Shown: positions 1-64,000 of the stretch, one piece after another
How the letters are laid out: each line of letters starts with the position of its first letter
Numbering within the stretch: the first letter of the stretch is position 1
DNA from: Arthrobacter sp. Marseille-P9274
GTDB taxonomy: Bacteria > Actinomycetota > Actinomycetes > Actinomycetales > Micrococcaceae
NCBI RefSeq assembly: GCF_946892675.1
Contig: NZ_CAMPOV010000003.1
Span: 434,001-498,000, forward strand
DNA: 64,000 bases
Reading direction: 5' to 3'
Notes under the pieces: model-generated
Database searches by the model: none
What the model saw: only the letters and a program-made list of their open reading frames with translations
What the model was told of the DNA's origin: nothing
Program-made: the position numbers and the translations under genes

Positions 1-1110
1 ATTCTCAAGCCGATGAACTACTTCCTGGTCACAGATCAGGACCCCGACAAGGTCCTTGAGATATTCGTGCGCGTCAACAGCGGCGGCACGACGCTCTCCT
101 ATTCCGACTTGCTGCTGTCCATGGCCACCAACCAGTGGAAGGAACTGGACGCTCGTGAAGAGGTCCGCTCCTTAGTCAGCGACCTCAACGGCAACGCCGG
201 GCGACAGTTTTCCTTCTCTAAGGACGTCGTTTTGAAAACGGCGCTGACCATCGCCGATGTCGATGTGCGCTTCAAGGTCACCAACTTCACGCAATCCAAC
301 ATGGCGAAGGTTGAAGCCGCCTGGCCCCAAATCAAGAACGCCTTGCTGCGTGCAGGAATCTTGCTCCAGCAATTCGGATACAACGAACGCAATCTCACAG
401 CGAACAGCGTCATCATCCCGATCGCACACTACCTTCACCTGCGCGGCGCGGGCGACGCCTACCTCGACTCCAGCTCCCACGCAGCCGACCGGTTGGCGCT
501 CCAGCGCTGGGTTACCCGATCCCTTATCAAACGCGGTGTATGGGGATCAGGACTCGACACGCTGCTCACGCGAATCCGTGATGTCCTGCGTGCCAACACC
601 GTGCCAGAATTCCCCGTGGAGGCACTCGAAACGGCCATGGCTGCTGTCGGCAAGGGCCTAACGTTTGACACTGCCGAGATCGACGAGCTGCTCAATCTCA
701 AGTACGCCGGGCAACGCACCTTCTCCGTGCTCTCAGTGCTGTACCCGGGGCTCGACCTGAGCAAGAAGTTTCATGAGGATCACATTTTCCCCAAGTCCCG
801 TTTCACGAACAAGAAGCTGGCGGAGGCAGGAGTCCCCACAGAAAGAGTTGACGATTACCTCGCCTCTTTCAATCTCCTGCCCAACCTCCAACTTCTCGCA
901 GGTACGGCAAACATCGAGAAGCAGGACGCGCTTCCAATCGACTGGATCGCATCAGCTTTCCCGACCGAGGAGAGGCGCGCGACGTACCTACAAGAAAATG
1001 ACCTTGATGGGCTGCCACTCGGCTCCATCGACTTCATGGAGTTCTTCGAGAAGCGGAAAACAAGAATCAGGGACCGACTCGTCGAGGCACTTGGATCGAA
1101 TCTAGCCTGA
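1..1110 (+). CDS. DUF262-family protein with C-terminal HNH motif, 5' partial
   Basis: The reading frame is open from base 1, so the true start lies outside the window; the first internal ATG is at 13. The visible N-terminal part reads VFVRVNSGGTTLSYSDLL-like, the conserved DUF262 (GmrS/ParB-like NTPase) signature. Near visible residues 255-265 is an EDHIFPKSRF segment typical of the DUF1524/HNH nuclease end of GmrSD-type modification-dependent restriction proteins. It may bind and cut modified foreign DNA, but this is family inference. It is convergent with the AAA_13 ATPase gene (113 bp tail to tail), which fits a defence-island setting. Because the N-terminus is missing I cannot say whether the NTPase residues are complete. 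Confidence 0.75.
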   Translation: MLKPMNYFLVTDQDPDKVLEIFVRVNSGGTTLSYSDLLLSMATNQWKELDAREEVRSLVSDLNGNAGRQFSFSKDVVLKTALTIADVDVRFKVTNFTQSNMAKVEAAWPQIKNALLRAGILLQQFGYNERNLTANSVIIPIAHYLHLRGAGDAYLDSSSHAADRLALQRWVTRSLIKRGVWGSGLDTLLTRIRDVLRANTVPEFPVEALETAMAAVGKGLTFDTAEIDELLNLKYAGQRTFSVLSVLYPGLDLSKKFHEDHIFPKSRFTNKKLAEAGVPTERVDDYLASFNLLPNLQLLAGTANIEKQDALPIDWIASAFPTEERRATYLQENDLDGLPLGSIDFMEFFEKRKTRIRDRLVEALGSNLA

Positions 1111-1223
1111 ACTCGCTGCGATGCGAGGTCGGCTGCCGTCCCTGGAACTTGTACAGGCCTGATCCTGCGCTGCGGGACTCACGGGTGCAAGACCGGGTTC
1201 TTACCAGGATGCAGTGTTACCGC

Positions 1224-4004
1224 TCAGAGAGCCCACTCAGCGTTTTGCGCTTTCCTCCTGTTGGACAAATCTTTCGCGAAATCCCTGATGTCTTTCAGAC
1301 GCAGAGCCATCTCAGCAGGTGTCGGAAGAGACTTTTCGTTCCCCTCAGCAGTGGAGTGAACATAGAAATTGTTGACATTCATGCCATCGTTGATGGCCAC
1401 GATGTCCTTCTCTCTTAGCACTAGGAGCGTCCTCAAGTGCTGAGTGGACACTCCCGGTTTGTTCCGTGCCACGATGCCGTTGACGACCAGTTCCTCGACG
1501 ACGTACTCCCAAACCTTACGGAGGTTGTTGGCGAAGTTCTCGCAGGCCCGCGCATATGCTGCATGGTTATGTGCCTCATACAGAGCCTTCGCCTGGGGAT
1601 ACTGCTCGTTTTCGAGCAGTTGCATCAGGGGCTTGTAGCCGCCTTTGGGTGAGCCTGTGCCGGCAATCTGCTGCCCCGTGCCGGTTTCCTCCCGCTGAGT
1701 GATTTCGATGAAGTTGTACTCCACCTTGACCGGTTCCTCAATGCCTTCCCGGATCTGGTCTTCCCTGTCCTTAGTGATGCCCTCGTGCCACAGAACGCTG
1801 GCGAATGGCATGGAGTGGGTAAAAATGATGACCTGTCGGGTACGGGCTTCCTTCACCAGACGTTGAGCAACCTTGATTTGAAATGCCTGGTCCAGGGAGG
1901 TGATGGGGTCGTCAAGGATGATTGCCGAGCCGTCACCGCTAGAAGAAACATCACTGAGGAACGCGGCAATGGACACGGCCCGAAGTTCCCCTTCGCTGAG
2001 AACCCCGTCTGCGGGAGTTTTCTTGGTGCCTAGGATATTGAAGGCAATGTTGCTGACGCCCTTGTTGACGCTAGTGGCAATGAGGTCGACCTTCAACTGG
2101 GGTTCGTTGCTTGCTCCCCGTGGACGGTCTTCCAGGATGCGGAGGTTGTCCTTGAAGTCCGTGGCTACCTGCTCCACATATTCTTGGCATACTTTGCCCG
2201 AGAAGTCCGAGAGCCCCCGTGTGCCGCATTGCCCGATGACTTCCTGCAATGCCTCGATGTGAATCAACCGGTTGTGCAGTGTCTTGAGTGCTGGAAGCGC
2301 CTTGGCAACTAGGGAACGCTCCTGCAGGTTGATCAGTTTTGCCTGTATTTCCAGGAGGTCTGCCCCGTCTGCGGATTCTTCCTGGATTTTGTGAACGTCC
2401 GCTTCGTAGGTTTGTACCACCTTCTCAATGAAGATGACCGCCTCACCTAGGCTGTCCTGGATGGTGAAGCCCTCGATGGAACCGGTGTCCCCCTCGGCGA
2501 CCGCTGAGCCTTTGATGAACGGTGCGACCTTCTCGTCAATGGCTTCAAGGCTGTCGTCATCCGTGGGCAGGTTTTCGAGTAGGTCTGTGATCGTGTGCAG
2601 GTCCAGCCGCAGTTGCAGGATGACTGCCATGTCTTCTTCTGCCAGCACTGTCAGCAGGGCATCATCAATCTGCTCCGGTGAGACAGCCTTCTTGATACCG
2701 GTAACGACATCCATGGCAACCGCGGTCAGCTTCCGCCGCTCTGCGGCAAGATCCTGTTTCATTGCCTTATCGAACTGGCGGAACCGTTCGTGGGCTTCCT
2801 CGGTCAGGGGCTGATGGCACAGCAGGCAGTTCTCCATTGCGTCGGAGGGGAACTGCTCGTCAGGGTAGGCAATCTTGTCGGCATAATCCTTGGCCGCGTT
2901 CCACATCACGTGCCAGTGACTGCTTAGGACACCGGGAACGACCTCTGCCGAGAAATCATGCTGTTCCTGTGCCGCCTCCTCCAGCTTGATGGTCCGCAAG
3001 CGTTTCCAGATGGCCCGCAGGACTTCGAACTGTTCGGGGCTGACTTTCTCAGCAAGGGTCTGAATCCTGTTTGCCTGGGTCCTGGTCTGGTTCATCCGGC
3101 TCTGCGCCTGTGCCAGCCGTGTGCTCTTACTACTATTTTTGCGGTGGCTGATGGTTGCCGGAAGGGTTTCGAGTTCCACAAGTTCCTGCTCGGTCAGCTT
3201 CCCTAGTGCTTTGACAGCCATAAAGCCGCCGAACTTGCCCACTACCTTCATAACCTTGCGGACTTCCTCATCCGTGGCTTGGTGGTAGATGGCTGGTGCT
3301 GGCGCCGCTTTCAGCGCAGCTTGTCTGCGTTTCGCGTCACCTCCGACGGCGTCGTAAGTATTGATTAGGCTTTGCAGGAGTTCCAGACCGTCAGGGGTAA
3401 CGGTTAGGGTGGTGCCCTTGGCATTCACATGCGACGCAGCGGTTTTGGAATCGTAGACGGCCACTCGGGATAGGTTGGAGTCCTCGCTGGCGTTCCTGAG
3501 GTTCCAGTTGTGGCTGGTTTCCTCCTCCCCCAAGAGGTAGTCCACGGTGGCAAGGGGTTCCATATCTTCCTGCTTGAAAACATTGCCCAAGATGGTTTCG
3601 GGATGCCGTGAGTGGCAGGAGGATTTGAGAATCCTCGTGTAGCCGGACTTGCCTACCCCGTTGAGACCGTAGATGATGACGATGCCCTTGGCCTCCAAGG
3701 TGAGGCTCGTGTTTTCACGCATCCTGTTGACGCCCTGATGGTGAGTAATTTTCTTGATGGTGACAGGTGGGCTATCCGAGGAGCTAGTGGGAATGTGGTG
3801 CTCTGTGAGTGGCTTCGGCGTGGACGGGTTCAGCCTCGTTGTTTCGTCCTGGTGCTCGATCCTAAGACTCAAGTCCGACAGGGCTGATGCGTATGCCATG
3901 TCTGTGAGGTCGGTTACGTCAGTGTCTGGAAGTGTGGGGCTTGAGGTGTGCCTCCGAAGCGCATCACGTTGCCATGGCAACAGATTCTGAGAGTAAGTGA
4001 GCAC
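1224..4004 (-). CDS. AAA_13-family ATPase with CxxC hook, RloC/PrrC-like candidate anticodon nuclease
   Basis: A 926-residue protein. The Walker A motif GLNGVGKS lies near residues 113-120 and the Walker B motif SAIILDDPITSLD near 690, separated by long helical, probably coiled-coil segments. In the middle, Cys393 and Cys396 form NCLLCHQP, resembling the zinc hook that distinguishes RloC from PrrC. Near residues 828-832 is R-K-V-W-E, followed about 50 residues later by a YVHS histidine. That matches in type the R-x-x-x-E ... H nuclease triad of PrrC/RloC, although the E-H spacing is longer than I would expect. The start is GTG at 4004; an in-frame stop lies just upstream and no strong ribosome binding site is visible. 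The ATPase family call is firm; the nuclease activity is inferred. Confidence 0.75.
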   Translation of the reverse strand: MLTYSQNLLPWQRDALRRHTSSPTLPDTDVTDLTDMAYASALSDLSLRIEHQDETTRLNPSTPKPLTEHHIPTSSSDSPPVTIKKITHHQGVNRMRENTSLTLEAKGIVIIYGLNGVGKSGYTRILKSSCHSRHPETILGNVFKQEDMEPLATVDYLLGEEETSHNWNLRNASEDSNLSRVAVYDSKTAASHVNAKGTTLTVTPDGLELLQSLINTYDAVGGDAKRRQAALKAAPAPAIYHQATDEEVRKVMKVVGKFGGFMAVKALGKLTEQELVELETLPATISHRKNSSKSTRLAQAQSRMNQTRTQANRIQTLAEKVSPEQFEVLRAIWKRLRTIKLEEAAQEQHDFSAEVVPGVLSSHWHVMWNAAKDYADKIAYPDEQFPSDAMENCLLCHQPLTEEAHERFRQFDKAMKQDLAAERRKLTAVAMDVVTGIKKAVSPEQIDDALLTVLAEEDMAVILQLRLDLHTITDLLENLPTDDDSLEAIDEKVAPFIKGSAVAEGDTGSIEGFTIQDSLGEAVIFIEKVVQTYEADVHKIQEESADGADLLEIQAKLINLQERSLVAKALPALKTLHNRLIHIEALQEVIGQCGTRGLSDFSGKVCQEYVEQVATDFKDNLRILEDRPRGASNEPQLKVDLIATSVNKGVSNIAFNILGTKKTPADGVLSEGELRAVSIAAFLSDVSSSGDGSAIILDDPITSLDQAFQIKVAQRLVKEARTRQVIIFTHSMPFASVLWHEGITKDREDQIREGIEEPVKVEYNFIEITQREETGTGQQIAGTGSPKGGYKPLMQLLENEQYPQAKALYEAHNHAAYARACENFANNLRKVWEYVVEELVVNGIVARNKPGVSTQHLRTLLVLREKDIVAINDGMNVNNFYVHSTAEGNEKSLPTPAEMALRLKDIRDFAKDLSNRRKAQNAEWAL

Positions 4005-4319
4005 TTGCGAGTAGATGGAACCAGCGATGACTTCCCCCAGGAACTATGTGACGACAAGGTTGGAGGCCATCCGATGGGTGACTTCCTGCAATCCATTCTG
4101 CAGGGTGGTCCGACGTTTAAGCGGTGGCCACGCCTGGAGCGGCAGCTAGCCCTGATCTTTCATGGTGAGCCCGTCGCGTGCCGGAGCCTCGGTGAATGGC
4201 GGGTTGGCTGTTCAGCTGGTTCCCGGCACGCTGAGGGGCCCTTGACGCCGGGTTCTGCGCGGGTTTCCACGTGCCGGTGCTTGGTCTTTCTGCTCGTGGT
4301 GGTCAGGGTGCCGCCGGTG
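4005..4319. other. Intergenic stretch, nothing recognised
   Basis: Upstream of the AAA_13 ATPase gene and abutting the transposase remnant. Both strands carry only short overlapping open frames without family resemblance. The promoter of the ATPase gene should lie here, but I see no clear -35/-10 pair. Confidence 0.4.
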
Positions 4320-4685
4320 TCAGGTCCGGAGGGCGGCTACGGCTTGGGTGATTCGCGCGTGGATGCGGGCGGTGGCCTCAATCAGGGTGTTGCACAGCAG
4401 CCGCTCCGGGGCGGTGTCGGGCAGCAGCAGATGGTGCCTGTGGGCGCGGATGATGATTTTCCCGGCGGTGGCGAAGAGCCGGTAACGCCAGCGTTTGATG
4501 TCCCCTGCCCTGGCCTTGTGACCCGCCGGGAGAGCCGCGAGTAGGAGCCAGGAGATGAGGTTCGAGGCCAGGGCGGCGAGGTTGGCCCAGCGATCCGAAT
4601 GAGTAGCCGGACGAACTTGCGGCCATCCATCTCGGGTTGGATCAACGGCCCGACAGCGATGGTCTTGCCAGCTGTTGCGTGCCAA
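4320..4685 (-). pseudogene. IS1380-family transposase C-terminal remnant
   Basis: The minus-strand frame contains RWANLAALASNLISWLLLAALP, then a KRWRYRLFATAGKIIIRAHRHHLLLPD-like segment ending at a stop. This is the C-terminal part of IS1380/DDE_Tnp_1 transposases (an Asn-rich helix followed by an Arg/His strand region). Only about 100 of the usual 450 or so residues remain. I found no N-terminal part and no terminal inverted repeats, so it is a dead insertion-sequence relic marking a rearrangement border. Confidence 0.7.
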
Positions 4686-4734
4686 TCATGGGGCGGAGTA
4701 TGGGCAACTCGGGCGCACTGCAGATGCTCCAGCG

Positions 4735-5202
4735 CTAAAGCCCATGCGACAAGCGCCAGAGTTTGTTCCTTTGAAGAGGGTCATAACTTTCATCAGCAAT
4801 CAGCCTTCGAAGATGGGGGTATCCCTCCAGCGGGGCGTTATGCATTTCAGTTTGTATCGCCGCAGTGCTGCACATGGAACGCATATCGCGTCCCCAATAG
4901 CTCCAGGTATGGTCTGTGACTCGGCCAAGGCCGCGCAGAGCTATTTGGTCTTCGCACAATCCTATGTACTCCTGGATAAGGATCTTGTCGGCACGTTTCG
5001 GAATTCCCTTCAACATGAATTTCTCCGATCGCCTGTCCATGAGTGTCCAGAATCGAAGCAGGTACTGCATTTCTAGCTCTCGGTGCATTTGGCGGTTTAC
5101 ATGACGTATCTGAACAGCGGCTAGAACGACAGCCAGCAACGTGGCCAACGACAGTACAGAAGTTAGCGCCTCCGCCCAGTTCGGAGGTTCACTAGCGATC
5201 AT
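4735..5202 (-). CDS. Small single-span membrane protein, function unknown
   Basis: A 155-residue product from the ATG at 5202; the frame is open to 5277, but the extra 25 residues are Cys-rich and unlike a normal N-terminus. One strong transmembrane segment near residues 12-30 (SVLSLATLLAVVLAAVQI) is followed by a basic helix (HVNRQMHRELEMQYLLRFW) and a soluble C-terminal domain. The layout resembles small DUF4760-like proteins that often sit in accessory regions, but I cannot assign a family. GAGAG about 9 nt upstream could serve as ribosome binding site. Confidence 0.5.
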   Translation of the reverse strand: MIASEPPNWAEALTSVLSLATLLAVVLAAVQIRHVNRQMHRELEMQYLLRFWTLMDRRSEKFMLKGIPKRADKILIQEYIGLCEDQIALRGLGRVTDHTWSYWGRDMRSMCSTAAIQTEMHNAPLEGYPHLRRLIADESYDPLQRNKLWRLSHGL

Positions 5203-5499
5203 ATTTTTATTCACTCTCGGATAGGAAATCAGTGTGCACATTTGACATATGCATCGCTCATTCAACCGCGTCATCATTTAGTCGCTTGTTATTCTCAAGC
5301 TCGGCCCAGTGATGCTCGAGCCGTATATACCGATCGTGAGCTCACACCAGAAGCACCAGACATTTCGCGCGGGAACCGCTCTTAGGAGGTAAGTGCGGGT
5401 TTTGTGAGCGACTCAGGGCGCTTTGACAGAGCTGTCGTCCACTAACCTAGGCATCCGCACTTGTATCCCTGCGGGCCCTCCAGTCAGGCAGAAATCCGT
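5203..5499. other. Intergenic stretch, nothing recognised
   Basis: Between the small membrane protein gene and the metallopeptidase remnant. No coding frame with family resemblance; lower GC than the surroundings around 5190-5340, consistent with acquired DNA. Confidence 0.35.
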
Positions 5500-5805
5500 T
5501 CATGAGTTGGGTAACCGCTCGTTGTGGTGTCGCTCAAGTAGGTGAGTCATCTCGTGCACCGCAATGTACTCAAGACAGTTCGGGTGCTTCTTGGCGAGCT
5601 CCAGGTTGAACCAAACGTGAGCAGACTCCCTGTTGCAGGAGCCCCACTTGGTCTTCATGCGGCGGACCGACCACTTGGCGACCTCGCGTCCTGACTGGCG
5701 TCCATACCGCCGCGCAACTCGTCGCAGCTCTTCCACAGCGAGCTGTAGAGGTCGGATTTCTTGAGCGCCACGGCGCGTCCCCCTTATAGATCCCAATTCA
5801 CTCAT
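5500..5805 (-). pseudogene. YgjP/M48-type metallopeptidase (DUF45) remnant
   Basis: The fragment keeps the family core: KWGSCN, then WFNLELAKKHPNCLEYIAVHEMTHLLERHHNERL, including the zinc-binding H-E-M-T-H and a downstream His. Family members run about 230 residues, with roughly 120 more residues before this point and a conserved tail after HHNxRF. Here the frame stops four residues after the metal motif and the N-terminal half is missing. These peptidases are frequently encoded beside type I restriction genes, so this may be the last trace of such a locus. Catalytic function is unlikely. Confidence 0.75.
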
Positions 5806-6000
5806 AGCGACTATTCAAACGCCGCCGGAGCAATGCCCGGCGACCAGCAAAGCGCTACTTTCAATCTACCTATCGGATAGGACGTTTCATGGCAGCGAAA
5901 TGACCATGACTCGGAGAGCGCCTCTGGATCCAGGCGCTGGCTCCTCCTGCTTCGACCTGACCGACTTCATTACCGACCCCTGTCGGTCCAGCGCGTTCAG

Positions 6001-7488
6001 TTACCGCCCCGCGTGGGCTTGGAGGAACTGGTAGACCTCGGTCTCGTCGACGCCGGGGAAGGCGCCGGGCGGCAGGGCGGCGAGGAGGTGGGTGTTGGCG
6101 CGGGCGGCGGGCCAGGCCTGGCCGCCCCACTGGGCGGCGAGGTCGGCGGGCGGGCGGCGGCAGCAGGACTCGTCGGGGCAGAGCGACTTGGATCGCTCCT
6201 GGGTGTCGCGGCCGCGGAACCATTTGACGTCCTTGTAGGGCACGCCGATGCTCAGCGAATACTCGCCCGAGGAGTGCCGTTCGGTGATGGCGGTGCACCA
6301 AAACGTGCCGGCGGCGGTGTCGGTGTACTGGTTGAAGGCGCGGAACTTGTCGGGGACGTCGAAGACCGCGCGGCTGGTCCAGAACCGGCAGACAGGCTGG
6401 CCTTCGATGGCGCCGGTGTGGTCCGCCGGGAAGTTCACGTCGTCGTTCTCATACGCCTTATGGATGATCCCGGAGACGTGGACCTTCTGGAAGTGGCAGC
6501 GGATGCCCAGGTGGTGGGTGGCCAGGTTGGTGAACCGGTGGGCGGCGGTTTCATAGGAAACCGAGAAGGCGTCGCGCAGGTCCTCGATCGCCAGCTCCTT
6601 GGAGGCCTTGGCCTTCTGCAGGAAATCCACGGTGGCGTGCTCGGGCATCAGCAGGGCGGCGGCGAAGTAGTTGGTGTAGACGCGCTGGCGCAGGAAGTCG
6701 GCGTAGTCCGAAGGCGTCTCGTGGCCGAGCACGTAGTGGCCGACGGCCTGCAGCAGCACCGAGCGCGGGTCATGCTCCGACCGGTGGCCCTGCGTCAGGT
6801 AAATTCTGCGGTTCTTCAAATCCGTCACGGAGCGGGTGGAATGCGGCAGATCCCCGACGTACTGGAGGCTGAAACCGAGGTGCTCAGCGATGTCCGCGGC
6901 GACGTGGTGGGACAGCGGGCCGCCCTTGAAGCCGACCGCCTTGAGCAGCTCCTGGGCCTGGGCCTCGATGTCCTCGTAGTGGTTGTTCCGGGCGCGCATT
7001 TCGGCCCGCAGTTCGGTGTTGGCGCGGCGGGCTTCCTCGGGCGTCGCGGACTGCTCGTCGAGCCGGCGCTCGAGCTCGTGCTGCAGGCCGACGAGGGACT
7101 CGAGTACATCCATGGGAAGCCGCGAGCTGATGCGGACTTTGGGCAGTCCGAGGGACCCGTAGAGCGGGCCGCGCTGGGCGCGTTCCAGTTCGATTTCCAG
7201 CGCCGCGCGGCGGCTGGGAGGTTCGGCGCCGAGCAGCTGGTCCATGCCCACGCCGAGGGCCTTGGCGAGCGACTGCAGCATGCCGAGTTTGGGCTCGCGC
7301 TTGCCGTTCTCGATCAGCGACAGCTGGGAGGGCGCGGTGCCGACGGCGTCGCCCAGGTCGTCGAGCGTCATGCCCTGCGCCTTACGCAGGTGACGCACGC
7401 GGCGACCGAGGCTGATCAGGTCGATGTCGCCGTCGTTCTCCGCCTCCGCTGCAGGCTTCGCGGGACGGTGCCAGCTTGTAGAAGTCAT
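6001..7488 (-). CDS. ramB: RamB-type XRE regulator of acetate/glyoxylate metabolism
   Basis: A 495-residue regulator. The N-terminal XRE helix-turn-helix spans about residues 27-85 (RVRHLRKAQGMTLDDLGDAVGTAPSQLSLIENGKREP). A central ImmA/IrrE-like domain with AVGHYVLGHE lies around residues 235-245, and a C-terminal DUF2083-type region carries clustered cysteines (CPDESCCRRPP). This architecture and length match RamB of Corynebacterium and relatives, which controls aceA and aceB. The gene is divergent from aceA with a 157-bp shared upstream region, the classical arrangement. Start ATG at 7488; the ribosome binding site is weak. I did not find a convincing copy of the published RamB box between the two genes. 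Confidence 0.88.
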   Translation of the reverse strand: MTSTSWHRPAKPAAEAENDGDIDLISLGRRVRHLRKAQGMTLDDLGDAVGTAPSQLSLIENGKREPKLGMLQSLAKALGVGMDQLLGAEPPSRRAALEIELERAQRGPLYGSLGLPKVRISSRLPMDVLESLVGLQHELERRLDEQSATPEEARRANTELRAEMRARNNHYEDIEAQAQELLKAVGFKGGPLSHHVAADIAEHLGFSLQYVGDLPHSTRSVTDLKNRRIYLTQGHRSEHDPRSVLLQAVGHYVLGHETPSDYADFLRQRVYTNYFAAALLMPEHATVDFLQKAKASKELAIEDLRDAFSVSYETAAHRFTNLATHHLGIRCHFQKVHVSGIIHKAYENDDVNFPADHTGAIEGQPVCRFWTSRAVFDVPDKFRAFNQYTDTAAGTFWCTAITERHSSGEYSLSIGVPYKDVKWFRGRDTQERSKSLCPDESCCRRPPADLAAQWGGQAWPAARANTHLLAALPPGAFPGVDETEVYQFLQAHAGR

Positions 7489-7645
7489 TTCTTGAGGATA
7501 CGCGAAGAAACGCGAATCTTTCCAGCATTTTCATCTATCAGCCCCCTTGCACATGCGGAATAGTCGTTTTTACGAAGAAGTTCGGCCCCACAGCCGTAAC
7601 CCACGTCACTCGGTGAAGACGCCGGGACTACCAAGGAGAACAGCA
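7489..7645. promoter_or_regulatory. ramB-aceA divergent regulatory region
   Basis: The 157 bp between the start codons must hold both promoters. A direct repeat, CGCGAAGAAACGCGAA, lies near 7501-7516. AAGGAGA at 7633-7639 is the aceA ribosome binding site. Specific -35/-10 boxes could not be assigned with confidence. Confidence 0.5.
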
Positions 7646-8962
<1,317 letters not shown>

Positions 8963-8972
8963 AGGAACGCTT

Positions 8973-9034
8973 ACGACGGCGGTGGTGCGGTGCGCGCGAA
9001 GGCCGCACCGCCGTCGTCGTACCCCAAAATTTTT
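8973..9034 (+). terminator. Stem-loop with T-run between aceA and aceB
   Basis: ACGACGGCGGTGGTGCGG (8973-8990) pairs with CCGCACCGCCGTCGTCGT (9003-9020) apart from small bulges, and is followed by AAAATTTTT. It can terminate or attenuate transcription from aceA into aceB, so aceB may be expressed at lower level or from its own promoter. Confidence 0.65.
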
Positions 9035-9048
9035 AAGGAGTGAGTCCC

Positions 9049-10725
<1,677 letters not shown>

Positions 10726-10735
10726 GTCCTTGGCC

Positions 10736-10769
10736 GGAGTGGCCGCCTCGTCATAGGGGCGGCCGCTCC
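10736..10769. terminator. Inverted repeat downstream of aceB
   Basis: GGAGTGGCCGCC (10736-10747) pairs with GGCGGCCGCTCC (10758-10769) with one mismatch around a 10-base loop. It begins 11 bp after the aceB stop codon and probably ends the aceB transcript, although no T-run follows. Confidence 0.55.
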
Positions 10770-10779
10770 CCCAACCCGT

Positions 10780-10812
10780 CCGGCGGGCGGTACCTTCCAT
10801 CCCGCCCGCCGG
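10780..10812. terminator. Second GC-rich inverted repeat downstream of aceB
   Basis: CCGGCGGGCGG (10780-10790) pairs with the segment at 10801-10812 around a 10-base loop. It follows directly after the first aceB hairpin. Confidence 0.45.
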
Positions 10813-10916
10813 CCCCACGCTTTCCGCGGAGCCGGCGCTCCACGCTTTCTTCGCCATCAGCAGCCCGACAGCCGGGCGGAGCGGCGGTCCCGCGGAAGCA
10901 CAGAAGACAACGTGAT

Positions 10917-10955
10917 CCCCCGGTTGTCCGACTAACTCAGTCGGACAACCGGGGG
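10917..10955. terminator. Perfect 17-bp hairpin between convergent aceB and relE-type genes
   Basis: CCCCCGGTTGTCCGACT (10917-10933) and AGTCGGACAACCGGGGG (10939-10955) are exact complements around a five-base loop. It lies between two converging transcription units, so a bidirectional terminator is the simplest reading. There is no poly-T tract. Confidence 0.6.
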
Positions 10956-11019
10956 TGAGTACGTCCCGTGGGTTTCCGGCAGCAGAGCCCACACCGTGGC
11001 CGGATAATGCTGCCCACCT

Positions 11020-11283
11020 CTACCTATAGACCTCGCGTCGATGACCGATTCGAAGCACAAGGATGAGCAACTCGCCGTCGTGGATTTCGTAAATGATCCG
11101 ATAGTCACCGGTCCGGACCCGCCATTCCTCGCTGCCGCCAACCAACTGCTTGGCCAGCGGCGGCCGGGGGTTGGTGCGCAGAATTTCGATGGTGCGCAGG
11201 ATCCTGGTCTGGGTGCCCCGGTCCAGCTTCCTCAACTGCCGGGCTGCCGAAGCCGCATACCGAACCTCGAAGGGCTCGCTCAA
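11020..11283 (-). CDS. RelE/ParE-family toxin
   Basis: An 87-residue protein with the RelE fold signature: YAASAARQLRKLDRGTQTRILRTIEIL at the front, then EWRVRTGDYRIIYEIHDGELLILVLRIGHRREVYR. It carries the conserved Arg and terminal Tyr-Arg region expected of ribosome-dependent mRNA interferases. The start overlaps the stop of the antitoxin gene by four bases (11280-11283), so the two are translationally coupled. Family members inhibit translation when free of antitoxin. The gene looks complete. Confidence 0.88.
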   Translation of the reverse strand: MSEPFEVRYAASAARQLRKLDRGTQTRILRTIEILRTNPRPPLAKQLVGGSEEWRVRTGDYRIIYEIHDGELLILVLRIGHRREVYR

Positions 11284-11531
11284 ACCTCGATCCCGAGTTC
11301 GGCAAGGAGCGCCTCATGCGAGACCGTCGGCTCGTTCTCCTGCCGAGCAGCCTTGGCACCCTCTACATCCTCTGCGTCTTCGAGTGCCTCGACTGCGCGG
11401 CGGTAGAACGCAATGTCAACGACGGCGGCAACGTCCCGCCCCCGGCGCGAGATGGACACGGGCTCTGAACGGACAGCGTCGAGCAGTTCGGCCCAGTGCT
11501 GGCGCGCTTCGTTGGAAGGAACCGACCTCAT
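11280..11531 (-). CDS. Phd/YefM-family antitoxin
   Basis: An 83-residue protein starting MRSVPSNEARQHWAELLDAVRSEPVSISRRGRDVAAVV, the DNA-binding fold of Phd/YefM antitoxins, followed by an acidic, probably disordered toxin-neutralising tail. First gene of the pair with the RelE-type toxin. A triple 9-bp repeat lies eight bases upstream of the ATG and probably serves autorepression. Confidence 0.88.
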   Translation of the reverse strand: MRSVPSNEARQHWAELLDAVRSEPVSISRRGRDVAAVVDIAFYRRAVEALEDAEDVEGAKAARQENEPTVSHEALLAELGIEV

Positions 11532-11538
11532 GGATCAA

Positions 11539-11565
11539 TCGTAAGCTTCGTACGATTCGTAAGCT
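11539..11565 (-). promoter_or_regulatory. Three tandem 9-bp repeats, candidate antitoxin operator
   Basis: On the plus strand: TCGTAAGCT (11539-11547), TCGTACGAT (11548-11556), TCGTAAGCT (11557-11565). The middle unit contains the palindrome ATCGTACGAT with its flanking base. The position immediately upstream of the Phd-type ATG is where these operons place their autoregulatory operator. Confidence 0.55.
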
Positions 11566-11578
11566 AGCATTCCCTCAT

Positions 11579-11704
11579 TCAGCCGGGGTTGGCTTCGGAA
11601 CGAACATCCCGAATGAGATGGTTGATCCGTTTGAGCATCTTGCGGTCCTGGACTTGCCACCACTCATAGTCGGCCCAAGCGTCCTCGTCCCAGACCAGCC
11701 TCAT
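11579..11704 (-). pseudogene. Truncated YoeB-type toxin fragment
   Basis: A 41-codon frame begins MRLVWDEDAWADYEWWQVQD and continues with RKMLKRINHLIRDVRSEANPG, then stops. This is the first half of YoeB, whose full length is about 84 residues; the second half with the catalytic Glu, Arg, His and Tyr is absent. The ATG overlaps the antitoxin stop as ATGA (11701-11704), preserving the original operon junction. The fragment should be non-toxic. Confidence 0.8.
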
Positions 11705-11943
11705 TCGATGAGGTCGTGTTCAGCGCCTCGACCCTTTTCCAACCGCTCAATGGACGCAAGCAAACGGCGGGCGTTAGCCGGGTTTCGAAGGAGATACGCC
11801 GATTCCTTCAGGGATTCGTAATCCTCCAAGGCAACCATCACGACTGGTTCGTGTCCGGCGCGCGTGATCACCACTTCCTCGCGGTCATCCACCACCGAGT
11901 TCAGGGTTTCGGCGTATTTAGCCCTGGATTCCGAGTAAGACAT
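11701..11943 (-). CDS. YefM-type antitoxin, now without intact toxin
   Basis: An 80-residue protein starting MSYSESRAKYAETLNSVVDDREEVVITRAGHEPVVMVALEDYESLKE, a typical YefM antitoxin. AGGAGG lies 14 bases before the ATG; a GTG three codons earlier (11952) sits at better spacing and is a possible alternative start. The cognate YoeB reading frame directly downstream is cut short, so this is an orphan antitoxin that may still bind DNA or cross-neutralise related toxins. Confidence 0.82.
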   Translation of the reverse strand: MSYSESRAKYAETLNSVVDDREEVVITRAGHEPVVMVALEDYESLKESAYLLRNPANARRLLASIERLEKGRGAEHDLIE

Positions 11944-12078
11944 CGTGCGCACGACAACCTCCTGACGTTCTCGGAATCGTACGTCGCGGCATCTCCGCAG
12001 ACAACGAGTACGACCGCCGCCTTCTGCCGGCTTGCGGGATGCGTAAGGCAAGGCCGGCCGAACGACCGGCGGATGCAC

Positions 12079-12704
12079 TCAGCCGATCGAGGCGAGGACC
12101 AACTGCTCCTGGCCGTGCCAGCTGCCGGTGAGTATGTGGGCGCTGGCGGGGCTGTCGGTGGCGGCGGGGAGATGGTCGACTGCGAGGGTTGCTTCGCCCG
12201 CCTCGATGGTGGTGACGCTGCCCGCGGTGGAAGGCGCCGCCGTCGTTATTTCCGGTGCCGGCGCGCCCGGGGTGCCGCTGCCCTGGACCGTGACCGCGGC
12301 GGGAACGGGCTCGAGTGTGCCGTCGACATCGCGGAACACGTCGGCGGCGGGCTGGCCCTGCAGGATGGCGGCCGCAAGGGCGGCGGCGTAGACCGGGTCG
12401 GCGCAGGCGTCGTAGATCCAGCGCTGGCCGAGGACGGAGTGCTCCATGGTCCCGGCGAGTGCGGTTTCGGCGCCGGGCAGGGGCGCGCCGCGGTAGGTCA
12501 GCGGGACGTGGACGATGCCGCCGTCGAGCCGGAGCAGGTGGGATTCCATGCCGACGGTGCCGGCGGGGTCATCAAAGGGTAGGCGCCGAGATATGCCAGG
12601 TCCGCGGCGTCTGCCTCCAGCGGGAACCAGGACTGCTTCGGCAGCCAGGCAGACAGGAACTCCTGCTTGGTCGGGTTCAGCACTGCGTCGTAAATGATCG
12701 CCAT
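12079..12704 (-). pseudogene. Maltokinase N-terminal cap-like protein, frameshifted
   Basis: The start at 12704 gives MAIIYDAVLNPTKQEFLSAWLPKQSWF, the usual start of actinobacterial maltokinase N-cap-like (CG0192-related) proteins. The match continues to LGAYPL and then jumps to another frame reading PFDDPAGTVGMESHLLRLDGG, VPLTYRGAPLPGAETALAGTMEHSVLGQRWIYDAC and so on to the stop at 12079. One base appears to be missing in the CCCTTTGATGAC region near 12572-12580. Both parts are well conserved, so this is either a recent inactivation or a sequencing error. Full length would be about 208 residues. Confidence 0.75.
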
Positions 12705-13101
12705 GGCTGTAGCCTACGGCGCGTAAGGCCGCGCTGGCGTGACTGCCTTCACTTGGGATTATGACGCCGCACGCTCGGTGAAAGACGTCGCATCTGGGGA
12801 GCCGGCGCGGTCGCCGGGTTGGGGGCTGAACAATCACGGCAAGCCTCTGACCGGCAGAACTGGATCCTTTTTTCACGTTGCATTTTTGTACTGGTCATAA
12901 CCGAGGTTATCGGCACTTTAGCGTGAGGCACGTGGATGCGGTCCGTACGGACGTTATGGCAGGTCTTCCTCGTGGATACTTCACCGCGGCACCTCCACTC
13001 CACCGTACGACGATAGCGCCGGGGCCACGTGGCATGATCGGCAAGATAGGTCTGCACATTCCTCGCGTCGGAACTGGCAGAGAGCAATGTCGCGAGAACC
13101 G
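12705..13101. other. Intergenic stretch, nothing recognised
   Basis: Divergent region between the frameshifted cap-like gene and purU. Short frames on both strands show no family resemblance. The identifiable purU promoter elements begin at 13102. Confidence 0.4.
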
Positions 13102-13130
13102 TTGACAGCTAGGGGACCGAACGCTACCGT
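13102..13130 (+). promoter_or_regulatory. Candidate sigma70-type promoter of purU-dimethylglycine oxidase operon
   Basis: TTGACA at 13102-13107, a 17-bp spacer, then TACCGT at 13125-13130 as a weak -10. Transcription would start near the operator-like CTGTTATATATCAG that follows, leaving a leader of about 100 nt before purU. Confidence 0.45.
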
Positions 13131-13144
13131 CTGTTATATATCAG
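13131..13144 (+). promoter_or_regulatory. Candidate GntR operator upstream of purU
   Basis: CTGTTATATATCAG is related to the CTGATATATC core found in front of the intact GntR gene (24703-24723) and its decayed copy (17291-17306). Its position at the promoter fits repression by that regulator. Confidence 0.4.
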
Positions 13145-13244
13145 TTGTATGTTCAGTCGGAGCGGGCCCGCCGGACTCCACCACGGCCGGGGCTTCGCTG
13201 CCGTCACGACTTTCGCTCTGATCCCTAAGGAGGAACCAGACGCC

Positions 13245-16708
<3,464 letters not shown>

Positions 16709-16719
16709 GCGGCACCAAA

Positions 16720-16754
16720 GGCTGAGGCCCGGACCAGTGGTCCGGGCCTCAGCC
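16720..16754. terminator. Perfect 16-bp hairpin after dimethylglycine oxidase
   Basis: GGCTGAGGCCCGGACC (16720-16735) and GGTCCGGGCCTCAGCC (16739-16754) are exact complements with a three-base loop, lying between the oxidase and the convergent GntR remnant. Probably bidirectional. Confidence 0.75.
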
Positions 16755-16777
16755 GTGTGCGGGCAGCTGCACGGCAG

Positions 16778-17311
16778 CTACAGCGCGTTGCGCACCAGCC
16801 CTTCGAAATGCGTGACATGCTCCTCGGCCAGGGCCGCAGCCCGGTCCGCGTCGCCGTCGATGATTGCCTGCAGCAGCGCCTCATGCTCCCGCACGTTCCC
16901 GGTGATCGGGGCCAGCCCGGACAGGACGAAATTCCACATCCGCTGCGAGAGACTGAAGTACTGGACCAGCGTGGCTTCCACATAACTGTTGCGCATGACG
17001 GCGTACACCATGAGGTGGATCCGCTCGTCCAGGTCCATCGAGGTCTGGTTGGACTCCGCCGGGGCTTCCGCCAGCGCCCGCAGGCACTCCTTCAAGCGCT
17101 GCCGGTCCTCGTCTGTGGCCAGTTCTGCCGCCCGGCGCGCGGCGAAGCCTTCCAGCACCCGTCGAGCATCGGAAATCGCCTTCAGGTCTCTGATGTTTAC
17201 ATCGGCGATGATCGTGCCACGGCGCGGATAGACCGTGAGCAGTGCAGGGCCCTTCCCTCGATCCAGCGGGCCGGATTCCGGCTCCTCCCCTGGATATATC
17301 AGACGTAACAC
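16778..17311 (-). pseudogene. GntR/FCD regulator copy lacking its DNA-binding domain
   Basis: From LTVYPRRGTIIADVNIRDLKAISDARRVLE onward this matches the intact GntR protein at 24765-25415 almost residue for residue, including the metal/ligand-binding FCD helices. The winged-helix part (about 70 residues) is gone. The apparent first 24 codons, from GTG 17311, read through former promoter DNA, including a preserved operator-like ACGTCTGATATATCC segment. An internal deletion therefore joined the leader to the middle of the gene. It cannot bind DNA by itself; a dominant-negative partner role is possible but speculative. Confidence 0.85.
17291..17306 (-). promoter_or_regulatory. GntR operator-like site preserved in the decayed copy
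   Basis: Reads ACGTCTGATATATCCA on the minus strand, identical over 14 bases to the palindromic site in front of the intact GntR gene. Confidence 0.5.
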
Positions 17312-17428
17312 GAGTCGGCCCTTCCCCAGCCTTAGTCACGCGGTAGTGAAACCCAGTGCGTTCCTCCGCGGCCCAAGCCCGGTAGATGTCAACCTTTTCA
17401 AAAAGCCGGCGGCCCTCAACCGGGGACC

Positions 17429-17612
17429 GGACCTAAAGGAGTCTTCTGGGCGCTGGAACTCGTCCAGGACCGCAGCACCCGGACACCCGTCACGCCCGAA
17501 TACATGGGCAAACTCAAGACCAAACTGCTGCGGCCGGGCCTGCAGTCGTTCATCACTGACACTCGCATCCACACGGTCCCGCCTGCCATCGTTACACCGG
17601 AAGAAGTAGCCA
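17429..17612 (+). pseudogene. Class III aminotransferase C-terminal remnant
   Basis: A plus-strand frame reads GPKGVFWALELVQDRSTRTPVTPEYM, then GLQSFITDTRIHTVPPAIVTPEEVA. This is the C-terminal domain pattern of class III pyridoxal-phosphate aminotransferases (G-LFW-ELV-DR ... I-VVPPLxIT). There is no start, no active-site Lys and no continuation, so it is a fragment of about 60 codons left from an earlier gene in the betaine region. Confidence 0.6.
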
Positions 17613-18037
17613 GACGCTGTCCACTTACGACCAAGAGTCGCGGGCCATCGCTCTGCGACTCTCGTATAACACGGTTGAACCTTCCGCTCAGGAAGGTTCA
17701 ACCACCCAGGAATCGAGCGGGCTATGTGCCGCACAAGTCGAGTGAAGATTCATGAGTGCTGGCAGCCCTTGTCACAACAGCATGTTGAACTACATCCAAG
17801 CTGACCCAGTTTCCCGTCGGTCTGGACGGCGGTGAGCTGCCGCTGCTTGACGGAATCGCCCTTACCGGCGTCTCGCTGACGGGGATGGAAGGAGGGCAGT
17901 TACGCCATTTAGCGTCCCACGCTGTCGCACCTACCCGTACTGCAATGTCAAGGCATTTCTATGGCCTCGGGCCGCGTCATTAAAAGCTTGACACCCAGCG
18001 TGGGATACGTCACGATGTTGCACATCATGATTGTCGT
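17613..18037. other. Gene-free stretch with one hairpin
   Basis: Part of the 980-bp gap between the GntR remnant and the Rieske monooxygenase gene. Apart from the hairpin at 17673-17703 I see no conserved coding frame. A TTGACA near 17987 lacks a convincing -10 partner. Confidence 0.35.
17673..17703. repeat. Perfect 13-bp inverted repeat
   Basis: GGTTGAACCTTCC (17673-17685) and GGAAGGTTCAACC (17691-17703) around GCTCA, directly after the aminotransferase remnant. It could be a terminator of the lost gene or an operator; nothing decides between them. Confidence 0.5.
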
Positions 18038-18050
18038 TGCGTATTACGCA
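18038..18050. promoter_or_regulatory. Palindrome upstream of the GbcA-like gene
   Basis: TGCGTATTACGCA is a 6-1-6 palindrome about 240 bp before the Rieske oxygenase start. Its size suits a GntR- or IclR-type dimer, but no second copy was noticed in the window. Confidence 0.35.
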
Positions 18051-18292
18051 TGAAGGGCTAGACGTGGAGACTCTTGCGGTGATGGGAGCATCCTTGGGTG
18101 ATGTTTCGCAGCTAAGCAGCCCCCTCTCAAGGCTTCACGGGCCACCCGCTCATTATTTGCCATCTGCGACAGGCCCCTATTGCTCATCGGTCCTCCCTAA
18201 TCTCGTGACTACAACATCTCGACAACACCAGTTGCCCCCACTAACTCCGTAATCCCCACCAATCGCACATTTCCAGTCCTCCCGGGAGAAAA

Positions 18293-19597
18293 ATGTCCAC
18301 TCCAGTGAACGTGCCCCTCAACTCGCGCGGAAAACTCGCTTCATCACTGCCTGCCCATCAGCTGGCGGAAATCGCAGAGCTGTTTGAGTTCCGGCGCACG
18401 GGCTATTCCCTCGATGCCCCCTTCTACACAGACCGGTCGATTTTCAACATCGACATGGAGGCCATTTTTGGCCAGCACTGGATCTTTGCTGCCAGCGTCG
18501 CCGAACTGCCGGAGCCGGGCGACTACGTCACCGTCGACTACGGGCCCTACTCCCTGATCGTGCTGCGCAACGACGACGGCGACGTGAACGTCCTGCACAA
18601 CGTGTGCCGCCACCGCGGCGCCCGCGTCCTGACCGAAGCAGCGGGATCAACGGGAAACCTGGTCTGCGGTTACCACTCCTGGACCTACTCGCCCAGCGGC
18701 GATCTGATCCACGCCTCGGCTCCCGGGGAAACGAAGTTCGACAAGAGCTGCTTCGGCCTTAAGCGCGCCCACAGCCGCGTGGTCGCCGGACTCATCTTCG
18801 TCTGCATTGCGGACGAACCGCCGACAGACTTCGACGAAACCTCAAAGATCTTTGAGCCCTACCTCGCGCCCCACGATCTGTCGAAGACGAAAATCGCCTA
18901 CCAGCAGAACATCGTCGAGGAGGGCAACTGGAAGCTCGTCATGGAGAACAACCGTGAGTGCTACCACTGCGACGGCCACCCGGAGCTGGCCTGTTCCCTC
19001 TTTCCCACCTGGGGCCTGACGGAGGGCCTGATCCCGGCCCATCTCGAGGAAGTGTGGGACCGTAACAAGGAAGCCCAGTCCTCGCTCGAGGAGCGCTGCC
19101 GCCGCTATGGCCTTCCCTACGAGGTCGTCGAGGAGCTTGACACGCGCATCGCGGGAATCCGAATTTCCCGGGAATCGCTCGATGGAGAAGGCGAATCGTT
19201 CTCGCCCGATGGGCGCAGGCTTTCCAAGAAGCTGCTCGGTGACTTGCGGGACTTCCGCCTTGGCCGCTGCTCGATGCACCTGCAGCCCAACAGTTGGTTC
19301 CATTTCCTCGGGGACCACGTCATCACGTTCGGCGTCTTCCCCATCAACGAGCACCAGACTCTGGTACGCACCACCTGGCTGGTGGCTGACGACGCCGAGG
19401 AAAACGTCGATTACGACCTGGAGAAGCTCACCTACACGTGGAAGCAGACAAATCTGCAGGACAAGGCCTTCGTGGAGCTGTGCCAGCAGGGTGCCGGCAG
19501 CCCAGCCTACGAGCCCGGCCCCTACATGAAGAGCGAATACCAGGTCGAGGCTTTCATCAACTGGTACGTGCAGCGCGTGCAGGAGCACTTGGCATGA
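18293..19597 (+). CDS. gbcA: Glycine betaine monooxygenase oxygenase subunit, GbcA-like Rieske protein
   Basis: A 434-residue Rieske non-heme iron oxygenase alpha subunit. The Rieske cluster ligands are CRHRG and CGYHSW (about residues 104-127). The mononuclear iron site is NRECYHCDGHPEL (about residues 220-230). Length and end-to-end pattern match GbcA, which removes a methyl group from glycine betaine as formaldehyde to give dimethylglycine. The neighbouring dimethylglycine oxidase, BCCT transporter and reductase support this over stachydrine demethylase or another quaternary-amine oxygenase. GGGAG precedes the ATG; the stop overlaps the reductase start (ATGA). Confidence 0.85.
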   Translation: MSTPVNVPLNSRGKLASSLPAHQLAEIAELFEFRRTGYSLDAPFYTDRSIFNIDMEAIFGQHWIFAASVAELPEPGDYVTVDYGPYSLIVLRNDDGDVNVLHNVCRHRGARVLTEAAGSTGNLVCGYHSWTYSPSGDLIHASAPGETKFDKSCFGLKRAHSRVVAGLIFVCIADEPPTDFDETSKIFEPYLAPHDLSKTKIAYQQNIVEEGNWKLVMENNRECYHCDGHPELACSLFPTWGLTEGLIPAHLEEVWDRNKEAQSSLEERCRRYGLPYEVVEELDTRIAGIRISRESLDGEGESFSPDGRRLSKKLLGDLRDFRLGRCSMHLQPNSWFHFLGDHVITFGVFPINEHQTLVRTTWLVADDAEENVDYDLEKLTYTWKQTNLQDKAFVELCQQGAGSPAYEPGPYMKSEYQVEAFINWYVQRVQEHLA

Positions 19598-21003
19598 TTG
19601 AACTCCGCACCGACACGGCAATCCAGGAACCACAGCGCATTCGCGGTCTTGAGATGCCGTGGAACAGGGTGATGGGCAGCACCGAAGGGCCCGCCGGCGC
19701 CGCCCGCGCGTTGGGCCCCTGGCATCCGCAGGAGTTCGTGGCTGAGTGTGTCGAGACCGTTCCCGAGGCGGGCGGCATGATGACCTTCGTGTTCCGCCGC
19801 TGCGACGGTGCGCCCCTCGCGTTCCGTGCGGGCCAGTACGTGAACATCGCCTTTCCCGTGAACGGCGAGGACAAGGATCCGGTGGACCGCAGCTACTCGC
19901 TGTCCAGTTCGCCCACCCAGCCGTGGACCTTCAACATCACCGTCAAACGCGACCCCACGGGACTCGTCTCACCCTGGGTGCACGAGAATGTCAAACCCGG
20001 CACCGTCCTGGACATGCTGGGGCCGGTCGGGGCTTTCCACCTGCCCGACGCCGACCGGCGGGCCCGGTACCTCTTGCTGGCCGCCGGCGCCGGCATCACC
20101 CCCATCATGTCGATGGTGCGGACCATCCACTCCCTGCCCGGACAGGCTGACGTAGTGGTGCTCTACCACGGAGCGGAGGCCGGAGGATATGCCTTCCACC
20201 AGGAGCTGGCCTACATCGCCTCCGTGGACTCGCGCGTCAAGGTCTTCTACTCCCTGGGCGACCGCAACAAACCCGAAGGGTGGGAATGGCTCAGCGGAAG
20301 GCTGACGGCGGCCATGATCGACGAAGTGGCCCCCGACGCCAATGGCCGCCAGGTCTATGCCTGCGGCCCCGAGGGTTACCTGAACACCGCCACCGAGCTC
20401 CTGGAGAAGATCGGCGTCGACGACACCTCCATCAACATGGAATTCTTCTCGGGAGATCGCCAGACGCTCCTTGAATACCAGGCAGAGATCGCGCTTGCAG
20501 TGGACATTGCCGAGGAAATCGCCGAGGAAATTGCCGATTCCGCCGAGGACTACTATGACAGCCAGCCCACAGCGTTCGGGCTATACGAGCCCGGCTACAA
20601 CGCCGAGGGACCCCTGAAGGCCACGGGGCTGCCGCTGGAAACCGTCGACCCGGACGCGCCCGGTTCCGAAGACGGCAGTTCGGGTGTGGGAGAGGAGCCC
20701 GGTTCCTCTGATGCCTCGAGTTTTGACACGGTGGGAACGGGAAGCCTGACCCTGTCCTTCATGCGTACCGGCATCAATGTTCGGATTGACCCCGACGAAC
20801 ACATCCTCGAGGTGGCCCAGCGTGCGGGCGTCAGGATCGGTGCGAACTGCAAGGAAGGCATGTGCGGCTCCTGCAAGGTCGTCAAGCTTTCAGGGGAGGT
20901 CGAGATGAACCACCAGGGCGGGATCCGGGCACGGGAAATCGATGCTGGCAAGTTCCTGCCCTGCTGCTCGACCGCGCGCACCGATATGGTGATCGATGCC
21001 TAG
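19594..21003 (+). CDS. gbcB: GbcB-like ferredoxin-NAD(P)H reductase with acidic interdomain insert
   Basis: A 469-residue electron-transfer partner of the Rieske oxygenase. The FAD-binding barrel has RSYSLSSSPTQ, the NAD domain has LLLAAGAGITPIMSMVRTI and YACGPEGYL, and the C-terminal plant-type 2Fe-2S domain has CKEGMCGSCK plus a later CC. Between the NAD and iron-sulphur domains (about residues 300-385) is a long acidic, Gly/Ser/Pro-rich segment (EEIAEEIADSAEDYYD ... GSEDGSSGVGEEPGSSD), making the protein about 100 residues longer than I expect for GbcB. The start overlaps the gbcA stop by four bases, indicating translational coupling. Confidence 0.88.
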   Translation: MIELRTDTAIQEPQRIRGLEMPWNRVMGSTEGPAGAARALGPWHPQEFVAECVETVPEAGGMMTFVFRRCDGAPLAFRAGQYVNIAFPVNGEDKDPVDRSYSLSSSPTQPWTFNITVKRDPTGLVSPWVHENVKPGTVLDMLGPVGAFHLPDADRRARYLLLAAGAGITPIMSMVRTIHSLPGQADVVVLYHGAEAGGYAFHQELAYIASVDSRVKVFYSLGDRNKPEGWEWLSGRLTAAMIDEVAPDANGRQVYACGPEGYLNTATELLEKIGVDDTSINMEFFSGDRQTLLEYQAEIALAVDIAEEIAEEIADSAEDYYDSQPTAFGLYEPGYNAEGPLKATGLPLETVDPDAPGSEDGSSGVGEEPGSSDASSFDTVGTGSLTLSFMRTGINVRIDPDEHILEVAQRAGVRIGANCKEGMCGSCKVVKLSGEVEMNHQGGIRAREIDAGKFLPCCSTARTDMVIDA

Positions 21004-21047
21004 CCGCCTTTAACTGCTCTGGGTCGAACAGCTTCAATCTTCGGACC

Positions 21048-21185
21048 GGAGAGGTAGATGCGCCTCCGGCCAAGCTCCCCGTGCGTGTGCACGAGGTTCA
21101 GGTCATCGACGGGGACATCGTGGTCATTGAGTCCGACGCACCGCCGAACCTGCCCCCGGGCCTCTCACCCGGAGGGCACATCTAG
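21048..21185 (+). pseudogene. Oxidoreductase N-terminal remnant (VanB/phthalate dioxygenase reductase-like)
   Basis: The frame reads DAPPAKLPVRVHEVQVIDGDIVVIESDAPPNLPPGLSPGGHI and then a stop. This resembles the first 35-40 residues of VanB-type reductases, where the segment continues into an FAD barrel after the PGAHI position. Only this N-terminal piece remains, between the GbcB-like gene and the BCCT gene. Confidence 0.45.
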
Positions 21186-21268
21186 CGAACGTTTCGAGCG
21201 GCGCCGAGCCAGGCTGTTCAGTTCCGCATCCATCCGATAAAGAGCGGTTTTCCGCCAGAAGGACCACC

Positions 21269-23161
21269 ATGCCTTTGAATAAGGAACGTGCCGCTGGGGA
21301 CGGCCATCTTGAGGAAGAGATCCGGACTGTAGTCCGGGAAGAAACTGCCTCTCCCAGTCCGGCCGTAGCGGTGGAGGGCGATGCGCAGATCCTCCAGGAG
21401 CTGCGGGAGAGCGTAACCGAACATGAGGCGGCGGAACTTAGCCGAGGGCCGGGCGTTCTGGACAAAACCGTGTTCGTCGTCGCCGGGGCTGCGGCCCTGG
21501 CATTCGTGATCTGGGGATTCGCGGGAAGGGACAATCTCGCGGCAACGTCGACCGCGGTGCTGAACTGGGTCATGGCGAACACCGGCTGGCTGTTCATCCT
21601 GCTCGCCTCGCTCTTCGTCGTCTACGTCGTGTGGCTGGCCGTCAGCCGGTTCGGGAACATTCCGCTGGGCAAGGACGGTGAGAAGCCGGAGTTCCGCACG
21701 GTCTCGTGGATCTCCATGATGTTCGCCGCCGGCATGGGCATCGGCCTGATGTTCTACGGTGTCGCCGAGCCGATGTACCACTACGTCGCGCCGCCGCCCG
21801 GCACCGTGGACGGCCAGACCCCCGAAGCCATCCAGACCGCCATGGCCACCTCACTCTTCCACTGGACGCTGCACCCGTGGGCGATGTACGCCGTCGTCGG
21901 TTGCGCGATCGCCTACGGAACGTACCGGCTGGGCCGCAGACAGCTGATCTCCTCGATTTTTACCTCGCTCTTCGGCCGCAAGACGGTGGAGGGGCCGGCG
22001 GGCAAAGTCATCAACATCCTGGCCATCTTCGCCACCCTGTTCGGCACCGCCGCCTCGCTCGGCCTCGGCGCCCTGCAGATCGGCAGCGGCCTGGCCGCCA
22101 ACGGCTGGGTCGGGGACCTGGCCACGCCCGTTCTTGTCGTGATCGTCGCGGTCCTGACGGCCTGCTTCATCGCCTCGGCCGTCTCCGGGATCAGCCGCGG
22201 CATCCAGTGGCTCTCCAACATCAACATGGTCCTGGCCGTAGTCCTTGCCCTCATTGTCTTCATCGCCGGGCCCACGCTGTTCATCCTCAACCTGGTGCCC
22301 GCCGCCGTCGGCGACTATGCGCGGGACCTTGCCGAGATGGCCTCCCGCACGGAAGCCGTCGGCGATGAGGCGCTGCGGACCTGGATGTCCGGCTGGACCG
22401 TCTTCTACTGGGCGTGGTGGATTTCCTGGACGCCGTTCGTCGGCATGTTCATCGCCCGGATCAGCCGCGGCCGGACCATCCGCCAGTTCGTCGCCGGCGT
22501 GCTGCTGGTGCCGAGCATCGTCAGCGTCATCTGGTTCGCCATCTTCGGCGGCGCCGGCTTCGGCGTCCAGGCCAGGGCCGATGCCACCCCCGATCCCACC
22601 GACGGACTCGTCGAGACCACCAACGGTGTTCCCGGCATCTCCTTCGACGGCGCGCTTTTCGACCTGATCCAGAACCTGCCCCTGCCCAACGTCCTCGCCG
22701 GCGCCGTCGCGATCCTCGCCATGGTCCTGGTCGGCATCTTCTTCGTCACCGGCGCCGACGCCGCCTCCATCGTGATGGGCACCCTCAGCTCCAACGGCAG
22801 CGAACCGGCACGCGGCGTCGTGATCTTCTGGGGCGCCCTGACCGGCGCCGTCGCCGCGGTGATGCTCCTCGCCGGCGGCGACGAACCCGCCGAAGCGCTG
22901 AACGGCCTCAAGAACATCACCATCGTCACCGCGCTGCCCTTCGTCCTGGTCATGCTCCTGATGTGCGTCGCCCTGACGAAGGACCTCCGCCGCGATCCCC
23001 TTTCCCTGCGCCGGCGCCTCGCCGACTCCGTCGTCGAACGCGCCATCCGCTCCGGAGTCGACCAGCACGGCGGCGCCACCTTCGACCTCGTCACCAAGCA
23101 CGACTGTGACGAGACGTGTCCCCCGGCCAAACCACACCCGCCTGCCTCAACCGAACCGTAA
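21269..23161 (+). CDS. BCCT-family betaine/choline/carnitine transporter
   Basis: A 630-residue, 12-helix secondary transporter. A hydrophilic N-terminal extension of about 65 residues precedes the first membrane span. The BCCT signature is visible as AAGMGIGLMFYGVAEPMYHY and the Trp-rich helix FYWAWWISWTPFVGMFIARISRGRTIRQF. Family members import glycine betaine, choline or carnitine with Na+ or H+. In this locus glycine betaine as carbon and nitrogen source is the likely substrate. AAGGA lies before the ATG. The C-terminal tail is short and His/Pro-rich, without the long basic osmosensor tail of BetP, which fits a catabolic rather than an osmoregulatory role. Confidence 0.92.
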   Translation: MPLNKERAAGDGHLEEEIRTVVREETASPSPAVAVEGDAQILQELRESVTEHEAAELSRGPGVLDKTVFVVAGAAALAFVIWGFAGRDNLAATSTAVLNWVMANTGWLFILLASLFVVYVVWLAVSRFGNIPLGKDGEKPEFRTVSWISMMFAAGMGIGLMFYGVAEPMYHYVAPPPGTVDGQTPEAIQTAMATSLFHWTLHPWAMYAVVGCAIAYGTYRLGRRQLISSIFTSLFGRKTVEGPAGKVINILAIFATLFGTAASLGLGALQIGSGLAANGWVGDLATPVLVVIVAVLTACFIASAVSGISRGIQWLSNINMVLAVVLALIVFIAGPTLFILNLVPAAVGDYARDLAEMASRTEAVGDEALRTWMSGWTVFYWAWWISWTPFVGMFIARISRGRTIRQFVAGVLLVPSIVSVIWFAIFGGAGFGVQARADATPDPTDGLVETTNGVPGISFDGALFDLIQNLPLPNVLAGAVAILAMVLVGIFFVTGADAASIVMGTLSSNGSEPARGVVIFWGALTGAVAAVMLLAGGDEPAEALNGLKNITIVTALPFVLVMLLMCVALTKDLRRDPLSLRRRLADSVVERAIRSGVDQHGGATFDLVTKHDCDETCPPAKPHPPASTEP

Positions 23162-23233
23162 GGATATGCCCGGGAACGCGCTGCCGCTTTATCATCGACA
23201 CGGCCACCTGGAGCCCGCGGAAAGGACACAAGC

Positions 23234-23905
23234 GTGCCGGAGATTCGTTTCAGGCCGAAGTACATCTCGTTTGACTGCTACGGCACGTTGATCCATTTCC
23301 AGATGCGCGAGGCAGTCGAGCCGTTCCTCATCGGCCGGCTCGCCCCCGCGGAGCTGGACCGCTTTATCGCGGTCTTCCGGGCGTACCGGTTCGACGAGAT
23401 CCTGGAGTACGCACCCTACGACCAGATCCTCGAATCTTCCTACCGCAGGACCTGCCGCAGGTTCGGCCTCGACGCCGAAGCCGCGGCGATCAAGGCCATC
23501 ACGACGGCGGTGCTCAACTGGGGCCCGCATCCCGACGTCCCGGGCCCGCTGGCAAAAATCGCGGAGCATTTCCCGCTGGTCATCCTCTCCAACGCGGACG
23601 ACCGCCACCTTGCCGCCAGCGTCCCCAGACTGGGTGCCCCGTTCCACGCCGTCCTCAGCGCGGAACAGGCCGGGGCCTACAAACCCCGCCTCCAGGCCTT
23701 CGAGTACATGTTCAACGCCCTGGACGCCGCACCGGAAGACTTCCTGCACATCTCATCGCACCAGCGCTACGACATCATCCCGGCCTACGACCTGGGCATC
23801 CGGAACAAGGTCTACCTGGACCGCGGCTACGACCCTGAACTGCCTCCCTACGAGTACTTCTCTGCCCGCACCCTGGCTGACGTCAACACCGCCCTGGGGA
23901 TCTGA
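23234..23905 (+). CDS. HAD-family hydrolase, type II haloacid dehalogenase-like
   Basis: A 223-residue soluble protein with the four HAD motifs: ISFDCYGTLI (nucleophile Asp), LSNADDRH, YKPRLQAFEYM (Lys) and HISSHQRYDIIPAYDLGI. The order and spacing are those of haloacid-dehalogenase-like members. The start is GTG at 23234 with AAAGGA eight bases upstream. It lies 72 bp after the BCCT gene, in the same direction, so it may belong to the betaine unit. The substrate is unknown; the subfamily also includes phosphatases and phosphonatases. Confidence 0.82.
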   Translation: MPEIRFRPKYISFDCYGTLIHFQMREAVEPFLIGRLAPAELDRFIAVFRAYRFDEILEYAPYDQILESSYRRTCRRFGLDAEAAAIKAITTAVLNWGPHPDVPGPLAKIAEHFPLVILSNADDRHLAASVPRLGAPFHAVLSAEQAGAYKPRLQAFEYMFNALDAAPEDFLHISSHQRYDIIPAYDLGIRNKVYLDRGYDPELPPYEYFSARTLADVNTALGI

Positions 23906-24189
23906 CCCGAAGCGTCGCGCGGCGGCGCCCGGCGCCGACATGACAAGCCGCTCCGCTGACCGGAACCGGGCCCCCGGACGCCGCTCTACCGGCGAACGGC
24001 AAGGTCAAAGCGGCACCGGCGTTTCCCGGACGCAGGCTCCGGCAAGGCCCGGACGGCCAATTGTGACAAACACTGCAGTACAGACTGGGCCGCGAAGCCG
24101 CAGGTGCTCCCCTGGCTCAGTACGGCTGGACGCCGATAACGGCTGGCGCTTAGGTCGCGAACGGGTTCCGCGATTCAATTCTCACGCGT
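23906..24189. other. Gene-free stretch, nothing recognised
   Basis: Between the HAD gene and the IS256-type remnant. No coherent frame. Confidence 0.35.
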
Positions 24190-24645
24190 CTCAAGATCGC
24201 GCGACGATGATGCAGGGCGTCCGGGCGAGACCGGGAACCCTTGATGCGTGCGGGAGTCCGTTTAACGGCGGATTCTCGAGGCACGTCCATCTCCACCGGG
24301 CCGATTTTGTCAGGACGGTCTTCGCGCGCATGCCGTTGCGGGAATTCTCGCTTCCGTGCCCGCTCACGTCGTGTTTCTCGTACCCGAGGTGCTCGTCCAT
24401 CTCCGCTTCCAGAGCGGTGTCCAGAACATTCTTCGTCAGGGGTTCAATAATCCGCCCTGCCCGACGAGCTCGACGCCCTGCTCTTTGGCCTAGGTCAGGA
24501 GATGCTCGCCAGCTCTTGCTGATCCTCATCCGTCGGCACGAGCTCAATGTGTCGCTCATGATCAGTCTTCCCGGCCAAGCAAAGCCTGGCGTGTCAGACC
24601 AACCTCGAATCCACCGTCATTCACACACTCTCCGCTAAATGAGAC
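24190..24645 (-). mobile_element. IS256-family insertion sequence remnant
   Basis: The minus-strand frame around 24300-24460 reads EPLTKNVLDTALEAEMDEHLGYEKHDVSGHGSENSRNGMRAKTVLT, the conserved N-terminal block of IS256-type transposases. The preceding segment (about 24480-24560) carries the family's start in disrupted frames, and the outer end near 24640 looks like the IS left end. After KTVLT the frame is damaged and the rest of the transposase, including the DDE core, is missing. Not mobile by itself. Confidence 0.75.
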
Positions 24646-24702
24646 CTCGACCTTGTCTGTCGTGGTCTGAAAGTTCTAAAGTTCGCGGCGATCTCAACTG
24701 GG

Positions 24703-24723
24703 ACGTCTGATATATCTAGACGT
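24703..24723 (+). promoter_or_regulatory. Palindromic operator upstream of the intact GntR gene
   Basis: Arms ACGTCT (24703-24708) and AGACGT (24718-24723) flank GATATATCT. It sits 42 bp before the GntR start, suggesting autoregulation. Related cores lie at 17291-17306 and 13131-13144. Confidence 0.6.
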
Positions 24724-24764
24724 AGGCCGGGACAGGGCCAATGGAACGGATGGAGGGGCCCGGC

Positions 24765-25415
24765 ATGGCAGAGGGAACGATTGCAGTCGGCCGGACGCGC
24801 GCCGAGCATGCTTATCTTGAGTTGCGCGAACGCATTATCGACATGCGCCTGCCGCCGGGGGCGGCCTTGGACGAAGAGGCGCTGATGACCGAGCTCGGGG
24901 TGGGACGCACTCCTATGCGCGAGGCGGTCAAGCGGCTGGAGTCGGACCGGATGCTCACGGTCTATCCGCGCCGTGGCACGATCATCGCCGATGTAAACAT
25001 CAGAGACCTGAAGGCGATTTCCGATGCTCGACGCGTGCTGGAAGCCTTCGCGGCGCGCCGGGCGGCTGAGCTGGCCACGGATGAGGACCGGGTAAGACTG
25101 AAGGAGTGCTTGCAGTCTCTGGCGGAGGCTGCGTCAGAGTCCAACCGGGCATCCATCGACTTGGATGAACAGATCCACCGGACGGTATATGCGATCATGC
25201 GCAACAGCTACGTGGAAGCGACGCTGACCCAGTACTTTAGCCTGTCCCAGCGGATGTGGAACTTCGTGCTGTCGGGTATGGCACCGATTACCGGCAATGT
25301 GCAGGAGCATGTTGCCCTGCTGAGTGCGATTATCGACGGCGATGCGGACCTTGCAGCGGCAATCGCTGAGGAGCATGTCACGCATTTTGAGGAGCTGGTG
25401 CGCAGCGCCCTGTAG
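24765..25415 (+). CDS. GntR/FadR-subfamily (FCD domain) transcriptional regulator
   Basis: A 216-residue regulator. The N-terminal winged helix (AEHAYLELRERIIDMRLPPGAALDEEALMTELGVGRTPMREAVKRLES) precedes an FCD ligand domain (DARRVLEAFAARRAAELAT, the IDLDEQIHRTVYAIMRNSYVE segment, LSAIIDGDADLAAAIAEEHVTHFE). GGAGGGG at 24752-24758 favours the ATG at 24765 over the upstream ATG at 24741. It has a decayed near-copy beside dimethylglycine oxidase (16778-17311), and on its own 3' side lies a fragment of the oxidase, so it is probably the original regulator of that betaine-derived operon. Confidence 0.9.
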   Translation: MAEGTIAVGRTRAEHAYLELRERIIDMRLPPGAALDEEALMTELGVGRTPMREAVKRLESDRMLTVYPRRGTIIADVNIRDLKAISDARRVLEAFAARRAAELATDEDRVRLKECLQSLAEAASESNRASIDLDEQIHRTVYAIMRNSYVEATLTQYFSLSQRMWNFVLSGMAPITGNVQEHVALLSAIIDGDADLAAAIAEEHVTHFEELVRSAL

Positions 25416-25429
25416 CCTGCGTACCAGGC

Positions 25430-25481
25430 TCACCAGGGGCTCGGGCAGCCGGTGGCGTCGATGCGCCGGCCGAAGTACTCG
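25430..25481 (-). pseudogene. Fragment of the dimethylglycine oxidase 3' end
   Basis: The minus strand reads VEYFGRRIDATGCPSPW. About 49 bases match the C-terminal codons of dmgO (near 16627-16677, [17 protein letters not shown]) with one substitution and a small indel. It lies directly 3' of the intact GntR gene in the same convergent relation as dmgO and the GntR copy at 16.7 kb. Confidence 0.75.
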
Positions 25482-25597
25482 ACGCAGGTGCTCGCCCAGC
25501 CGGGAATGGCGAAGCCCACCAGACCGTGTCCGACTGATTCGATCAGGCCGACATCGATGAGTCTTGCCCGGTAGTTGCTCACGGTGCTGGGGGCATC
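25482..25597 (-). pseudogene. Possible C-terminal fragment of an ATP-binding/HTH protein
   Basis: The minus-strand frame reads PSTVSNYRARLIDVGLIESVGHGLVGFAIPGWAS, similar to the winged-helix tail of actinobacterial AAA ATPases (SNYRxxLIxAGLIE...G.V.FALPG). It runs in frame into the dmgO fragment. Weak call based on about 35 residues. Confidence 0.35.
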
Positions 25598-25619
25598 CCC
25601 GAGTGGTTGACCAAAGTCT

Positions 25620-25964
25620 CTAGATTCTATCGACGCGCAGATCGCGATGCTCGGTGTAACCGAAAGGCACAGAGCGGCTAAGACTTACCACTGCCCGTCC
25701 GTTCTCAAGACGTGAGATCAATACGCCGCATCCCCGATCCTCCATTGCCTGCTCAATCATGCAGTCAACGGCAAATTCGATATTCATGTCCATGGTTTGT
25801 CGATCGCTGAAGACAACTTCAAGACCGCCGATTCGGCTTGTTTCCAACTTTTCACCTCGCGAGACCTGGTTTTGCGAAACGCTATCAATGATCAGGTGAT
25901 CTGAACAGTGAACTTGGTATAGCTCCCACAACGAGAGTGCGCGCTGCGCCAAGTGCCTTGACAA
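25620..25964 (-). CDS. Hypothetical protein
   Basis: A 114-residue frame, not recognised. The second half (MDMNIEFAVDCMIEQAMEDRGCGVLISRLENGRAVVSLSRSVPFGYTEH) looks like a compact alpha/beta domain with normal composition, while the first part is less convincing. Its promoter would overlap the plus-strand promoter at 25958-25986. No ribosome binding site of note. Confidence 0.4.
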   Translation of the reverse strand: MSRHLAQRALSLWELYQVHCSDHLIIDSVSQNQVSRGEKLETSRIGGLEVVFSDRQTMDMNIEFAVDCMIEQAMEDRGCGVLISRLENGRAVVSLSRSVPFGYTEHRDLRVDRI

Positions 25965-25986
25965 GGATCAGCGAGGAGCCTAGTGT
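25958..25986 (+). promoter_or_regulatory. Promoter of the 26-31 kb sugar-acid operon
   Basis: TTGACA at 25958-25963, a 17-bp spacer, TAGTGT at 25981-25986. The same pair of boxes, with an 18-bp spacer, stands in front of the second copy at 43302-43331. The operator-like sequence starts at the end of the -10 box, the standard place for repression. Confidence 0.7.
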
Positions 25987-26005
25987 TCAGACCACCTGAT
26001 CACCT
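25986..26005 (+). promoter_or_regulatory. FadR-type operator, site 1
   Basis: TTCAGACCACCTGATCACCT; its reverse complement contains the 19-mer AGGTGATCAGGTGGTCTGA, also found at 38339-38357 and 43283-43301. It overlaps the -10 box of the promoter in front of the isochorismatase-like gene. Confidence 0.7.
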
Positions 26006-26063
26006 GCTGTGTACGCGGTGCGGGCCTATTGCTTTCTTGCCATGCCTGTTTGAGGAGGAAAAG

Positions 26064-26768
26064 ATGTCGCTGGACTTCACGTACGAAAACATTGACAAGG
26101 TTATTGACCGTTCGCACTGGGTTGCTCCGGAGATCGATCCGCAGAGGACGATGCTGTTGGTGCTGGATATGCAGAAGGCCTGTGCCGAGCCCGGCGGTGC
26201 GATGTACATCCCCAGTGTCGGCGGCGCGCCGGAGGGCAAGGACACCGTTCAGCCGGTCCTCAACGTGCTGGAGGCCTGCCGGGCCAAGGGCATCCCGGTG
26301 GTGTGGTCGCTGTGGGGCCTGCGCGGTGACGGCAAGGACGCCGGGTTCGCCGACCGCAAGTGGGGCCTGGAGGGGCAGCTGGCCGAGTTCCCCGGTTCCT
26401 GGGGCAACGGCGGCGACGAACTGGTGGCGGAACTGGTTCCGGCCGAGGGCGAGCCCGTGATGCGCAAGCACCGGTTCTCCTCGTTCTACGGCACCGCGCT
26501 GAACGAATACATGCGCCGGGCCGGCGCCGACACCCTGGTCATTGCCGGGCTGTCCACCGCCTGCTGCCAGATCACCACCGCGATCGACGGGGCGAACCAG
26601 GACTACAAGATCATCGTCCTGGCCGACACCACCGCCGCCGTCCCGGCCGGCGATATCGAGAACACCCCGGAGGGCTACGGCCAGCACTGGGAGTTCCTGC
26701 GCAATATCCAGGCCCACCACGGCGACGTACGCACCAGCATCGAGTTCCTCGAACTCATCGGCGCCTGA
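26064..26768 (+). CDS. Isochorismatase-family cysteine hydrolase, copy 1
   Basis: A 234-residue protein with the cysteine-hydrolase triad: Asp in LLVLDMQKACAEPGG, Lys in MRKHRFSSFYGT, and Cys in GLSTACCQITTAIDGANQDYKIIVLAD. The family hydrolyses isochorismate, nicotinamide or other small amides and carbamoyl compounds; the substrate here is unknown. A strong GAGGAGGAAAAG ribosome binding site precedes the ATG. First gene of the operon and identical to the gene at 42445-43149. Its presence in both arms of the sugar cluster suggests a role in that pathway rather than a general one. Confidence 0.88.
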   Translation: MSLDFTYENIDKVIDRSHWVAPEIDPQRTMLLVLDMQKACAEPGGAMYIPSVGGAPEGKDTVQPVLNVLEACRAKGIPVVWSLWGLRGDGKDAGFADRKWGLEGQLAEFPGSWGNGGDELVAELVPAEGEPVMRKHRFSSFYGTALNEYMRRAGADTLVIAGLSTACCQITTAIDGANQDYKIIVLADTTAAVPAGDIENTPEGYGQHWEFLRNIQAHHGDVRTSIEFLELIGA

Positions 26769-26835
26769 CCAGCAACCCCCGGCCGGCACCGCCCGGTTCA
26801 CATGCAACCCTGCAACACGCAAAGGAACACCAAGG

Positions 26836-27363
26836 ATGTCTCTTAACGGCAAGCACGTCGCCCTGCTGATCGAGGACGAGTACCAGATCCTGGAAGGCTG
26901 GTACCCCAAGCTGCGGCTGGAAGAAGCCGGTGCCCGCGTCTCGGTCATCGGTTCCGGAACGAAGAAGAGCTACGGATCCAAGGAACACTACCCGATGGAT
27001 GCCGATGCTTCCGCGGCCGAAGTCGCTGCCGCCGACTTCGACGCGGTCATTGTTCCCGGCGGCTTCGCACCCGACAACATGCGCCTGCACCCCGAAATGG
27101 TCGCCCTGGTACGCGACGCCCACCAGGGCGGCAAACTCGTCGCCGCGATCTGCCACGGCGGATGGATGCTCGCCTCCGCCGGCGTCCTGGCCAACGGTAC
27201 CCGCGCCACCGGCTACCAGCCCATCCGCGACGACGTGGTCAACGCCGGAGGCACCTGGGTCGACGAACCCGTTGTCATCGACGGCAACGTCATCACCTCC
27301 CGCACCCCCGTGGACCTGCCCGCCTTCGGCGCCGCCCTGGTCCACTACCTCGAAAACAACTAA
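26836..27363 (+). CDS. DJ-1/PfpI-family protein, copy 1
   Basis: A 175-residue class I glutamine-amidotransferase-like protein. The PfpI pattern is VALLIEDEYQILEGWYPKLRLEEAGARVSVIG, an AVIVPGGFAPDNMR segment, and the nucleophile elbow ICHGGWMLASAGVL with the reactive Cys. Members are glyoxalases (methylglyoxal), deglycases or peptidases. In a sugar-oxidation cluster a carbonyl-detoxifying role is plausible but unproven. It lies 67 bp after the isochorismatase-like gene; an identical copy is at 41850-42377. Confidence 0.88.
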   Translation: MSLNGKHVALLIEDEYQILEGWYPKLRLEEAGARVSVIGSGTKKSYGSKEHYPMDADASAAEVAAADFDAVIVPGGFAPDNMRLHPEMVALVRDAHQGGKLVAAICHGGWMLASAGVLANGTRATGYQPIRDDVVNAGGTWVDEPVVIDGNVITSRTPVDLPAFGAALVHYLENN

Positions 27364-27422
27364 CCCCAGCAACCCACAGGCCCACCCGGCTGGCCGTCCC
27401 TGGCCCGCCAGAAGGAAGCATC

Positions 27423-28547
27423 ATGAAAATCACCAGCGTAACCGCGACTCCACTCGGAGTGCCTCTCGATGAGGAACTCAGATGGGGCGCCATGGTTGTT
27501 AATGTCAAGGGCGGAGTCGTCGTCAGGATAACTACCGACGAGGGGGTCGAGGGCATCGGCGAGGCTGGTTTTTCGGCCGCCTATTTCCCCACCGTCGGTC
27601 CGATCATCAACGGGCAGCTCGGGCCCATGCTGGTCGGTCGGGATCCCCGGGACATCGGCGCTCTTTGGCAGGAAATGCTCAATGCCACTCATATGTGGGG
27701 ACGCCGCGGCATCGAAACCTATGCTTTGAGCGGCATTGACATCGCCCTGTGGGACCTGCTGGGTAAAACAAGCAACCAGCCCGTATACCGTCTGCTTGGT
27801 GCATCCAAACCGAAGGTCCGCGCGTACTTCGCTCCCTCACTGAAGCCCACGCCAGCCATCGTCGAAGAAGTCAAGGAAGCCGTCGACAACGGCTTCACCG
27901 CCATGAAGCTGCGCGTGACCGGCGATCTGGCCTCCGCCGTCGAACTCATCGGCTCGGTACGCGATGCCATAGGCCGGAACCCAGACATCATGGTTGACGC
28001 CAACATGTCCTACGACCGCCGCGGCGCCTACGAACTGGCCAAGGAGCTCGAGCCCTTCCGCCTGACCTGGCTCGAGGAGCCGATCCTCGCACGCAGCCTG
28101 AGCCAGTACGTCGAAGACAACACCTGGCTCAGCGACCGCATCAATATCCCTCTGGCTGGCGGGGAATCGTTGTTGACACGGTACGAGTACATCGACCTGC
28201 TCAGCCGCCGAACGTTCGACGTGCTCCAGCCGGACTGCACGAGCGTCGGCGGCATCACCGAGGCAAAGCGTGTCGCCGATATGGCCAGCGCCTGGAACAT
28301 CACCTGCGTTCCCCACATCGCCTGCTCGTCGGGAACCGGGATCGCCCTGGCGGCAGGTCTGCACATGATCCTGGCCTGTGAGAACTCCCCCATGATCGAG
28401 TTCGACGCCTACGGCGGTCCGGGCTGGGACGGCCTGCTGGTGGATCCGTTGGAGGTCAAGGACGGATTCGTGCAGGTTAAAGATGCTCCGGGCCTGGGAG
28501 TGGAACTGAGCCCCTCCGCCTTTGACGTCTACCACCTCGACCTCTAG
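27423..28547 (+). CDS. Mandelate racemase/enolase-superfamily sugar acid dehydratase
   Basis: A 374-residue protein. The capping domain comes first, then a barrel with K-L-R at AMKLRVTGD, metal ligands VDANMSY (Asp), LEEPI (Glu) and LAGGESL (Glu), and the catalytic Asp/His dyad LQPDCTSVGG and VPHIACSSGTG, plus IEFDAYGG near the end. This set of residues is that of acid-sugar dehydratases in the mandelate racemase subgroup. Together with the KDG-type kinase and KDPG-type aldolase that follow, it should dehydrate an aldonate to a 2-keto-3-deoxy acid. GAAGGAAG precedes the ATG. The exact sugar cannot be read from sequence. Confidence 0.88.
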   Translation: MKITSVTATPLGVPLDEELRWGAMVVNVKGGVVVRITTDEGVEGIGEAGFSAAYFPTVGPIINGQLGPMLVGRDPRDIGALWQEMLNATHMWGRRGIETYALSGIDIALWDLLGKTSNQPVYRLLGASKPKVRAYFAPSLKPTPAIVEEVKEAVDNGFTAMKLRVTGDLASAVELIGSVRDAIGRNPDIMVDANMSYDRRGAYELAKELEPFRLTWLEEPILARSLSQYVEDNTWLSDRINIPLAGGESLLTRYEYIDLLSRRTFDVLQPDCTSVGGITEAKRVADMASAWNITCVPHIACSSGTGIALAAGLHMILACENSPMIEFDAYGGPGWDGLLVDPLEVKDGFVQVKDAPGLGVELSPSAFDVYHLDL

Positions 28548-28577
28548 ACCAGACCGCTCCCCAGCATTAGGAAGGCA

Positions 28578-29201
28578 ATGATGACTACCGCCCCTACCGC
28601 CGAACAGGTTGCCGAGTGCATCGGCGCTGCCCGTCTCCTTCCGGTGCTGCGGACCCGCAGCGCTGAGGAGGCGCATGGATTGGCTATGCGCCTCCTCAGC
28701 CTGGGTTTGACCTCGGTCGAGCTGACTACCACCACCCCAGGATGGCAGCAGGTGGTTGCCAGCGTGCGCGCGGAGGCGCCCGAGGCTTTGGTAGGCGTTG
28801 GGACCATCGGTTCCGTGTCGGACGCTGAGGCGGCAGTGAGTGCCGGGGCACACTTCCTCGTCAGCCCTTACCCTGTGCCGGGCGCCCGGCAGGCCGCCCA
28901 GGAGCAGGGCACGCTTTTCATTGAAGGCAGCTTTACCCCGGGAGAGCTGGCGGCAGCCTCCAGCCGGGGCGTCACCAAGCTTTTCCCTGCACACGTCGGC
29001 GGAGTCTCATATCTGAAATCCATGCTGGCGGTCCTGCCGGGCGCGCGCATTATTCCCACCGGCGGCATTCCCCTGGCGGAGGTTTCGGCCTGGCTGAACG
29101 CGGGTGCCTATGCCGTCGGCGTGGGCAGCGACCTGTATAGCGGTGGGGATCTGGACGGAAAGGTTCAGGCCCTGCTGAGCAGTCTGGAGGCAAGGCCATG
29201 A
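28578..29201 (+). CDS. KDPG/KDPGal-type aldolase
   Basis: A 207-residue class I aldolase with Glu in LTSVELTTTTPGWQQVV, the segment VGVGTIGSVSDAEAAVSAGAHFLVSPY, and the Schiff-base Lys in GVTKLFPAHVGG, followed by IIPTGGIPLAEVSAWLNAGAYAVGVGSDL. It would cleave a 2-keto-3-deoxy-6-phospho sugar acid into pyruvate plus glyceraldehyde 3-phosphate. Its stop overlaps the kinase start (29198-29201), so the two are coupled. Confidence 0.9.
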   Translation: MMTTAPTAEQVAECIGAARLLPVLRTRSAEEAHGLAMRLLSLGLTSVELTTTTPGWQQVVASVRAEAPEALVGVGTIGSVSDAEAAVSAGAHFLVSPYPVPGARQAAQEQGTLFIEGSFTPGELAAASSRGVTKLFPAHVGGVSYLKSMLAVLPGARIIPTGGIPLAEVSAWLNAGAYAVGVGSDLYSGGDLDGKVQALLSSLEARP

Positions 29202-30136
29202 CCCGGATCGCGGCGATCGGCGAGGCCATGGTCGAGCTGACACACCAGGACGAGCGGACGCTTGCCCTGAACTATGCCGGTGACACGCTGAACACGGCAA
29301 CGTACCTGGCCAGACTGAGCGGGCCGGAAGTCCAGGTCGACTATGTCACCCGTGTGGGCAACGACTGGTACAGCAGCCAACTGGTTTCCTGGATCGAAAG
29401 TGAAGGACTCGGCTCCGCGTTGATTGACCGGGTGGAGGGCGGAACCCCGGGCCTATACCTGATCCGAACGGCATCCAACGGAGAACGCAGCTTCACCTAC
29501 CACCGCTCCGAATCCCCGGCCCGCGGCCTATTCGGTCCCGATCACGACCCGGAAGTGGCCGAAGCCCTCCAGGCCTACGACGTCGTCTACCTGTCGGCGA
29601 TTACCCTGCAGATCCTCAGCCCGGAAGCCAGGGAGTGCCTCTGGCAGACCTTGGACGGCGTCCGCCGGTTCGGGGGGAAGGTCGCTTTCGATTCAAACTA
29701 CCGCCCGGCAGGATGGACCAGCGCGGACGAGGCCAGAAGCGCCATCACTACGACCCTGAAGCGTACGGATTGGGCATTTCCGACGTTTGACGACGAGCAG
29801 GTGCTGTTCGGCGACTCGAATCCCGATAGCTGTGCCCGACGGATTCTGGAGTCGGGCGTCGGGGAAGTAGCAGTAAAAACCGGGGCGTGCGGCTGCCTGG
29901 TGCGCACGAATTCCCTGAAACAGACGGTCCCAGCCGAGCACGTGCCGGCAGTCGTTGACACTACCGGTGCCGGCGATTCATTCAACGCCGGGTACCTTGC
30001 CGCACGGATCAGGGGCGAGGCCCCGGGCGCTGCTGCCCAGGCAGGACATCGGCTGGCAGCCAAAGTTATCCAGTCGCCGGGAGCGATCATCCCGGCCACC
30101 GGCCACACTCGTTCTTGCCGGACCGTCGCGCCGTGA
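29198..30136 (+). CDS. 2-keto-3-deoxygluconate kinase-like PfkB sugar kinase
   Basis: A 312-residue ribokinase-family protein: IGEAMVELTHQDERTLALNYAGDTLNTATYLARLSG at the N-terminus, VAFDSNYRPAGW in the middle and DTTGAGDSFNAGYLAARIRGE with the catalytic Asp at the C-terminus. These are the hallmarks of KDG/KDGal kinases. It should phosphorylate the product of the dehydratase at the terminal carbon before the aldolase. Overlaps genes on both sides by four bases. Confidence 0.9.
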   Translation: MTRIAAIGEAMVELTHQDERTLALNYAGDTLNTATYLARLSGPEVQVDYVTRVGNDWYSSQLVSWIESEGLGSALIDRVEGGTPGLYLIRTASNGERSFTYHRSESPARGLFGPDHDPEVAEALQAYDVVYLSAITLQILSPEARECLWQTLDGVRRFGGKVAFDSNYRPAGWTSADEARSAITTTLKRTDWAFPTFDDEQVLFGDSNPDSCARRILESGVGEVAVKTGACGCLVRTNSLKQTVPAEHVPAVVDTTGAGDSFNAGYLAARIRGEAPGAAAQAGHRLAAKVIQSPGAIIPATGHTRSCRTVAP

Positions 30137-31011
30137 GGCGGCAGAAACCCGAAGTCGCCCTGGACGCCGACGCAGATCTGGCCGAGGGCCCCTGGTGGGA
30201 TGAATCGACACAGCAGCTCATATGGGTCGATATCTTTGCCGGCCAGATCCATTACTTCGACCCCTCGAAGGGTAGCGACAGCAGCATCAATGTTGGACAA
30301 CCTGTGGGCATGGCCGCCGGACGTGAATCAGGCGGACTGGTCTGCGCCCTCAGGGACGGTATCGGAGTGATTGAACCGGATGGGACCACGGTGTCATTGA
30401 CTGTGGAGATAGAGGCCTCGCGCCCTGGTAACCGGATGAACGACGGGGCCTGCGACCCGGCCGGCCGGCTGTGGGCAGGCACGATGGCTATGGATCTTAG
30501 CCCCGCAGCCGGCGGCCTGTATCGGATCGGCCCGGATCTCGAATCCAAGAAAATGATTGACCGCGTGTCGATCTCGAACGGGCTTGATTGGAGCCCGGAC
30601 GGCCGCACATTCTATTTCATTGACTCGCCTACCGGCCGCATTAACGCCTATGACTTCGACGTCAGCACTGGAACCATCAGCCGGCCACGCGTCCTCGCCG
30701 AGGTACCCCATCCGGTGGCGACACCGGATGGCATGGCCGTGGACGCAGACGGAACGCTGTGGGTCGCTATCTGGGACGGCGCCTGCCTGCACCGCTACAG
30801 CCCTGACGGGGAACTGCTGGAAGTAGTACAACTGCCGGTCTCCCGCGTCACCAGTGTGGCGTTCGGAGGCAGCAGACTGGATCAGCTCTTCATCACCACA
30901 GCCCGTCACGGCGTTACCGAACACTCGCTGGCCGCAGAGCCGTTGGCCGGGGCCATTCTCTGCCTGGACCCAGGCGTCTGCGGCATCGCGCCGCACCGGT
31001 TTGCCGGGTGA
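30133..31011 (+). CDS. SMP-30/gluconolactonase-family lactonase
   Basis: A 292-residue six-bladed propeller: LAEGPWWDESTQQLIWVDIFAGQIHYFDP carries the metal-binding Glu, then GNRMNDGACDPAGRLWAGTMAMD (Asn), SISNGLDWSPDGRTFYFIDSPTGRINAYD (Asn/Asp) and TPDGMAVDADGTLWVAIWDGACLHRYSPDG. The ligands for a calcium or zinc lactonase are in place. It would open an aldonolactone produced by the GMC dehydrogenase. I used the GTG at 30133, which overlaps the kinase stop as GTGA; a TTG six codons upstream is possible. Confidence 0.9.
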   Translation: MRRQKPEVALDADADLAEGPWWDESTQQLIWVDIFAGQIHYFDPSKGSDSSINVGQPVGMAAGRESGGLVCALRDGIGVIEPDGTTVSLTVEIEASRPGNRMNDGACDPAGRLWAGTMAMDLSPAAGGLYRIGPDLESKKMIDRVSISNGLDWSPDGRTFYFIDSPTGRINAYDFDVSTGTISRPRVLAEVPHPVATPDGMAVDADGTLWVAIWDGACLHRYSPDGELLEVVQLPVSRVTSVAFGGSRLDQLFITTARHGVTEHSLAAEPLAGAILCLDPGVCGIAPHRFAG

Positions 31012-31537
31012 CCCACCCCTCCCCCGGCACCCTTTCATCCCGGCATAGGCCACAAACCTTTTCCACGATTTCAAGCGACATAGACACAGCCCGCGTTGCT
31101 AATGGGATGCGGAGGGAACCGGTGAGGTCTTCCCGTTACCCAGGCCCGGAGCCGTCGAAAAAATCGTTCCTTCTGGTTCCATCAGCGTTGGATCCGTAAG
31201 ATGGGTCGCCAGGGTTTGGCTGCCGGCATAGGTCTTGACCGGGAACGCGAACCAGGAGCTCCTTTTTGAGGACGGGCCCCGGCGGCAGCATGGGTGGGAT
31301 GGGAATGCCAATCAGATGTCGAGCCGAAGGCAAGACGGATCGCGAAATCCGCCGATGCCTCAAGCGCTGTCTCGCCCGTTATCTCTCTACCGACGCCTCA
31401 ACGGCAGCCACAACAAAATCAGGGGTTGACGGGATTATAGAAGTTTCATAGAGGCAATGCCGGACCGTTCGGAGCCCCCGGTGCCGTCGCGGCTGGTGGA
31501 CGTCATCCGGCGGCCGAGGGACGTCGCCGGGACGATT
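31012..31537. other. Convergent intergenic stretch, nothing recognised
   Basis: Between the lactonase gene (+) and the DhaL-like gene (-). Several short frames exist but none resembles a known protein. Confidence 0.4.
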
Positions 31538-32173
31538 TCATCCCAGTGTCTTGGCAGCTGCTGAAATGAGAAGCGCCATTGAGGTTGACCCGGCATCCGC
31601 GTAGCCGAGCGTCCGTTCGCCCAGATAACTGGCCCGGCCCTTGCGGGCCATCATGTTTTCGGTCGCGTCCCGGCCGCGCTCGGCTGCGGCCGCGGCAGCG
31701 TTTAGGGCGTTGCCCACTTCCTCTCCGGAGGAGATTGCACGTTCGAAGGCGTCAACGGCGGGGGCCAGTGCGTCGTAAAGGGTCTTGTCGCCGACCGTTA
31801 CCTGTCCGCGGTCGACAATGCCTTGGGCGGCCGCTGCCAGGGCCTTCCCAAATGCGGGGCCGTCCAGAACTGCCAGGTCACCGCAGGCCAGGGCCATACG
31901 CAGGAAAAACGTGCCGTAAAGCGCCCCGCTGGAACCGCCGACCTTGCCCACCAATGTTACGCCCACGGTCTTGAGTAGCTCGTGCGGGGACGAACTGGAG
32001 TCTGTCGTGAGCGCAGTGGTGACCGCAGCGAATCCTCTTTGAAGGTTTGAGCCATGATCGCCGTCTCCGCTTGTGGAGTCGAGTTCGTTCAGCGCGTCCT
32101 TGTTCGTCTCAATGAGCCGGGCGCTTTCGTGGATCCACTCCCGCAGGTCCTGGACGTTGATTATTTGGGCCAT
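31538..32173 (-). CDS. DhaL-type kinase ADP/ATP-binding subunit
   Basis: A 211-residue all-helical DhaL domain. The metal/nucleotide loop is STSGDGDHGSNLQRGF, the glycine-rich segment is VGKVGGSSGALYGTFFLRMA, and the C-terminal signature is RKGRASYLGERTLGYADAGSTSMALLI. The Asp residues that hold the two magnesium ions look intact. The ATG at 32173 has GGGGAG at good spacing; an ATG at 32179 overlaps the DhaK stop. No DhaM-type phosphotransferase gene is present, so ATP is the probable phosphate donor. Confidence 0.9.
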   Translation of the reverse strand: MAQIINVQDLREWIHESARLIETNKDALNELDSTSGDGDHGSNLQRGFAAVTTALTTDSSSSPHELLKTVGVTLVGKVGGSSGALYGTFFLRMALACGDLAVLDGPAFGKALAAAAQGIVDRGQVTVGDKTLYDALAPAVDAFERAISSGEEVGNALNAAAAAAERGRDATENMMARKGRASYLGERTLGYADAGSTSMALLISAAAKTLG

Positions 32174-32175
32174 GG

Positions 32176-33177
32176 TCATACTCCCCACCGGATCGAGGGG
32201 GTGCACACGGGTGCATCCCACAGTTGCTTCAGTTCATCGTCAAGTTCGAGCACGGTCAGCGCAGCGCCGGCCTGGTCGAGGGAGGTCAGGTAATTTCCGA
32301 CCAGGCTGCGGACCGGTTTGTGCCCTTCTGCTTGGAGAGCGCGCTGGAATTCGCCGTAGAGCAGGTAAAGCTCGCTTTGGGGGGTGGCACCCATTCCGTT
32401 GACGAACACGAGCAGATCTGAGCCCGCGGCCGGCTGCAGATCCGTGAGTACTTCGCCGATCATCGTGGCGGCGATTTCTGCTGCACCGGATAACGGGACC
32501 CTTTGCCGTCCGGGTTCGCCGCTGATGCCTATGCCCAGTTCCATTTCTCCGTGCGGCAGGTCGAAGATCGGTTTGCCCCGCAGGGGCGGTGTACATGAGG
32601 AAAGACCAACGCCGAAGGTCCGGGCCCTGCTGTTGACCCTGCGGGCGATGTCGGCAACGGTGCCCAGGTCGTCGCCGCGCTCGGCAGCGGCACCGGCGAT
32701 TTTCTCTACCAGGATCGTCGCTCCCAAGCCGCGGCGGCCGGCGGTCCCGGGAGTGTCTTTGACGGCAACATCGTCATTGACGAGCACGGACTCGATCCGG
32801 ACGTCTGTGAACGCGAGCAGCTCGGCTGCCATCCCGAAGTTCATGACTTCGCCGGTGAAGTTCTTGATGATATGCAGCACGCCGGCGCCCGTGTCTGCAG
32901 CCTGGGTTGCTGCGATGATCTGGTCCGGTACAGGAGAGGTGAAGATCTCTCCTGGACAGGTGGCATCGAGCATGCCGACGCCGACATAGCCGTTGTGGAG
33001 CGGCTCGCAACCGGAGCCGCCGCCGGCAACCAGCCCGACTTTTCCAGGCGTGGGGCCCGAGGCGCGCGTGACAATACGATGCCCGGCATCAAATTGCACT
33101 AGGTCAGGGTGCGCGCCGGCAAATCCGGTCAGGTAGTCGGTGACGGCGTCAGCGGGATCGTTTAGGAATTTCTGCAT
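32176..33177 (-). CDS. DhaK-like kinase substrate subunit with all three active-site residues replaced
   Basis: A 333-residue Dak1-domain protein with normal length and fold markers. In ordinary DhaK the substrate carbonyl is held through GGGSGHEP (His56), NYTGD (Asp109) and GIGIHGEPG (His218, covalent hemiaminal; E. coli numbering). Here these read GGGSGCEP, NFTGEVMNF and GIGISGEPG, i.e. Cys, Glu and Ser. The codons are TGC, GAA and AGC, far from single-base typing errors, and the frame is otherwise conserved. It pairs with an intact DhaL, so a working kinase with a different substrate or chemistry is more likely than a dead enzyme. It sits at the end of the ABC transporter operon. Confidence 0.85.
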   Translation of the reverse strand: MQKFLNDPADAVTDYLTGFAGAHPDLVQFDAGHRIVTRASGPTPGKVGLVAGGGSGCEPLHNGYVGVGMLDATCPGEIFTSPVPDQIIAATQAADTGAGVLHIIKNFTGEVMNFGMAAELLAFTDVRIESVLVNDDVAVKDTPGTAGRRGLGATILVEKIAGAAAERGDDLGTVADIARRVNSRARTFGVGLSSCTPPLRGKPIFDLPHGEMELGIGISGEPGRQRVPLSGAAEIAATMIGEVLTDLQPAAGSDLLVFVNGMGATPQSELYLLYGEFQRALQAEGHKPVRSLVGNYLTSLDQAGAALTVLELDDELKQLWDAPVCTPSIRWGV

Positions 33178-33268
33178 GGTGGGTGGTTCCCCTCTGGCGG
33201 GTGACTGCGTGAATCGGAACGGGCGGGCCGCGGAAAAGGATGCGGGCCCGGCCGTTCCCGTTCAGTGT

Positions 33269-34438
33269 TCAGTAGGTCTTGGACGGGTGCATATTGCCTT
33301 GGATGTAGGCCTTGGCTGCGTCCACGTTTTCCTTGGTCACAACTTTGGTTGGCACCTCGATGACTTTTGCGACGGTTTCGCCGAGGACCACGCTGCGGAA
33401 GATCGTGTCGATGAAGGTCCTGCCCTGGTCTACAGAGCCGACATCGATGCTGGCGGTGAGTTTGCCTGCCTTGATGGCATCCATTCCTGATACCAGGCCG
33501 TCGGCCCCAACGATGACAACACCCTCGGAACCGTTCCACTGCTTCAGGCCGGCGGCATCGACGGCCTGGGAAGCACCCAGGGCCATGTCTTCATTTTCGC
33601 CGTATATGGCGTCGATGTCGCGATAGCGGGTCAGCAGGTCCTGGGCGGCGTTCAGGCCTTTGTCCCGGACATAGCCGCCGTCGGCGCTGCCGACGACCTC
33701 CAGCCCCGGATTCTCCTTAAGCGCCTGCTCGAATCCGATCTTCCGGGCCTTTGCCCAGTCCGAGCCCGAAGGACCCATAATCTGGATGATCTTTCCTTTG
33801 CCGCCGAGTGTCTTGGCTATGAAGTTGCCGGCCAGGTATCCGGACTGCCAACGATTGTCGTAGCCGATGTTGGAGACGGTCTGGACGTCTTCCTCGGGAT
33901 AGATTTCGACCGGCTGGTTGAACTGGAAGATTTTCGTCCCGCCTTCTGCCGCCTGCTGGTAAACGCTTTGCATGGTGGCGAAGTTTGCGCCGGTGCAGAC
34001 GAGAACGGCATCGAATTTGCGGGCGGTCCAGCCCCGGACGGTACTGATCTGTTGCTCGACGGCGTCGAAGTTTCCTGTGGGTGATGACCGCTCCCACTTC
34101 CACTGGACGCCGTAGGCCTTCTCTAGTTCGGCCATGCGGCCAAAGGCCGCCTTTTCCATCTGGTCATACCATTCGGACAGGATCGGAGGCGTCCATCCCA
34201 GTTGGAGGCTGCGTCCGTTGACCAGTTTCTTGACCTCCGCGTCGTAGGCGGCACCGCCGGCACTGGCCACGCCACCGCTGCCGCCGGCGCCTCCGGCAGC
34301 CGCGGTCGGGGTGCTGACCGTCGAGCACGCCGAGAGCAGCCCGGTCCCGGCCAGCAGACCGGCACCAATGCCCATCTGGGTCAGGATGTTCCGGCGGGAA
34401 TACCCGCCCTTGGCTTGATTTTTTTCGGTTGCGGACAT
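33269..34438 (-). CDS. Sugar ABC transporter substrate-binding lipoprotein (RbsB-type)
   Basis: A 389-residue periplasmic-binding-protein-like receptor. The N-terminus has a twin-arginine type start (GGYSRRNILTQMGIGAGLLAGTG) ending in the lipobox LLSAC, so it is probably exported folded and anchored on the membrane outside. A Gly/Ala/Ser linker is followed by a type I sugar-binding fold with FDAVLVCTGANFATMQS and IDAIYGENEDMALGASQAVDAAG. Related proteins bind ribose, xylose, tetritols or other polyols; the ligand here is unknown. Confidence 0.9.
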   Translation of the reverse strand: MSATEKNQAKGGYSRRNILTQMGIGAGLLAGTGLLSACSTVSTPTAAAGGAGGSGGVASAGGAAYDAEVKKLVNGRSLQLGWTPPILSEWYDQMEKAAFGRMAELEKAYGVQWKWERSSPTGNFDAVEQQISTVRGWTARKFDAVLVCTGANFATMQSVYQQAAEGGTKIFQFNQPVEIYPEEDVQTVSNIGYDNRWQSGYLAGNFIAKTLGGKGKIIQIMGPSGSDWAKARKIGFEQALKENPGLEVVGSADGGYVRDKGLNAAQDLLTRYRDIDAIYGENEDMALGASQAVDAAGLKQWNGSEGVVIVGADGLVSGMDAIKAGKLTASIDVGSVDQGRTFIDTIFRSVVLGETVAKVIEVPTKVVTKENVDAAKAYIQGNMHPSKTY

Positions 34439-34501
34439 GATGCGCCTGCCTTATCACTACGAAATGGGTGAGGTGGGATGTGCAGCGTCCGTGCTGCGGG
34501 T

Positions 34502-35524
34502 TCAGGTATGGACAAGTCGGGTCTTCAGCCGGGTCGAGCGTTCCCTGAGCAGGGTGCTGACCCGGTCGAAGACCACCGCGGCCAGAAGGACAGCTCCGGT
34601 GACGACCTGCTGCCAGGTTGAGCTGACTCCTGAGATGTTGATGGCGTTGGCCGTTATGCCCAGGACCAGTGCGCCGACGACGGCGCCGAAAGCGGTGCCC
34701 CTTCCGCCGGTGAGAGCAGCACCGCCGATGATGGCGGCGGCGATGGCCGCGATTTCGTATCCGATGCCCATGGTCGGGGCGACCGTAGAGGTCCGGCCGG
34801 CCATGAGCATCCCGGCGATTCCTGCCATCAGGCCGCTGACGACATAGGCCTGCACCTTGATGCGGTTGACGGGAACGCTGGAAAGCAGCGCGGCCTGGGG
34901 GTTGCTGCCGACACCGTAGGCATGGCGTCCGAACCGCGTCCATTTCAGCAGGATGCCGATGGCCAGCACCGCGGCGAAAGCTATGAGGATCGGGACTGTG
35001 ATGAACCCGAACGGCTGTTCCAGCCCCGCGATTACGTAGTACTCGGGCAGCATGTAACCGTTCATCGGCACCCCGTTTGTCCAGAGGAACAACAGACCGC
35101 GGGCGACTCCAAGCATGGCCAGGGTCGCGATGAAGTCGGGCAGGCCGAGCCTGGTGATCAACAGGCCGTTGATCAGGCCGAGGAAGGCTCCGGCCGCGAC
35201 TGCTGCCAGCAGGCCGATGATCAATGGCAGTCCGTGGAGGATGGTGTATGCCCCTACGGCGGCGCTGAGTCCCATGACTGAACCCACCGAGAGGTCGATA
35301 CCGCCGGTAATCAGCACGACCGTCATGCCGAGAGCCAGGAGCAGGACGAAGACCATTTGATTGGCGACGTTGCCGGCATTGGTCCCGGAGGCAAAGCCTG
35401 GGAATGTCACGGACATGATGATCACCAACGCGGCGACCAGGACCAACGCGCCGGAACTGGGGTTCTGCAAAGCTCGGCCCAGCCGGCCGGTCGGGGCATT
35501 CGTTCCTGTAATGGCGGCCATCAT
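34502..35524 (-). CDS. Sugar ABC transporter permease 2 (RbsC-type)
   Basis: A 340-residue membrane protein with about ten helices and the family segments LALGMTVVLITGGIDLSVGSVMGLSAAVGAY, GLPDFIATLAMLGVARGLLFLWTNG, VGSNPQAALLSSVPVNRIKVQAYVVSGLMAGIAGML and IAAIAAAIIGGAALTGGRGTAFGAVVGALVL. It starts with a four-base overlap on permease 1 and likely forms a heterodimer with it. Confidence 0.93.
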   Translation of the reverse strand: MMAAITGTNAPTGRLGRALQNPSSGALVLVAALVIIMSVTFPGFASGTNAGNVANQMVFVLLLALGMTVVLITGGIDLSVGSVMGLSAAVGAYTILHGLPLIIGLLAAVAAGAFLGLINGLLITRLGLPDFIATLAMLGVARGLLFLWTNGVPMNGYMLPEYYVIAGLEQPFGFITVPILIAFAAVLAIGILLKWTRFGRHAYGVGSNPQAALLSSVPVNRIKVQAYVVSGLMAGIAGMLMAGRTSTVAPTMGIGYEIAAIAAAIIGGAALTGGRGTAFGAVVGALVLGITANAINISGVSSTWQQVVTGAVLLAAVVFDRVSTLLRERSTRLKTRLVHT

Positions 35525-36654
35525 GCCTTCCTAGCGGTTGAGAGGGAAGATTCAGGTTTTTGCCCCGCGTCGCCCGTCTGATCAGCCGGCGGGGCGGCCT
35601 GCTGCGGATCCGGACCGGAAGCTGGCTCCCGGTCGGCCCGGTTCGCAGAGGACAGCACCCTCGGCCCCCGCAGATGGCCGGCGGTCCCGACGAGTTGGGC
35701 GGCGACCAGGCGCTGCAGACCGCGGTCGAAGGCGACGGCAATGACAATGCTGGCTCCGGTTACGATGTTGAACCACATTGGATCTACGCCGATAAGTTGC
35801 AGTCCTTGGCTCAGCGTGGCCAGGAACAGGGCGCCGACCACGCTCCGCCAGACACTGCCGCGGCCTCCCGAGAGGGCGATGCCGCCGAGTACGGCCGCTG
35901 CGATGGCGCTGAGTTCGTAGCCCTGTCCCAGCCCGGGCTGGACGGAGTTCAGATGAGATGCCAGCAGGACGCCCGCGGCTCCGGCCACAGTACCCGAGAT
36001 CAGGTAGACGCTGAAGGTGAGCCGACGGACGCTCAGGCCCGCAAGGAAGGAAGCTTCGCGGTTCGTGCCGACGGCGAAGAGTCCTCGCCCGAAGGAAGTG
36101 GCAAGCAGGATCCACTCGAGTAGCCCCACAACGGCCAAGGTGATCCAGAATCCGGTCGGAACACCAAGGAAGCTGCCTTTGGTCAGGGCAGCGAATGCCG
36201 GGGAGTCGATCCCGGTCAGCTGCACGTGGGAGGTAATGACTTGCAGGGCACCGGCACCGATGCTGAGACTGGCCAGCGTGACAATGAACCCGTTTATCTT
36301 GAGGACTGCGATAAAGAACCCGTTGATGGCACCGGTGACCACGCCCGTGGCAATGCCGGCCAAGATTCCGGATACCAGGGAAGCCCCGTTCATCAACGTC
36401 ATCAGGGTCATGGCCGCACTGAGTCCGGTCACTGAACCTACCGACAGGTCGAAGCCGCCGGTGATCAGGGTAAAGGTCATCCCGGCCGCCAACAGGATGA
36501 TGAACAGCGACTGGATGAGCAGGTTCCGGATGTTTTCTCCGGTCATGAAGAACGGAGAGGTGATGCTGAAGTAGAAGACCGCGGCGGCCAGCGCCAGTGC
36601 GATGGGAAGCCCGTCGATGGAAGCGGCACGAGTAAGGCGGTAGCGGATGCTCAT
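35521..36654 (-). CDS. Sugar ABC transporter permease 1 (RbsC-type)
   Basis: A 377-residue permease: LLAAGMTFTLITGGFDLSVGSVTGLSAAM, LKINGFIVTLASLSIGAGALQV, VGTNREASFLAGLSVRRLTFSVYLISGTVAGAAGVLLAS and LSAIAAAVLGGIALSGGRGSVWRS are typical of RbsC/XylH. It carries an unusual hydrophilic, Pro/Ala/Gln-rich C-terminal tail of about 50 residues after the last helix. The ATG overlaps the ATPase stop by four bases. Confidence 0.93.
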   Translation of the reverse strand: MSIRYRLTRAASIDGLPIALALAAAVFYFSITSPFFMTGENIRNLLIQSLFIILLAAGMTFTLITGGFDLSVGSVTGLSAAMTLMTLMNGASLVSGILAGIATGVVTGAINGFFIAVLKINGFIVTLASLSIGAGALQVITSHVQLTGIDSPAFAALTKGSFLGVPTGFWITLAVVGLLEWILLATSFGRGLFAVGTNREASFLAGLSVRRLTFSVYLISGTVAGAAGVLLASHLNSVQPGLGQGYELSAIAAAVLGGIALSGGRGSVWRSVVGALFLATLSQGLQLIGVDPMWFNIVTGASIVIAVAFDRGLQRLVAAQLVGTAGHLRGPRVLSSANRADREPASGPDPQQAAPPADQTGDAGQKPESSLSTARKA

Positions 36655-38279
36655 GCCATGTTCTCCTCACATGTGTTTACAGCCACCCCTGTGCTGCCGC
36701 GGGCGGCCATGGCCATGACGGCCTCTGCAGTTTCGTTCTCGGACTGTTCATTTCCGGGCCGCCCGACCCCGGGCAATTCGCCGACCAGCCGTCCCTCCCG
36801 CATGACGACGACACGGTCACTGAGGCCAAGCAGTTCAGGCAGTTCGGAGGAGATGACGACGGCCGCACCTCCTTTATCTACAAAGTCGTAGATGAGCCGG
36901 TAGATTTCGGCCTTGGCCGCAACGTCCACGCCTTGGGTCGGTTCGTCGAAAATCAGCAATGAGGGGTTACTGAAGAGGCACCGGGCCACGATTGCCTTCT
37001 GTTGGTTGCCTCCGCTGAGGTTGGTGATTTTCTGCTGCGGTCCGCTGGTCTTGATCCCCAGGTCTTGAATGTAAGCACGGGCCAGAGCTGTTTCACGGCG
37101 ACCGTCCAGAACACCCAGGGCGCGGGAAACCCTCGAAAGGTTGGAAACGGAGATGTTCTTCGCAACCGAGAGCGATCCCAGAATGGACTGCACTTTGCGT
37201 TCCTCGGGCACGAGCGAGATACCTCTTTTCATCGCCTCCCGGGGGCTGGCGATGTCGACCTTGCTCCCTTCGACAAAAATGCTGCCTCTGTCAGGCTTGT
37301 CGGCCCCGAGGATGACCCGGGCCAATTCGGTCCGTCCCGCTCCTGCGATACCCGCGATCCCCAGAACCTCGCCCCGGTTCACAGTCAAGGAGACCTCCCG
37401 CAGAAGCGGATACCGGGTGACTGCTTCCAGCCGCAGGTATTCGCTGGGCGGTGGCCGGTGTTCTCCCACACGGCCGTTGTGGACGGTTGTGTGGCCGGAG
37501 GAGCGCTTCCGTCCGACCATGAGACGGACGAGGGAATCGGCGTCGTGGTCGGCCGGGTCGACAGTCGCTACCCATCTGCTGTCACGCAGGACAGTGATCA
37601 CGTCCGCCAGGCCAAACAGCTCATCAAGGCGGTGGGTCACCCAGAGCAGGGCCACCCCCCGGTCGCGCAGCCGGGCCATGTGCCCGAAAAGCATCTGACG
37701 TTCGCCGTCTTCCAGACCCGAGGTCGGCTCGTCGAGGATGACGACCCTGGCGTCGAATGCCAGCGCCTTCAGAATCTGCACAACATGCTGTTTGAGAGCG
37801 CCCAGGCTGCCGGCCGGGCTGTCCAAGTCCTCGGCCGTCAGCCCGAACTCGCCGCTAAGCTCAGCAACACGGCGCCGCATGGCGGCCTCGTCCAGCAGGA
37901 ATTTGGACCGCCTGAGCTCGCGCCCGAAAAAGACATTCTGCACTACGGTCAGGTCAGGGGCGAGGGTCTGTTCCTGATAGATGGTGCTGATGCCCAGCTG
38001 CTGCGCCTGCTTCGGTCCTGCAAAACTGCGGGGCGTCCCATCCACCAGCAGCTCGCCCGAATCGGGTTGCTGGGTGCCGGACAGCAACCCGATCAGCGTT
38101 GACTTTCCCGCCCCGTTTTCCCCCAGAAGGGCATGAATCTCACCCGCCCGCAGCTGCAGGCTCACATCGTCCAAGGCAACGACGCCTGGATATTTTTTGC
38201 CCAACCCGCGCGCCTCCATGAGGACGGCAGGTTCCGCCTGCCCTTCTGGCGGGGCTGGTTCCACCGCGTTGTGGGACAT
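36651..38279 (-). CDS. Sugar ABC transporter ATPase (RbsA/MglA-type, two NBDs)
   Basis: A 542-residue duplicated ATPase. The first cassette has LLGENGAGKSTLIGLLSG and VVILDEPTSGLE. The second has a degenerate P-loop, GIAGAGRTELARVIL, with signature NLSGGNQQKAIVARCL and Walker B LLIFDEPTQGVDVAAKAEIY, the usual asymmetry of RbsA-like proteins. It energises the two permeases. First gene of the transporter-DhaKL operon; AAAGGAG precedes the ATG, and the 19-bp operator lies 60 bp upstream. Confidence 0.93.
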   Translation of the reverse strand: MSHNAVEPAPPEGQAEPAVLMEARGLGKKYPGVVALDDVSLQLRAGEIHALLGENGAGKSTLIGLLSGTQQPDSGELLVDGTPRSFAGPKQAQQLGISTIYQEQTLAPDLTVVQNVFFGRELRRSKFLLDEAAMRRRVAELSGEFGLTAEDLDSPAGSLGALKQHVVQILKALAFDARVVILDEPTSGLEDGERQMLFGHMARLRDRGVALLWVTHRLDELFGLADVITVLRDSRWVATVDPADHDADSLVRLMVGRKRSSGHTTVHNGRVGEHRPPPSEYLRLEAVTRYPLLREVSLTVNRGEVLGIAGIAGAGRTELARVILGADKPDRGSIFVEGSKVDIASPREAMKRGISLVPEERKVQSILGSLSVAKNISVSNLSRVSRALGVLDGRRETALARAYIQDLGIKTSGPQQKITNLSGGNQQKAIVARCLFSNPSLLIFDEPTQGVDVAAKAEIYRLIYDFVDKGGAAVVISSELPELLGLSDRVVVMREGRLVGELPGVGRPGNEQSENETAEAVMAMAARGSTGVAVNTCEENMA

Positions 38280-38338
38280 TCCGGCTCCTTTTAAAGATGG
38301 TTGGAAAAGTTGACAGAAAGGAAAGAGATAGGGTCAAA

Positions 38339-38357
38339 AGGTGATCAGGTGGTCTGA
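38339..38357 (-). promoter_or_regulatory. FadR-type operator, site 2
   Basis: AGGTGATCAGGTGGTCTGA, in the gap between the regulator gene and the ABC ATPase start. The neighbouring -10/-35 boxes are weaker here than at sites 1 and 3. Confidence 0.65.
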
Positions 38358-38424
38358 TCTCTTAGAATGCTGTGTGCCCCCGCGGGTGCCACCCTCGAGG
38401 CGTTTACCGGTGAAAAGGGATGGT

Positions 38425-39129
38425 CTAGCTGCCCATGGAGTGGATGATGTCCTGCTCCACTTCACGGAGGTGCTCGGTGACAGCTTCCTGGGCCGCTTCG
38501 GGGTCTCCCGCGAGTACCGCGTCCAAGATCTTCAGATGGCCTGCGTGGGCGGTTTCGCGCCGGCCGGGCAGGCCGATGACCTGGTGGGAGTACTCTTCGA
38601 AGAGCGGTCCGATGCTCTTTGAGAGTTCAAGGAGCAGCGGGTTTCCGCTGGCACCCGAAATGCCCTTGTGGAACTCCTTGTCCAGTTGCACGAACTCAGC
38701 GTCGCTGATTTGGGCGACGCCAGCCTTCTCCAGGATGTCCAGGAGTTTGTCGCGCTCGTCTTCGTCGATGCGCCCGGCCGCCAGGCCGGCCGCCTTGCAT
38801 TCGAGTGCCAGGCGGACTTCGAACAGGTCGGAGACCGTGTAATCCCCGGTCAGACGCATGTCTGCCGGACCTTTAAGGTTCCTTTTGTCGCTGATAACGA
38901 AAACGCCGACGCCGTGGTCGGTGCGCAGCAGCCCGTTGGCTTCAACCATCCGCAGGGCCTCGCGCATTGAGCTGCGTCCGACACCGAATTCATCGGCCAG
39001 CACGCGTTCGGGGGGCAGCTTGTCCCCGATACTGTAGCTGCCCTCGGTGATCAGCCGTTCCAGCTGCTCTGCCACTGAATCTGCCAGCTTGAGCCTCTGG
39101 ACCCGCTCGATAGGTTTGGTGGGGCACAT
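38425..39129 (-). CDS. FadR-subfamily GntR regulator of the sugar cluster
   Basis: A 234-residue regulator. The winged helix lies at residues 12-80 (LADSVAEQLERLITEGSYSIGDKLPPERVLADEFGVGRSSMREALRMVEANGLL), with an FCD effector domain in the C-terminal part (EVRLALECKAAGLAAGRIDEDE, QLDKEFHKGISGASGNPLLLELSKSI, HAGHLKILDAVLAGDPEAAQEAVTEHLREVE). It lies inside the cluster, and the 19-bp sequence at three cluster promoters has the GGTC/GACC character of FadR-subfamily sites, so it is the probable repressor, released by a pathway metabolite. Direct binding is an inference. Confidence 0.9.
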   Translation of the reverse strand: MCPTKPIERVQRLKLADSVAEQLERLITEGSYSIGDKLPPERVLADEFGVGRSSMREALRMVEANGLLRTDHGVGVFVISDKRNLKGPADMRLTGDYTVSDLFEVRLALECKAAGLAAGRIDEDERDKLLDILEKAGVAQISDAEFVQLDKEFHKGISGASGNPLLLELSKSIGPLFEEYSHQVIGLPGRRETAHAGHLKILDAVLAGDPEAAQEAVTEHLREVEQDIIHSMGS

Positions 39130-39303
39130 CGGCTGCTCCTAACTGCCCTGGCATGCGGTGAGGTCATGCGAGAGGTCTGGTGGTGTGAACACCTGAAACG
39201 TTACCTGCTGGTCTCGGATTTTGCCGCCGCAAGGACGGCTTGGGAAGTGCTGTCTTGCTGAAGGGGGCCGTCTCCCGCCGGAGCAGGAGACGGGCTCCGC
39301 ACG

Positions 39304-40026
39304 TCAGCTTCCTGATGCCTCGCGCCACGTCGAAACCTTCAAATGCGGAATCAGTTCCTCCCAGTCGTAGTCGCCTTCGTGGAAGTACTCGTGGGTGTTG
39401 TAGGTGCCGTCCATGGTGTCCTTGAGCGACTTGGGTCCCGGGAAGCCAATGAAGTTCCACCCCATCTGATCCTTGTTACCGCCGTAAACGGGATCGCAGT
39501 AGAACCCCTGGCGGGTGTGGAGGCACAGGGCCGGGAAGAAGGCCAGTCCCTCGTCAAAGGACCCCTGGAGGAAGGTAGTCACGGCTTCCTTCGTCCCGAG
39601 CGTGACCTTCCCGGGCTTAGGCGCACCGGAAACCGTCTCCAGCATGTCATCCTGGTCCGCTTCAGACAGTTCCTTGAAGCGGGCTCCCTTTTCCAGGATG
39701 GACCGGTCATCGAGGTCCCGGATCCCTTCGCGGTAGGTCTTCTGCATATCTGCCATCCGTGCACGCCAGGCGTCGGCGTAGCGGCCGCTGATCTTCAGGA
39801 AGCCGCTGCCGTCAGCGGCTGCGTAGACGTAGTCGATCCCGGACAGGTACCGGTCGATGAAGACGACGACCCGTGCCTCCCGCGCCCCCGGGTCCTGGTC
39901 CGTGGGAATGATCCGTGCGGTGGCCGCCTCAACGGTTTCCCATTCGTGTTCGGTGAAGAACAGGCCATCTGCGGTATCCGGATCCACCGGGGCTCCGATG
40001 ACCTCCCAGTCTGCTTTGAGCGTCAC
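39304..40026 (-). CDS. Gluconate 2-dehydrogenase subunit 3-family protein
   Basis: A 240-residue small subunit: FFTEHEWETVEAATARIIPTDQDPGAREARVVVFIDRYLSG, then GFYCDPVYGGNKDQMGWNFIGFPG, the signature of gluconate 2-dehydrogenase subunit 3 and FAD-glucose or fructose dehydrogenase gamma subunits. Those partners assist export and maturation of the flavoprotein; no clear Tat signal is visible on this one. It is 28 bp downstream of the GMC dehydrogenase gene. No cytochrome c subunit gene follows, so the electron acceptor is uncertain. Confidence 0.9.
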   Translation of the reverse strand: MTLKADWEVIGAPVDPDTADGLFFTEHEWETVEAATARIIPTDQDPGAREARVVVFIDRYLSGIDYVYAAADGSGFLKISGRYADAWRARMADMQKTYREGIRDLDDRSILEKGARFKELSEADQDDMLETVSGAPKPGKVTLGTKEAVTTFLQGSFDEGLAFFPALCLHTRQGFYCDPVYGGNKDQMGWNFIGFPGPKSLKDTMDGTYNTHEYFHEGDYDWEELIPHLKVSTWREASGS

Positions 40027-40054
40027 GATTTTTCTCCTTCGGACTTGGAAACGG

Positions 40055-41728
40055 TTATTTGACCAGGGCTAGGTGCTCTTCGCGGCCCTTTGAATAGACC
40101 TCGGCGATGTATTCGCTGCACCGCCACGCGTTGGCCATCATGGTCAGGGTCGGATTTACGCCGGTCGCCGTCGGGAAACCGGAACCATCGACGACGAACA
40201 CGTTCTCGACCTCGTGCGCCTGACCCCATTCGTTCAGCACGCTCTTCGACGGGTCGGTACCCATGCGGGCCGTCCCATGCTGGTGGCAGGTGTTGCCGGT
40301 CATCTTGTCCAGATACACCGGGACGGTTTTGCGGGCTCCCGCGGCGTCCAGGATTTCGATGTTCTTATCAACCTGCCATTTGCCCATGGCGACGTCGTTG
40401 CTGTGCGGGCGGTGGGTGATACGGGCTACGGGAAGGCCAAATGCGTCCTTGACGTTCGGGTCAAGGTCTACACGGTTGGATTCCACCGGCAGGTCGTGCA
40501 GGATCAGGCCGATCTTCATCGCGTAGTTGAAGTAGTTACGGTCCGCGTCTTTCAGTGCTTCCCCCCAGCTGGGCCGGCCGGGGAAAACCCAGTTGATCGG
40601 ATGGCAGGTCTGGGAAGCGGAGATGATGCAGCCGCCGATATGTCCGCGGCTTTCGTCCGTTTCATAGAACTCCAGCGAGCCGCCACTGATGTAGTTGCCG
40701 GTCCAGCCGTTCAGCGGCTCATCGATGTCCTTATCGAACAGGCCGACCGCGAACAGGTACTCGTGGAAGGTAGCGTTCTTGCCCAGCAGGCCGCTGCCAT
40801 TGGCCAGACCATCCGGGAACTGCGACGACTTGGACAGCATCATTAGACGCGCCGACTCAATCGCACCCAGGGCAAGGATGACGACTTTTGCGTCCTGTTC
40901 GACTTCGTTGCCGTCCGGGTCGATGTAAATGACGCCCGTGGCCTTGCCGTCCCTGCCCAACTTCACCTCGCGGACGAAGCTCTCGGCCCGGACTTCGAAA
41001 TTGCCCGTCGCCAGCGCCTCCGGGATGAAGGTCGTCAGGATATTGGAGCGGGCTCCGCTGGGATCACCGTACTGGTTCCAGAAGCTCGTCTGGTTGAACG
41101 GGTCCCGGCCGTTGTGGTTGTTCGTCACCATGGCATGCGGAATCGGGAAGGCGTTGATGCCAAGCTTGTTGCAGGCGTCGTAGAACCGCTTCCCGTACCG
41201 GGTGGGGCGCAGCGGCGGGCTGGGGTAGCCCTTGCTGCGGTACGGCTCGTACTTGTCGGCGCCCGCGATACCGGAAACTCCAAAAGCCCACTCGACCTTG
41301 GTCAGATACGGTTCCAGGTGCTCATAGCGGAACGGCCAGTCAGCCAGGCTCGCCCCGTCGATGTCACCATGCAGCGAACGCATCATGAAGTCGGATTCCC
41401 TTGGCCGCGGAACCCATCCCGCCCAGTGGTTGGTTCCTCCGCCGACCATCTGCGGCGTCGGCGAGAACGGGAAGCGCTCGGCCTCCGAGTTTTCGTCATA
41501 CCGGATCGTCCGCGGGAACATCTTGGGGTCGGGCCACATGTAGTCACGGTTGACGAACTTCAGTTCATCGCCCGAGTAATGTTCGTGGGCGCGAAGCCAG
41601 GGGCCGCGGTCAAAGCCAATCGTTTTCAAGCCTGCTTCCGAAAGAACCTTCGCAGCGGTTCCTCCGTTGGCGCCGAGGCCGACAACGATCGCGTCAACCG
41701 GCTCTGGCTTCCTCTTGAATGCCGACAT
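40055..41728 (-). CDS. GMC-family FAD sugar/polyol dehydrogenase
   Basis: A 557-residue flavoprotein. The FAD Rossmann motif is VVGLGANGGTAAKVLSEAG. QMVGGGTNHWAGWVPRPRESDF is typical of gluconate 2-dehydrogenase-type large subunits. The C-terminal active-site stretch TCHQHGTARMGTDPSKSVLN and VVDGSGFPTATGVNPTLTMMANAWR carries the catalytic His and the flavin-binding loop. It would oxidise the imported sugar or polyol, probably to a lactone handled by the SMP-30 protein. The frame is open further upstream into the DJ-1 region, but the ATG at 41728 with GAGGAGAG gives the true N-terminus. Confidence 0.9.
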   Translation of the reverse strand: MSAFKRKPEPVDAIVVGLGANGGTAAKVLSEAGLKTIGFDRGPWLRAHEHYSGDELKFVNRDYMWPDPKMFPRTIRYDENSEAERFPFSPTPQMVGGGTNHWAGWVPRPRESDFMMRSLHGDIDGASLADWPFRYEHLEPYLTKVEWAFGVSGIAGADKYEPYRSKGYPSPPLRPTRYGKRFYDACNKLGINAFPIPHAMVTNNHNGRDPFNQTSFWNQYGDPSGARSNILTTFIPEALATGNFEVRAESFVREVKLGRDGKATGVIYIDPDGNEVEQDAKVVILALGAIESARLMMLSKSSQFPDGLANGSGLLGKNATFHEYLFAVGLFDKDIDEPLNGWTGNYISGGSLEFYETDESRGHIGGCIISASQTCHPINWVFPGRPSWGEALKDADRNYFNYAMKIGLILHDLPVESNRVDLDPNVKDAFGLPVARITHRPHSNDVAMGKWQVDKNIEILDAAGARKTVPVYLDKMTGNTCHQHGTARMGTDPSKSVLNEWGQAHEVENVFVVDGSGFPTATGVNPTLTMMANAWRCSEYIAEVYSKGREEHLALVK

Positions 41729-41849
41729 TATTCTCTCCTCTTCGAGACCCAGAAGCTGATGGGCAGGGCAGGGCAGCCCCTCGAAAACCTCTGCCGAAGG
41801 ACAGTCCCCGGCGGGCTTTCGGTTGGGGTGGGCCTGTGGGTTGCTGGGG

Positions 41850-42377
41850 TTAGTTGTTTTCGAGGTAGTGGACCAGGGCGGCGCCGAAGGCGGGCAGGTC
41901 CACGGGGGTGCGGGAGGTGATGACGTTGCCGTCGATGACAACGGGTTCGTCGACCCAGGTGCCTCCGGCGTTGACCACGTCGTCGCGGATGGGCTGGTAG
42001 CCGGTGGCGCGGGTACCGTTGGCCAGGACGCCGGCGGAGGCGAGCATCCATCCGCCGTGGCAGATCGCGGCGACGAGTTTGCCGCCCTGGTGGGCGTCGC
42101 GTACCAGGGCGACCATTTCGGGGTGCAGGCGCATGTTGTCGGGTGCGAAGCCGCCGGGAACAATGACCGCGTCGAAGTCGGCGGCAGCGACTTCGGCCGC
42201 GGAAGCATCGGCATCCATCGGGTAGTGTTCCTTGGATCCGTAGCTCTTCTTCGTTCCGGAACCGATGACCGAGACGCGGGCACCGGCTTCTTCCAGCCGC
42301 AGCTTGGGGTACCAGCCTTCCAGGATCTGGTACTCGTCCTCGATCAGCAGGGCGACGTGCTTGCCGTTAAGAGACAT
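41850..42377 (-). CDS. DJ-1/PfpI-family protein, copy 2
   Basis: 175 residues, identical in sequence to the protein encoded at 26836-27363, including the Cys elbow ICHGGWM. It sits between the isochorismatase-like copy and the GMC dehydrogenase in what looks like a four-gene operon running from 43149 to 39304. Confidence 0.88.
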   Translation of the reverse strand: MSLNGKHVALLIEDEYQILEGWYPKLRLEEAGARVSVIGSGTKKSYGSKEHYPMDADASAAEVAAADFDAVIVPGGFAPDNMRLHPEMVALVRDAHQGGKLVAAICHGGWMLASAGVLANGTRATGYQPIRDDVVNAGGTWVDEPVVIDGNVITSRTPVDLPAFGAALVHYLENN

Positions 42378-42444
42378 CCTTGGTGTTCCTTTGCGTGTTG
42401 CAGGGTTGCATGTGAACCGGGCGGTGCCGGCCGGGGGTTGCTGG

Positions 42445-43149
42445 TCAGGCGCCGATGAGTTCGAGGAACTCGATGCTGGTGCGTACGTCGCCGTGGTGGG
42501 CCTGGATATTGCGCAGGAACTCCCAGTGCTGGCCGTAGCCCTCCGGGGTGTTCTCGATATCGCCGGCCGGGACGGCGGCGGTGGTGTCGGCCAGGACGAT
42601 GATCTTGTAGTCCTGGTTCGCCCCGTCGATCGCGGTGGTGATCTGGCAGCAGGCGGTGGACAGCCCGGCAATGACCAGGGTGTCGGCGCCGGCCCGGCGC
42701 ATGTATTCGTTCAGCGCGGTGCCGTAGAACGAGGAGAACCGGTGCTTGCGCATCACGGGCTCGCCCTCGGCCGGAACCAGTTCCGCCACCAGTTCGTCGC
42801 CGCCGTTGCCCCAGGAACCGGGGAACTCGGCCAGCTGCCCCTCCAGGCCCCACTTGCGGTCGGCGAACCCGGCGTCCTTGCCGTCACCGCGCAGGCCCCA
42901 CAGCGACCACACCACCGGGATGCCCTTGGCCCGGCAGGCCTCCAGCACGTTGAGGACCGGCTGAACGGTGTCCTTGCCCTCCGGCGCGCCGCCGACACTG
43001 GGGATGTACATCGCACCGCCGGGCTCGGCACAGGCCTTCTGCATATCCAGCACCAACAGCATCGTCCTCTGCGGATCGATCTCCGGAGCAACCCAGTGCG
43101 AACGGTCAATAACCTTGTCAATGTTTTCGTACGTGAAGTCCAGCGACAT
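42445..43149 (-). CDS. Isochorismatase-family cysteine hydrolase, copy 2
   Basis: 234 residues, identical to the protein at 26064-26768, with the same ribosome binding site. First gene of the GMC dehydrogenase operon. The promoter region upstream differs in sequence from copy 1 except for the -35, -10 and operator elements. Confidence 0.88.
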   Translation of the reverse strand: MSLDFTYENIDKVIDRSHWVAPEIDPQRTMLLVLDMQKACAEPGGAMYIPSVGGAPEGKDTVQPVLNVLEACRAKGIPVVWSLWGLRGDGKDAGFADRKWGLEGQLAEFPGSWGNGGDELVAELVPAEGEPVMRKHRFSSFYGTALNEYMRRAGADTLVIAGLSTACCQITTAIDGANQDYKIIVLADTTAAVPAGDIENTPEGYGQHWEFLRNIQAHHGDVRTSIEFLELIGA

Positions 43150-43282
43150 CTTTTCCTCCTCAAACAGGCACGGCAAAACACCACACCGACAGTTAGTAAG
43201 AACCCCAACTGAAAACGTCAACTATTGCGATAGGCATAGAATCGTTGCCAGCCCGCTAGATATGAGATACGCGTCTCAATTC

Positions 43283-43302
43283 AGGTGATCAGGTGGTCTG
43301 AA
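43283..43302 (-). promoter_or_regulatory. FadR-type operator, site 3
   Basis: AGGTGATCAGGTGGTCTGAA, next to the -10 box of the promoter at 43302-43331. The site lies outside the 1351-bp repeat, so its conservation is not simply part of that duplication. Confidence 0.7.
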
Positions 43303-43331
43303 CACTATCGATGCTCGGGGTGGAGTGTCAA
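43302..43331 (-). promoter_or_regulatory. Promoter of the isochorismatase-DJ-1-GMC-subunit 3 operon
   Basis: Minus strand: TTGACA at 43331-43326, an 18-bp spacer, TAGTGT at 43307-43302. The leader to the ATG at 43149 is about 150 nt. Confidence 0.65.
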
Positions 43332-43615
43332 TACTTTCGCGGCAACATTATTTCCACAGCGAAACCCGTGAAGGACCGGCGGTGATACGGAGTTGCTCAT
43401 TCCTTCAGGTCGCAGAGCAAGTTCAAGACCTGCTCAAGGAGCGCGCTCACCAGAGAGCCGTAGAACAAGTCGCGGCCGCCAGCGGGCAAAGACTACCGAA
43501 ATGGCCTTACCCATGCTCGAAACAAGCACCACCCGTTACATGCATTCCGTCGCCGATGGCCGGGGATATGGTCGCTGGGGACTGTAATAAGAACGGTGCG
43601 TGAAGGTCCGGCCGT
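43332..43615. other. Gene-free stretch, nothing recognised
   Basis: Between the divergent operon promoter and the DUF7793-like remnant. Short frames only. Confidence 0.35.
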
Positions 43616-43926
43616 GTCGAATGGCAGCCCGGACTGGATGTCACCGCGGAGGATGCGGAACGGCTCCTCGACCGCCTCCAGGAGCTGAGTCCGAACGAAT
43701 CCCCCCGATGCTGGCCTACCTCAACGGCATGGCTTCTCTCAGCCGCGATGCCTTTCGGACCTTTGCCAGCAGACTAAACGTCCGGGCGTTGGCACTGGTC
43801 GGGCCATCTGGCGTAGATCGACTTATCGCCAGCTTCTTCCTGGATGTTCACGGCCCAAGGTATCCGACCCGGTACTTTGAGGACACAGCGGAAGCCCGGC
43901 AGCGGCTGCTGCGGCCTTCCCGCTGA
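43616..43926 (+). pseudogene. DUF7793/STAS-like protein, frameshifted
   Basis: An upstream frame reads VEWQPGLDVTAEDAERLLDRLQELSPNESP; after the run of C residues near 43700 the next frame continues PMLAYLNGMASLSRDAFRTFASRLNVRALALVGPSGVDRLIASFFLDVHGPRYPTRYFEDTAEARQRLLRP. Together they form the domain of small STAS/SpoIIAA-like proteins frequent in Arthrobacter. The break lies in a CCCCCC tract, so polymerase slippage or a base-call error is possible. No clear start codon is visible for the first part. Confidence 0.6.
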
Positions 43927-44240
43927 CTGGCTCCGCCGCCATCGGACATAAGAACGGTTATCTCTCTATCTGCCCTCATCGGGGAGCTTCTGCGTCCGGG
44001 CCTGTCAGCCGACGTGAACCGGGGCAGGCCGGCCGTCGAAGCCGCCGGGCTGTGCTTGCTGAGTCGGGCGGACCGGAGGACAATCCATCCGGCCGGGCGC
44101 CGGTTCCGGCCCGACGCTCGGAGCCGATGCCTGCGGAGACAACCCAGGCATCGCCCAAGCCGGTGCTTTGGCGCACTACTCCCCCGGCAATTCGAACCAT
44201 TTCTGTGGGAGCGTTCCGGGACCATACCTTAGCTTCGTGC
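43927..44240. other. Convergent intergenic stretch, nothing recognised
   Basis: Between the DUF7793 remnant and the 3' end of the propeller gene on the other strand. Confidence 0.35.
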
Positions 44241-45362
44241 TCAACGCAGCAGCACCGGCTCGGCATCAACCCGTATTCGGAACAGCGTGTAGGGCTTAAC
44301 CCGCAGGTCTTCACCATTCTGATAATCCGATTGCCGATGCAGTTGGTTCGCGATGACATAGAGATATCCGTCGCGGGCGAGCGAGAGCGTATCGGGCCAC
44401 AACAGCCGGGTATCGTGTGTCACTGTCTCCCAGGCGCCGTCGGAACCGGAAGCCCAACGGAGGACGGCATTGTGCTCGTAGTTCGTCGCGTAAACGTAGC
44501 CTGCCGCATCCGATTCGAGCCCATCACCGGCGCCGCCTTTGTCCCCTTCCTCCGTGACTGTGGCAGCCACGGCAACATCGTCGAGTGAGCGGTCCACCAG
44601 CGCATCAGTCGCCACGCTATAAAGCCGACGACTGGCGAGTGGACAGTAGTACAGCCGGCCGCCGTCGCTGCTGATGGCAATACCATCCGAGCCCATCGCT
44701 ATCGCGGGCCCGGCAGAGCCGTCCGGCTGGCGTTCCAGCACAGGCCGCCCCTCAACCACCGGCACGAAATCAGACAATTCTTCCGCTTTCGTCGAGGGGT
44801 GGTCGTGCAGCCGCCGCCAACTTTCGCCGGTGGCCAGATCGACGACCACGATTCCGTTTGGTCCCTGGTCCGAGGAATCGGTCAGGTACGCGATACCCTC
44901 CTGCCCGCGCCTGAGATCGAAACGGACATCGTTGAGATAGCTGGTCGACAAGGCCACATCCTTCGGAAACAGAAGGGTCTTCACCACTGTGTCGATTGCC
45001 AGGTCGACGCAGACCAACTTGGGACCGCCATGCTCCGCCGGCTGGAACAAGGGCCTACCGGTGTCCAGAATCCATAACCGGTTTGCCGGATCCACCACCA
45101 CGCTTTGCACCGAGATCAAGGTGCCCGCCGGATTATCCGGATCACTCCGGTTTATCTCCTGGTTGGGATAGGCACCCGCCTTGCCGTCGACAACTTCGGC
45201 GACGCTGTACTCCACGTCGTCGCCCCATTTGGGATAGTTCACAAAGACCCGGCCCTCGTGCGATACCGTGACGCCCGTTGGCATCGCCCCATGGAAGTAG
45301 GCGACCTTCTCCAACTGGCCCAGCGGCTGCTCGGCGGGAAGCTCCTGCATCTGATCAGTCAT
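44241..45362 (-). CDS. Major royal jelly/yellow-family beta-propeller protein
   Basis: A 373-residue protein with the MRJP pattern: GVTVSHEGRVFVNYPKW, VQSVVVDPANRLWILDTGRPLF, LVCVDLAIDTVVKTLLFPKDVAL, SYLNDVRFDLRRGQEGIAYLTDSSDQGPNGIVVVDLATGESWRRL and DGIAISSDGGRLYYCPLASRRLYSV. Bacterial members are of uncertain function, often treated as gluconolactonase-like. No signal peptide is visible. Transcribed alone, divergent from nothing obvious. Confidence 0.85.
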   Translation of the reverse strand: MTDQMQELPAEQPLGQLEKVAYFHGAMPTGVTVSHEGRVFVNYPKWGDDVEYSVAEVVDGKAGAYPNQEINRSDPDNPAGTLISVQSVVVDPANRLWILDTGRPLFQPAEHGGPKLVCVDLAIDTVVKTLLFPKDVALSTSYLNDVRFDLRRGQEGIAYLTDSSDQGPNGIVVVDLATGESWRRLHDHPSTKAEELSDFVPVVEGRPVLERQPDGSAGPAIAMGSDGIAISSDGGRLYYCPLASRRLYSVATDALVDRSLDDVAVAATVTEEGDKGGAGDGLESDAAGYVYATNYEHNAVLRWASGSDGAWETVTHDTRLLWPDTLSLARDGYLYVIANQLHRQSDYQNGEDLRVKPYTLFRIRVDAEPVLLR

Positions 45363-45793
45363 GACATACCTGCTCCGGTCATTTTTTGCGGTCTCCGCTC
45401 ACTGAGGCGCTCAAGGAATCGTTTGATGAGCCGTGCAAGAGCGCCGATGATGAATCCGGCCTTCTCATTTCTTGTATCGTCCCGGTTTTCGCCGGCAGAT
45501 GTGTATGCCCTGTTACCGGCGCTGCCTTACAGCTCACGGGCGACCCATCTGCCTGCCCCAGCCAGGTGCCGTCGCCGCCGGAGGCGGAAGTAGTGTTCCG
45601 CCCGGAGTCCGCGGCTCGGACCGGTGCTGCACCTGCGTCACGGCTGTTCGGTTGCAGATGCCCGTCGGACGGGAATCCCGGTGCAACCTCCCGGGAGTCC
45701 CGTCCGTCAGCGCGCAGCGGATTCGATCCGCCGGAAACCGCCGGGCACGTGCTGCTTTTGACACCCCGGCCGGTCTCCGCGGCAGACCCGGGG
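45363..45793. other. Intergenic stretch, nothing recognised
   Basis: Upstream of the propeller gene. Overlapping open frames exist on both strands because of high GC, but none is protein-like. Confidence 0.35.
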
Positions 45794-46372
45794 TCAGGCC
45801 CCGCCGCGTTTTCGCAGAGTCCTGGCTGCGGCAACTGCGGCAACTGCGGCTCCTGCGGCCAGTAGCCACGGGCCTGCGATGATGACCGGGTCGATCCACT
45901 GGTGGGACAGGTCCGCGCGTTTTTGGCCGAAGCGGGAGGAGAGCCCGTGGCGCGGGAATTCGCTGAGCACCCCGGTTTCGGTGATCGGGTTGTCCGGGTG
46001 CAGTGTGGCGAACGAGCGCAGGTGGCTCTCCCCCGCATCGACCCGGTCGGCGGCGATCAACATCAGCCAGTGGGCCGCGCGTCCCTCACTGTATTTGCGG
46101 TAGGCGTACTTGCGCATGGCCCCGGACAGGCCCCTAGGCGGGCAGGCGGTACCGAAGACCGGTGTGAGGAACTTGTGTTCGATGGACCTCTCGCGGGGCC
46201 ATTTCTCTTCCTGGCGTTCGGGGAAGTCCCAGTGGGCGCCGGTGTCAAGGTCGAACCGTTCCCGGGGAACCGCGGGGCGGTCCTTCGGGTCGAGGTCCGC
46301 TCCCCACCCCGGGATGCGGGCACGCAGCTCCTCCGCCGGGGGATTCTGCGGTGTGTCTGCGGTGTAGGCCAT
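45794..46372 (-). CDS. Hypothetical protein with C-terminal membrane anchor
   Basis: A 192-residue protein, not assigned. A charged N-terminal region (FDLDTGAHWDFPERQEEKWPRERSIEHKFLTPVFGTACPPRGLSG) and a helical segment (MRKYAYRKYSEGRAAHWLMLIAADRVDAGESHLRSF) are followed by one strong hydrophobic helix near residues 160-183 and a basic end (RTLRKRGGA), so the protein should be tail-anchored with the bulk in the cytosol. It lies 15 bp after the alcohol dehydrogenase gene and is probably cotranscribed with both dehydrogenases. Confidence 0.75.
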   Translation of the reverse strand: MAYTADTPQNPPAEELRARIPGWGADLDPKDRPAVPRERFDLDTGAHWDFPERQEEKWPRERSIEHKFLTPVFGTACPPRGLSGAMRKYAYRKYSEGRAAHWLMLIAADRVDAGESHLRSFATLHPDNPITETGVLSEFPRHGLSSRFGQKRADLSHQWIDPVIIAGPWLLAAGAAVAAVAAARTLRKRGGA

Positions 46373-46387
46373 GGTCGTGCTCCTTCC

Positions 46388-47533
46388 TCAGCCGCCGGGG
46401 ATGACGATCGGCTTAATGCAGTTATCCAGCTTGGCCGAGAAGATGTGGTAGCCCTCGGTGATGTGCTCAAGCGGGATCCGGTGCGTGATGATGTCGCTGG
46501 GCTTGAGGTAGCCGTTGCGGATGTGTTCGAACAGCCTGGGCCACTGGCGCTTGACCGGGCATTGGTTCATGCGCAGGGTCAGGCCCTTGTTCATGGCGTC
46601 GCCGAACTTCACGGCGCTGAAGATCGGGCCGTAGGCGCCCATCACCGAGACGGTGCCGCCCTTGCGGACCGAGTCGATGGCCCAGTTCAGTGCCACCGGG
46701 GAACCGCCCTGCAGCTTGAACTTGGCGGCCGTGATGTGCTGGGTGAGGTTGCCGTCGGCCTCGGCGCCCACCGCGTCGATGGCCACGTCCGCTCCGATGT
46801 AGTCGGTGATCTTCTTCAGGTGCACGACGATGTCGTCGTACTCGGTGAAGTTGTAGGTCTCCGCCTGGGCGAACGTGCGGGCCTTCTCGAGCCGGTACTC
46901 CAGGTGGTCGATCACGATGACGCGTCCGGCGCCCATCAGCCAGGAGGACTTGGCGGCGAACAGCCCCACCGGACCGGCCCCGAAGACCACGACCGTGTCG
47001 CGCTCGGTAATGTCACCGAGCTGGGCCCCGAAGTATCCGGTGGGCAGGGCGTCGGTGAGCAGCACCGCGTCCTCGTCGTCCATCCAGTCCGGAATCAACC
47101 CCGGCCCGACGTCAGCGAAGGGTACCCGCACATACTCGGCCTGGCCGCCGTCGTACCCGCCGCAGGTGTGCGAGTAACCGTAGATCCCGCCGACGGCGGT
47201 AGCGTTGGGGTTCACGTTGTGGCAGTTCGAGTACAACCCGCGCGCGCAGAAGTAGCAGGAGCCGCAGAAGATGTTGAACGGCACCATCACCCGATCCCCG
47301 GGCTTGACCCGCTCGACCGACGGCCCGACCTCCTCCACCACGCCGATAAACTCATGGCCGAACGTCATGCCCACCCGCGTATCCGGCATCATCCCGTGGT
47401 ACAGGTGCAGGTCCGACCCGCAGATCGCCGCCCGCGTCACCCGCACGATCGCATCATTCGGATGCTCAATCGGCGGCATATCCTTTTCCTCCACGCGTAC
47501 CTTGTAGGGGCCGCGGTACACCATCGCTTTCAT
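46388..47533 (-). CDS. Zinc-dependent alcohol dehydrogenase
   Basis: A 381-residue medium-chain dehydrogenase. Catalytic zinc ligands are seen in AAICGSDLHLYHG and FGHEFIGVVEE, the structural zinc cysteines in CGSCYFCARGLYSNC, and the NAD fold in VVVFGAGPVGLFAAKSSWLMGAGRVIVID. The frame continues upstream, but the ATG at 47533 follows GGAGG and gives the family N-terminus MKAMVYRGPYKVRVEEK. The substrate is unknown; the subfamily includes threonine and glutathione-independent formaldehyde dehydrogenases. Confidence 0.9.
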   Translation of the reverse strand: MKAMVYRGPYKVRVEEKDMPPIEHPNDAIVRVTRAAICGSDLHLYHGMMPDTRVGMTFGHEFIGVVEEVGPSVERVKPGDRVMVPFNIFCGSCYFCARGLYSNCHNVNPNATAVGGIYGYSHTCGGYDGGQAEYVRVPFADVGPGLIPDWMDDEDAVLLTDALPTGYFGAQLGDITERDTVVVFGAGPVGLFAAKSSWLMGAGRVIVIDHLEYRLEKARTFAQAETYNFTEYDDIVVHLKKITDYIGADVAIDAVGAEADGNLTQHITAAKFKLQGGSPVALNWAIDSVRKGGTVSVMGAYGPIFSAVKFGDAMNKGLTLRMNQCPVKRQWPRLFEHIRNGYLKPSDIITHRIPLEHITEGYHIFSAKLDNCIKPIVIPGG

Positions 47534-47591
47534 CAGCGCCGCCTCCGGGAAATCGCTCGTTCCGGCATCGAATTCTCCCGTCCTTGCTCTC

Positions 47592-48740
47592 TCAGGCCCC
47601 GGCCGGGTGGAGGACAACTTTGGTCCAGCCGTCTTCACGGCTGTCGAAATTCCTGTAGCCCTCGGGTGCCTGGTCCAGCGGCAGCTCGTGGCTGACGATG
47701 AAGGAAGGGCTGGCCTTTCCGCCGGCGACCAGGTCGCGCAGGGCCCGGTTGTATTTCTTGACCGGGCACTGGCCCGAGCCCATCGTCTGGCCCTTGAACC
47801 AGTAGTTTCCATAGTCGAAGGCCACCTGGCCCTGCTGGGCCAGTTTGTCGGGGGCCCCGGGGTCCTGGGGCAGGAACACCCCTACCACGCCCAGGCCGCC
47901 GACGAACCGGACGGAGTCCACCAGCCGGTTCAGCGTCAGGTTGGGCTGTTCGTTTCCGCCCGGGTCGTGCGCCTGATAGCCGACGCATTCACAGCCGCAG
48001 TCGGCCCCGAACCCCATCGTCTGGTCCTTGACGAACTCGACAGGGTCAGTTGCGGAATCATCCACCGGGATCGCACCGATCTGTTCCGCCAGCTTCAGGC
48101 GGTCGCTTTGACGGTCCACGACCATGACTTTTCCCGCGCCCTTGATAATGGCCGAGTAGGCGGCCATGAGTCCGACGGGCCCTGCACCGTAAATGACCAC
48201 GGAGTCGCCCGGGTACACCCCGGCCAGCTCGGTGGCATGCCAGCCGGTGGGGAAAATGTCGGCGAGCATGACATAGTCGAGCTCTTTCTCCTCGGCGTCC
48301 TCGCCCAGGCGCAGACAGTTAAAGTCCCCGTACGGCACACGCAGGTACTCGGCCTGCCCGCCCTGGTACGGGCCCATGTCCGCGAACCCGTAGGCTGCGC
48401 CGGCGAGCTGGGCTTCGGGCTGCATGGTCAGACAGTAGTTGGTGAAGCCGCGTTCGCAGTTTTTGCAGAATCCACAGGCGATGTTGAACGGCAGCACAAC
48501 ACGTTCGCCGACCTTCACCTTGCTCACCGCCGGGCCGGTCTCGACCACCTCACCAAGGTTCTCGTGCCCGAAAGTACGTCCGGGTTCGAAGCTGGTGCGG
48601 CCCTCGTACATGTGCAGGTCCGAGCCGCAGATATTCGCCGAGGTGATCCGCACCAGCACGTCGGCCGGGTGCTCGATCTTGGCATCCGGTACGTCCTCGA
48701 CGCCGACGTCGTTCGGGCCCTTATAAATTACTGCCTTCAC
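47592..48740 (-). CDS. Glutathione-independent formaldehyde dehydrogenase-like protein
   Basis: A 382-residue zinc MDR enzyme close to the FdhA type: MKAVIYKGPNDVGVEDVPDAKIEHPADVLVRITSANICGSDLHMYEGRT, FGHENLGEVVE, CGFCKNCERGFTNYC, VVIYGAGPVGLMAAYSAIIKGAGKVMVVDRQSDRL and GADCGCECVGYQAHD. Length is somewhat below the roughly 400 residues of Pseudomonas FdhA. Betaine demethylation at 18-21 kb releases formaldehyde, so this enzyme could serve it, though the two are 27 kb apart. It is 58 bp upstream of the second dehydrogenase in the same direction. Confidence 0.85.
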   Translation of the reverse strand: MKAVIYKGPNDVGVEDVPDAKIEHPADVLVRITSANICGSDLHMYEGRTSFEPGRTFGHENLGEVVETGPAVSKVKVGERVVLPFNIACGFCKNCERGFTNYCLTMQPEAQLAGAAYGFADMGPYQGGQAEYLRVPYGDFNCLRLGEDAEEKELDYVMLADIFPTGWHATELAGVYPGDSVVIYGAGPVGLMAAYSAIIKGAGKVMVVDRQSDRLKLAEQIGAIPVDDSATDPVEFVKDQTMGFGADCGCECVGYQAHDPGGNEQPNLTLNRLVDSVRFVGGLGVVGVFLPQDPGAPDKLAQQGQVAFDYGNYWFKGQTMGSGQCPVKKYNRALRDLVAGGKASPSFIVSHELPLDQAPEGYRNFDSREDGWTKVVLHPAGA

Positions 48741-49453
48741 TGTTCCACTCTCTTCTATATGCCATTCCGCTCCTGGCCAAGTAGCTGCAGCGTCCGGGGC
48801 ATGCAGAGCAGACTGTTGCAGGGAGCCCCGGAAAAGGCGGCAGGGACGCCACCTTCGAATACGCGTAAGTCGAGCAGGCGAGGAAATGGGCCAATCAGGA
48901 TTGTGGCCTGTAAAGTCCCGCCCAACCGGCGGGAGGCCATAGGTTTTCAGACGGCAGGCTGGCCGGAAATCCGCGGCTGGCCCGGTCTGTACACAAAAGA
49001 AGAACCGATCGGACCTTAAGGCTAATCATGCTTGGCAGAAGGTGTCGAGGGGGACACCCGATAAACGTGCATGGGATAAATGTGCAGATAGTGCCGTTGC
49101 GCTCGTCATGTATCCGCCGGTAGCGTTTGCGCCGGCCCCCTGCAGTGCGGTGACGGCCCGGCGGCGTACTGGCAGCTCGGCGCTTTGATAACCGGCATGT
49201 CGAGGCCAATTCCTCAAGCTTGCCGCTGGTAAGGCGGTCCCGGTTCTGCCGGAGCCTACCGGCACGCCGTTCAATGGTCGGGGGACTGCACGCCACCCCA
49301 AAGGCACCCTCCGGGCGCGCCCGTGAACCGGCGCAGTTTCGGACTCAGCAGGGCGCTCCCTGCCCGGCCTCCAGCACGCGCCGCAGCAGCAGCGCAGCGG
49401 CCTCCCGAAGGTCTCCAGAGACGCGAAGGGCAGGCCCGGCCTGGTGCAGCCGG
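48741..49453. other. Gene-free stretch of about 700 bp
   Basis: Contains only overlapping short frames without family resemblance. It presumably includes the promoter of the dehydrogenase operon. It could be decayed coding DNA, but nothing recognisable remains. Confidence 0.35.
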
Positions 49454-50452
49454 CTAGGTCCGTTCGTGTGCGAGGCGGTTGCGGCGCTCCTCCTCGCGCT
49501 TTGAGTACGCGGCGGCGCGGATCGCTTCGTCCGATTCCAGGCCGCTGCCGAGGGCGCCGCCGACGGTCGCCGCGGACGCGACGAACCAGGTCAGCACGAA
49601 CAGGTCACCGTAGCCGAGCGATGTCTGGAGGTAGCCGCCCATCACAGCGGGGTCGAGGACGAACAGCGCCCAGGCCAGGTTCACGACGTAGAGCGCGAGA
49701 TAGCAGATGAGCACTCCGATGGTCAGGGTCACCAGCGTTGAGGTGTTGTAGAGACGGGACCTTTCCCTGGCCTCGGCGGAGTTACCGTCGGGGCGGTCCC
49801 ATAGTTCGCCGTCGATCACGAGCCAGGCGACGACGAGCGCGATGGAGGCGATCGTCGCGACCAGGAGGCGCCACCACGACAGGGAGCCGGCCAGTAGCCA
49901 AACCGTGGAGTTGATCGTAGCGACGGCTCCGGTTGCCAGTGCCGCGACGAGCGCGGACTTGAGCCCGGGCACGAGGCGCCACGGACGGTTGGCGAGCACC
50001 ATGCCCAAGAGCAACCGCCAGCGGCCGCTGAGGCGGGGCAGCGGCACGCGGTGCTCGTCCCGCGGGGTGGGCTCGGCCATGCCGCTGACGAGCGCGCGCA
50101 CTGCCTGACGGGAGCGCGCGTGCATTCGGAGCCCGCCGAGCGCGGGTAGCGACAGCACAGCCGTGCGCCGCTGCGGGTCAATTTCGGCCAGTAGGTACCG
50201 GCCGTCGTCGTCGTGAATCGGAAGCTCGGTTAGTCCGATGACGAGGTCCCATTCGTGCTGGCGGGCTTGGTCACGCAGCCGCGCCATCGCGGTGTCGACG
50301 TCCTCGGAACCTGTGGTGAATGGCTCGCTCACGACCTCGATGTCCCAGACGTCGCGATCCCCGCCCGCCGGGTGGAGGTCGGTCATCCGGCGCGCAATCT
50401 CGGTGGGTGTGGCCGGGTCCGCCACGAGGCGGACGTGGATCGGCTTCATCAC
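49454..50452 (-). CDS. Hypothetical membrane protein
   Basis: A 332-residue protein, unassigned. The first 150 or so residues are soluble with beta-strand character (MMKPIHVRLVADPATPTEIARRMTDLHP, WDLVIGLTELPIHDDDGRYLLAEID). The second half has four to five hydrophobic helices (ALVAALATGAVATINSTVWLLAG, LLVATIASIALVVAWLVI, TLVTLTIGVLICYLALYVVNLAWALFVL, LFVLTWFVASAATVGGALGS) and a charged tail. Monocistronic. This soluble-plus-membrane arrangement recurs in actinobacteria, but I do not know its function. Confidence 0.8.
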   Translation of the reverse strand: MMKPIHVRLVADPATPTEIARRMTDLHPAGGDRDVWDIEVVSEPFTTGSEDVDTAMARLRDQARQHEWDLVIGLTELPIHDDDGRYLLAEIDPQRRTAVLSLPALGGLRMHARSRQAVRALVSGMAEPTPRDEHRVPLPRLSGRWRLLLGMVLANRPWRLVPGLKSALVAALATGAVATINSTVWLLAGSLSWWRLLVATIASIALVVAWLVIDGELWDRPDGNSAEARERSRLYNTSTLVTLTIGVLICYLALYVVNLAWALFVLDPAVMGGYLQTSLGYGDLFVLTWFVASAATVGGALGSGLESDEAIRAAAYSKREEERRNRLAHERT

Positions 50453-50864
50453 GGCAGGCTATCCACAGCGCGCCATGACCGTCAGGTGCGTCCTACGCAT
50501 GCAGCGAGTATCACCTAGCCATCATCGAATATCAAGCGATAGGAATCGAGGGGCAACCTGGAAGGCCCCTCTTCGTAGCCCGCGCTGTCCCACCCGACTC
50601 CGGCGCGGGGTATCAACGGCAACGGTGGCAACCAGCCTAGCTGCCCAATTACCGGCGTCCACCGCAACTCCTTCGGGCCGGTGACGCCCGGGCTTGCCGG
50701 ATTTGAACATTCCAAGCGGTCTCTGAGGGATCTCCGGGAGCAGGTTCAAAAGTGCAGTCGCGCCCGGAACAACCTGATCCGGGCGCAAATCTCGTTCGAA
50801 CGTTTCTAACGCGGCAACTACTCCTTGAAGATGTGCAGGATCGGCGTGCTAGGCGGCAGTTACC
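50453..50864. other. Divergent intergenic stretch
   Basis: Between the membrane protein gene (-) and the PucR-type regulator (+). Promoters for both should lie here; I cannot pick them out. Confidence 0.35.
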
Positions 50865-52847
50865 ATGGGCGCTATGGGTGCACAAGAAAGTCCGCCCGTC
50901 CGCGCAGGTGCCGCTCCCGTTGACGGGACGGCCCTGGGGCGGCTTTTGTCGCTCTTGGTCGACGGTGTTTCTGCTGAGGATCTGGAAAAACAGCTGGCAG
51001 GGCTGCACGCGAAAAACCTGATCGATCCGGTGACGGCAGCAGCCGCACGCAGCCTCAACGCTAGGCTTTGGGAAGCGGGCAGGCGGGAAGGGCTGCTTCG
51101 GGTCTTGTATGACACCGCCACCGATCTGACGGGTATCCGCGATGTCGAGGCTGTCCTGAAAGCCATCGTGCGCAGGACCCGCTCACTCATCGGCAGCGAC
51201 ATCGCCTACCTGAGCCTGAATGATTACGGGACCGGGGAATCCTATATCCGGGTGACCGACGGGGCAGCGACGGCGCTGTTCCGGAACATCCGGATGCCAC
51301 TCGGAGAGGGCGTCCTCGGCGCAGTGGCTACCGGAGAGGCACCTGCGCAGAGCGCTCACTACCTGATCGATGAAACCAAGTCACACCTTGAATCGAGCGA
51401 CGCCGCCGTCGCTGCTGAGGGCGTCAAAGCTATTATGGGCGTCCCGTTGCGGGTCGAAGGCAAGGTGATCGGCGCGCTCCTCGTCGCCGACCGGCACGCA
51501 CACAGCTTCAGCAGTGACGACGTCGCCCTCATGGAGTCCATCGGTACCCATGCCGCCGTCGCCCTCGAAAATGCCCGCCACTTCACCGAAATGGCTGATG
51601 CCCTCGCCCGGCTGGACCAGGCCCAACGCGAGAACCTGGCGCATGTGAGGGCGCTGGAGGAGCTTTCATCCCTTGATCAGCGGCTCATGGAAACCCTCGC
51701 TTCCACTGACAGCCTTCCCAGCCTGCTGCGGCTACTGGCCGAATCCATGGACAGCGAGGTTTTCGTGGTCTCGCCAATGGGTGAACCGATGGCGGGGACC
51801 GTACACGGTTCCGACTTCGGCAGCCCGCCGGCGTTGAGCGCTGCCGAGATGTCGGCGGCGCGGACGCTGCCCGTGCCCTTCACGGTCAACGGACGCGCCT
51901 ACACGGTGATGTCCGCCATTGCCGGCGATCAGCATCTGGCATCGCTGATCGTTGCGGGGCATCTGAGGCAAGACCGGAGCGCCGTACTCGAGCGCAGCGC
52001 CCTGGTCCTCAGCGCAGCGCTGCTTTTTGAGCGCACGTACCAGGACGCGCAGTACCGTCTTCAACTGGAACTCATTGATGAGCTCCTGAACCCGCACCCC
52101 GAAAATATCGAGGCCATGAAACGGAGGGCAAGCCGGTTCGGGCTCGCTGAGAACCTCCAGCTCGTGGTCAGAGTCGTGGGAGTCAGGGAAGACCAGCGCC
52201 AGCGGGCTTTGGCAGTCCTGAAGCGGCATACCGAGGGCCGGCCCGGAATTACGGCGCTGCACGAATCGCATCTGTGCGTTATTGAGCCCCCTGCGCGCTA
52301 CCGTGCCGCACCGGGTTCCACGGCCTTGGACGGGAGTGCTGATAGCGGGCAGGCAATTGTCGACGTCCTTAAGCGGCAGCGCATCGAAGCCAGCGTCGGC
52401 TCCTCGGAAACGGTGACAGGGTTCTCCCGGCTGCCGGCGGCCCACGCCGAGGCCCACGCTGTGCTGGGTGCACTGCAGGCGTTGGCGCGTCATGGAGAGG
52501 CAGCGGACAAGGCCGCACTGGGCACCACCGGGATGCTCCTCGGTGCCATGGAGAGCCCCTTTGCCGCCCAACTGCTGGCGGCACAGCTCGGGCCGCTCCT
52601 GGACTATGACAGACGGCGCGGTACCCAGCTGGTTCCGACGGCCTGGACTTTCCTGGAGAACGATGCCTCCATTGCCACCGCTGCAAACGCCCTGCACATC
52701 CATGCCAACACCCTGCGGCAGCGGCTGGAACGGATCGACACCCTCCTGGGTGAGGGCTGGCGCCGGGGCAGCCGGTCGTTGGACGTGCATGTCGCCTTGC
52801 GGCTCTGGCGGCTGCAATCGGTAGGAGTGGGCGGGCGCAAACCCTGA
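50865..52847 (+). CDS. GAF-domain PucR/CdaR-type transcriptional regulator
   Basis: A 660-residue regulator. A helical N-terminal segment precedes a GAF sensor domain at about residues 85-245 (DLTGIRDVEAVLKAIVRRTRSLIGSDIAYLSL ... LGEGVLGAVATGEAPAQSAHYL ... AIMGVPLRVEGKVIGALLVADRHAHSFSSDDVALMESIGTHAAVALENARHF). Then come a second sensor-like part and a C-terminal PucR helix-turn-helix (AANALHIHANTLRQRLERIDTLLGEGWR) near residues 604-632. Such proteins activate adjacent catabolic genes when their inducer binds. It is followed 157 bp later by the dehydrogenase operon in the same direction, its likely target. Confidence 0.9.
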   Translation: MGAMGAQESPPVRAGAAPVDGTALGRLLSLLVDGVSAEDLEKQLAGLHAKNLIDPVTAAAARSLNARLWEAGRREGLLRVLYDTATDLTGIRDVEAVLKAIVRRTRSLIGSDIAYLSLNDYGTGESYIRVTDGAATALFRNIRMPLGEGVLGAVATGEAPAQSAHYLIDETKSHLESSDAAVAAEGVKAIMGVPLRVEGKVIGALLVADRHAHSFSSDDVALMESIGTHAAVALENARHFTEMADALARLDQAQRENLAHVRALEELSSLDQRLMETLASTDSLPSLLRLLAESMDSEVFVVSPMGEPMAGTVHGSDFGSPPALSAAEMSAARTLPVPFTVNGRAYTVMSAIAGDQHLASLIVAGHLRQDRSAVLERSALVLSAALLFERTYQDAQYRLQLELIDELLNPHPENIEAMKRRASRFGLAENLQLVVRVVGVREDQRQRALAVLKRHTEGRPGITALHESHLCVIEPPARYRAAPGSTALDGSADSGQAIVDVLKRQRIEASVGSSETVTGFSRLPAAHAEAHAVLGALQALARHGEAADKAALGTTGMLLGAMESPFAAQLLAAQLGPLLDYDRRRGTQLVPTAWTFLENDASIATAANALHIHANTLRQRLERIDTLLGEGWRRGSRSLDVHVALRLWRLQSVGVGGRKP

Positions 52848-53004
52848 CAGCCGCCCCTCAGTCCCTAACAGTGTTACTTGACCACACGAGAACCGATTCA
52901 ATGTGGCACTGATATCCATATGCTGCATCACACGACTCTGGAACGATGAGATCTGCGGCAGCTTTCAGGTAGCCGCAGCCCCCCACGTTTAGGAGTTAGT
53001 CACA

Positions 53005-54255
53005 ATGTCGTGTGCGCATGCCGCGGGCATTAATCCCACAACCTTCGGCGTTCTGCGGCTGCCGAGGAACATCGTCGTCGGCGCCCAGCAGCGCTTCGCT
53101 GTCGTCGATATCGCAGCGGAAATGGGCAGTAACGTCCTGGTCTGCACCGATCCGCGGCTTGCCGCCTCGGAGGAGCTGCAGGCACTGGTCCTGAGCCTTA
53201 AGAACCGGAACTTGTCCGTCCGCGTCTTTGGCGATACCGAGGCAGAACTGCCGACGCCGGGCATCATCGCCTGCGTAGAACAACTCAAAGGCCAGGACAT
53301 CGACGTCATCATCGGGTTCGGCGGCGGAAGCTGCATGGACATGGCCAAAGTGGTGTCGGTGCTGCTGACCTACGGCGGCGAGCCAAGCGACTACTACGGC
53401 GAGTTTGCTGTGCCGGGGCCCGTCAAGCCCGTCATTGCACTGCCGACGACGGCAGGCACCGGCTCGGAGGCCACAGCCATCGCAGTGGTGTCCGACCCCG
53501 GGCTTGGCATGAAGATGGGCATCTCCAGCCCGCATATCATCCCGTTCGCTTCCGTGTGCGACCCCGAGCTCACCTACTCCTGCCCGCCGTCACTGACTGC
53601 GGCGACAGGCGCCGATACCTTCGTGCACCTGGTCGAATCGTTCACCGCAATCACCCGCGAGCCCACCCGCACCCTTGCCAGCGAACGCGTCTTCGTCGGC
53701 AAGAATGTCCTGACGGACTCCCTCGCGCTGGACGGGATCCGACTGGTGGGCCGAAGCCTGGCCACCGCCTACAAGGATGCAGGCAACGTCGAGGCCCGCG
53801 GGGACATGATGCTGGCTGCACTCTACGGCGGCATTGTTCTCAGCAACGCCGGAACCGCCGCCGCACACGCCATTCAGTACCCGGTCGGCGCGCTGACGCA
53901 CACGCCCCACGGCGTCGGCGTCGGACTCCTGCTCCCGTACGTCGTCCGCCACAACTTCAGCGCGATTATGCCCCAGCTCGGACAGATTGCCGAAACCCTT
54001 GGACGCGACACCGTGGGCCTGGACGCCAGGAGCTCAGCAATCGCCGGCGTCGAGGCCATCGACGAAATAATCGCCGCCATCGAACTGCCCTCCACGCTGG
54101 AGGAACTCGGTGTGAAGGAAAGCGACCTTTCCCGGATCGCCGCACTGTCGCTGAACTCCAAGCGGCTCATCGACAACAACCCGGTGCCGCTCGACCTCGA
54201 AGCCGTCAGCTCCATCGTGCAGGCCGCCTTCACGGGCGACCGCACCATCCGCTGA
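53005..54255 (+). CDS. Iron-containing alcohol dehydrogenase
   Basis: A 416-residue group III (Fe-ADH) dehydrogenase. The nucleotide-binding GFGGGSCMDMAKVVS lies near residue 108. Metal-binding elements are TGADTFVHLVESFTAI and the AAAHAIQYPVGALTHTPHGVGVGLLLPYV segment, with the PTTAGTGSEAT loop conserved. TAGGAGT precedes the ATG. With a semialdehyde dehydrogenase directly downstream, a 4-hydroxybutyrate dehydrogenase role (to succinate semialdehyde) is the best-fitting guess. A hydroxyacid-oxoacid transhydrogenase or 1,3-propanediol type activity remains possible. Confidence 0.88.
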   Translation: MSCAHAAGINPTTFGVLRLPRNIVVGAQQRFAVVDIAAEMGSNVLVCTDPRLAASEELQALVLSLKNRNLSVRVFGDTEAELPTPGIIACVEQLKGQDIDVIIGFGGGSCMDMAKVVSVLLTYGGEPSDYYGEFAVPGPVKPVIALPTTAGTGSEATAIAVVSDPGLGMKMGISSPHIIPFASVCDPELTYSCPPSLTAATGADTFVHLVESFTAITREPTRTLASERVFVGKNVLTDSLALDGIRLVGRSLATAYKDAGNVEARGDMMLAALYGGIVLSNAGTAAAHAIQYPVGALTHTPHGVGVGLLLPYVVRHNFSAIMPQLGQIAETLGRDTVGLDARSSAIAGVEAIDEIIAAIELPSTLEELGVKESDLSRIAALSLNSKRLIDNNPVPLDLEAVSSIVQAAFTGDRTIR

Positions 54256-54291
54256 CCCAACTCCACCAACACCAGAAGCAAAGGTTTACCC

Positions 54292-55767
54292 ATGACTCTC
54301 CTTTCCACCCGGGAACCGCTTAGTCTCGAAGGACTAACAGTGCCCCGCCAGCTGCTCATCGCGGGGCACTGGCGGGACGCCGCAAGTGGCGGAACCGTCG
54401 ACGTCGTCAACCCCTCCGACGCCAGCGTCATCACAGCGATCGCCGATGCCGACGTAGCGGACGGTCTCGCCGCCGTCGACGCTGCCGCGGCTGCACTAGC
54501 CGAATGGGCCGCCACGGCCCCGAGGCGGCGCGCCGAAATCCTCAGCCGCTGCTTTGACCTGATGACCGAACGCAGCGAAGAACTCGCCCGCCTCATCTCC
54601 CTCGAAAACGGTAAGGCGCTTCCCGACGCCCGTGGAGAGGTGGCCTATGCTGCCGAGTTCTTCCGCTGGTATGCCGAGGAGGCCGTCCGGATTATCGGCG
54701 ACGTGTCCGTCTCGCCGTCCGGGGCCAACCGCATCCTGGTCCAGCACCAGCCCATCGGCGTGTGTGTCCTGATCACGCCGTGGAATTTCCCTGCCGCCAT
54801 GGCCACGCGCAAGCTGGCTCCGGCGCTTGCCGCCGGCTGCACGGCCGTGCTCAAGCCGGCTACCCTTACTCCCCTGACGTCCCTGGCAATCGCCCAGCTG
54901 ATGGTCGACGCCGGGGTCCCGGCCGGCGTCGTGAACGTCGTAACCACGAGCAGGACCAGCGACGTCATGACGCCGATCCTCGCCGATCCCAGGGTGCGCA
55001 AGCTGTCCTTTACGGGTTCCACGGGCGTAGGGCGGCACCTGCTGCGCCAGGCGGCCGACAATGTGCTCAAATGCTCGATGGAGCTCGGCGGCAACGCGCC
55101 GTTCCTGGTGTTCGAGGACGCCGACTTGGACAAGGCCATCGACGGCGTCATGGTCGCCAAGATGCGCAACGGGGGCCAGGCCTGCACGGCGGCCAACCGG
55201 ATCTACGTCCAGCACGGGATCCAGGCCGAGTTCGCCAGCCGCCTGGCCGGCCGCATGGCCGCCCTCACCGTCGGCCCGGGCACCGATCCTTCCACCGAAG
55301 TTGGCCCTCTCGTGGACGAAGCCAGCGTCCTGAAGGTTGACGCCCTGGTGCGGGATGCCCTCGACCAGGGTGCGCGCCTGCTCACCGGCGGACAGTTGCC
55401 GGAAGAGGACGGCTACTACTACCCGCCCACGGTGGTGACCAACGTACCGCTGCACGCGCGCATGGTCAGCGAGGAAATCTTCGGACCTGTTGCATCCATC
55501 ATCGGGTTCGACACCGAAGAAGAAGCCATCGCAGCCGCCAACGACTCCGAGTACGGCCTCGCAGCGTATGTGTTCACCGAGGACTTCCGCCGCGGGCTGC
55601 GGGTCTCCGAACGCATCGAAAGCGGAATGGTTGCCCTGAACCGCGGCTTGGTCTCGGACCCGGCCGCCCCGTTCGGCGGCGTCAAGCAAAGCGGGCTGGG
55701 CCGTGAAGGCGCGCACCAGGGCCTGCTGGATTTCACAGAAACCAAATACATCGCCCTGGACTGGTGA
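54292..55767 (+). CDS. gabD: NAD(P)-dependent succinate-semialdehyde dehydrogenase
   Basis: A 491-residue aldehyde dehydrogenase: LLIAGHWRDAASGGTVDVVNPSD at the start, LITPWNFPAAMATRKLAPALAAGCTAVLKPA, the FTGSTGVGRHLLRQAA segment, ELGGNAPFLVFEDADLD (general-base Glu near 264), GGQACTAANRIYVQ (nucleophile Cys near 298) and SGLGREGAHQGLLDFTETKYIALDW. The pattern matches GabD. It would oxidise succinate semialdehyde from the preceding Fe-ADH to succinate. It lies 36 bp after the Fe-ADH gene and 64 bp before the transporter. Confidence 0.9.
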   Translation: MTLLSTREPLSLEGLTVPRQLLIAGHWRDAASGGTVDVVNPSDASVITAIADADVADGLAAVDAAAAALAEWAATAPRRRAEILSRCFDLMTERSEELARLISLENGKALPDARGEVAYAAEFFRWYAEEAVRIIGDVSVSPSGANRILVQHQPIGVCVLITPWNFPAAMATRKLAPALAAGCTAVLKPATLTPLTSLAIAQLMVDAGVPAGVVNVVTTSRTSDVMTPILADPRVRKLSFTGSTGVGRHLLRQAADNVLKCSMELGGNAPFLVFEDADLDKAIDGVMVAKMRNGGQACTAANRIYVQHGIQAEFASRLAGRMAALTVGPGTDPSTEVGPLVDEASVLKVDALVRDALDQGARLLTGGQLPEEDGYYYPPTVVTNVPLHARMVSEEIFGPVASIIGFDTEEEAIAAANDSEYGLAAYVFTEDFRRGLRVSERIESGMVALNRGLVSDPAAPFGGVKQSGLGREGAHQGLLDFTETKYIALDW

Positions 55768-55831
55768 ACCGGGGCCGCACCGGTACTTGACCGTCCAGCA
55801 GCACCCTTATTCACCATCGAAAGAAAGACCA

Positions 55832-57211
55832 ATGACGCTTCCTGCAACAACCGCGCCCAACTCGAAGCGAGTGCCCTGGCGCGTGTCCCTCGCCAGCTTC
55901 GCGGGCACCACCATCGAGTGGTACGACTACTACATCTTCGGCCTCCTGGCGGCCACCGGTGTCTTCAGCCGGCTCTACTTTCCGGAACAGGACCCCGCCA
56001 CCGGGCTTCTGCTCGCCTTCCTCACCTACGCGGTGGGCTTCGTGGCCCGTCCCTTCGGCGGCATGTTCGCCGGGCATTACGGGGATAAGATCGGCCGCAA
56101 GCCGATGCTGGTGCTGTCCCTGCTCCTGATGGGCTTCGCCACCCTGGCGATGGGTCTGCTCCCGACCTACTCACAGATCGGTGTCTGGGCTCCCATCCTG
56201 CTGACCGTGCTGCGGCTCATACAAGGCTTTGGCGCCGGCGCCGAATGGGCAGGAGCAGCCATCATTTCCACCGAACACGCCCCTGAGGGCCGCCGCGGAT
56301 TCTTCGGCAGCTTCACCCAGATGGGTGTCCCTGCAGGCATGCTGCTCGCCAACGCGTCAGTCCTCGCTGTCAAGGGCATCGTTCCGGCAGACGTCTTTGA
56401 CGCCTGGGCGTGGCGCGTTCCCTTCCTGCTGAGCGTGCTCCTGATCATCGTGGGCCTGATAGTGCGGGCGAAGCTCGAGGACTCCGACGACTTCAAAGAC
56501 CTCATCGCGAAAAAGCAGACCGCTCACAACCCGCTGGGCGAAGCCCTGAAGAAGGAAACCAAGGGCGTCTGGCTGGTCGTTTGCATGCGTCTGGCGGAGA
56601 ACTCCGCCTTCTACCTGTACACCACCTTCTCCGTGGTCTACATCATGCGGACCTTCGGCGCCGAGCGTGCCAACCAAGGCTCCATGTCTGTGCTGATCGC
56701 CTCCGCCATCGGCGTCATCGCGGTGCCGCTGTGGGCCGCGTTGTCGGACCGCATTGGGCGCAAGCCGCTCTACCTGTTCGGCTCCATCGGCGGACTGCTG
56801 TTCTTCCCGCTCTACTTCGTCATGACAGACACCGGAAGCGCACTGCTGGCCACACTCGCCATCGTCATCGGCCTCGCGGTCTTCCACAACTCGATGTACG
56901 GTCCGCAGGCGGCATTCTTCAGTGAGCTCTTCTCCACGAAGCTCCGCTACAGCGGAGCCTCCATGGGCTACCAGTTCGGATCCGTCCTGGCCGGCGGCAT
57001 TGCACCGCTCGTCGCCGTGGCCCTGCTCAACGCCGGAAACGGCGAACCCGGCTGGGTGATCCTGTACTTCAGCGTCATCGGTGTCATCACCGTGGCAGCG
57101 GCGATCATGGCACCTGAAACCGTGAAGCGTGTCCGCCGTCACCTCGATGCGGCGCAGCCTCCGGCATCTGCCCCCTCTGCGGAACCAGCTGACAAGGCCC
57201 GCGCGCACTAA
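55832..57211 (+). CDS. MFS transporter, metabolite:H+ symporter (MHS) family
   Basis: A 459-residue, 12-helix transporter. The MHS start is SLASFAGTTIEWYDYYIFGLLAATGVFSRLYFP, with loop motifs GDKIGRKPMLVLS and SDRIGRKPLYLFGS and the segment RLIQGFGAGAEWAGAAIISTEHAPEGRRGFFGSF. The family imports organic acids such as alpha-ketoglutarate, shikimate or hydroxy acids. It should bring in the substrate of the Fe-ADH/GabD pathway. The ATG at 55832 is chosen for the family N-terminus; the frame is open upstream. Confidence 0.92.
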   Translation: MTLPATTAPNSKRVPWRVSLASFAGTTIEWYDYYIFGLLAATGVFSRLYFPEQDPATGLLLAFLTYAVGFVARPFGGMFAGHYGDKIGRKPMLVLSLLLMGFATLAMGLLPTYSQIGVWAPILLTVLRLIQGFGAGAEWAGAAIISTEHAPEGRRGFFGSFTQMGVPAGMLLANASVLAVKGIVPADVFDAWAWRVPFLLSVLLIIVGLIVRAKLEDSDDFKDLIAKKQTAHNPLGEALKKETKGVWLVVCMRLAENSAFYLYTTFSVVYIMRTFGAERANQGSMSVLIASAIGVIAVPLWAALSDRIGRKPLYLFGSIGGLLFFPLYFVMTDTGSALLATLAIVIGLAVFHNSMYGPQAAFFSELFSTKLRYSGASMGYQFGSVLAGGIAPLVAVALLNAGNGEPGWVILYFSVIGVITVAAAIMAPETVKRVRRHLDAAQPPASAPSAEPADKARAH

Positions 57212-57230
57212 ACGACCTCCCACCCCCATC

Positions 57231-57284
57231 AATATGCCGGTGCCATCCGCAGAGCAATCAGCGGATGGCACCGGCATATTTTGT
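57231..57284 (+). terminator. Perfect 20-bp hairpin with T-run after the MHS transporter
   Basis: AATATGCCGGTGCCATCCGC (57231-57250) pairs exactly with 57261-57280 around a 10-base loop and is followed by TTTG. Strong intrinsic terminator for the Fe-ADH/gabD/MHS operon. Confidence 0.85.
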
Positions 57285-57766
57285 GACGGGGGCGTCGTGC
57301 GGCTCTCACCTCGGTACCGGCATGGCATCAACAGCCGTAAAAGGCAATTGGAGGAGGGTGAACTTGTTACGGGGGCTAGGGCAAGAATTGCTGACCGCGG
57401 TCGCACTGCGGCCTCTACGGCGGAGCGAGGCCGGCTCATATCTAGTTGAACTACCCCAAGCTGGCGTCAGAGGAGTGGCCGAAATCCCGTCAGATTAGAG
57501 TGCCGTTACCCTATTTCTGACACTCCGGCTCCAGTCTGAGATCGCACTCTGACTATATGTGCAAGGCCACACGCTCCGGCCTACCAGACAGACGGCGGCG
57601 TCGGCCGCGACGGGACCAGCAACCTTGTGGCCACTCCGCCTGTCTTGTCGTCGAGGATTTAATTCCCGGGATGGCGGCGAGTGGTTTTCGCATAGTGGCA
57701 TAGGGCCGCGTGCTCGTCATTCCGTGACGCTTGGGGATTTACCAGAGCGGCTGCTTCCCCGGGCGC
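57285..57766. other. Gene-free convergent stretch
   Basis: Between the MHS operon terminator and the 3' end of the LysR gene. No recognisable frame. Confidence 0.35.
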
Positions 57767-58705
57767 TTAGAGGTATTCGCTCGCTCGTTCACGGGCGATC
57801 TCCAGGAGGGTGGAGTGGAAGGCGACCTCGGCCGGGGCGTAGATCTTGTCCTGGCGCTGCGCCAAGAGCACCCGCCGCATCGGGGCTTGGGGCCCGAGGT
57901 GAAGCACCGTCACGTCGGGATGTTGCAGGGCGACGGCTGTCTTGGGCACCATGGCGATGCCCATTCCGACGCTGACCATGGCCTGGGCCTCCTGGTAGTC
58001 GTTGGCCAGGAACGCTATCGTCGGTTCAAAGCCAGCGTCGTGGGCGGAGCGCTGCAGCACTTCCACCACGGGGTGGGCCTCGGCGCGCACGATCCATGAC
58101 TCGTCGCGCAGCTCCTCCATGCTCACCTGTTCCCTGCCGGCGAGGGGATGGCCGCGGGCCACCAGGATCACCGTGCTCTCGCGGAAAACTTCGGTCACCC
58201 GCACGGCTTCGTCGTGGAAAGGATTCCACGGGTAGTCCCACAGCAGGCACAGACCGGTCACTCCGGACTCGAGATCCGCTACGAGTTCGTCGAAGCGGGC
58301 GCTGCGCACCGCCAAGTTGACGGCCGGATAGCGTTTCTTGAAGACCCGGATGACGATGGGCAGGAAGGACGCGGCGAGGGTGGGAAAAGTGCCGATGGTC
58401 AGGGACCCACGCTTCAGGCCGGCGATCTGGTCCAGATCGGACTGCGCGGCCTGCATCTGGCGAATGATCTTGCGGGCGTGGCCGGCGAGCACCTGACCGG
58501 CCTCGGTGGGAGCCACACCGCGGGAGCGGCGATTGAGCAGGGGCTGACCGACCTCCTGTTCAAGCTTGCGCAGCTGCTGGGAGACCGCCGAGGGCGTGTA
58601 CATCATAAGGTCGGCCGCCGCAGTGATCGATCCCTGCTCCACGACCTCAACAAGCAATGCCAGCCGCCGGATATCAAATAAATCCAGGCCCTCATCCTTA
58701 AGCAA
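57767..58705 (-). CDS. LysR-family transcriptional regulator
   Basis: A 312-residue regulator. The N-terminal winged helix-turn-helix is RRLALLVEVVEQGSITAAADLMMYTPSAVSQQLRKLEQEVGQPLLNRRSRGVAPTEAG, followed by a periplasmic-binding-like effector domain (GSLTIGTFPTLAASFLPIVIRVFKKRYP ... GLCLLWDYPWNPF ... VSVGMGIAMVPKTAVAL). It is divergent from the PrpF-like/permease operon across about 240 bp, the standard position for its target. Confidence 0.92.
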   Translation of the reverse strand: MLKDEGLDLFDIRRLALLVEVVEQGSITAAADLMMYTPSAVSQQLRKLEQEVGQPLLNRRSRGVAPTEAGQVLAGHARKIIRQMQAAQSDLDQIAGLKRGSLTIGTFPTLAASFLPIVIRVFKKRYPAVNLAVRSARFDELVADLESGVTGLCLLWDYPWNPFHDEAVRVTEVFRESTVILVARGHPLAGREQVSMEELRDESWIVRAEAHPVVEVLQRSAHDAGFEPTIAFLANDYQEAQAMVSVGMGIAMVPKTAVALQHPDVTVLHLGPQAPMRRVLLAQRQDKIYAPAEVAFHSTLLEIARERASEYL

Positions 58706-58944
58706 CGCTTAACCCTTCTGTCGAATGAGTTCATTCTATGCAATTTTCGTCGCTCAGGTGCCGCAATGAACCTCTATCTGCGGCTACGGCCTACAAGATC
58801 CAGCGAACTGACGCCTTTGAACTGCTGTGAGTTAAGAGATTCTAAATAGTGGATCAGAAATTCAACATTGTCTTCATTTGTGATCTGCCTCAATCTCGAA
58901 ACAGGCCCTTAAACATTTGGCAGCAGAGAAGCAAGGAACAGGCG
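58706..58944. promoter_or_regulatory. LysR-prpF divergent region
   Basis: About 240 bp, AT-richer than the flanks around 58730-58760 and 58840-58920. It must hold the LysR-controlled promoter; individual boxes could not be fixed. Confidence 0.4.
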
Positions 58945-60063
58945 ATGAAAATCGAAGCGGAATGGATGCGTGGAGGTACCAGCAAATGCTGGGTCTTCGA
59001 AACCGGACAGTTCGGGGAGGCGACAACCAGCCCGGATGCGCTGCTTCCCCGGCTATTCGGCAGTCCCGATCGGCGGCAAATCGACGGTGTTGGTGGGGCG
59101 ACTTCAACGACCAGCAAGGCGATGATCCTTCACCGCCCCGCCGGCGAGGACGTCGACGTCGAGTTCACCTTCGCCCAGGTGGGCATCGAAGAGGCGACCG
59201 TGGATTGGGGCAGCAATTGCGGCAACTGCTCGGCCGTGGTCGGCCTATACGCCATCGAAAAGGGCTGGGTGACGCCCTCAGGTGACGTCACGCGGATCGT
59301 TACCCGGAACACCAACACCGGCCAGATCATCATCCAGCGCGTATCCACGCCGTCCGGTGCCCTGCCGATCGTCCCGCAGGCGCAGATGCCGGGCGTGCCG
59401 TTCCCCGGGTACCGCGTCGGTCTCGGCTTCCAGGACCCGGCCGGCAAAACCACCGGCATGCTTCTTCCTACAGGATCAGCCTCCGACACAATCGTCGCCG
59501 GCGGAACCCGCTGGATCGTCTCCATGGTGGACGCCGGAGCGCCGGTAGTTATCCTCCGCGCTGAGGATCTTGGCCTTGACCCGGACCGCTACGAGGGCTG
59601 GCTCCCCGGGGTAGAACTGCAACTGGACACCCTGGAACAGATTCGTCGCCAGGCAGCAGTACGTATGGGTCTGGCAGCCACCACGCGCGACGCCGCCCGC
59701 GCCATCCCGAAGGTCGCGATCGTGGCTTCCCCCGCCCGGTCCGACCGGGACAGCGACGTCAGCGTCATGATGCTCTCGATGGGCAAGCCCCACCCGGCTT
59801 TGGCCATCACCGGCAGCATCGCCCTGACGCTCGCCGCCCGCACCCCGGGCACCGTACTCAACGACGTCACGGGTGACGCCCTTCAATCCACCCTGCGACT
59901 GCGCACACCGGCCGGGGTCATCGAGACCTGGAGCGAGGAACGGGACGGCTCGCTGCTCGTCGGCGTCGACCGGACGGCCCGCACCATCGCGACCACCATC
60001 ATCCACCTCCCCGAGGCCCTCGGCAGCGCCGTCGACGCCTCCCTCACCAGCTCCGTTCATTGA
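58945..60063 (+). CDS. PrpF/4-oxalomesaconate tautomerase-family isomerase
   Basis: A 372-residue diaminopimelate-epimerase-fold protein of the PrpF (DUF453) family: MRGGTSKCWVFETGQF at the N-terminus, GVGGATSTTSKAMILH, and DWGSNCGNCSAVVGLYAIEKGWV containing the conserved catalytic-region Cys. PrpF isomerises aconitate-type acids (2-methylaconitate), and GalD relatives act on oxalomesaconate. In most relatives the first motif reads GGTSKG(V/I)FF; the Cys here is a small deviation. Start ATG 58945 after AAGGAAC. It lies 12 bp upstream of a tricarboxylate/dicarboxylate-type permease, so import and isomerisation of a tricarboxylic acid is a reasonable model. Confidence 0.85.
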   Translation: MKIEAEWMRGGTSKCWVFETGQFGEATTSPDALLPRLFGSPDRRQIDGVGGATSTTSKAMILHRPAGEDVDVEFTFAQVGIEEATVDWGSNCGNCSAVVGLYAIEKGWVTPSGDVTRIVTRNTNTGQIIIQRVSTPSGALPIVPQAQMPGVPFPGYRVGLGFQDPAGKTTGMLLPTGSASDTIVAGGTRWIVSMVDAGAPVVILRAEDLGLDPDRYEGWLPGVELQLDTLEQIRRQAAVRMGLAATTRDAARAIPKVAIVASPARSDRDSDVSVMMLSMGKPHPALAITGSIALTLAARTPGTVLNDVTGDALQSTLRLRTPAGVIETWSEERDGSLLVGVDRTARTIATTIIHLPEALGSAVDASLTSSVH

Positions 60064-60075
60064 GGAGACAGCATC

Positions 60076-61512
60076 ATGACTAAGATCGCAGAACAAACTG
60101 CACCCCAACGTAACGAGACCGGCGCCCGGCGTCCCGACCATCGCCGCCGTATCCTGCTGATGACGGTCGCCGCCATCACTGTCCTGGGTCTGGCCGCCCT
60201 CCTGTTCGGGGGTGTCATCTTCAGCCCCGCGGCCGCCTCGGAATCGGAGCCGCGCATGACAGCCACCCAAATCATCCCGCTCGTCATCCTGGTCGTGATG
60301 TTCATCGTCGCCACGAAATGGCCGGTGAATATCGGCATCATGGGGCTGGTCGCATCCTTCGGCGTCGGCTACTTCATGCTCGGAATGAGCGATAAGGAAA
60401 TTCTTGGAGAGTTTCCCGCCAGCATCGTCCTGACCATCATCGGCGTCACCTACTTTTTCAGCATGGCCCAAAGCAATGGGACCATCGACATTATTGTCCA
60501 GACCTGCGTGCGCATGGTCAGGGGCAAAACAGTGCTCCTGCCATGGGTGTTCTTCCTCATGGCTGCCGCGCTGACAGCCCTAGGCACTTTCTCCCCGGCC
60601 GCGGTCGCGCTGCTGGCACCGGCGGCCCTCGGGCTTGCCTACGAGTCGCGCATCCACCCGGTCCTCATGGGCGCCTTCGTCATCAACGGGGCCCATGCCG
60701 GAGGCTTCTCCCCGCTCTCCGTTGCCGGCGTTCTCGTGCACGACATAGCACTGAAAAACGGATTCCCCATCTCGCAGGGCGCGCTGTTCACGGCCAGCTT
60801 CGCCCTTAATCTCATCCTTTCCGCCCTGACCATTGTGCTGTTCGCCCTCTTGGGCAAGCTGCGCGACAACCACTCCAACGAATATGCCGGTCTCGACGCA
60901 CTGCGCGTCACCCGTCCCCGCGGCCAACAGATCTTCACTCTGGCGCTGATCGTTGTGATGCTCGTCTGCACTCTGGGCTTCCACATGCCCATCGGATTCG
61001 TCGCCCTATCGGCCGGCCTCCTCCTGGCCTTCGTCAACATCAAGGAACACAAAACGTTCATCGGCGGCGTTTCCTGGTCCACCGTCCTGCTGGTGGCCGG
61101 GATGATCACCTACGTCTCACTGCTCCAGCACGTCGGCGTCATCGACACCCTCGCCGAGCAGGCTCTCGCACTGGGTGCACCGCTCCTGATCGCCCTCGTC
61201 CTTTGCTACGTCATCGGCGTCGGGTCCGCCTTCGCCTCCTCCACCGCACTGCTGACCGCGTTCATCCCGATGGCCGGTCCGCTGCTGGCCACCAGTTCCC
61301 TAAGCGCCTCCGGGACAGTCGCAGCACTGGCCATCGCGGCCACCGTCGTGGACGTCTCCCCCTTCTCCACCGACGGCGCGCTGGTCGTCGCTAATGCCCG
61401 GGAAAACGACCGCCAACGCGTCTACCGCCAGCTCATGGTCTACGCCGGAGCAGTCGTTCTCGCAGCCCCCGCACTAGCCTGGGCCCTGCTCGTACCCACC
61501 GGCATCATGTGA
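60076..61512 (+). CDS. MatC-type di/tricarboxylate permease (SLC13-like)
   Basis: A 478-residue membrane protein with about 12 helices. After a basic N-terminus comes ATQIIPLVILVVMFIVATKWPVNIGIMGLVASFGVGYFM, then TYFFSMAQSNGTIDIIVQTCVRMVRGK, the MatC N-terminal domain pattern, then GAFVINGAHAGGFSPLSVAGVLVHDIAL and a C-terminal repeat with FASSTALLTAFIPMAGPLLATS and VVDVSPFSTDGALVVANA. Substrate by family: malonate, citrate or aconitate-like acids; pairing with PrpF favours a tricarboxylate. Confidence 0.88.
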   Translation: MTKIAEQTAPQRNETGARRPDHRRRILLMTVAAITVLGLAALLFGGVIFSPAAASESEPRMTATQIIPLVILVVMFIVATKWPVNIGIMGLVASFGVGYFMLGMSDKEILGEFPASIVLTIIGVTYFFSMAQSNGTIDIIVQTCVRMVRGKTVLLPWVFFLMAAALTALGTFSPAAVALLAPAALGLAYESRIHPVLMGAFVINGAHAGGFSPLSVAGVLVHDIALKNGFPISQGALFTASFALNLILSALTIVLFALLGKLRDNHSNEYAGLDALRVTRPRGQQIFTLALIVVMLVCTLGFHMPIGFVALSAGLLLAFVNIKEHKTFIGGVSWSTVLLVAGMITYVSLLQHVGVIDTLAEQALALGAPLLIALVLCYVIGVGSAFASSTALLTAFIPMAGPLLATSSLSASGTVAALAIAATVVDVSPFSTDGALVVANARENDRQRVYRQLMVYAGAVVLAAPALAWALLVPTGIM

Positions 61513-61541
61513 CATCCACGGGGTGTACGTCCCGCACATCA

Positions 61542-61579
61542 GGCAACGGTCCGCCGGCAACAACCGACGGACCGTTGCC
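61542..61579 (+). terminator. Hairpin after the MatC-type permease
   Basis: GGCAACGGTCCG (61542-61553) is the exact complement of CGGACCGTTGCC (61568-61579), with a 14-base loop that can extend the stem. Thirty bases after the permease stop codon. Confidence 0.65.
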
Positions 61580-61714
61580 CGTGTTGGCAAAGCAATCGCC
61601 CCGCAGACCGTGGCGGAGCGGTACCGGGAATGATCCCCGGGATCATCGACTACCGCCTCACTAGAATCGCTCCGCCATACCCCAACACCAACCACTACCC
61701 TCCAGGAGACACCG

Positions 61715-61852
61715 GTGAACGATAACCACAAGGCCCGGGACGGGCGATCCGGCAGCCCCACCAAGACGAAGAAACCGGACGACGATGGCTGCAGCATCGA
61801 CCGGGAACCGGCGCTCAAATGCCACTACTGCCTGGGACCTGAAACAGACTAG
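61715..61852 (+). CDS. Small CxxC-containing hypothetical protein
   Basis: A 45-residue frame from GTG 61715, preceded by CCAGGAGA at good spacing. The product is hydrophilic and Asp/Lys-rich with three cysteines, two in CHYC near the C-terminus (LKCHYCLGPETD), which could bind a metal or redox-cycle. I do not recognise a family; existence is supported mainly by the ribosome binding site and the cysteine pattern. Confidence 0.4.
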   Translation: MNDNHKARDGRSGSPTKTKKPDDDGCSIDREPALKCHYCLGPETD

Positions 61853-62423
61853 ACGCCGCAAGCCGGACATCAGTCACCCGCTGCGGCCAGATAACTCGCC
61901 GATGCCAGAAAGTCGTCGCACAAGCCGGTCAGTCGCCGCGATACCTGATCCCCGCTCCCCTGTCGATAAAACTCCTATAAACACTGGCTGCTCCTGTTCG
62001 CGTATACGCCGCCCGCATAAAGACCCGGCGCATGGCGCAAATGCAGAGCTGCTGCTGCTCCTGGCGGGAGAGGGGTATCGCGGAGGTCAGCAGGGGCATC
62101 TCCCAGGCCGGCAGGCCGCCGCAGATCACCATGCCGGAGCGTTCGACGAAGCCGCGTGCTTTCATCCGGTCCTCTTCCGCCGGCAGCGCCAGCAGGTCCG
62201 ACATGGTGTGGGAATTCATGATCTGCCGAACACTCACGGACCGGTTCAGCCGGGCCTGGGCCTTTGTCATCCCCGAAGGTCGATGGTGGCGGTGCGGTGG
62301 ATTCCGCGGCTAGCAGGTGTGGCGCCGGGCACGGAAATCGGCGTGGCATGCAGGCCGGGCGTAGAATTGATTGGCCGCATTTGAAGGCCACTCCCCTTTT
62401 CTGCCGAAACTAGGTTTGTTGCC
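61853..62423. other. Mostly gene-free stretch upstream of the amino acid permease
   Basis: Apart from the possible conjugation-ATPase fragment at 62000-62270 no coherent feature is visible. The permease promoter should lie in the last 150 bp. Confidence 0.35.
62000..62270 (-). pseudogene. Possible TraC/VirB4-like conjugation ATPase C-terminal fragment
   Basis: The minus frame reads IMNSHTMSDLLALPAEEDRMKARGFVERSGMVICGGLPAWEMPLLTSAIPLSRQEQQQL and then degrades. The ER-G-V-CGGLP--EMP-L---P-S--EQ-L pattern resembles the tail of actinobacterial plasmid/ICE ATP-binding transfer proteins. It is short, with no start and no Walker motifs. Low-confidence trace of an integrated element. Confidence 0.3.
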
Positions 62424-63860
62424 ATGCCTCAATTCGCCCAGGCTCTCGCCCGCGGCTTGAATGTCCGCCACATCCGCTTCATGGCCCTCGGCTCTGCGAT
62501 CGGGACGGGCCTGTTCTACGGCTCCGCCGCGGCGATCCAGGCGGCCGGGCCGGCGGTGCTGCTGGCCTACATGATCGGCGGCGCGGCCGTCTTCCTGGTC
62601 ATGCGGGCGCTCGGCGAGATGGCGGTGCGGCATCCGGTGTCAGGCTCGTTCGGGCAGTACGCCAGCCGCTACCTCGGACCGTTCGCGGGGTTCATCACGG
62701 GCTGGACGTTCGCGTTCGAGATGGCCATCGTGGCGATCGCGGACGTGACGGCCTTCGGGATCTACATGGGCTTCTGGTTCCCGGAGGTGCCGCGCTGGAT
62801 CTGGATCCTGGCCGTGGTCTTCCTAATCGCGGCGCTGAACCTGATGCGGGTGAAGGTCTTCGGCGAGGCGGAGTTCTGGCTCTCCATCATCAAGGTCTCC
62901 GCCATCATCGCGATGATCGCCGGCGGGATCGCCATTGTGGTCTTCGGCTTTGGACTGCCCGACGCCGCGAATCCGGGCTTGGGCACGATGCTCGGCGAGG
63001 GCGGGTTCTTCGCGAACGGTTTCTGGGGCCTGCTGGCGTCCTTCTCGATCGTGATGTTCGCGTTCGGGGGGATCGAGACGATCGGCATCACGGCGGGCGA
63101 GGCGGAGAACCCGAAGAAGGCCATCCCGGCGGCGGTCAATACCGTGCCGGTGCGCATCCTGCTCTTCTACGTGCTGACGCTGGGCGTGCTGATGATGATC
63201 TTCCCGTGGAACCAGATCGACGGCGAGACCAGCCCGTTCGTGCAGATTTTCGATGCGCTCGGCATTCCGGCCGCGGCGCACATCCTCAACGCCGTGGTCA
63301 TCACCGCCGCGCTCTCGGCCATCAACTCCGATACCTTCGGTGCCGGCCGGATGATGTACGGGCTGGCGCAGCAGGGACAGGCACCGGCGTCGTTCGCCAA
63401 GATCTCCCGTCACGGAGTGCCGTGGATGACCGTGGCGACGATGACCGCGGTGCTGCTGGCCGGCGTCGTACTTAATGCCCTGCTGCCCGAATCCCTGTTC
63501 CTGATCATCGCTTCGATCGCCACCTTCGCGACTGTCTGGGTGTGGTTGATGATCCTGCTCTCGCACATCGCGATGAAGCGCGAGATTGCCCGGAAGAACC
63601 TGCCGGCGTCCGAGTTCGGCGTGCCGTTGTGGCCGGTGGCGTCCTACGCGGCGCTGGCGTTCATGGTGTTCATTGTGGTGCTCCTGGGCGTGATGCCGGA
63701 TACCCGCGTGGCCATGGTGGTCGGCGCGGTGTGGATCGGCCTGCTGTTCGTGGCCTACCGGTTCGGGGTCAAGGGCAAGGGGCACGCCCGCGCGGAGCTG
63801 GCGGACGAGACCGCCGCTCCGGCGCATGGGGCCGGGGCGCAGGTGGACTCCGCACGGTAG
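62424..63860 (+). CDS. APC-family amino acid permease
   Basis: A 478-residue, 12-helix permease of the amino acid transporter (AroP/ProY/GabP) group: [132 protein letters not shown] and [24 protein letters not shown]. Substrate not determinable; histidine, proline or GABA are the usual ones. Monocistronic here, with an Ala/Gly/His-rich cytosolic tail. Confidence 0.9.
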
Positions 63861-63941
63861 CGGCCCGCTGTCGGCCGGCCTGCCAGCCGGCGACGGCCGC
63901 GGCTGTCTGTCCGACGGGACGGTTGCGGACCGGGGCGAGGC

Positions 63942-64000
63942 TTAGCGCTTTTTCGTGGCGGCGGTGATCTCCGATGCGGCGCTGTCGGCGGCCTTGGCCT
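63942..64000 (-). CDS. C-terminal end of a Lys/Ala-rich protein, partial
   Basis: The last 18 codons on the minus strand read KAADSAASEITAATKKR before a TAA stop (63942-63944). The gene continues beyond the window. The composition suggests a helical, basic tail; no family can be given. Confidence 0.4.
   Translation of the reverse strand, partial: AKAADSAASEITAATKKR

Follow-up and report, generated by a model that had tools for sequence, protein, structure and literature searches.

What does a dihydroxyacetone kinase subunit do once the histidines that hold its substrate have been replaced? This question is raised by a 64,000-nucleotide stretch (hereafter the window) of Arthrobacter sp. Marseille-P9274, in which an intact open reading frame of 333 amino acids (32176–33177, minus strand) encodes a DhaK-like protein, here called DhaK*, whose motifs read GGGSGCEP, NFTGEVMNF and GIGISGEPG. 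According to PMC6429413, DhaK and human TKFC bind the triose to a histidine via a hemiaminal, in ATP-dependent and PTS-dependent dihydroxyacetone kinases alike, and receive phosphate from a nucleotide that DhaL or the L domain carries; passages from PMC3863723 contain nothing about the active site. A full-length alignment to E. coli DhaK (45% identity; window numbering is E. coli plus one) places Cys57, Glu110 and Ser219 where the E. coli enzyme (TIGR02363; PDB 3pnl, 3pnk, 1oi2) has His56, Asp109 and His218, a difference abbreviated below as C/E/S versus H/D/H. In the work of Shi and colleagues from 2011, His56 reportedly aids hemiaminal formation and Asp109 is said to be the likely base. Further replacements in DhaK* are Tyr107Phe, Ala191Gly, Met302Gln and Ser306Ala, and a 23-residue insert that follows approximately residue 245 of E. 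coli DhaK is absent. An earlier, sequence-only reading had pointed out the three motifs, which stand confirmed by the intact frame, the E. coli alignment and the same triad in seven other genomes. Its statement that all three catalytic residues are lost holds for the letters but was overstated for the acid/base residue, since glutamate at position 110 retains the carboxylate in all eight C/E/S proteins.

By homology, DhaK* belongs to the Dak1 family (PF02733, 393.7 bits), and it scores above the cut-off of the NCBI DhaK equivalog model TIGR02363 (410.7 against 406.25). Its structure model (mean pLDDT 91.8, with a mean of only 63 for residues 51–60, the block holding Cys57) was compared by VIA-align against the top chains returned by Foldseek, and it is predicted to fold like DhaK; Dak1 homology and predicted fold both extend over the full length. 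The features that define a dihydroxyacetone kinase, His218 as hemiaminal bearer together with His56, were looked for and are replaced by Ser219 and Cys57 in 8/8 C/E/S proteins; DhaK* is therefore filed as a Dak1-family kinase subunit and not as a dihydroxyacetone kinase. The proteins constitute an annotation trap, because five of the eight pass NCBI's dihydroxyacetone kinase model (L159, L160 and L075 fall slightly under its cut-off).

To describe how the triad is distributed, we read it in 199 distinct aligned Dak1 sequences from the searched loci, counting the pieces of a broken gene (L112) separately. It was readable in 197 (all but L203, a fragment at the end of a contig, and one of the L112 pieces), comprising 189 H/D/H proteins, E. 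coli DhaK among them, eight C/E/S proteins and not a single mixture. Sites 57/107/110/191/219/302/306 read CFEGSQA in every C/E/S protein and HYDAHMS in 172 of the 189 H/D/H proteins; Gln302 is not fully exclusive to the former, because one H/D/H protein reads HHDAHQQ, and weaker marks of the subfamily lie at sites 115, 123 and 151. The absence of mixtures and the co-variation of further sites indicate that the three residues changed as one set. Chance and sequencing error were ruled out as causes, identical residues being found in independent genomes, and the eight proteins are 60–90% identical to one another. The triad was absent from the five PDB alignments read (of 12 matching PDB sequences), three of which have histidine and two of which are laboratory mutants (H56A, H56N). 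The possibility that the triplet is standard in known dihydroxyacetone or erythrulose kinases thus found no support in these sequences, in E. coli DhaK or in a fused DhaK-DhaL of the window genome, the latter two reading H/D/H. A search of the open-licence literature returned no description of the triad or of the gene module described below.

At least eight genomes from two bacterial phyla carry C/E/S. Besides the window genome, five belong to its own family or order (identity to DhaK* in brackets): L016 in G345 (74%), L045 in G604 (75%), L046 in G580 (62%), L159 in G1370 (63%) and L160 in G1315 (63%). The remaining two are Cryobacterium levicorallinum (L073, 75%) and an alphaproteobacterial metagenome-assembled genome (MAG) of Pseudorhodobacter antarcticus (L075, 64%). 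C/E/S was read in at least 3 of 295 own-family genomes and at least 2 of 394 class genomes (own genome included in each), and in at least 3 of 149 relatives of G604 (centre genome included). In the family and class samples residues were read in up to 30 loci each, so more diverged members among the weaker matches (approximately 44–61% identity) may be missed; two of the searches used E limits near 1e-125, and the genome-contig scan covered the best 80 matches. Around the Pseudorhodobacter member, the query genome alone matched at E 1e-112 or better among 295 genomes of its family, and the best match beyond the query among 72 genomes of its class was 52% identical. A mis-binned contig is unlikely to account for this member, as its tetranucleotide profile fits its own MAG (the L075/L168 contig correlates at 0.84–0.95 with five other stretches of the MAG and at 0.63–0.82 with five actinobacterial stretches). 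Plasmid-borne spread was also considered and gained no support from the 102 matching plasmid records, all of which lie below 60% identity.

In a midpoint-rooted tree of 40 rows (8 C/E/S and 32 H/D/H, E. coli occupying two of the latter), a single clade (support 100/100) unites the C/E/S proteins; its sister is the H/D/H protein L074 (99/97). The clade persisted (100/99) after the duplicate E. coli row and the seven diagnostic columns were removed. Its nesting among ordinary DhaK proteins suggests, as the simplest history, one origin from ordinary DhaK, and the clade together with the invariant triad bears out the earlier proposal of a distinct subfamily. Estimable dN/dS values, available for 18 of 28 C/E/S pairs, range from 0.05 to 0.21 (the other ten pairs were saturated, and dS is high in most cases). 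The most reliable pair, L159/L160, gives 0.07 at a dS of 0.84. These data bear on whether DhaK* is a pseudogene or decaying paralog, a reading that the loss of the catalytic letters, and nothing else, would favor. The low dN/dS, the same replacement residues in 8/8 proteins, the intact frames and a cluster conserved across two phyla make decay exceedingly improbable, and it is already refuted at the sequence level. The view taken in the sequence-only reading, that the site has changed and not decayed, is upheld by this evidence and by the intact DhaL.

The dhaL gene starts 2 bases past the dhaK* stop codon, and its previously proposed integrity was verified (it scores 206.6 bits with TIGR02365, whose cut-off is 138.3); its product carries GDGDHG, GGSSG, GDKT and KGRASY. 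DhaL adjoins dhaK* in 8/8 loci, and all eight DhaL proteins contain the Mg/nucleotide motifs GD[AG]DHG, GGSSG and GDKT, from which the kinase half appears functional, while the position of DhaL Arg178 is lysine in four of the eight. PTS-type DhaK works with DhaM; a DhaM (TIGR02364), which could have been missed, was found neither in the window genome (G000) nor in the MAG G683. The C/E/S pair in these two genomes therefore cannot depend on a recognizable DhaM, and the donor in the window genome is probably ATP. The other six C/E/S genomes have one DhaM each, adjoining an H/D/H DhaK in 6/6; these six thus also keep an ordinary DhaK. DhaQ, a DhaK paralog, acts as coactivator in the Lactococcus dha operon, and DhaK* might by analogy be a ligand sensor or co-regulator instead of a catalyst. 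We regard this as very unlikely, since DhaK* scores far under the DhaQ cut-off (TIGR02362, 213.9 against 413.25), has an intact DhaL partner in 8/8 loci and belongs to a module with its own FadR-type regulator in 7/8.

The window genome encodes a second Dak1 protein, a fused DhaK-DhaL (L002, G000:C3:76682-77611) with the same two domains, which keeps H/D/H and is 41% identical to DhaK*, whereas DhaK* and DhaL are separate genes. The fusion is presumably of the ATP-dependent/tetrulose-kinase type (compare LerK and DerK). It lies between an SDR gene and an RpiB-like isomerase gene, a setting that we take to be reminiscent of tetritol catabolism. DhaK*, unlike E. coli DhaK, sits in a sugar-oxidation module, the genes of which are as follows.

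26064–26768, plus strand: isochorismatase-like hydrolase, left copy
26836–27363, plus strand: DJ-1/PfpI-type protein, left copy
27423–28547, plus strand: mandelate-racemase/enolase-superfamily protein, probably an acid-sugar dehydratase (ortholog in L163)
28578–29201, plus strand: KDPG/KHG aldolase (Eda family)
29198–30136, plus strand: PfkB 2-dehydro-3-deoxygluconokinase-like (KDG) kinase (321 bits, under the cut-off of 400)
30115–31011, plus strand: SMP-30/gluconolactonase-like lactonase
31538–32173, minus strand: DhaL, nucleotide-binding subunit, frame intact
32176–33177, minus strand: C/E/S DhaK-like subunit (Dak1) with C57, E110 and S219 and the marks F107, G191, Q302 and A306
33269–34438, minus strand: ribose-type (Peripla_BP_4) solute-binding protein
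34502–35524, minus strand: ABC transporter permease 1 (PF02653)
35521–36654, minus strand: ABC transporter permease 2 (PF02653)
36651–38279, minus strand: sugar ABC transporter ATPase, AraG/RbsA type
38425–39129, minus strand: FadR/GntR-FCD regulator
39304–40026, minus strand: Gluconate_2-dh3 (G2DH3) small subunit of FAD dehydrogenase (PF13618)
40055–41728, minus strand: GMC dehydrogenase large subunit (by sequence, its closest solved chains are FAD fructose and glucose dehydrogenases)
41850–42377, minus strand: DJ-1/PfpI-type protein, right copy
42445–43149, minus strand: isochorismatase-like hydrolase, right copy

The module is flanked by an inverted repeat of 1351 bp (26037–27387 and 41826–43176, 99.93% identical), each copy of which carries an isochorismatase-like and a DJ-1/PfpI gene; L156 with L167 holds two more diverged copies, and in L162 DJ-1 is present a second time. 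To the left lies a 122-amino-acid open reading frame (24191–24559, minus strand) with a partial Mutator-family transposase match (PF00872, 35.9 bits, profile positions 24–74 of 379). Stretches 16774–17241 and 24952–25420 are approximately 83% identical in opposite orientation, and the right-hand one covers most of the final two thirds of a gene for a GntR/FCD regulator (24741–25415). Adjoining the module at 44241–45362 (minus strand) is a gene for a major-royal-jelly-protein-type protein (PF03022).

We compared gene neighborhoods of approximately 20 kb per locus with those of all 78 other scan loci (mean 18.8 kb). The solute-binding protein was present in 8/8 C/E/S loci versus 0/78 controls, each permease in 8/8 versus 1/78, the importer ATPase in 7/8 versus 4/78, and GMC, Gluconate_2-dh3, DJ-1 and SMP-30 in 6/8 versus 0/78. 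After neighboring stretches were added, all 15 gene types occurred in six C/E/S loci; L163 has 14 (the KDG kinase is missing and the contig ends) and L075 has 13, with no FadR or Eda match and a dehydratase match of just 33%. By gene, the extended loci hold GMC/G2DH3, SMP-30, the enolase-superfamily dehydratase, DJ-1 and the isochorismatase-like hydrolase in 8/8, and KDG kinase, KDPG aldolase and the FadR-type regulator in 7/8 each. The co-occurrence of importer, GMC and FadR genes with the triad was thus found as had been predicted, in a gene order that varies among loci. GMC shows the strongest conservation of all genes that were compared with window queries (87–95% in actinobacterial loci). 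Across the 295 genomes of the family sample, a GMC of at least 87% occurs in three, and these are the same three that carry C/E/S DhaK. Beside some modules lie a Gfo/Idh/MocA oxidoreductase (L075, 12566–17187), a TIM-barrel isomerase-like protein (L156, 1–5400) and further ribose-type ABC genes; G614 (L175) has genes that look similar, judged by their sequence starts.

G614, a fourth genome of the family sample with a GMC (GMC 60%, G2DH3 50%, best DhaK, L052, reading H/D/H), was considered as a related module without DhaK* and offered no substrate clue; its 40 kb contained nothing that matched the queries for lactonase, dehydratase, DJ-1 or DhaK. Its locus includes an aldo-keto-reductase-like gene, judged from the sequence start.

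The semi-phosphorylative Entner-Doudoroff route is an established pathway, and GMC/G2DH3, lactonase, dehydratase, KDG kinase (models matched below their cut-offs) and KDPG aldolase may together form a route of this kind. The KDG kinases fall into two distant subgroups across loci (approximately 29% alike), which fits a generic downstream step, whereas DhaK*, DhaL, GMC, DJ-1 and the binding protein are represented by close relatives in all loci, a pattern that would place DhaK*-DhaL in the substrate-specific part. It counts against such a role that the module already offers a plausible full path to pyruvate and glyceraldehyde 3-phosphate in which no second kinase is required.

These comparisons also weigh on the reading that DhaK*-DhaL is an ordinary triose (dihydroxyacetone or glyceraldehyde) kinase with a degenerate site, slower and untethered. 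Its identity to E. coli DhaK and the shared predicted fold, its passing of TIGR02363 and the carboxylate preserved by aspartate-to-glutamate replacement all speak for such an enzyme. A redundant copy would be expected to decay in the six genomes that possess an H/D/H DhaK beside DhaM, but the new residues show strict conservation, and the module's binding protein stands beside none of the 78 control DhaK genes; we therefore consider an ordinary triose kinase quite unlikely. Instead, DhaK*-DhaL is probably a neofunctionalised two-subunit kinase dedicated to one catabolic module.

For this dedicated kinase, the simplest reading of the residues would be phosphoryl transfer without a tether. DhaL would carry the nucleotide and pass its gamma-phosphate to a substrate hydroxyl in the DhaK* pocket, where Glu110 would take over the base role of Asp109 and Ser219 and Cys57 may shape the pocket or hydrogen-bond within it. 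Because the hemiaminal-bearing His218 and its helper His56 are both gone, the identity of the residues suggests that the substrate is held non-covalently; with the tether lost, it is probably not dihydroxyacetone but a module-specific compound. Candidates would be polyols, hydroxy acids or aldonates placed upstream of the KDG branch or alongside it. The sequence-only reading had already raised a non-ketone substrate and a non-covalent or Cys/Ser-adduct intermediate as possibilities.

Two other chemistries were weighed. Cysteine can add to carbonyls, and Cys57 (or Ser219) could form a thiohemiacetal or hemiketal with a substrate carbonyl, in which case the enzyme would still be a kinase of carbonyl sugars whose anchor has moved. 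The invariance of Cys57 (8/8) fits this proposal, as do the carbonyl intermediates made likely by the sugar dehydrogenase and DJ-1/PfpI protein of the module, but Cys57 occupies the His56 position and not the bond-bearing His218 position, and we hold a covalent tether to be unlikely. FakA/FakB fatty-acid kinase converts a carboxylate to an acyl phosphate, and C/E/S proteins could similarly form a non-hemiaminal Dak branch that has no carbonyl anchor and possibly converts a sugar-acid carboxylate to an acyl phosphate. By sequence, FakB (DegV-type fold) is not known to be a Dak1 protein, and its fold match to the predicted DhaK* structure (VIA-align) has an identity of 11%; we consider such a branch unlikely. 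The dedicated kinase acting without a tether remains our preferred reading.

With its triad swapped, fixed and located within a sugar-breakdown cluster in each of the eight genomes, DhaK*-DhaL probably phosphorylates something other than its database name says. The motifs GGGSGCEP, NF[TS]GE and GIGISG provide a marker for a sugar-catabolic cluster of approximately 15 genes, and a strictly conserved natural subfamily that lacks both histidines but retains the half responsible for phosphoryl transfer offers a test of whether catalysis itself depends on the tether or just triose specificity does.
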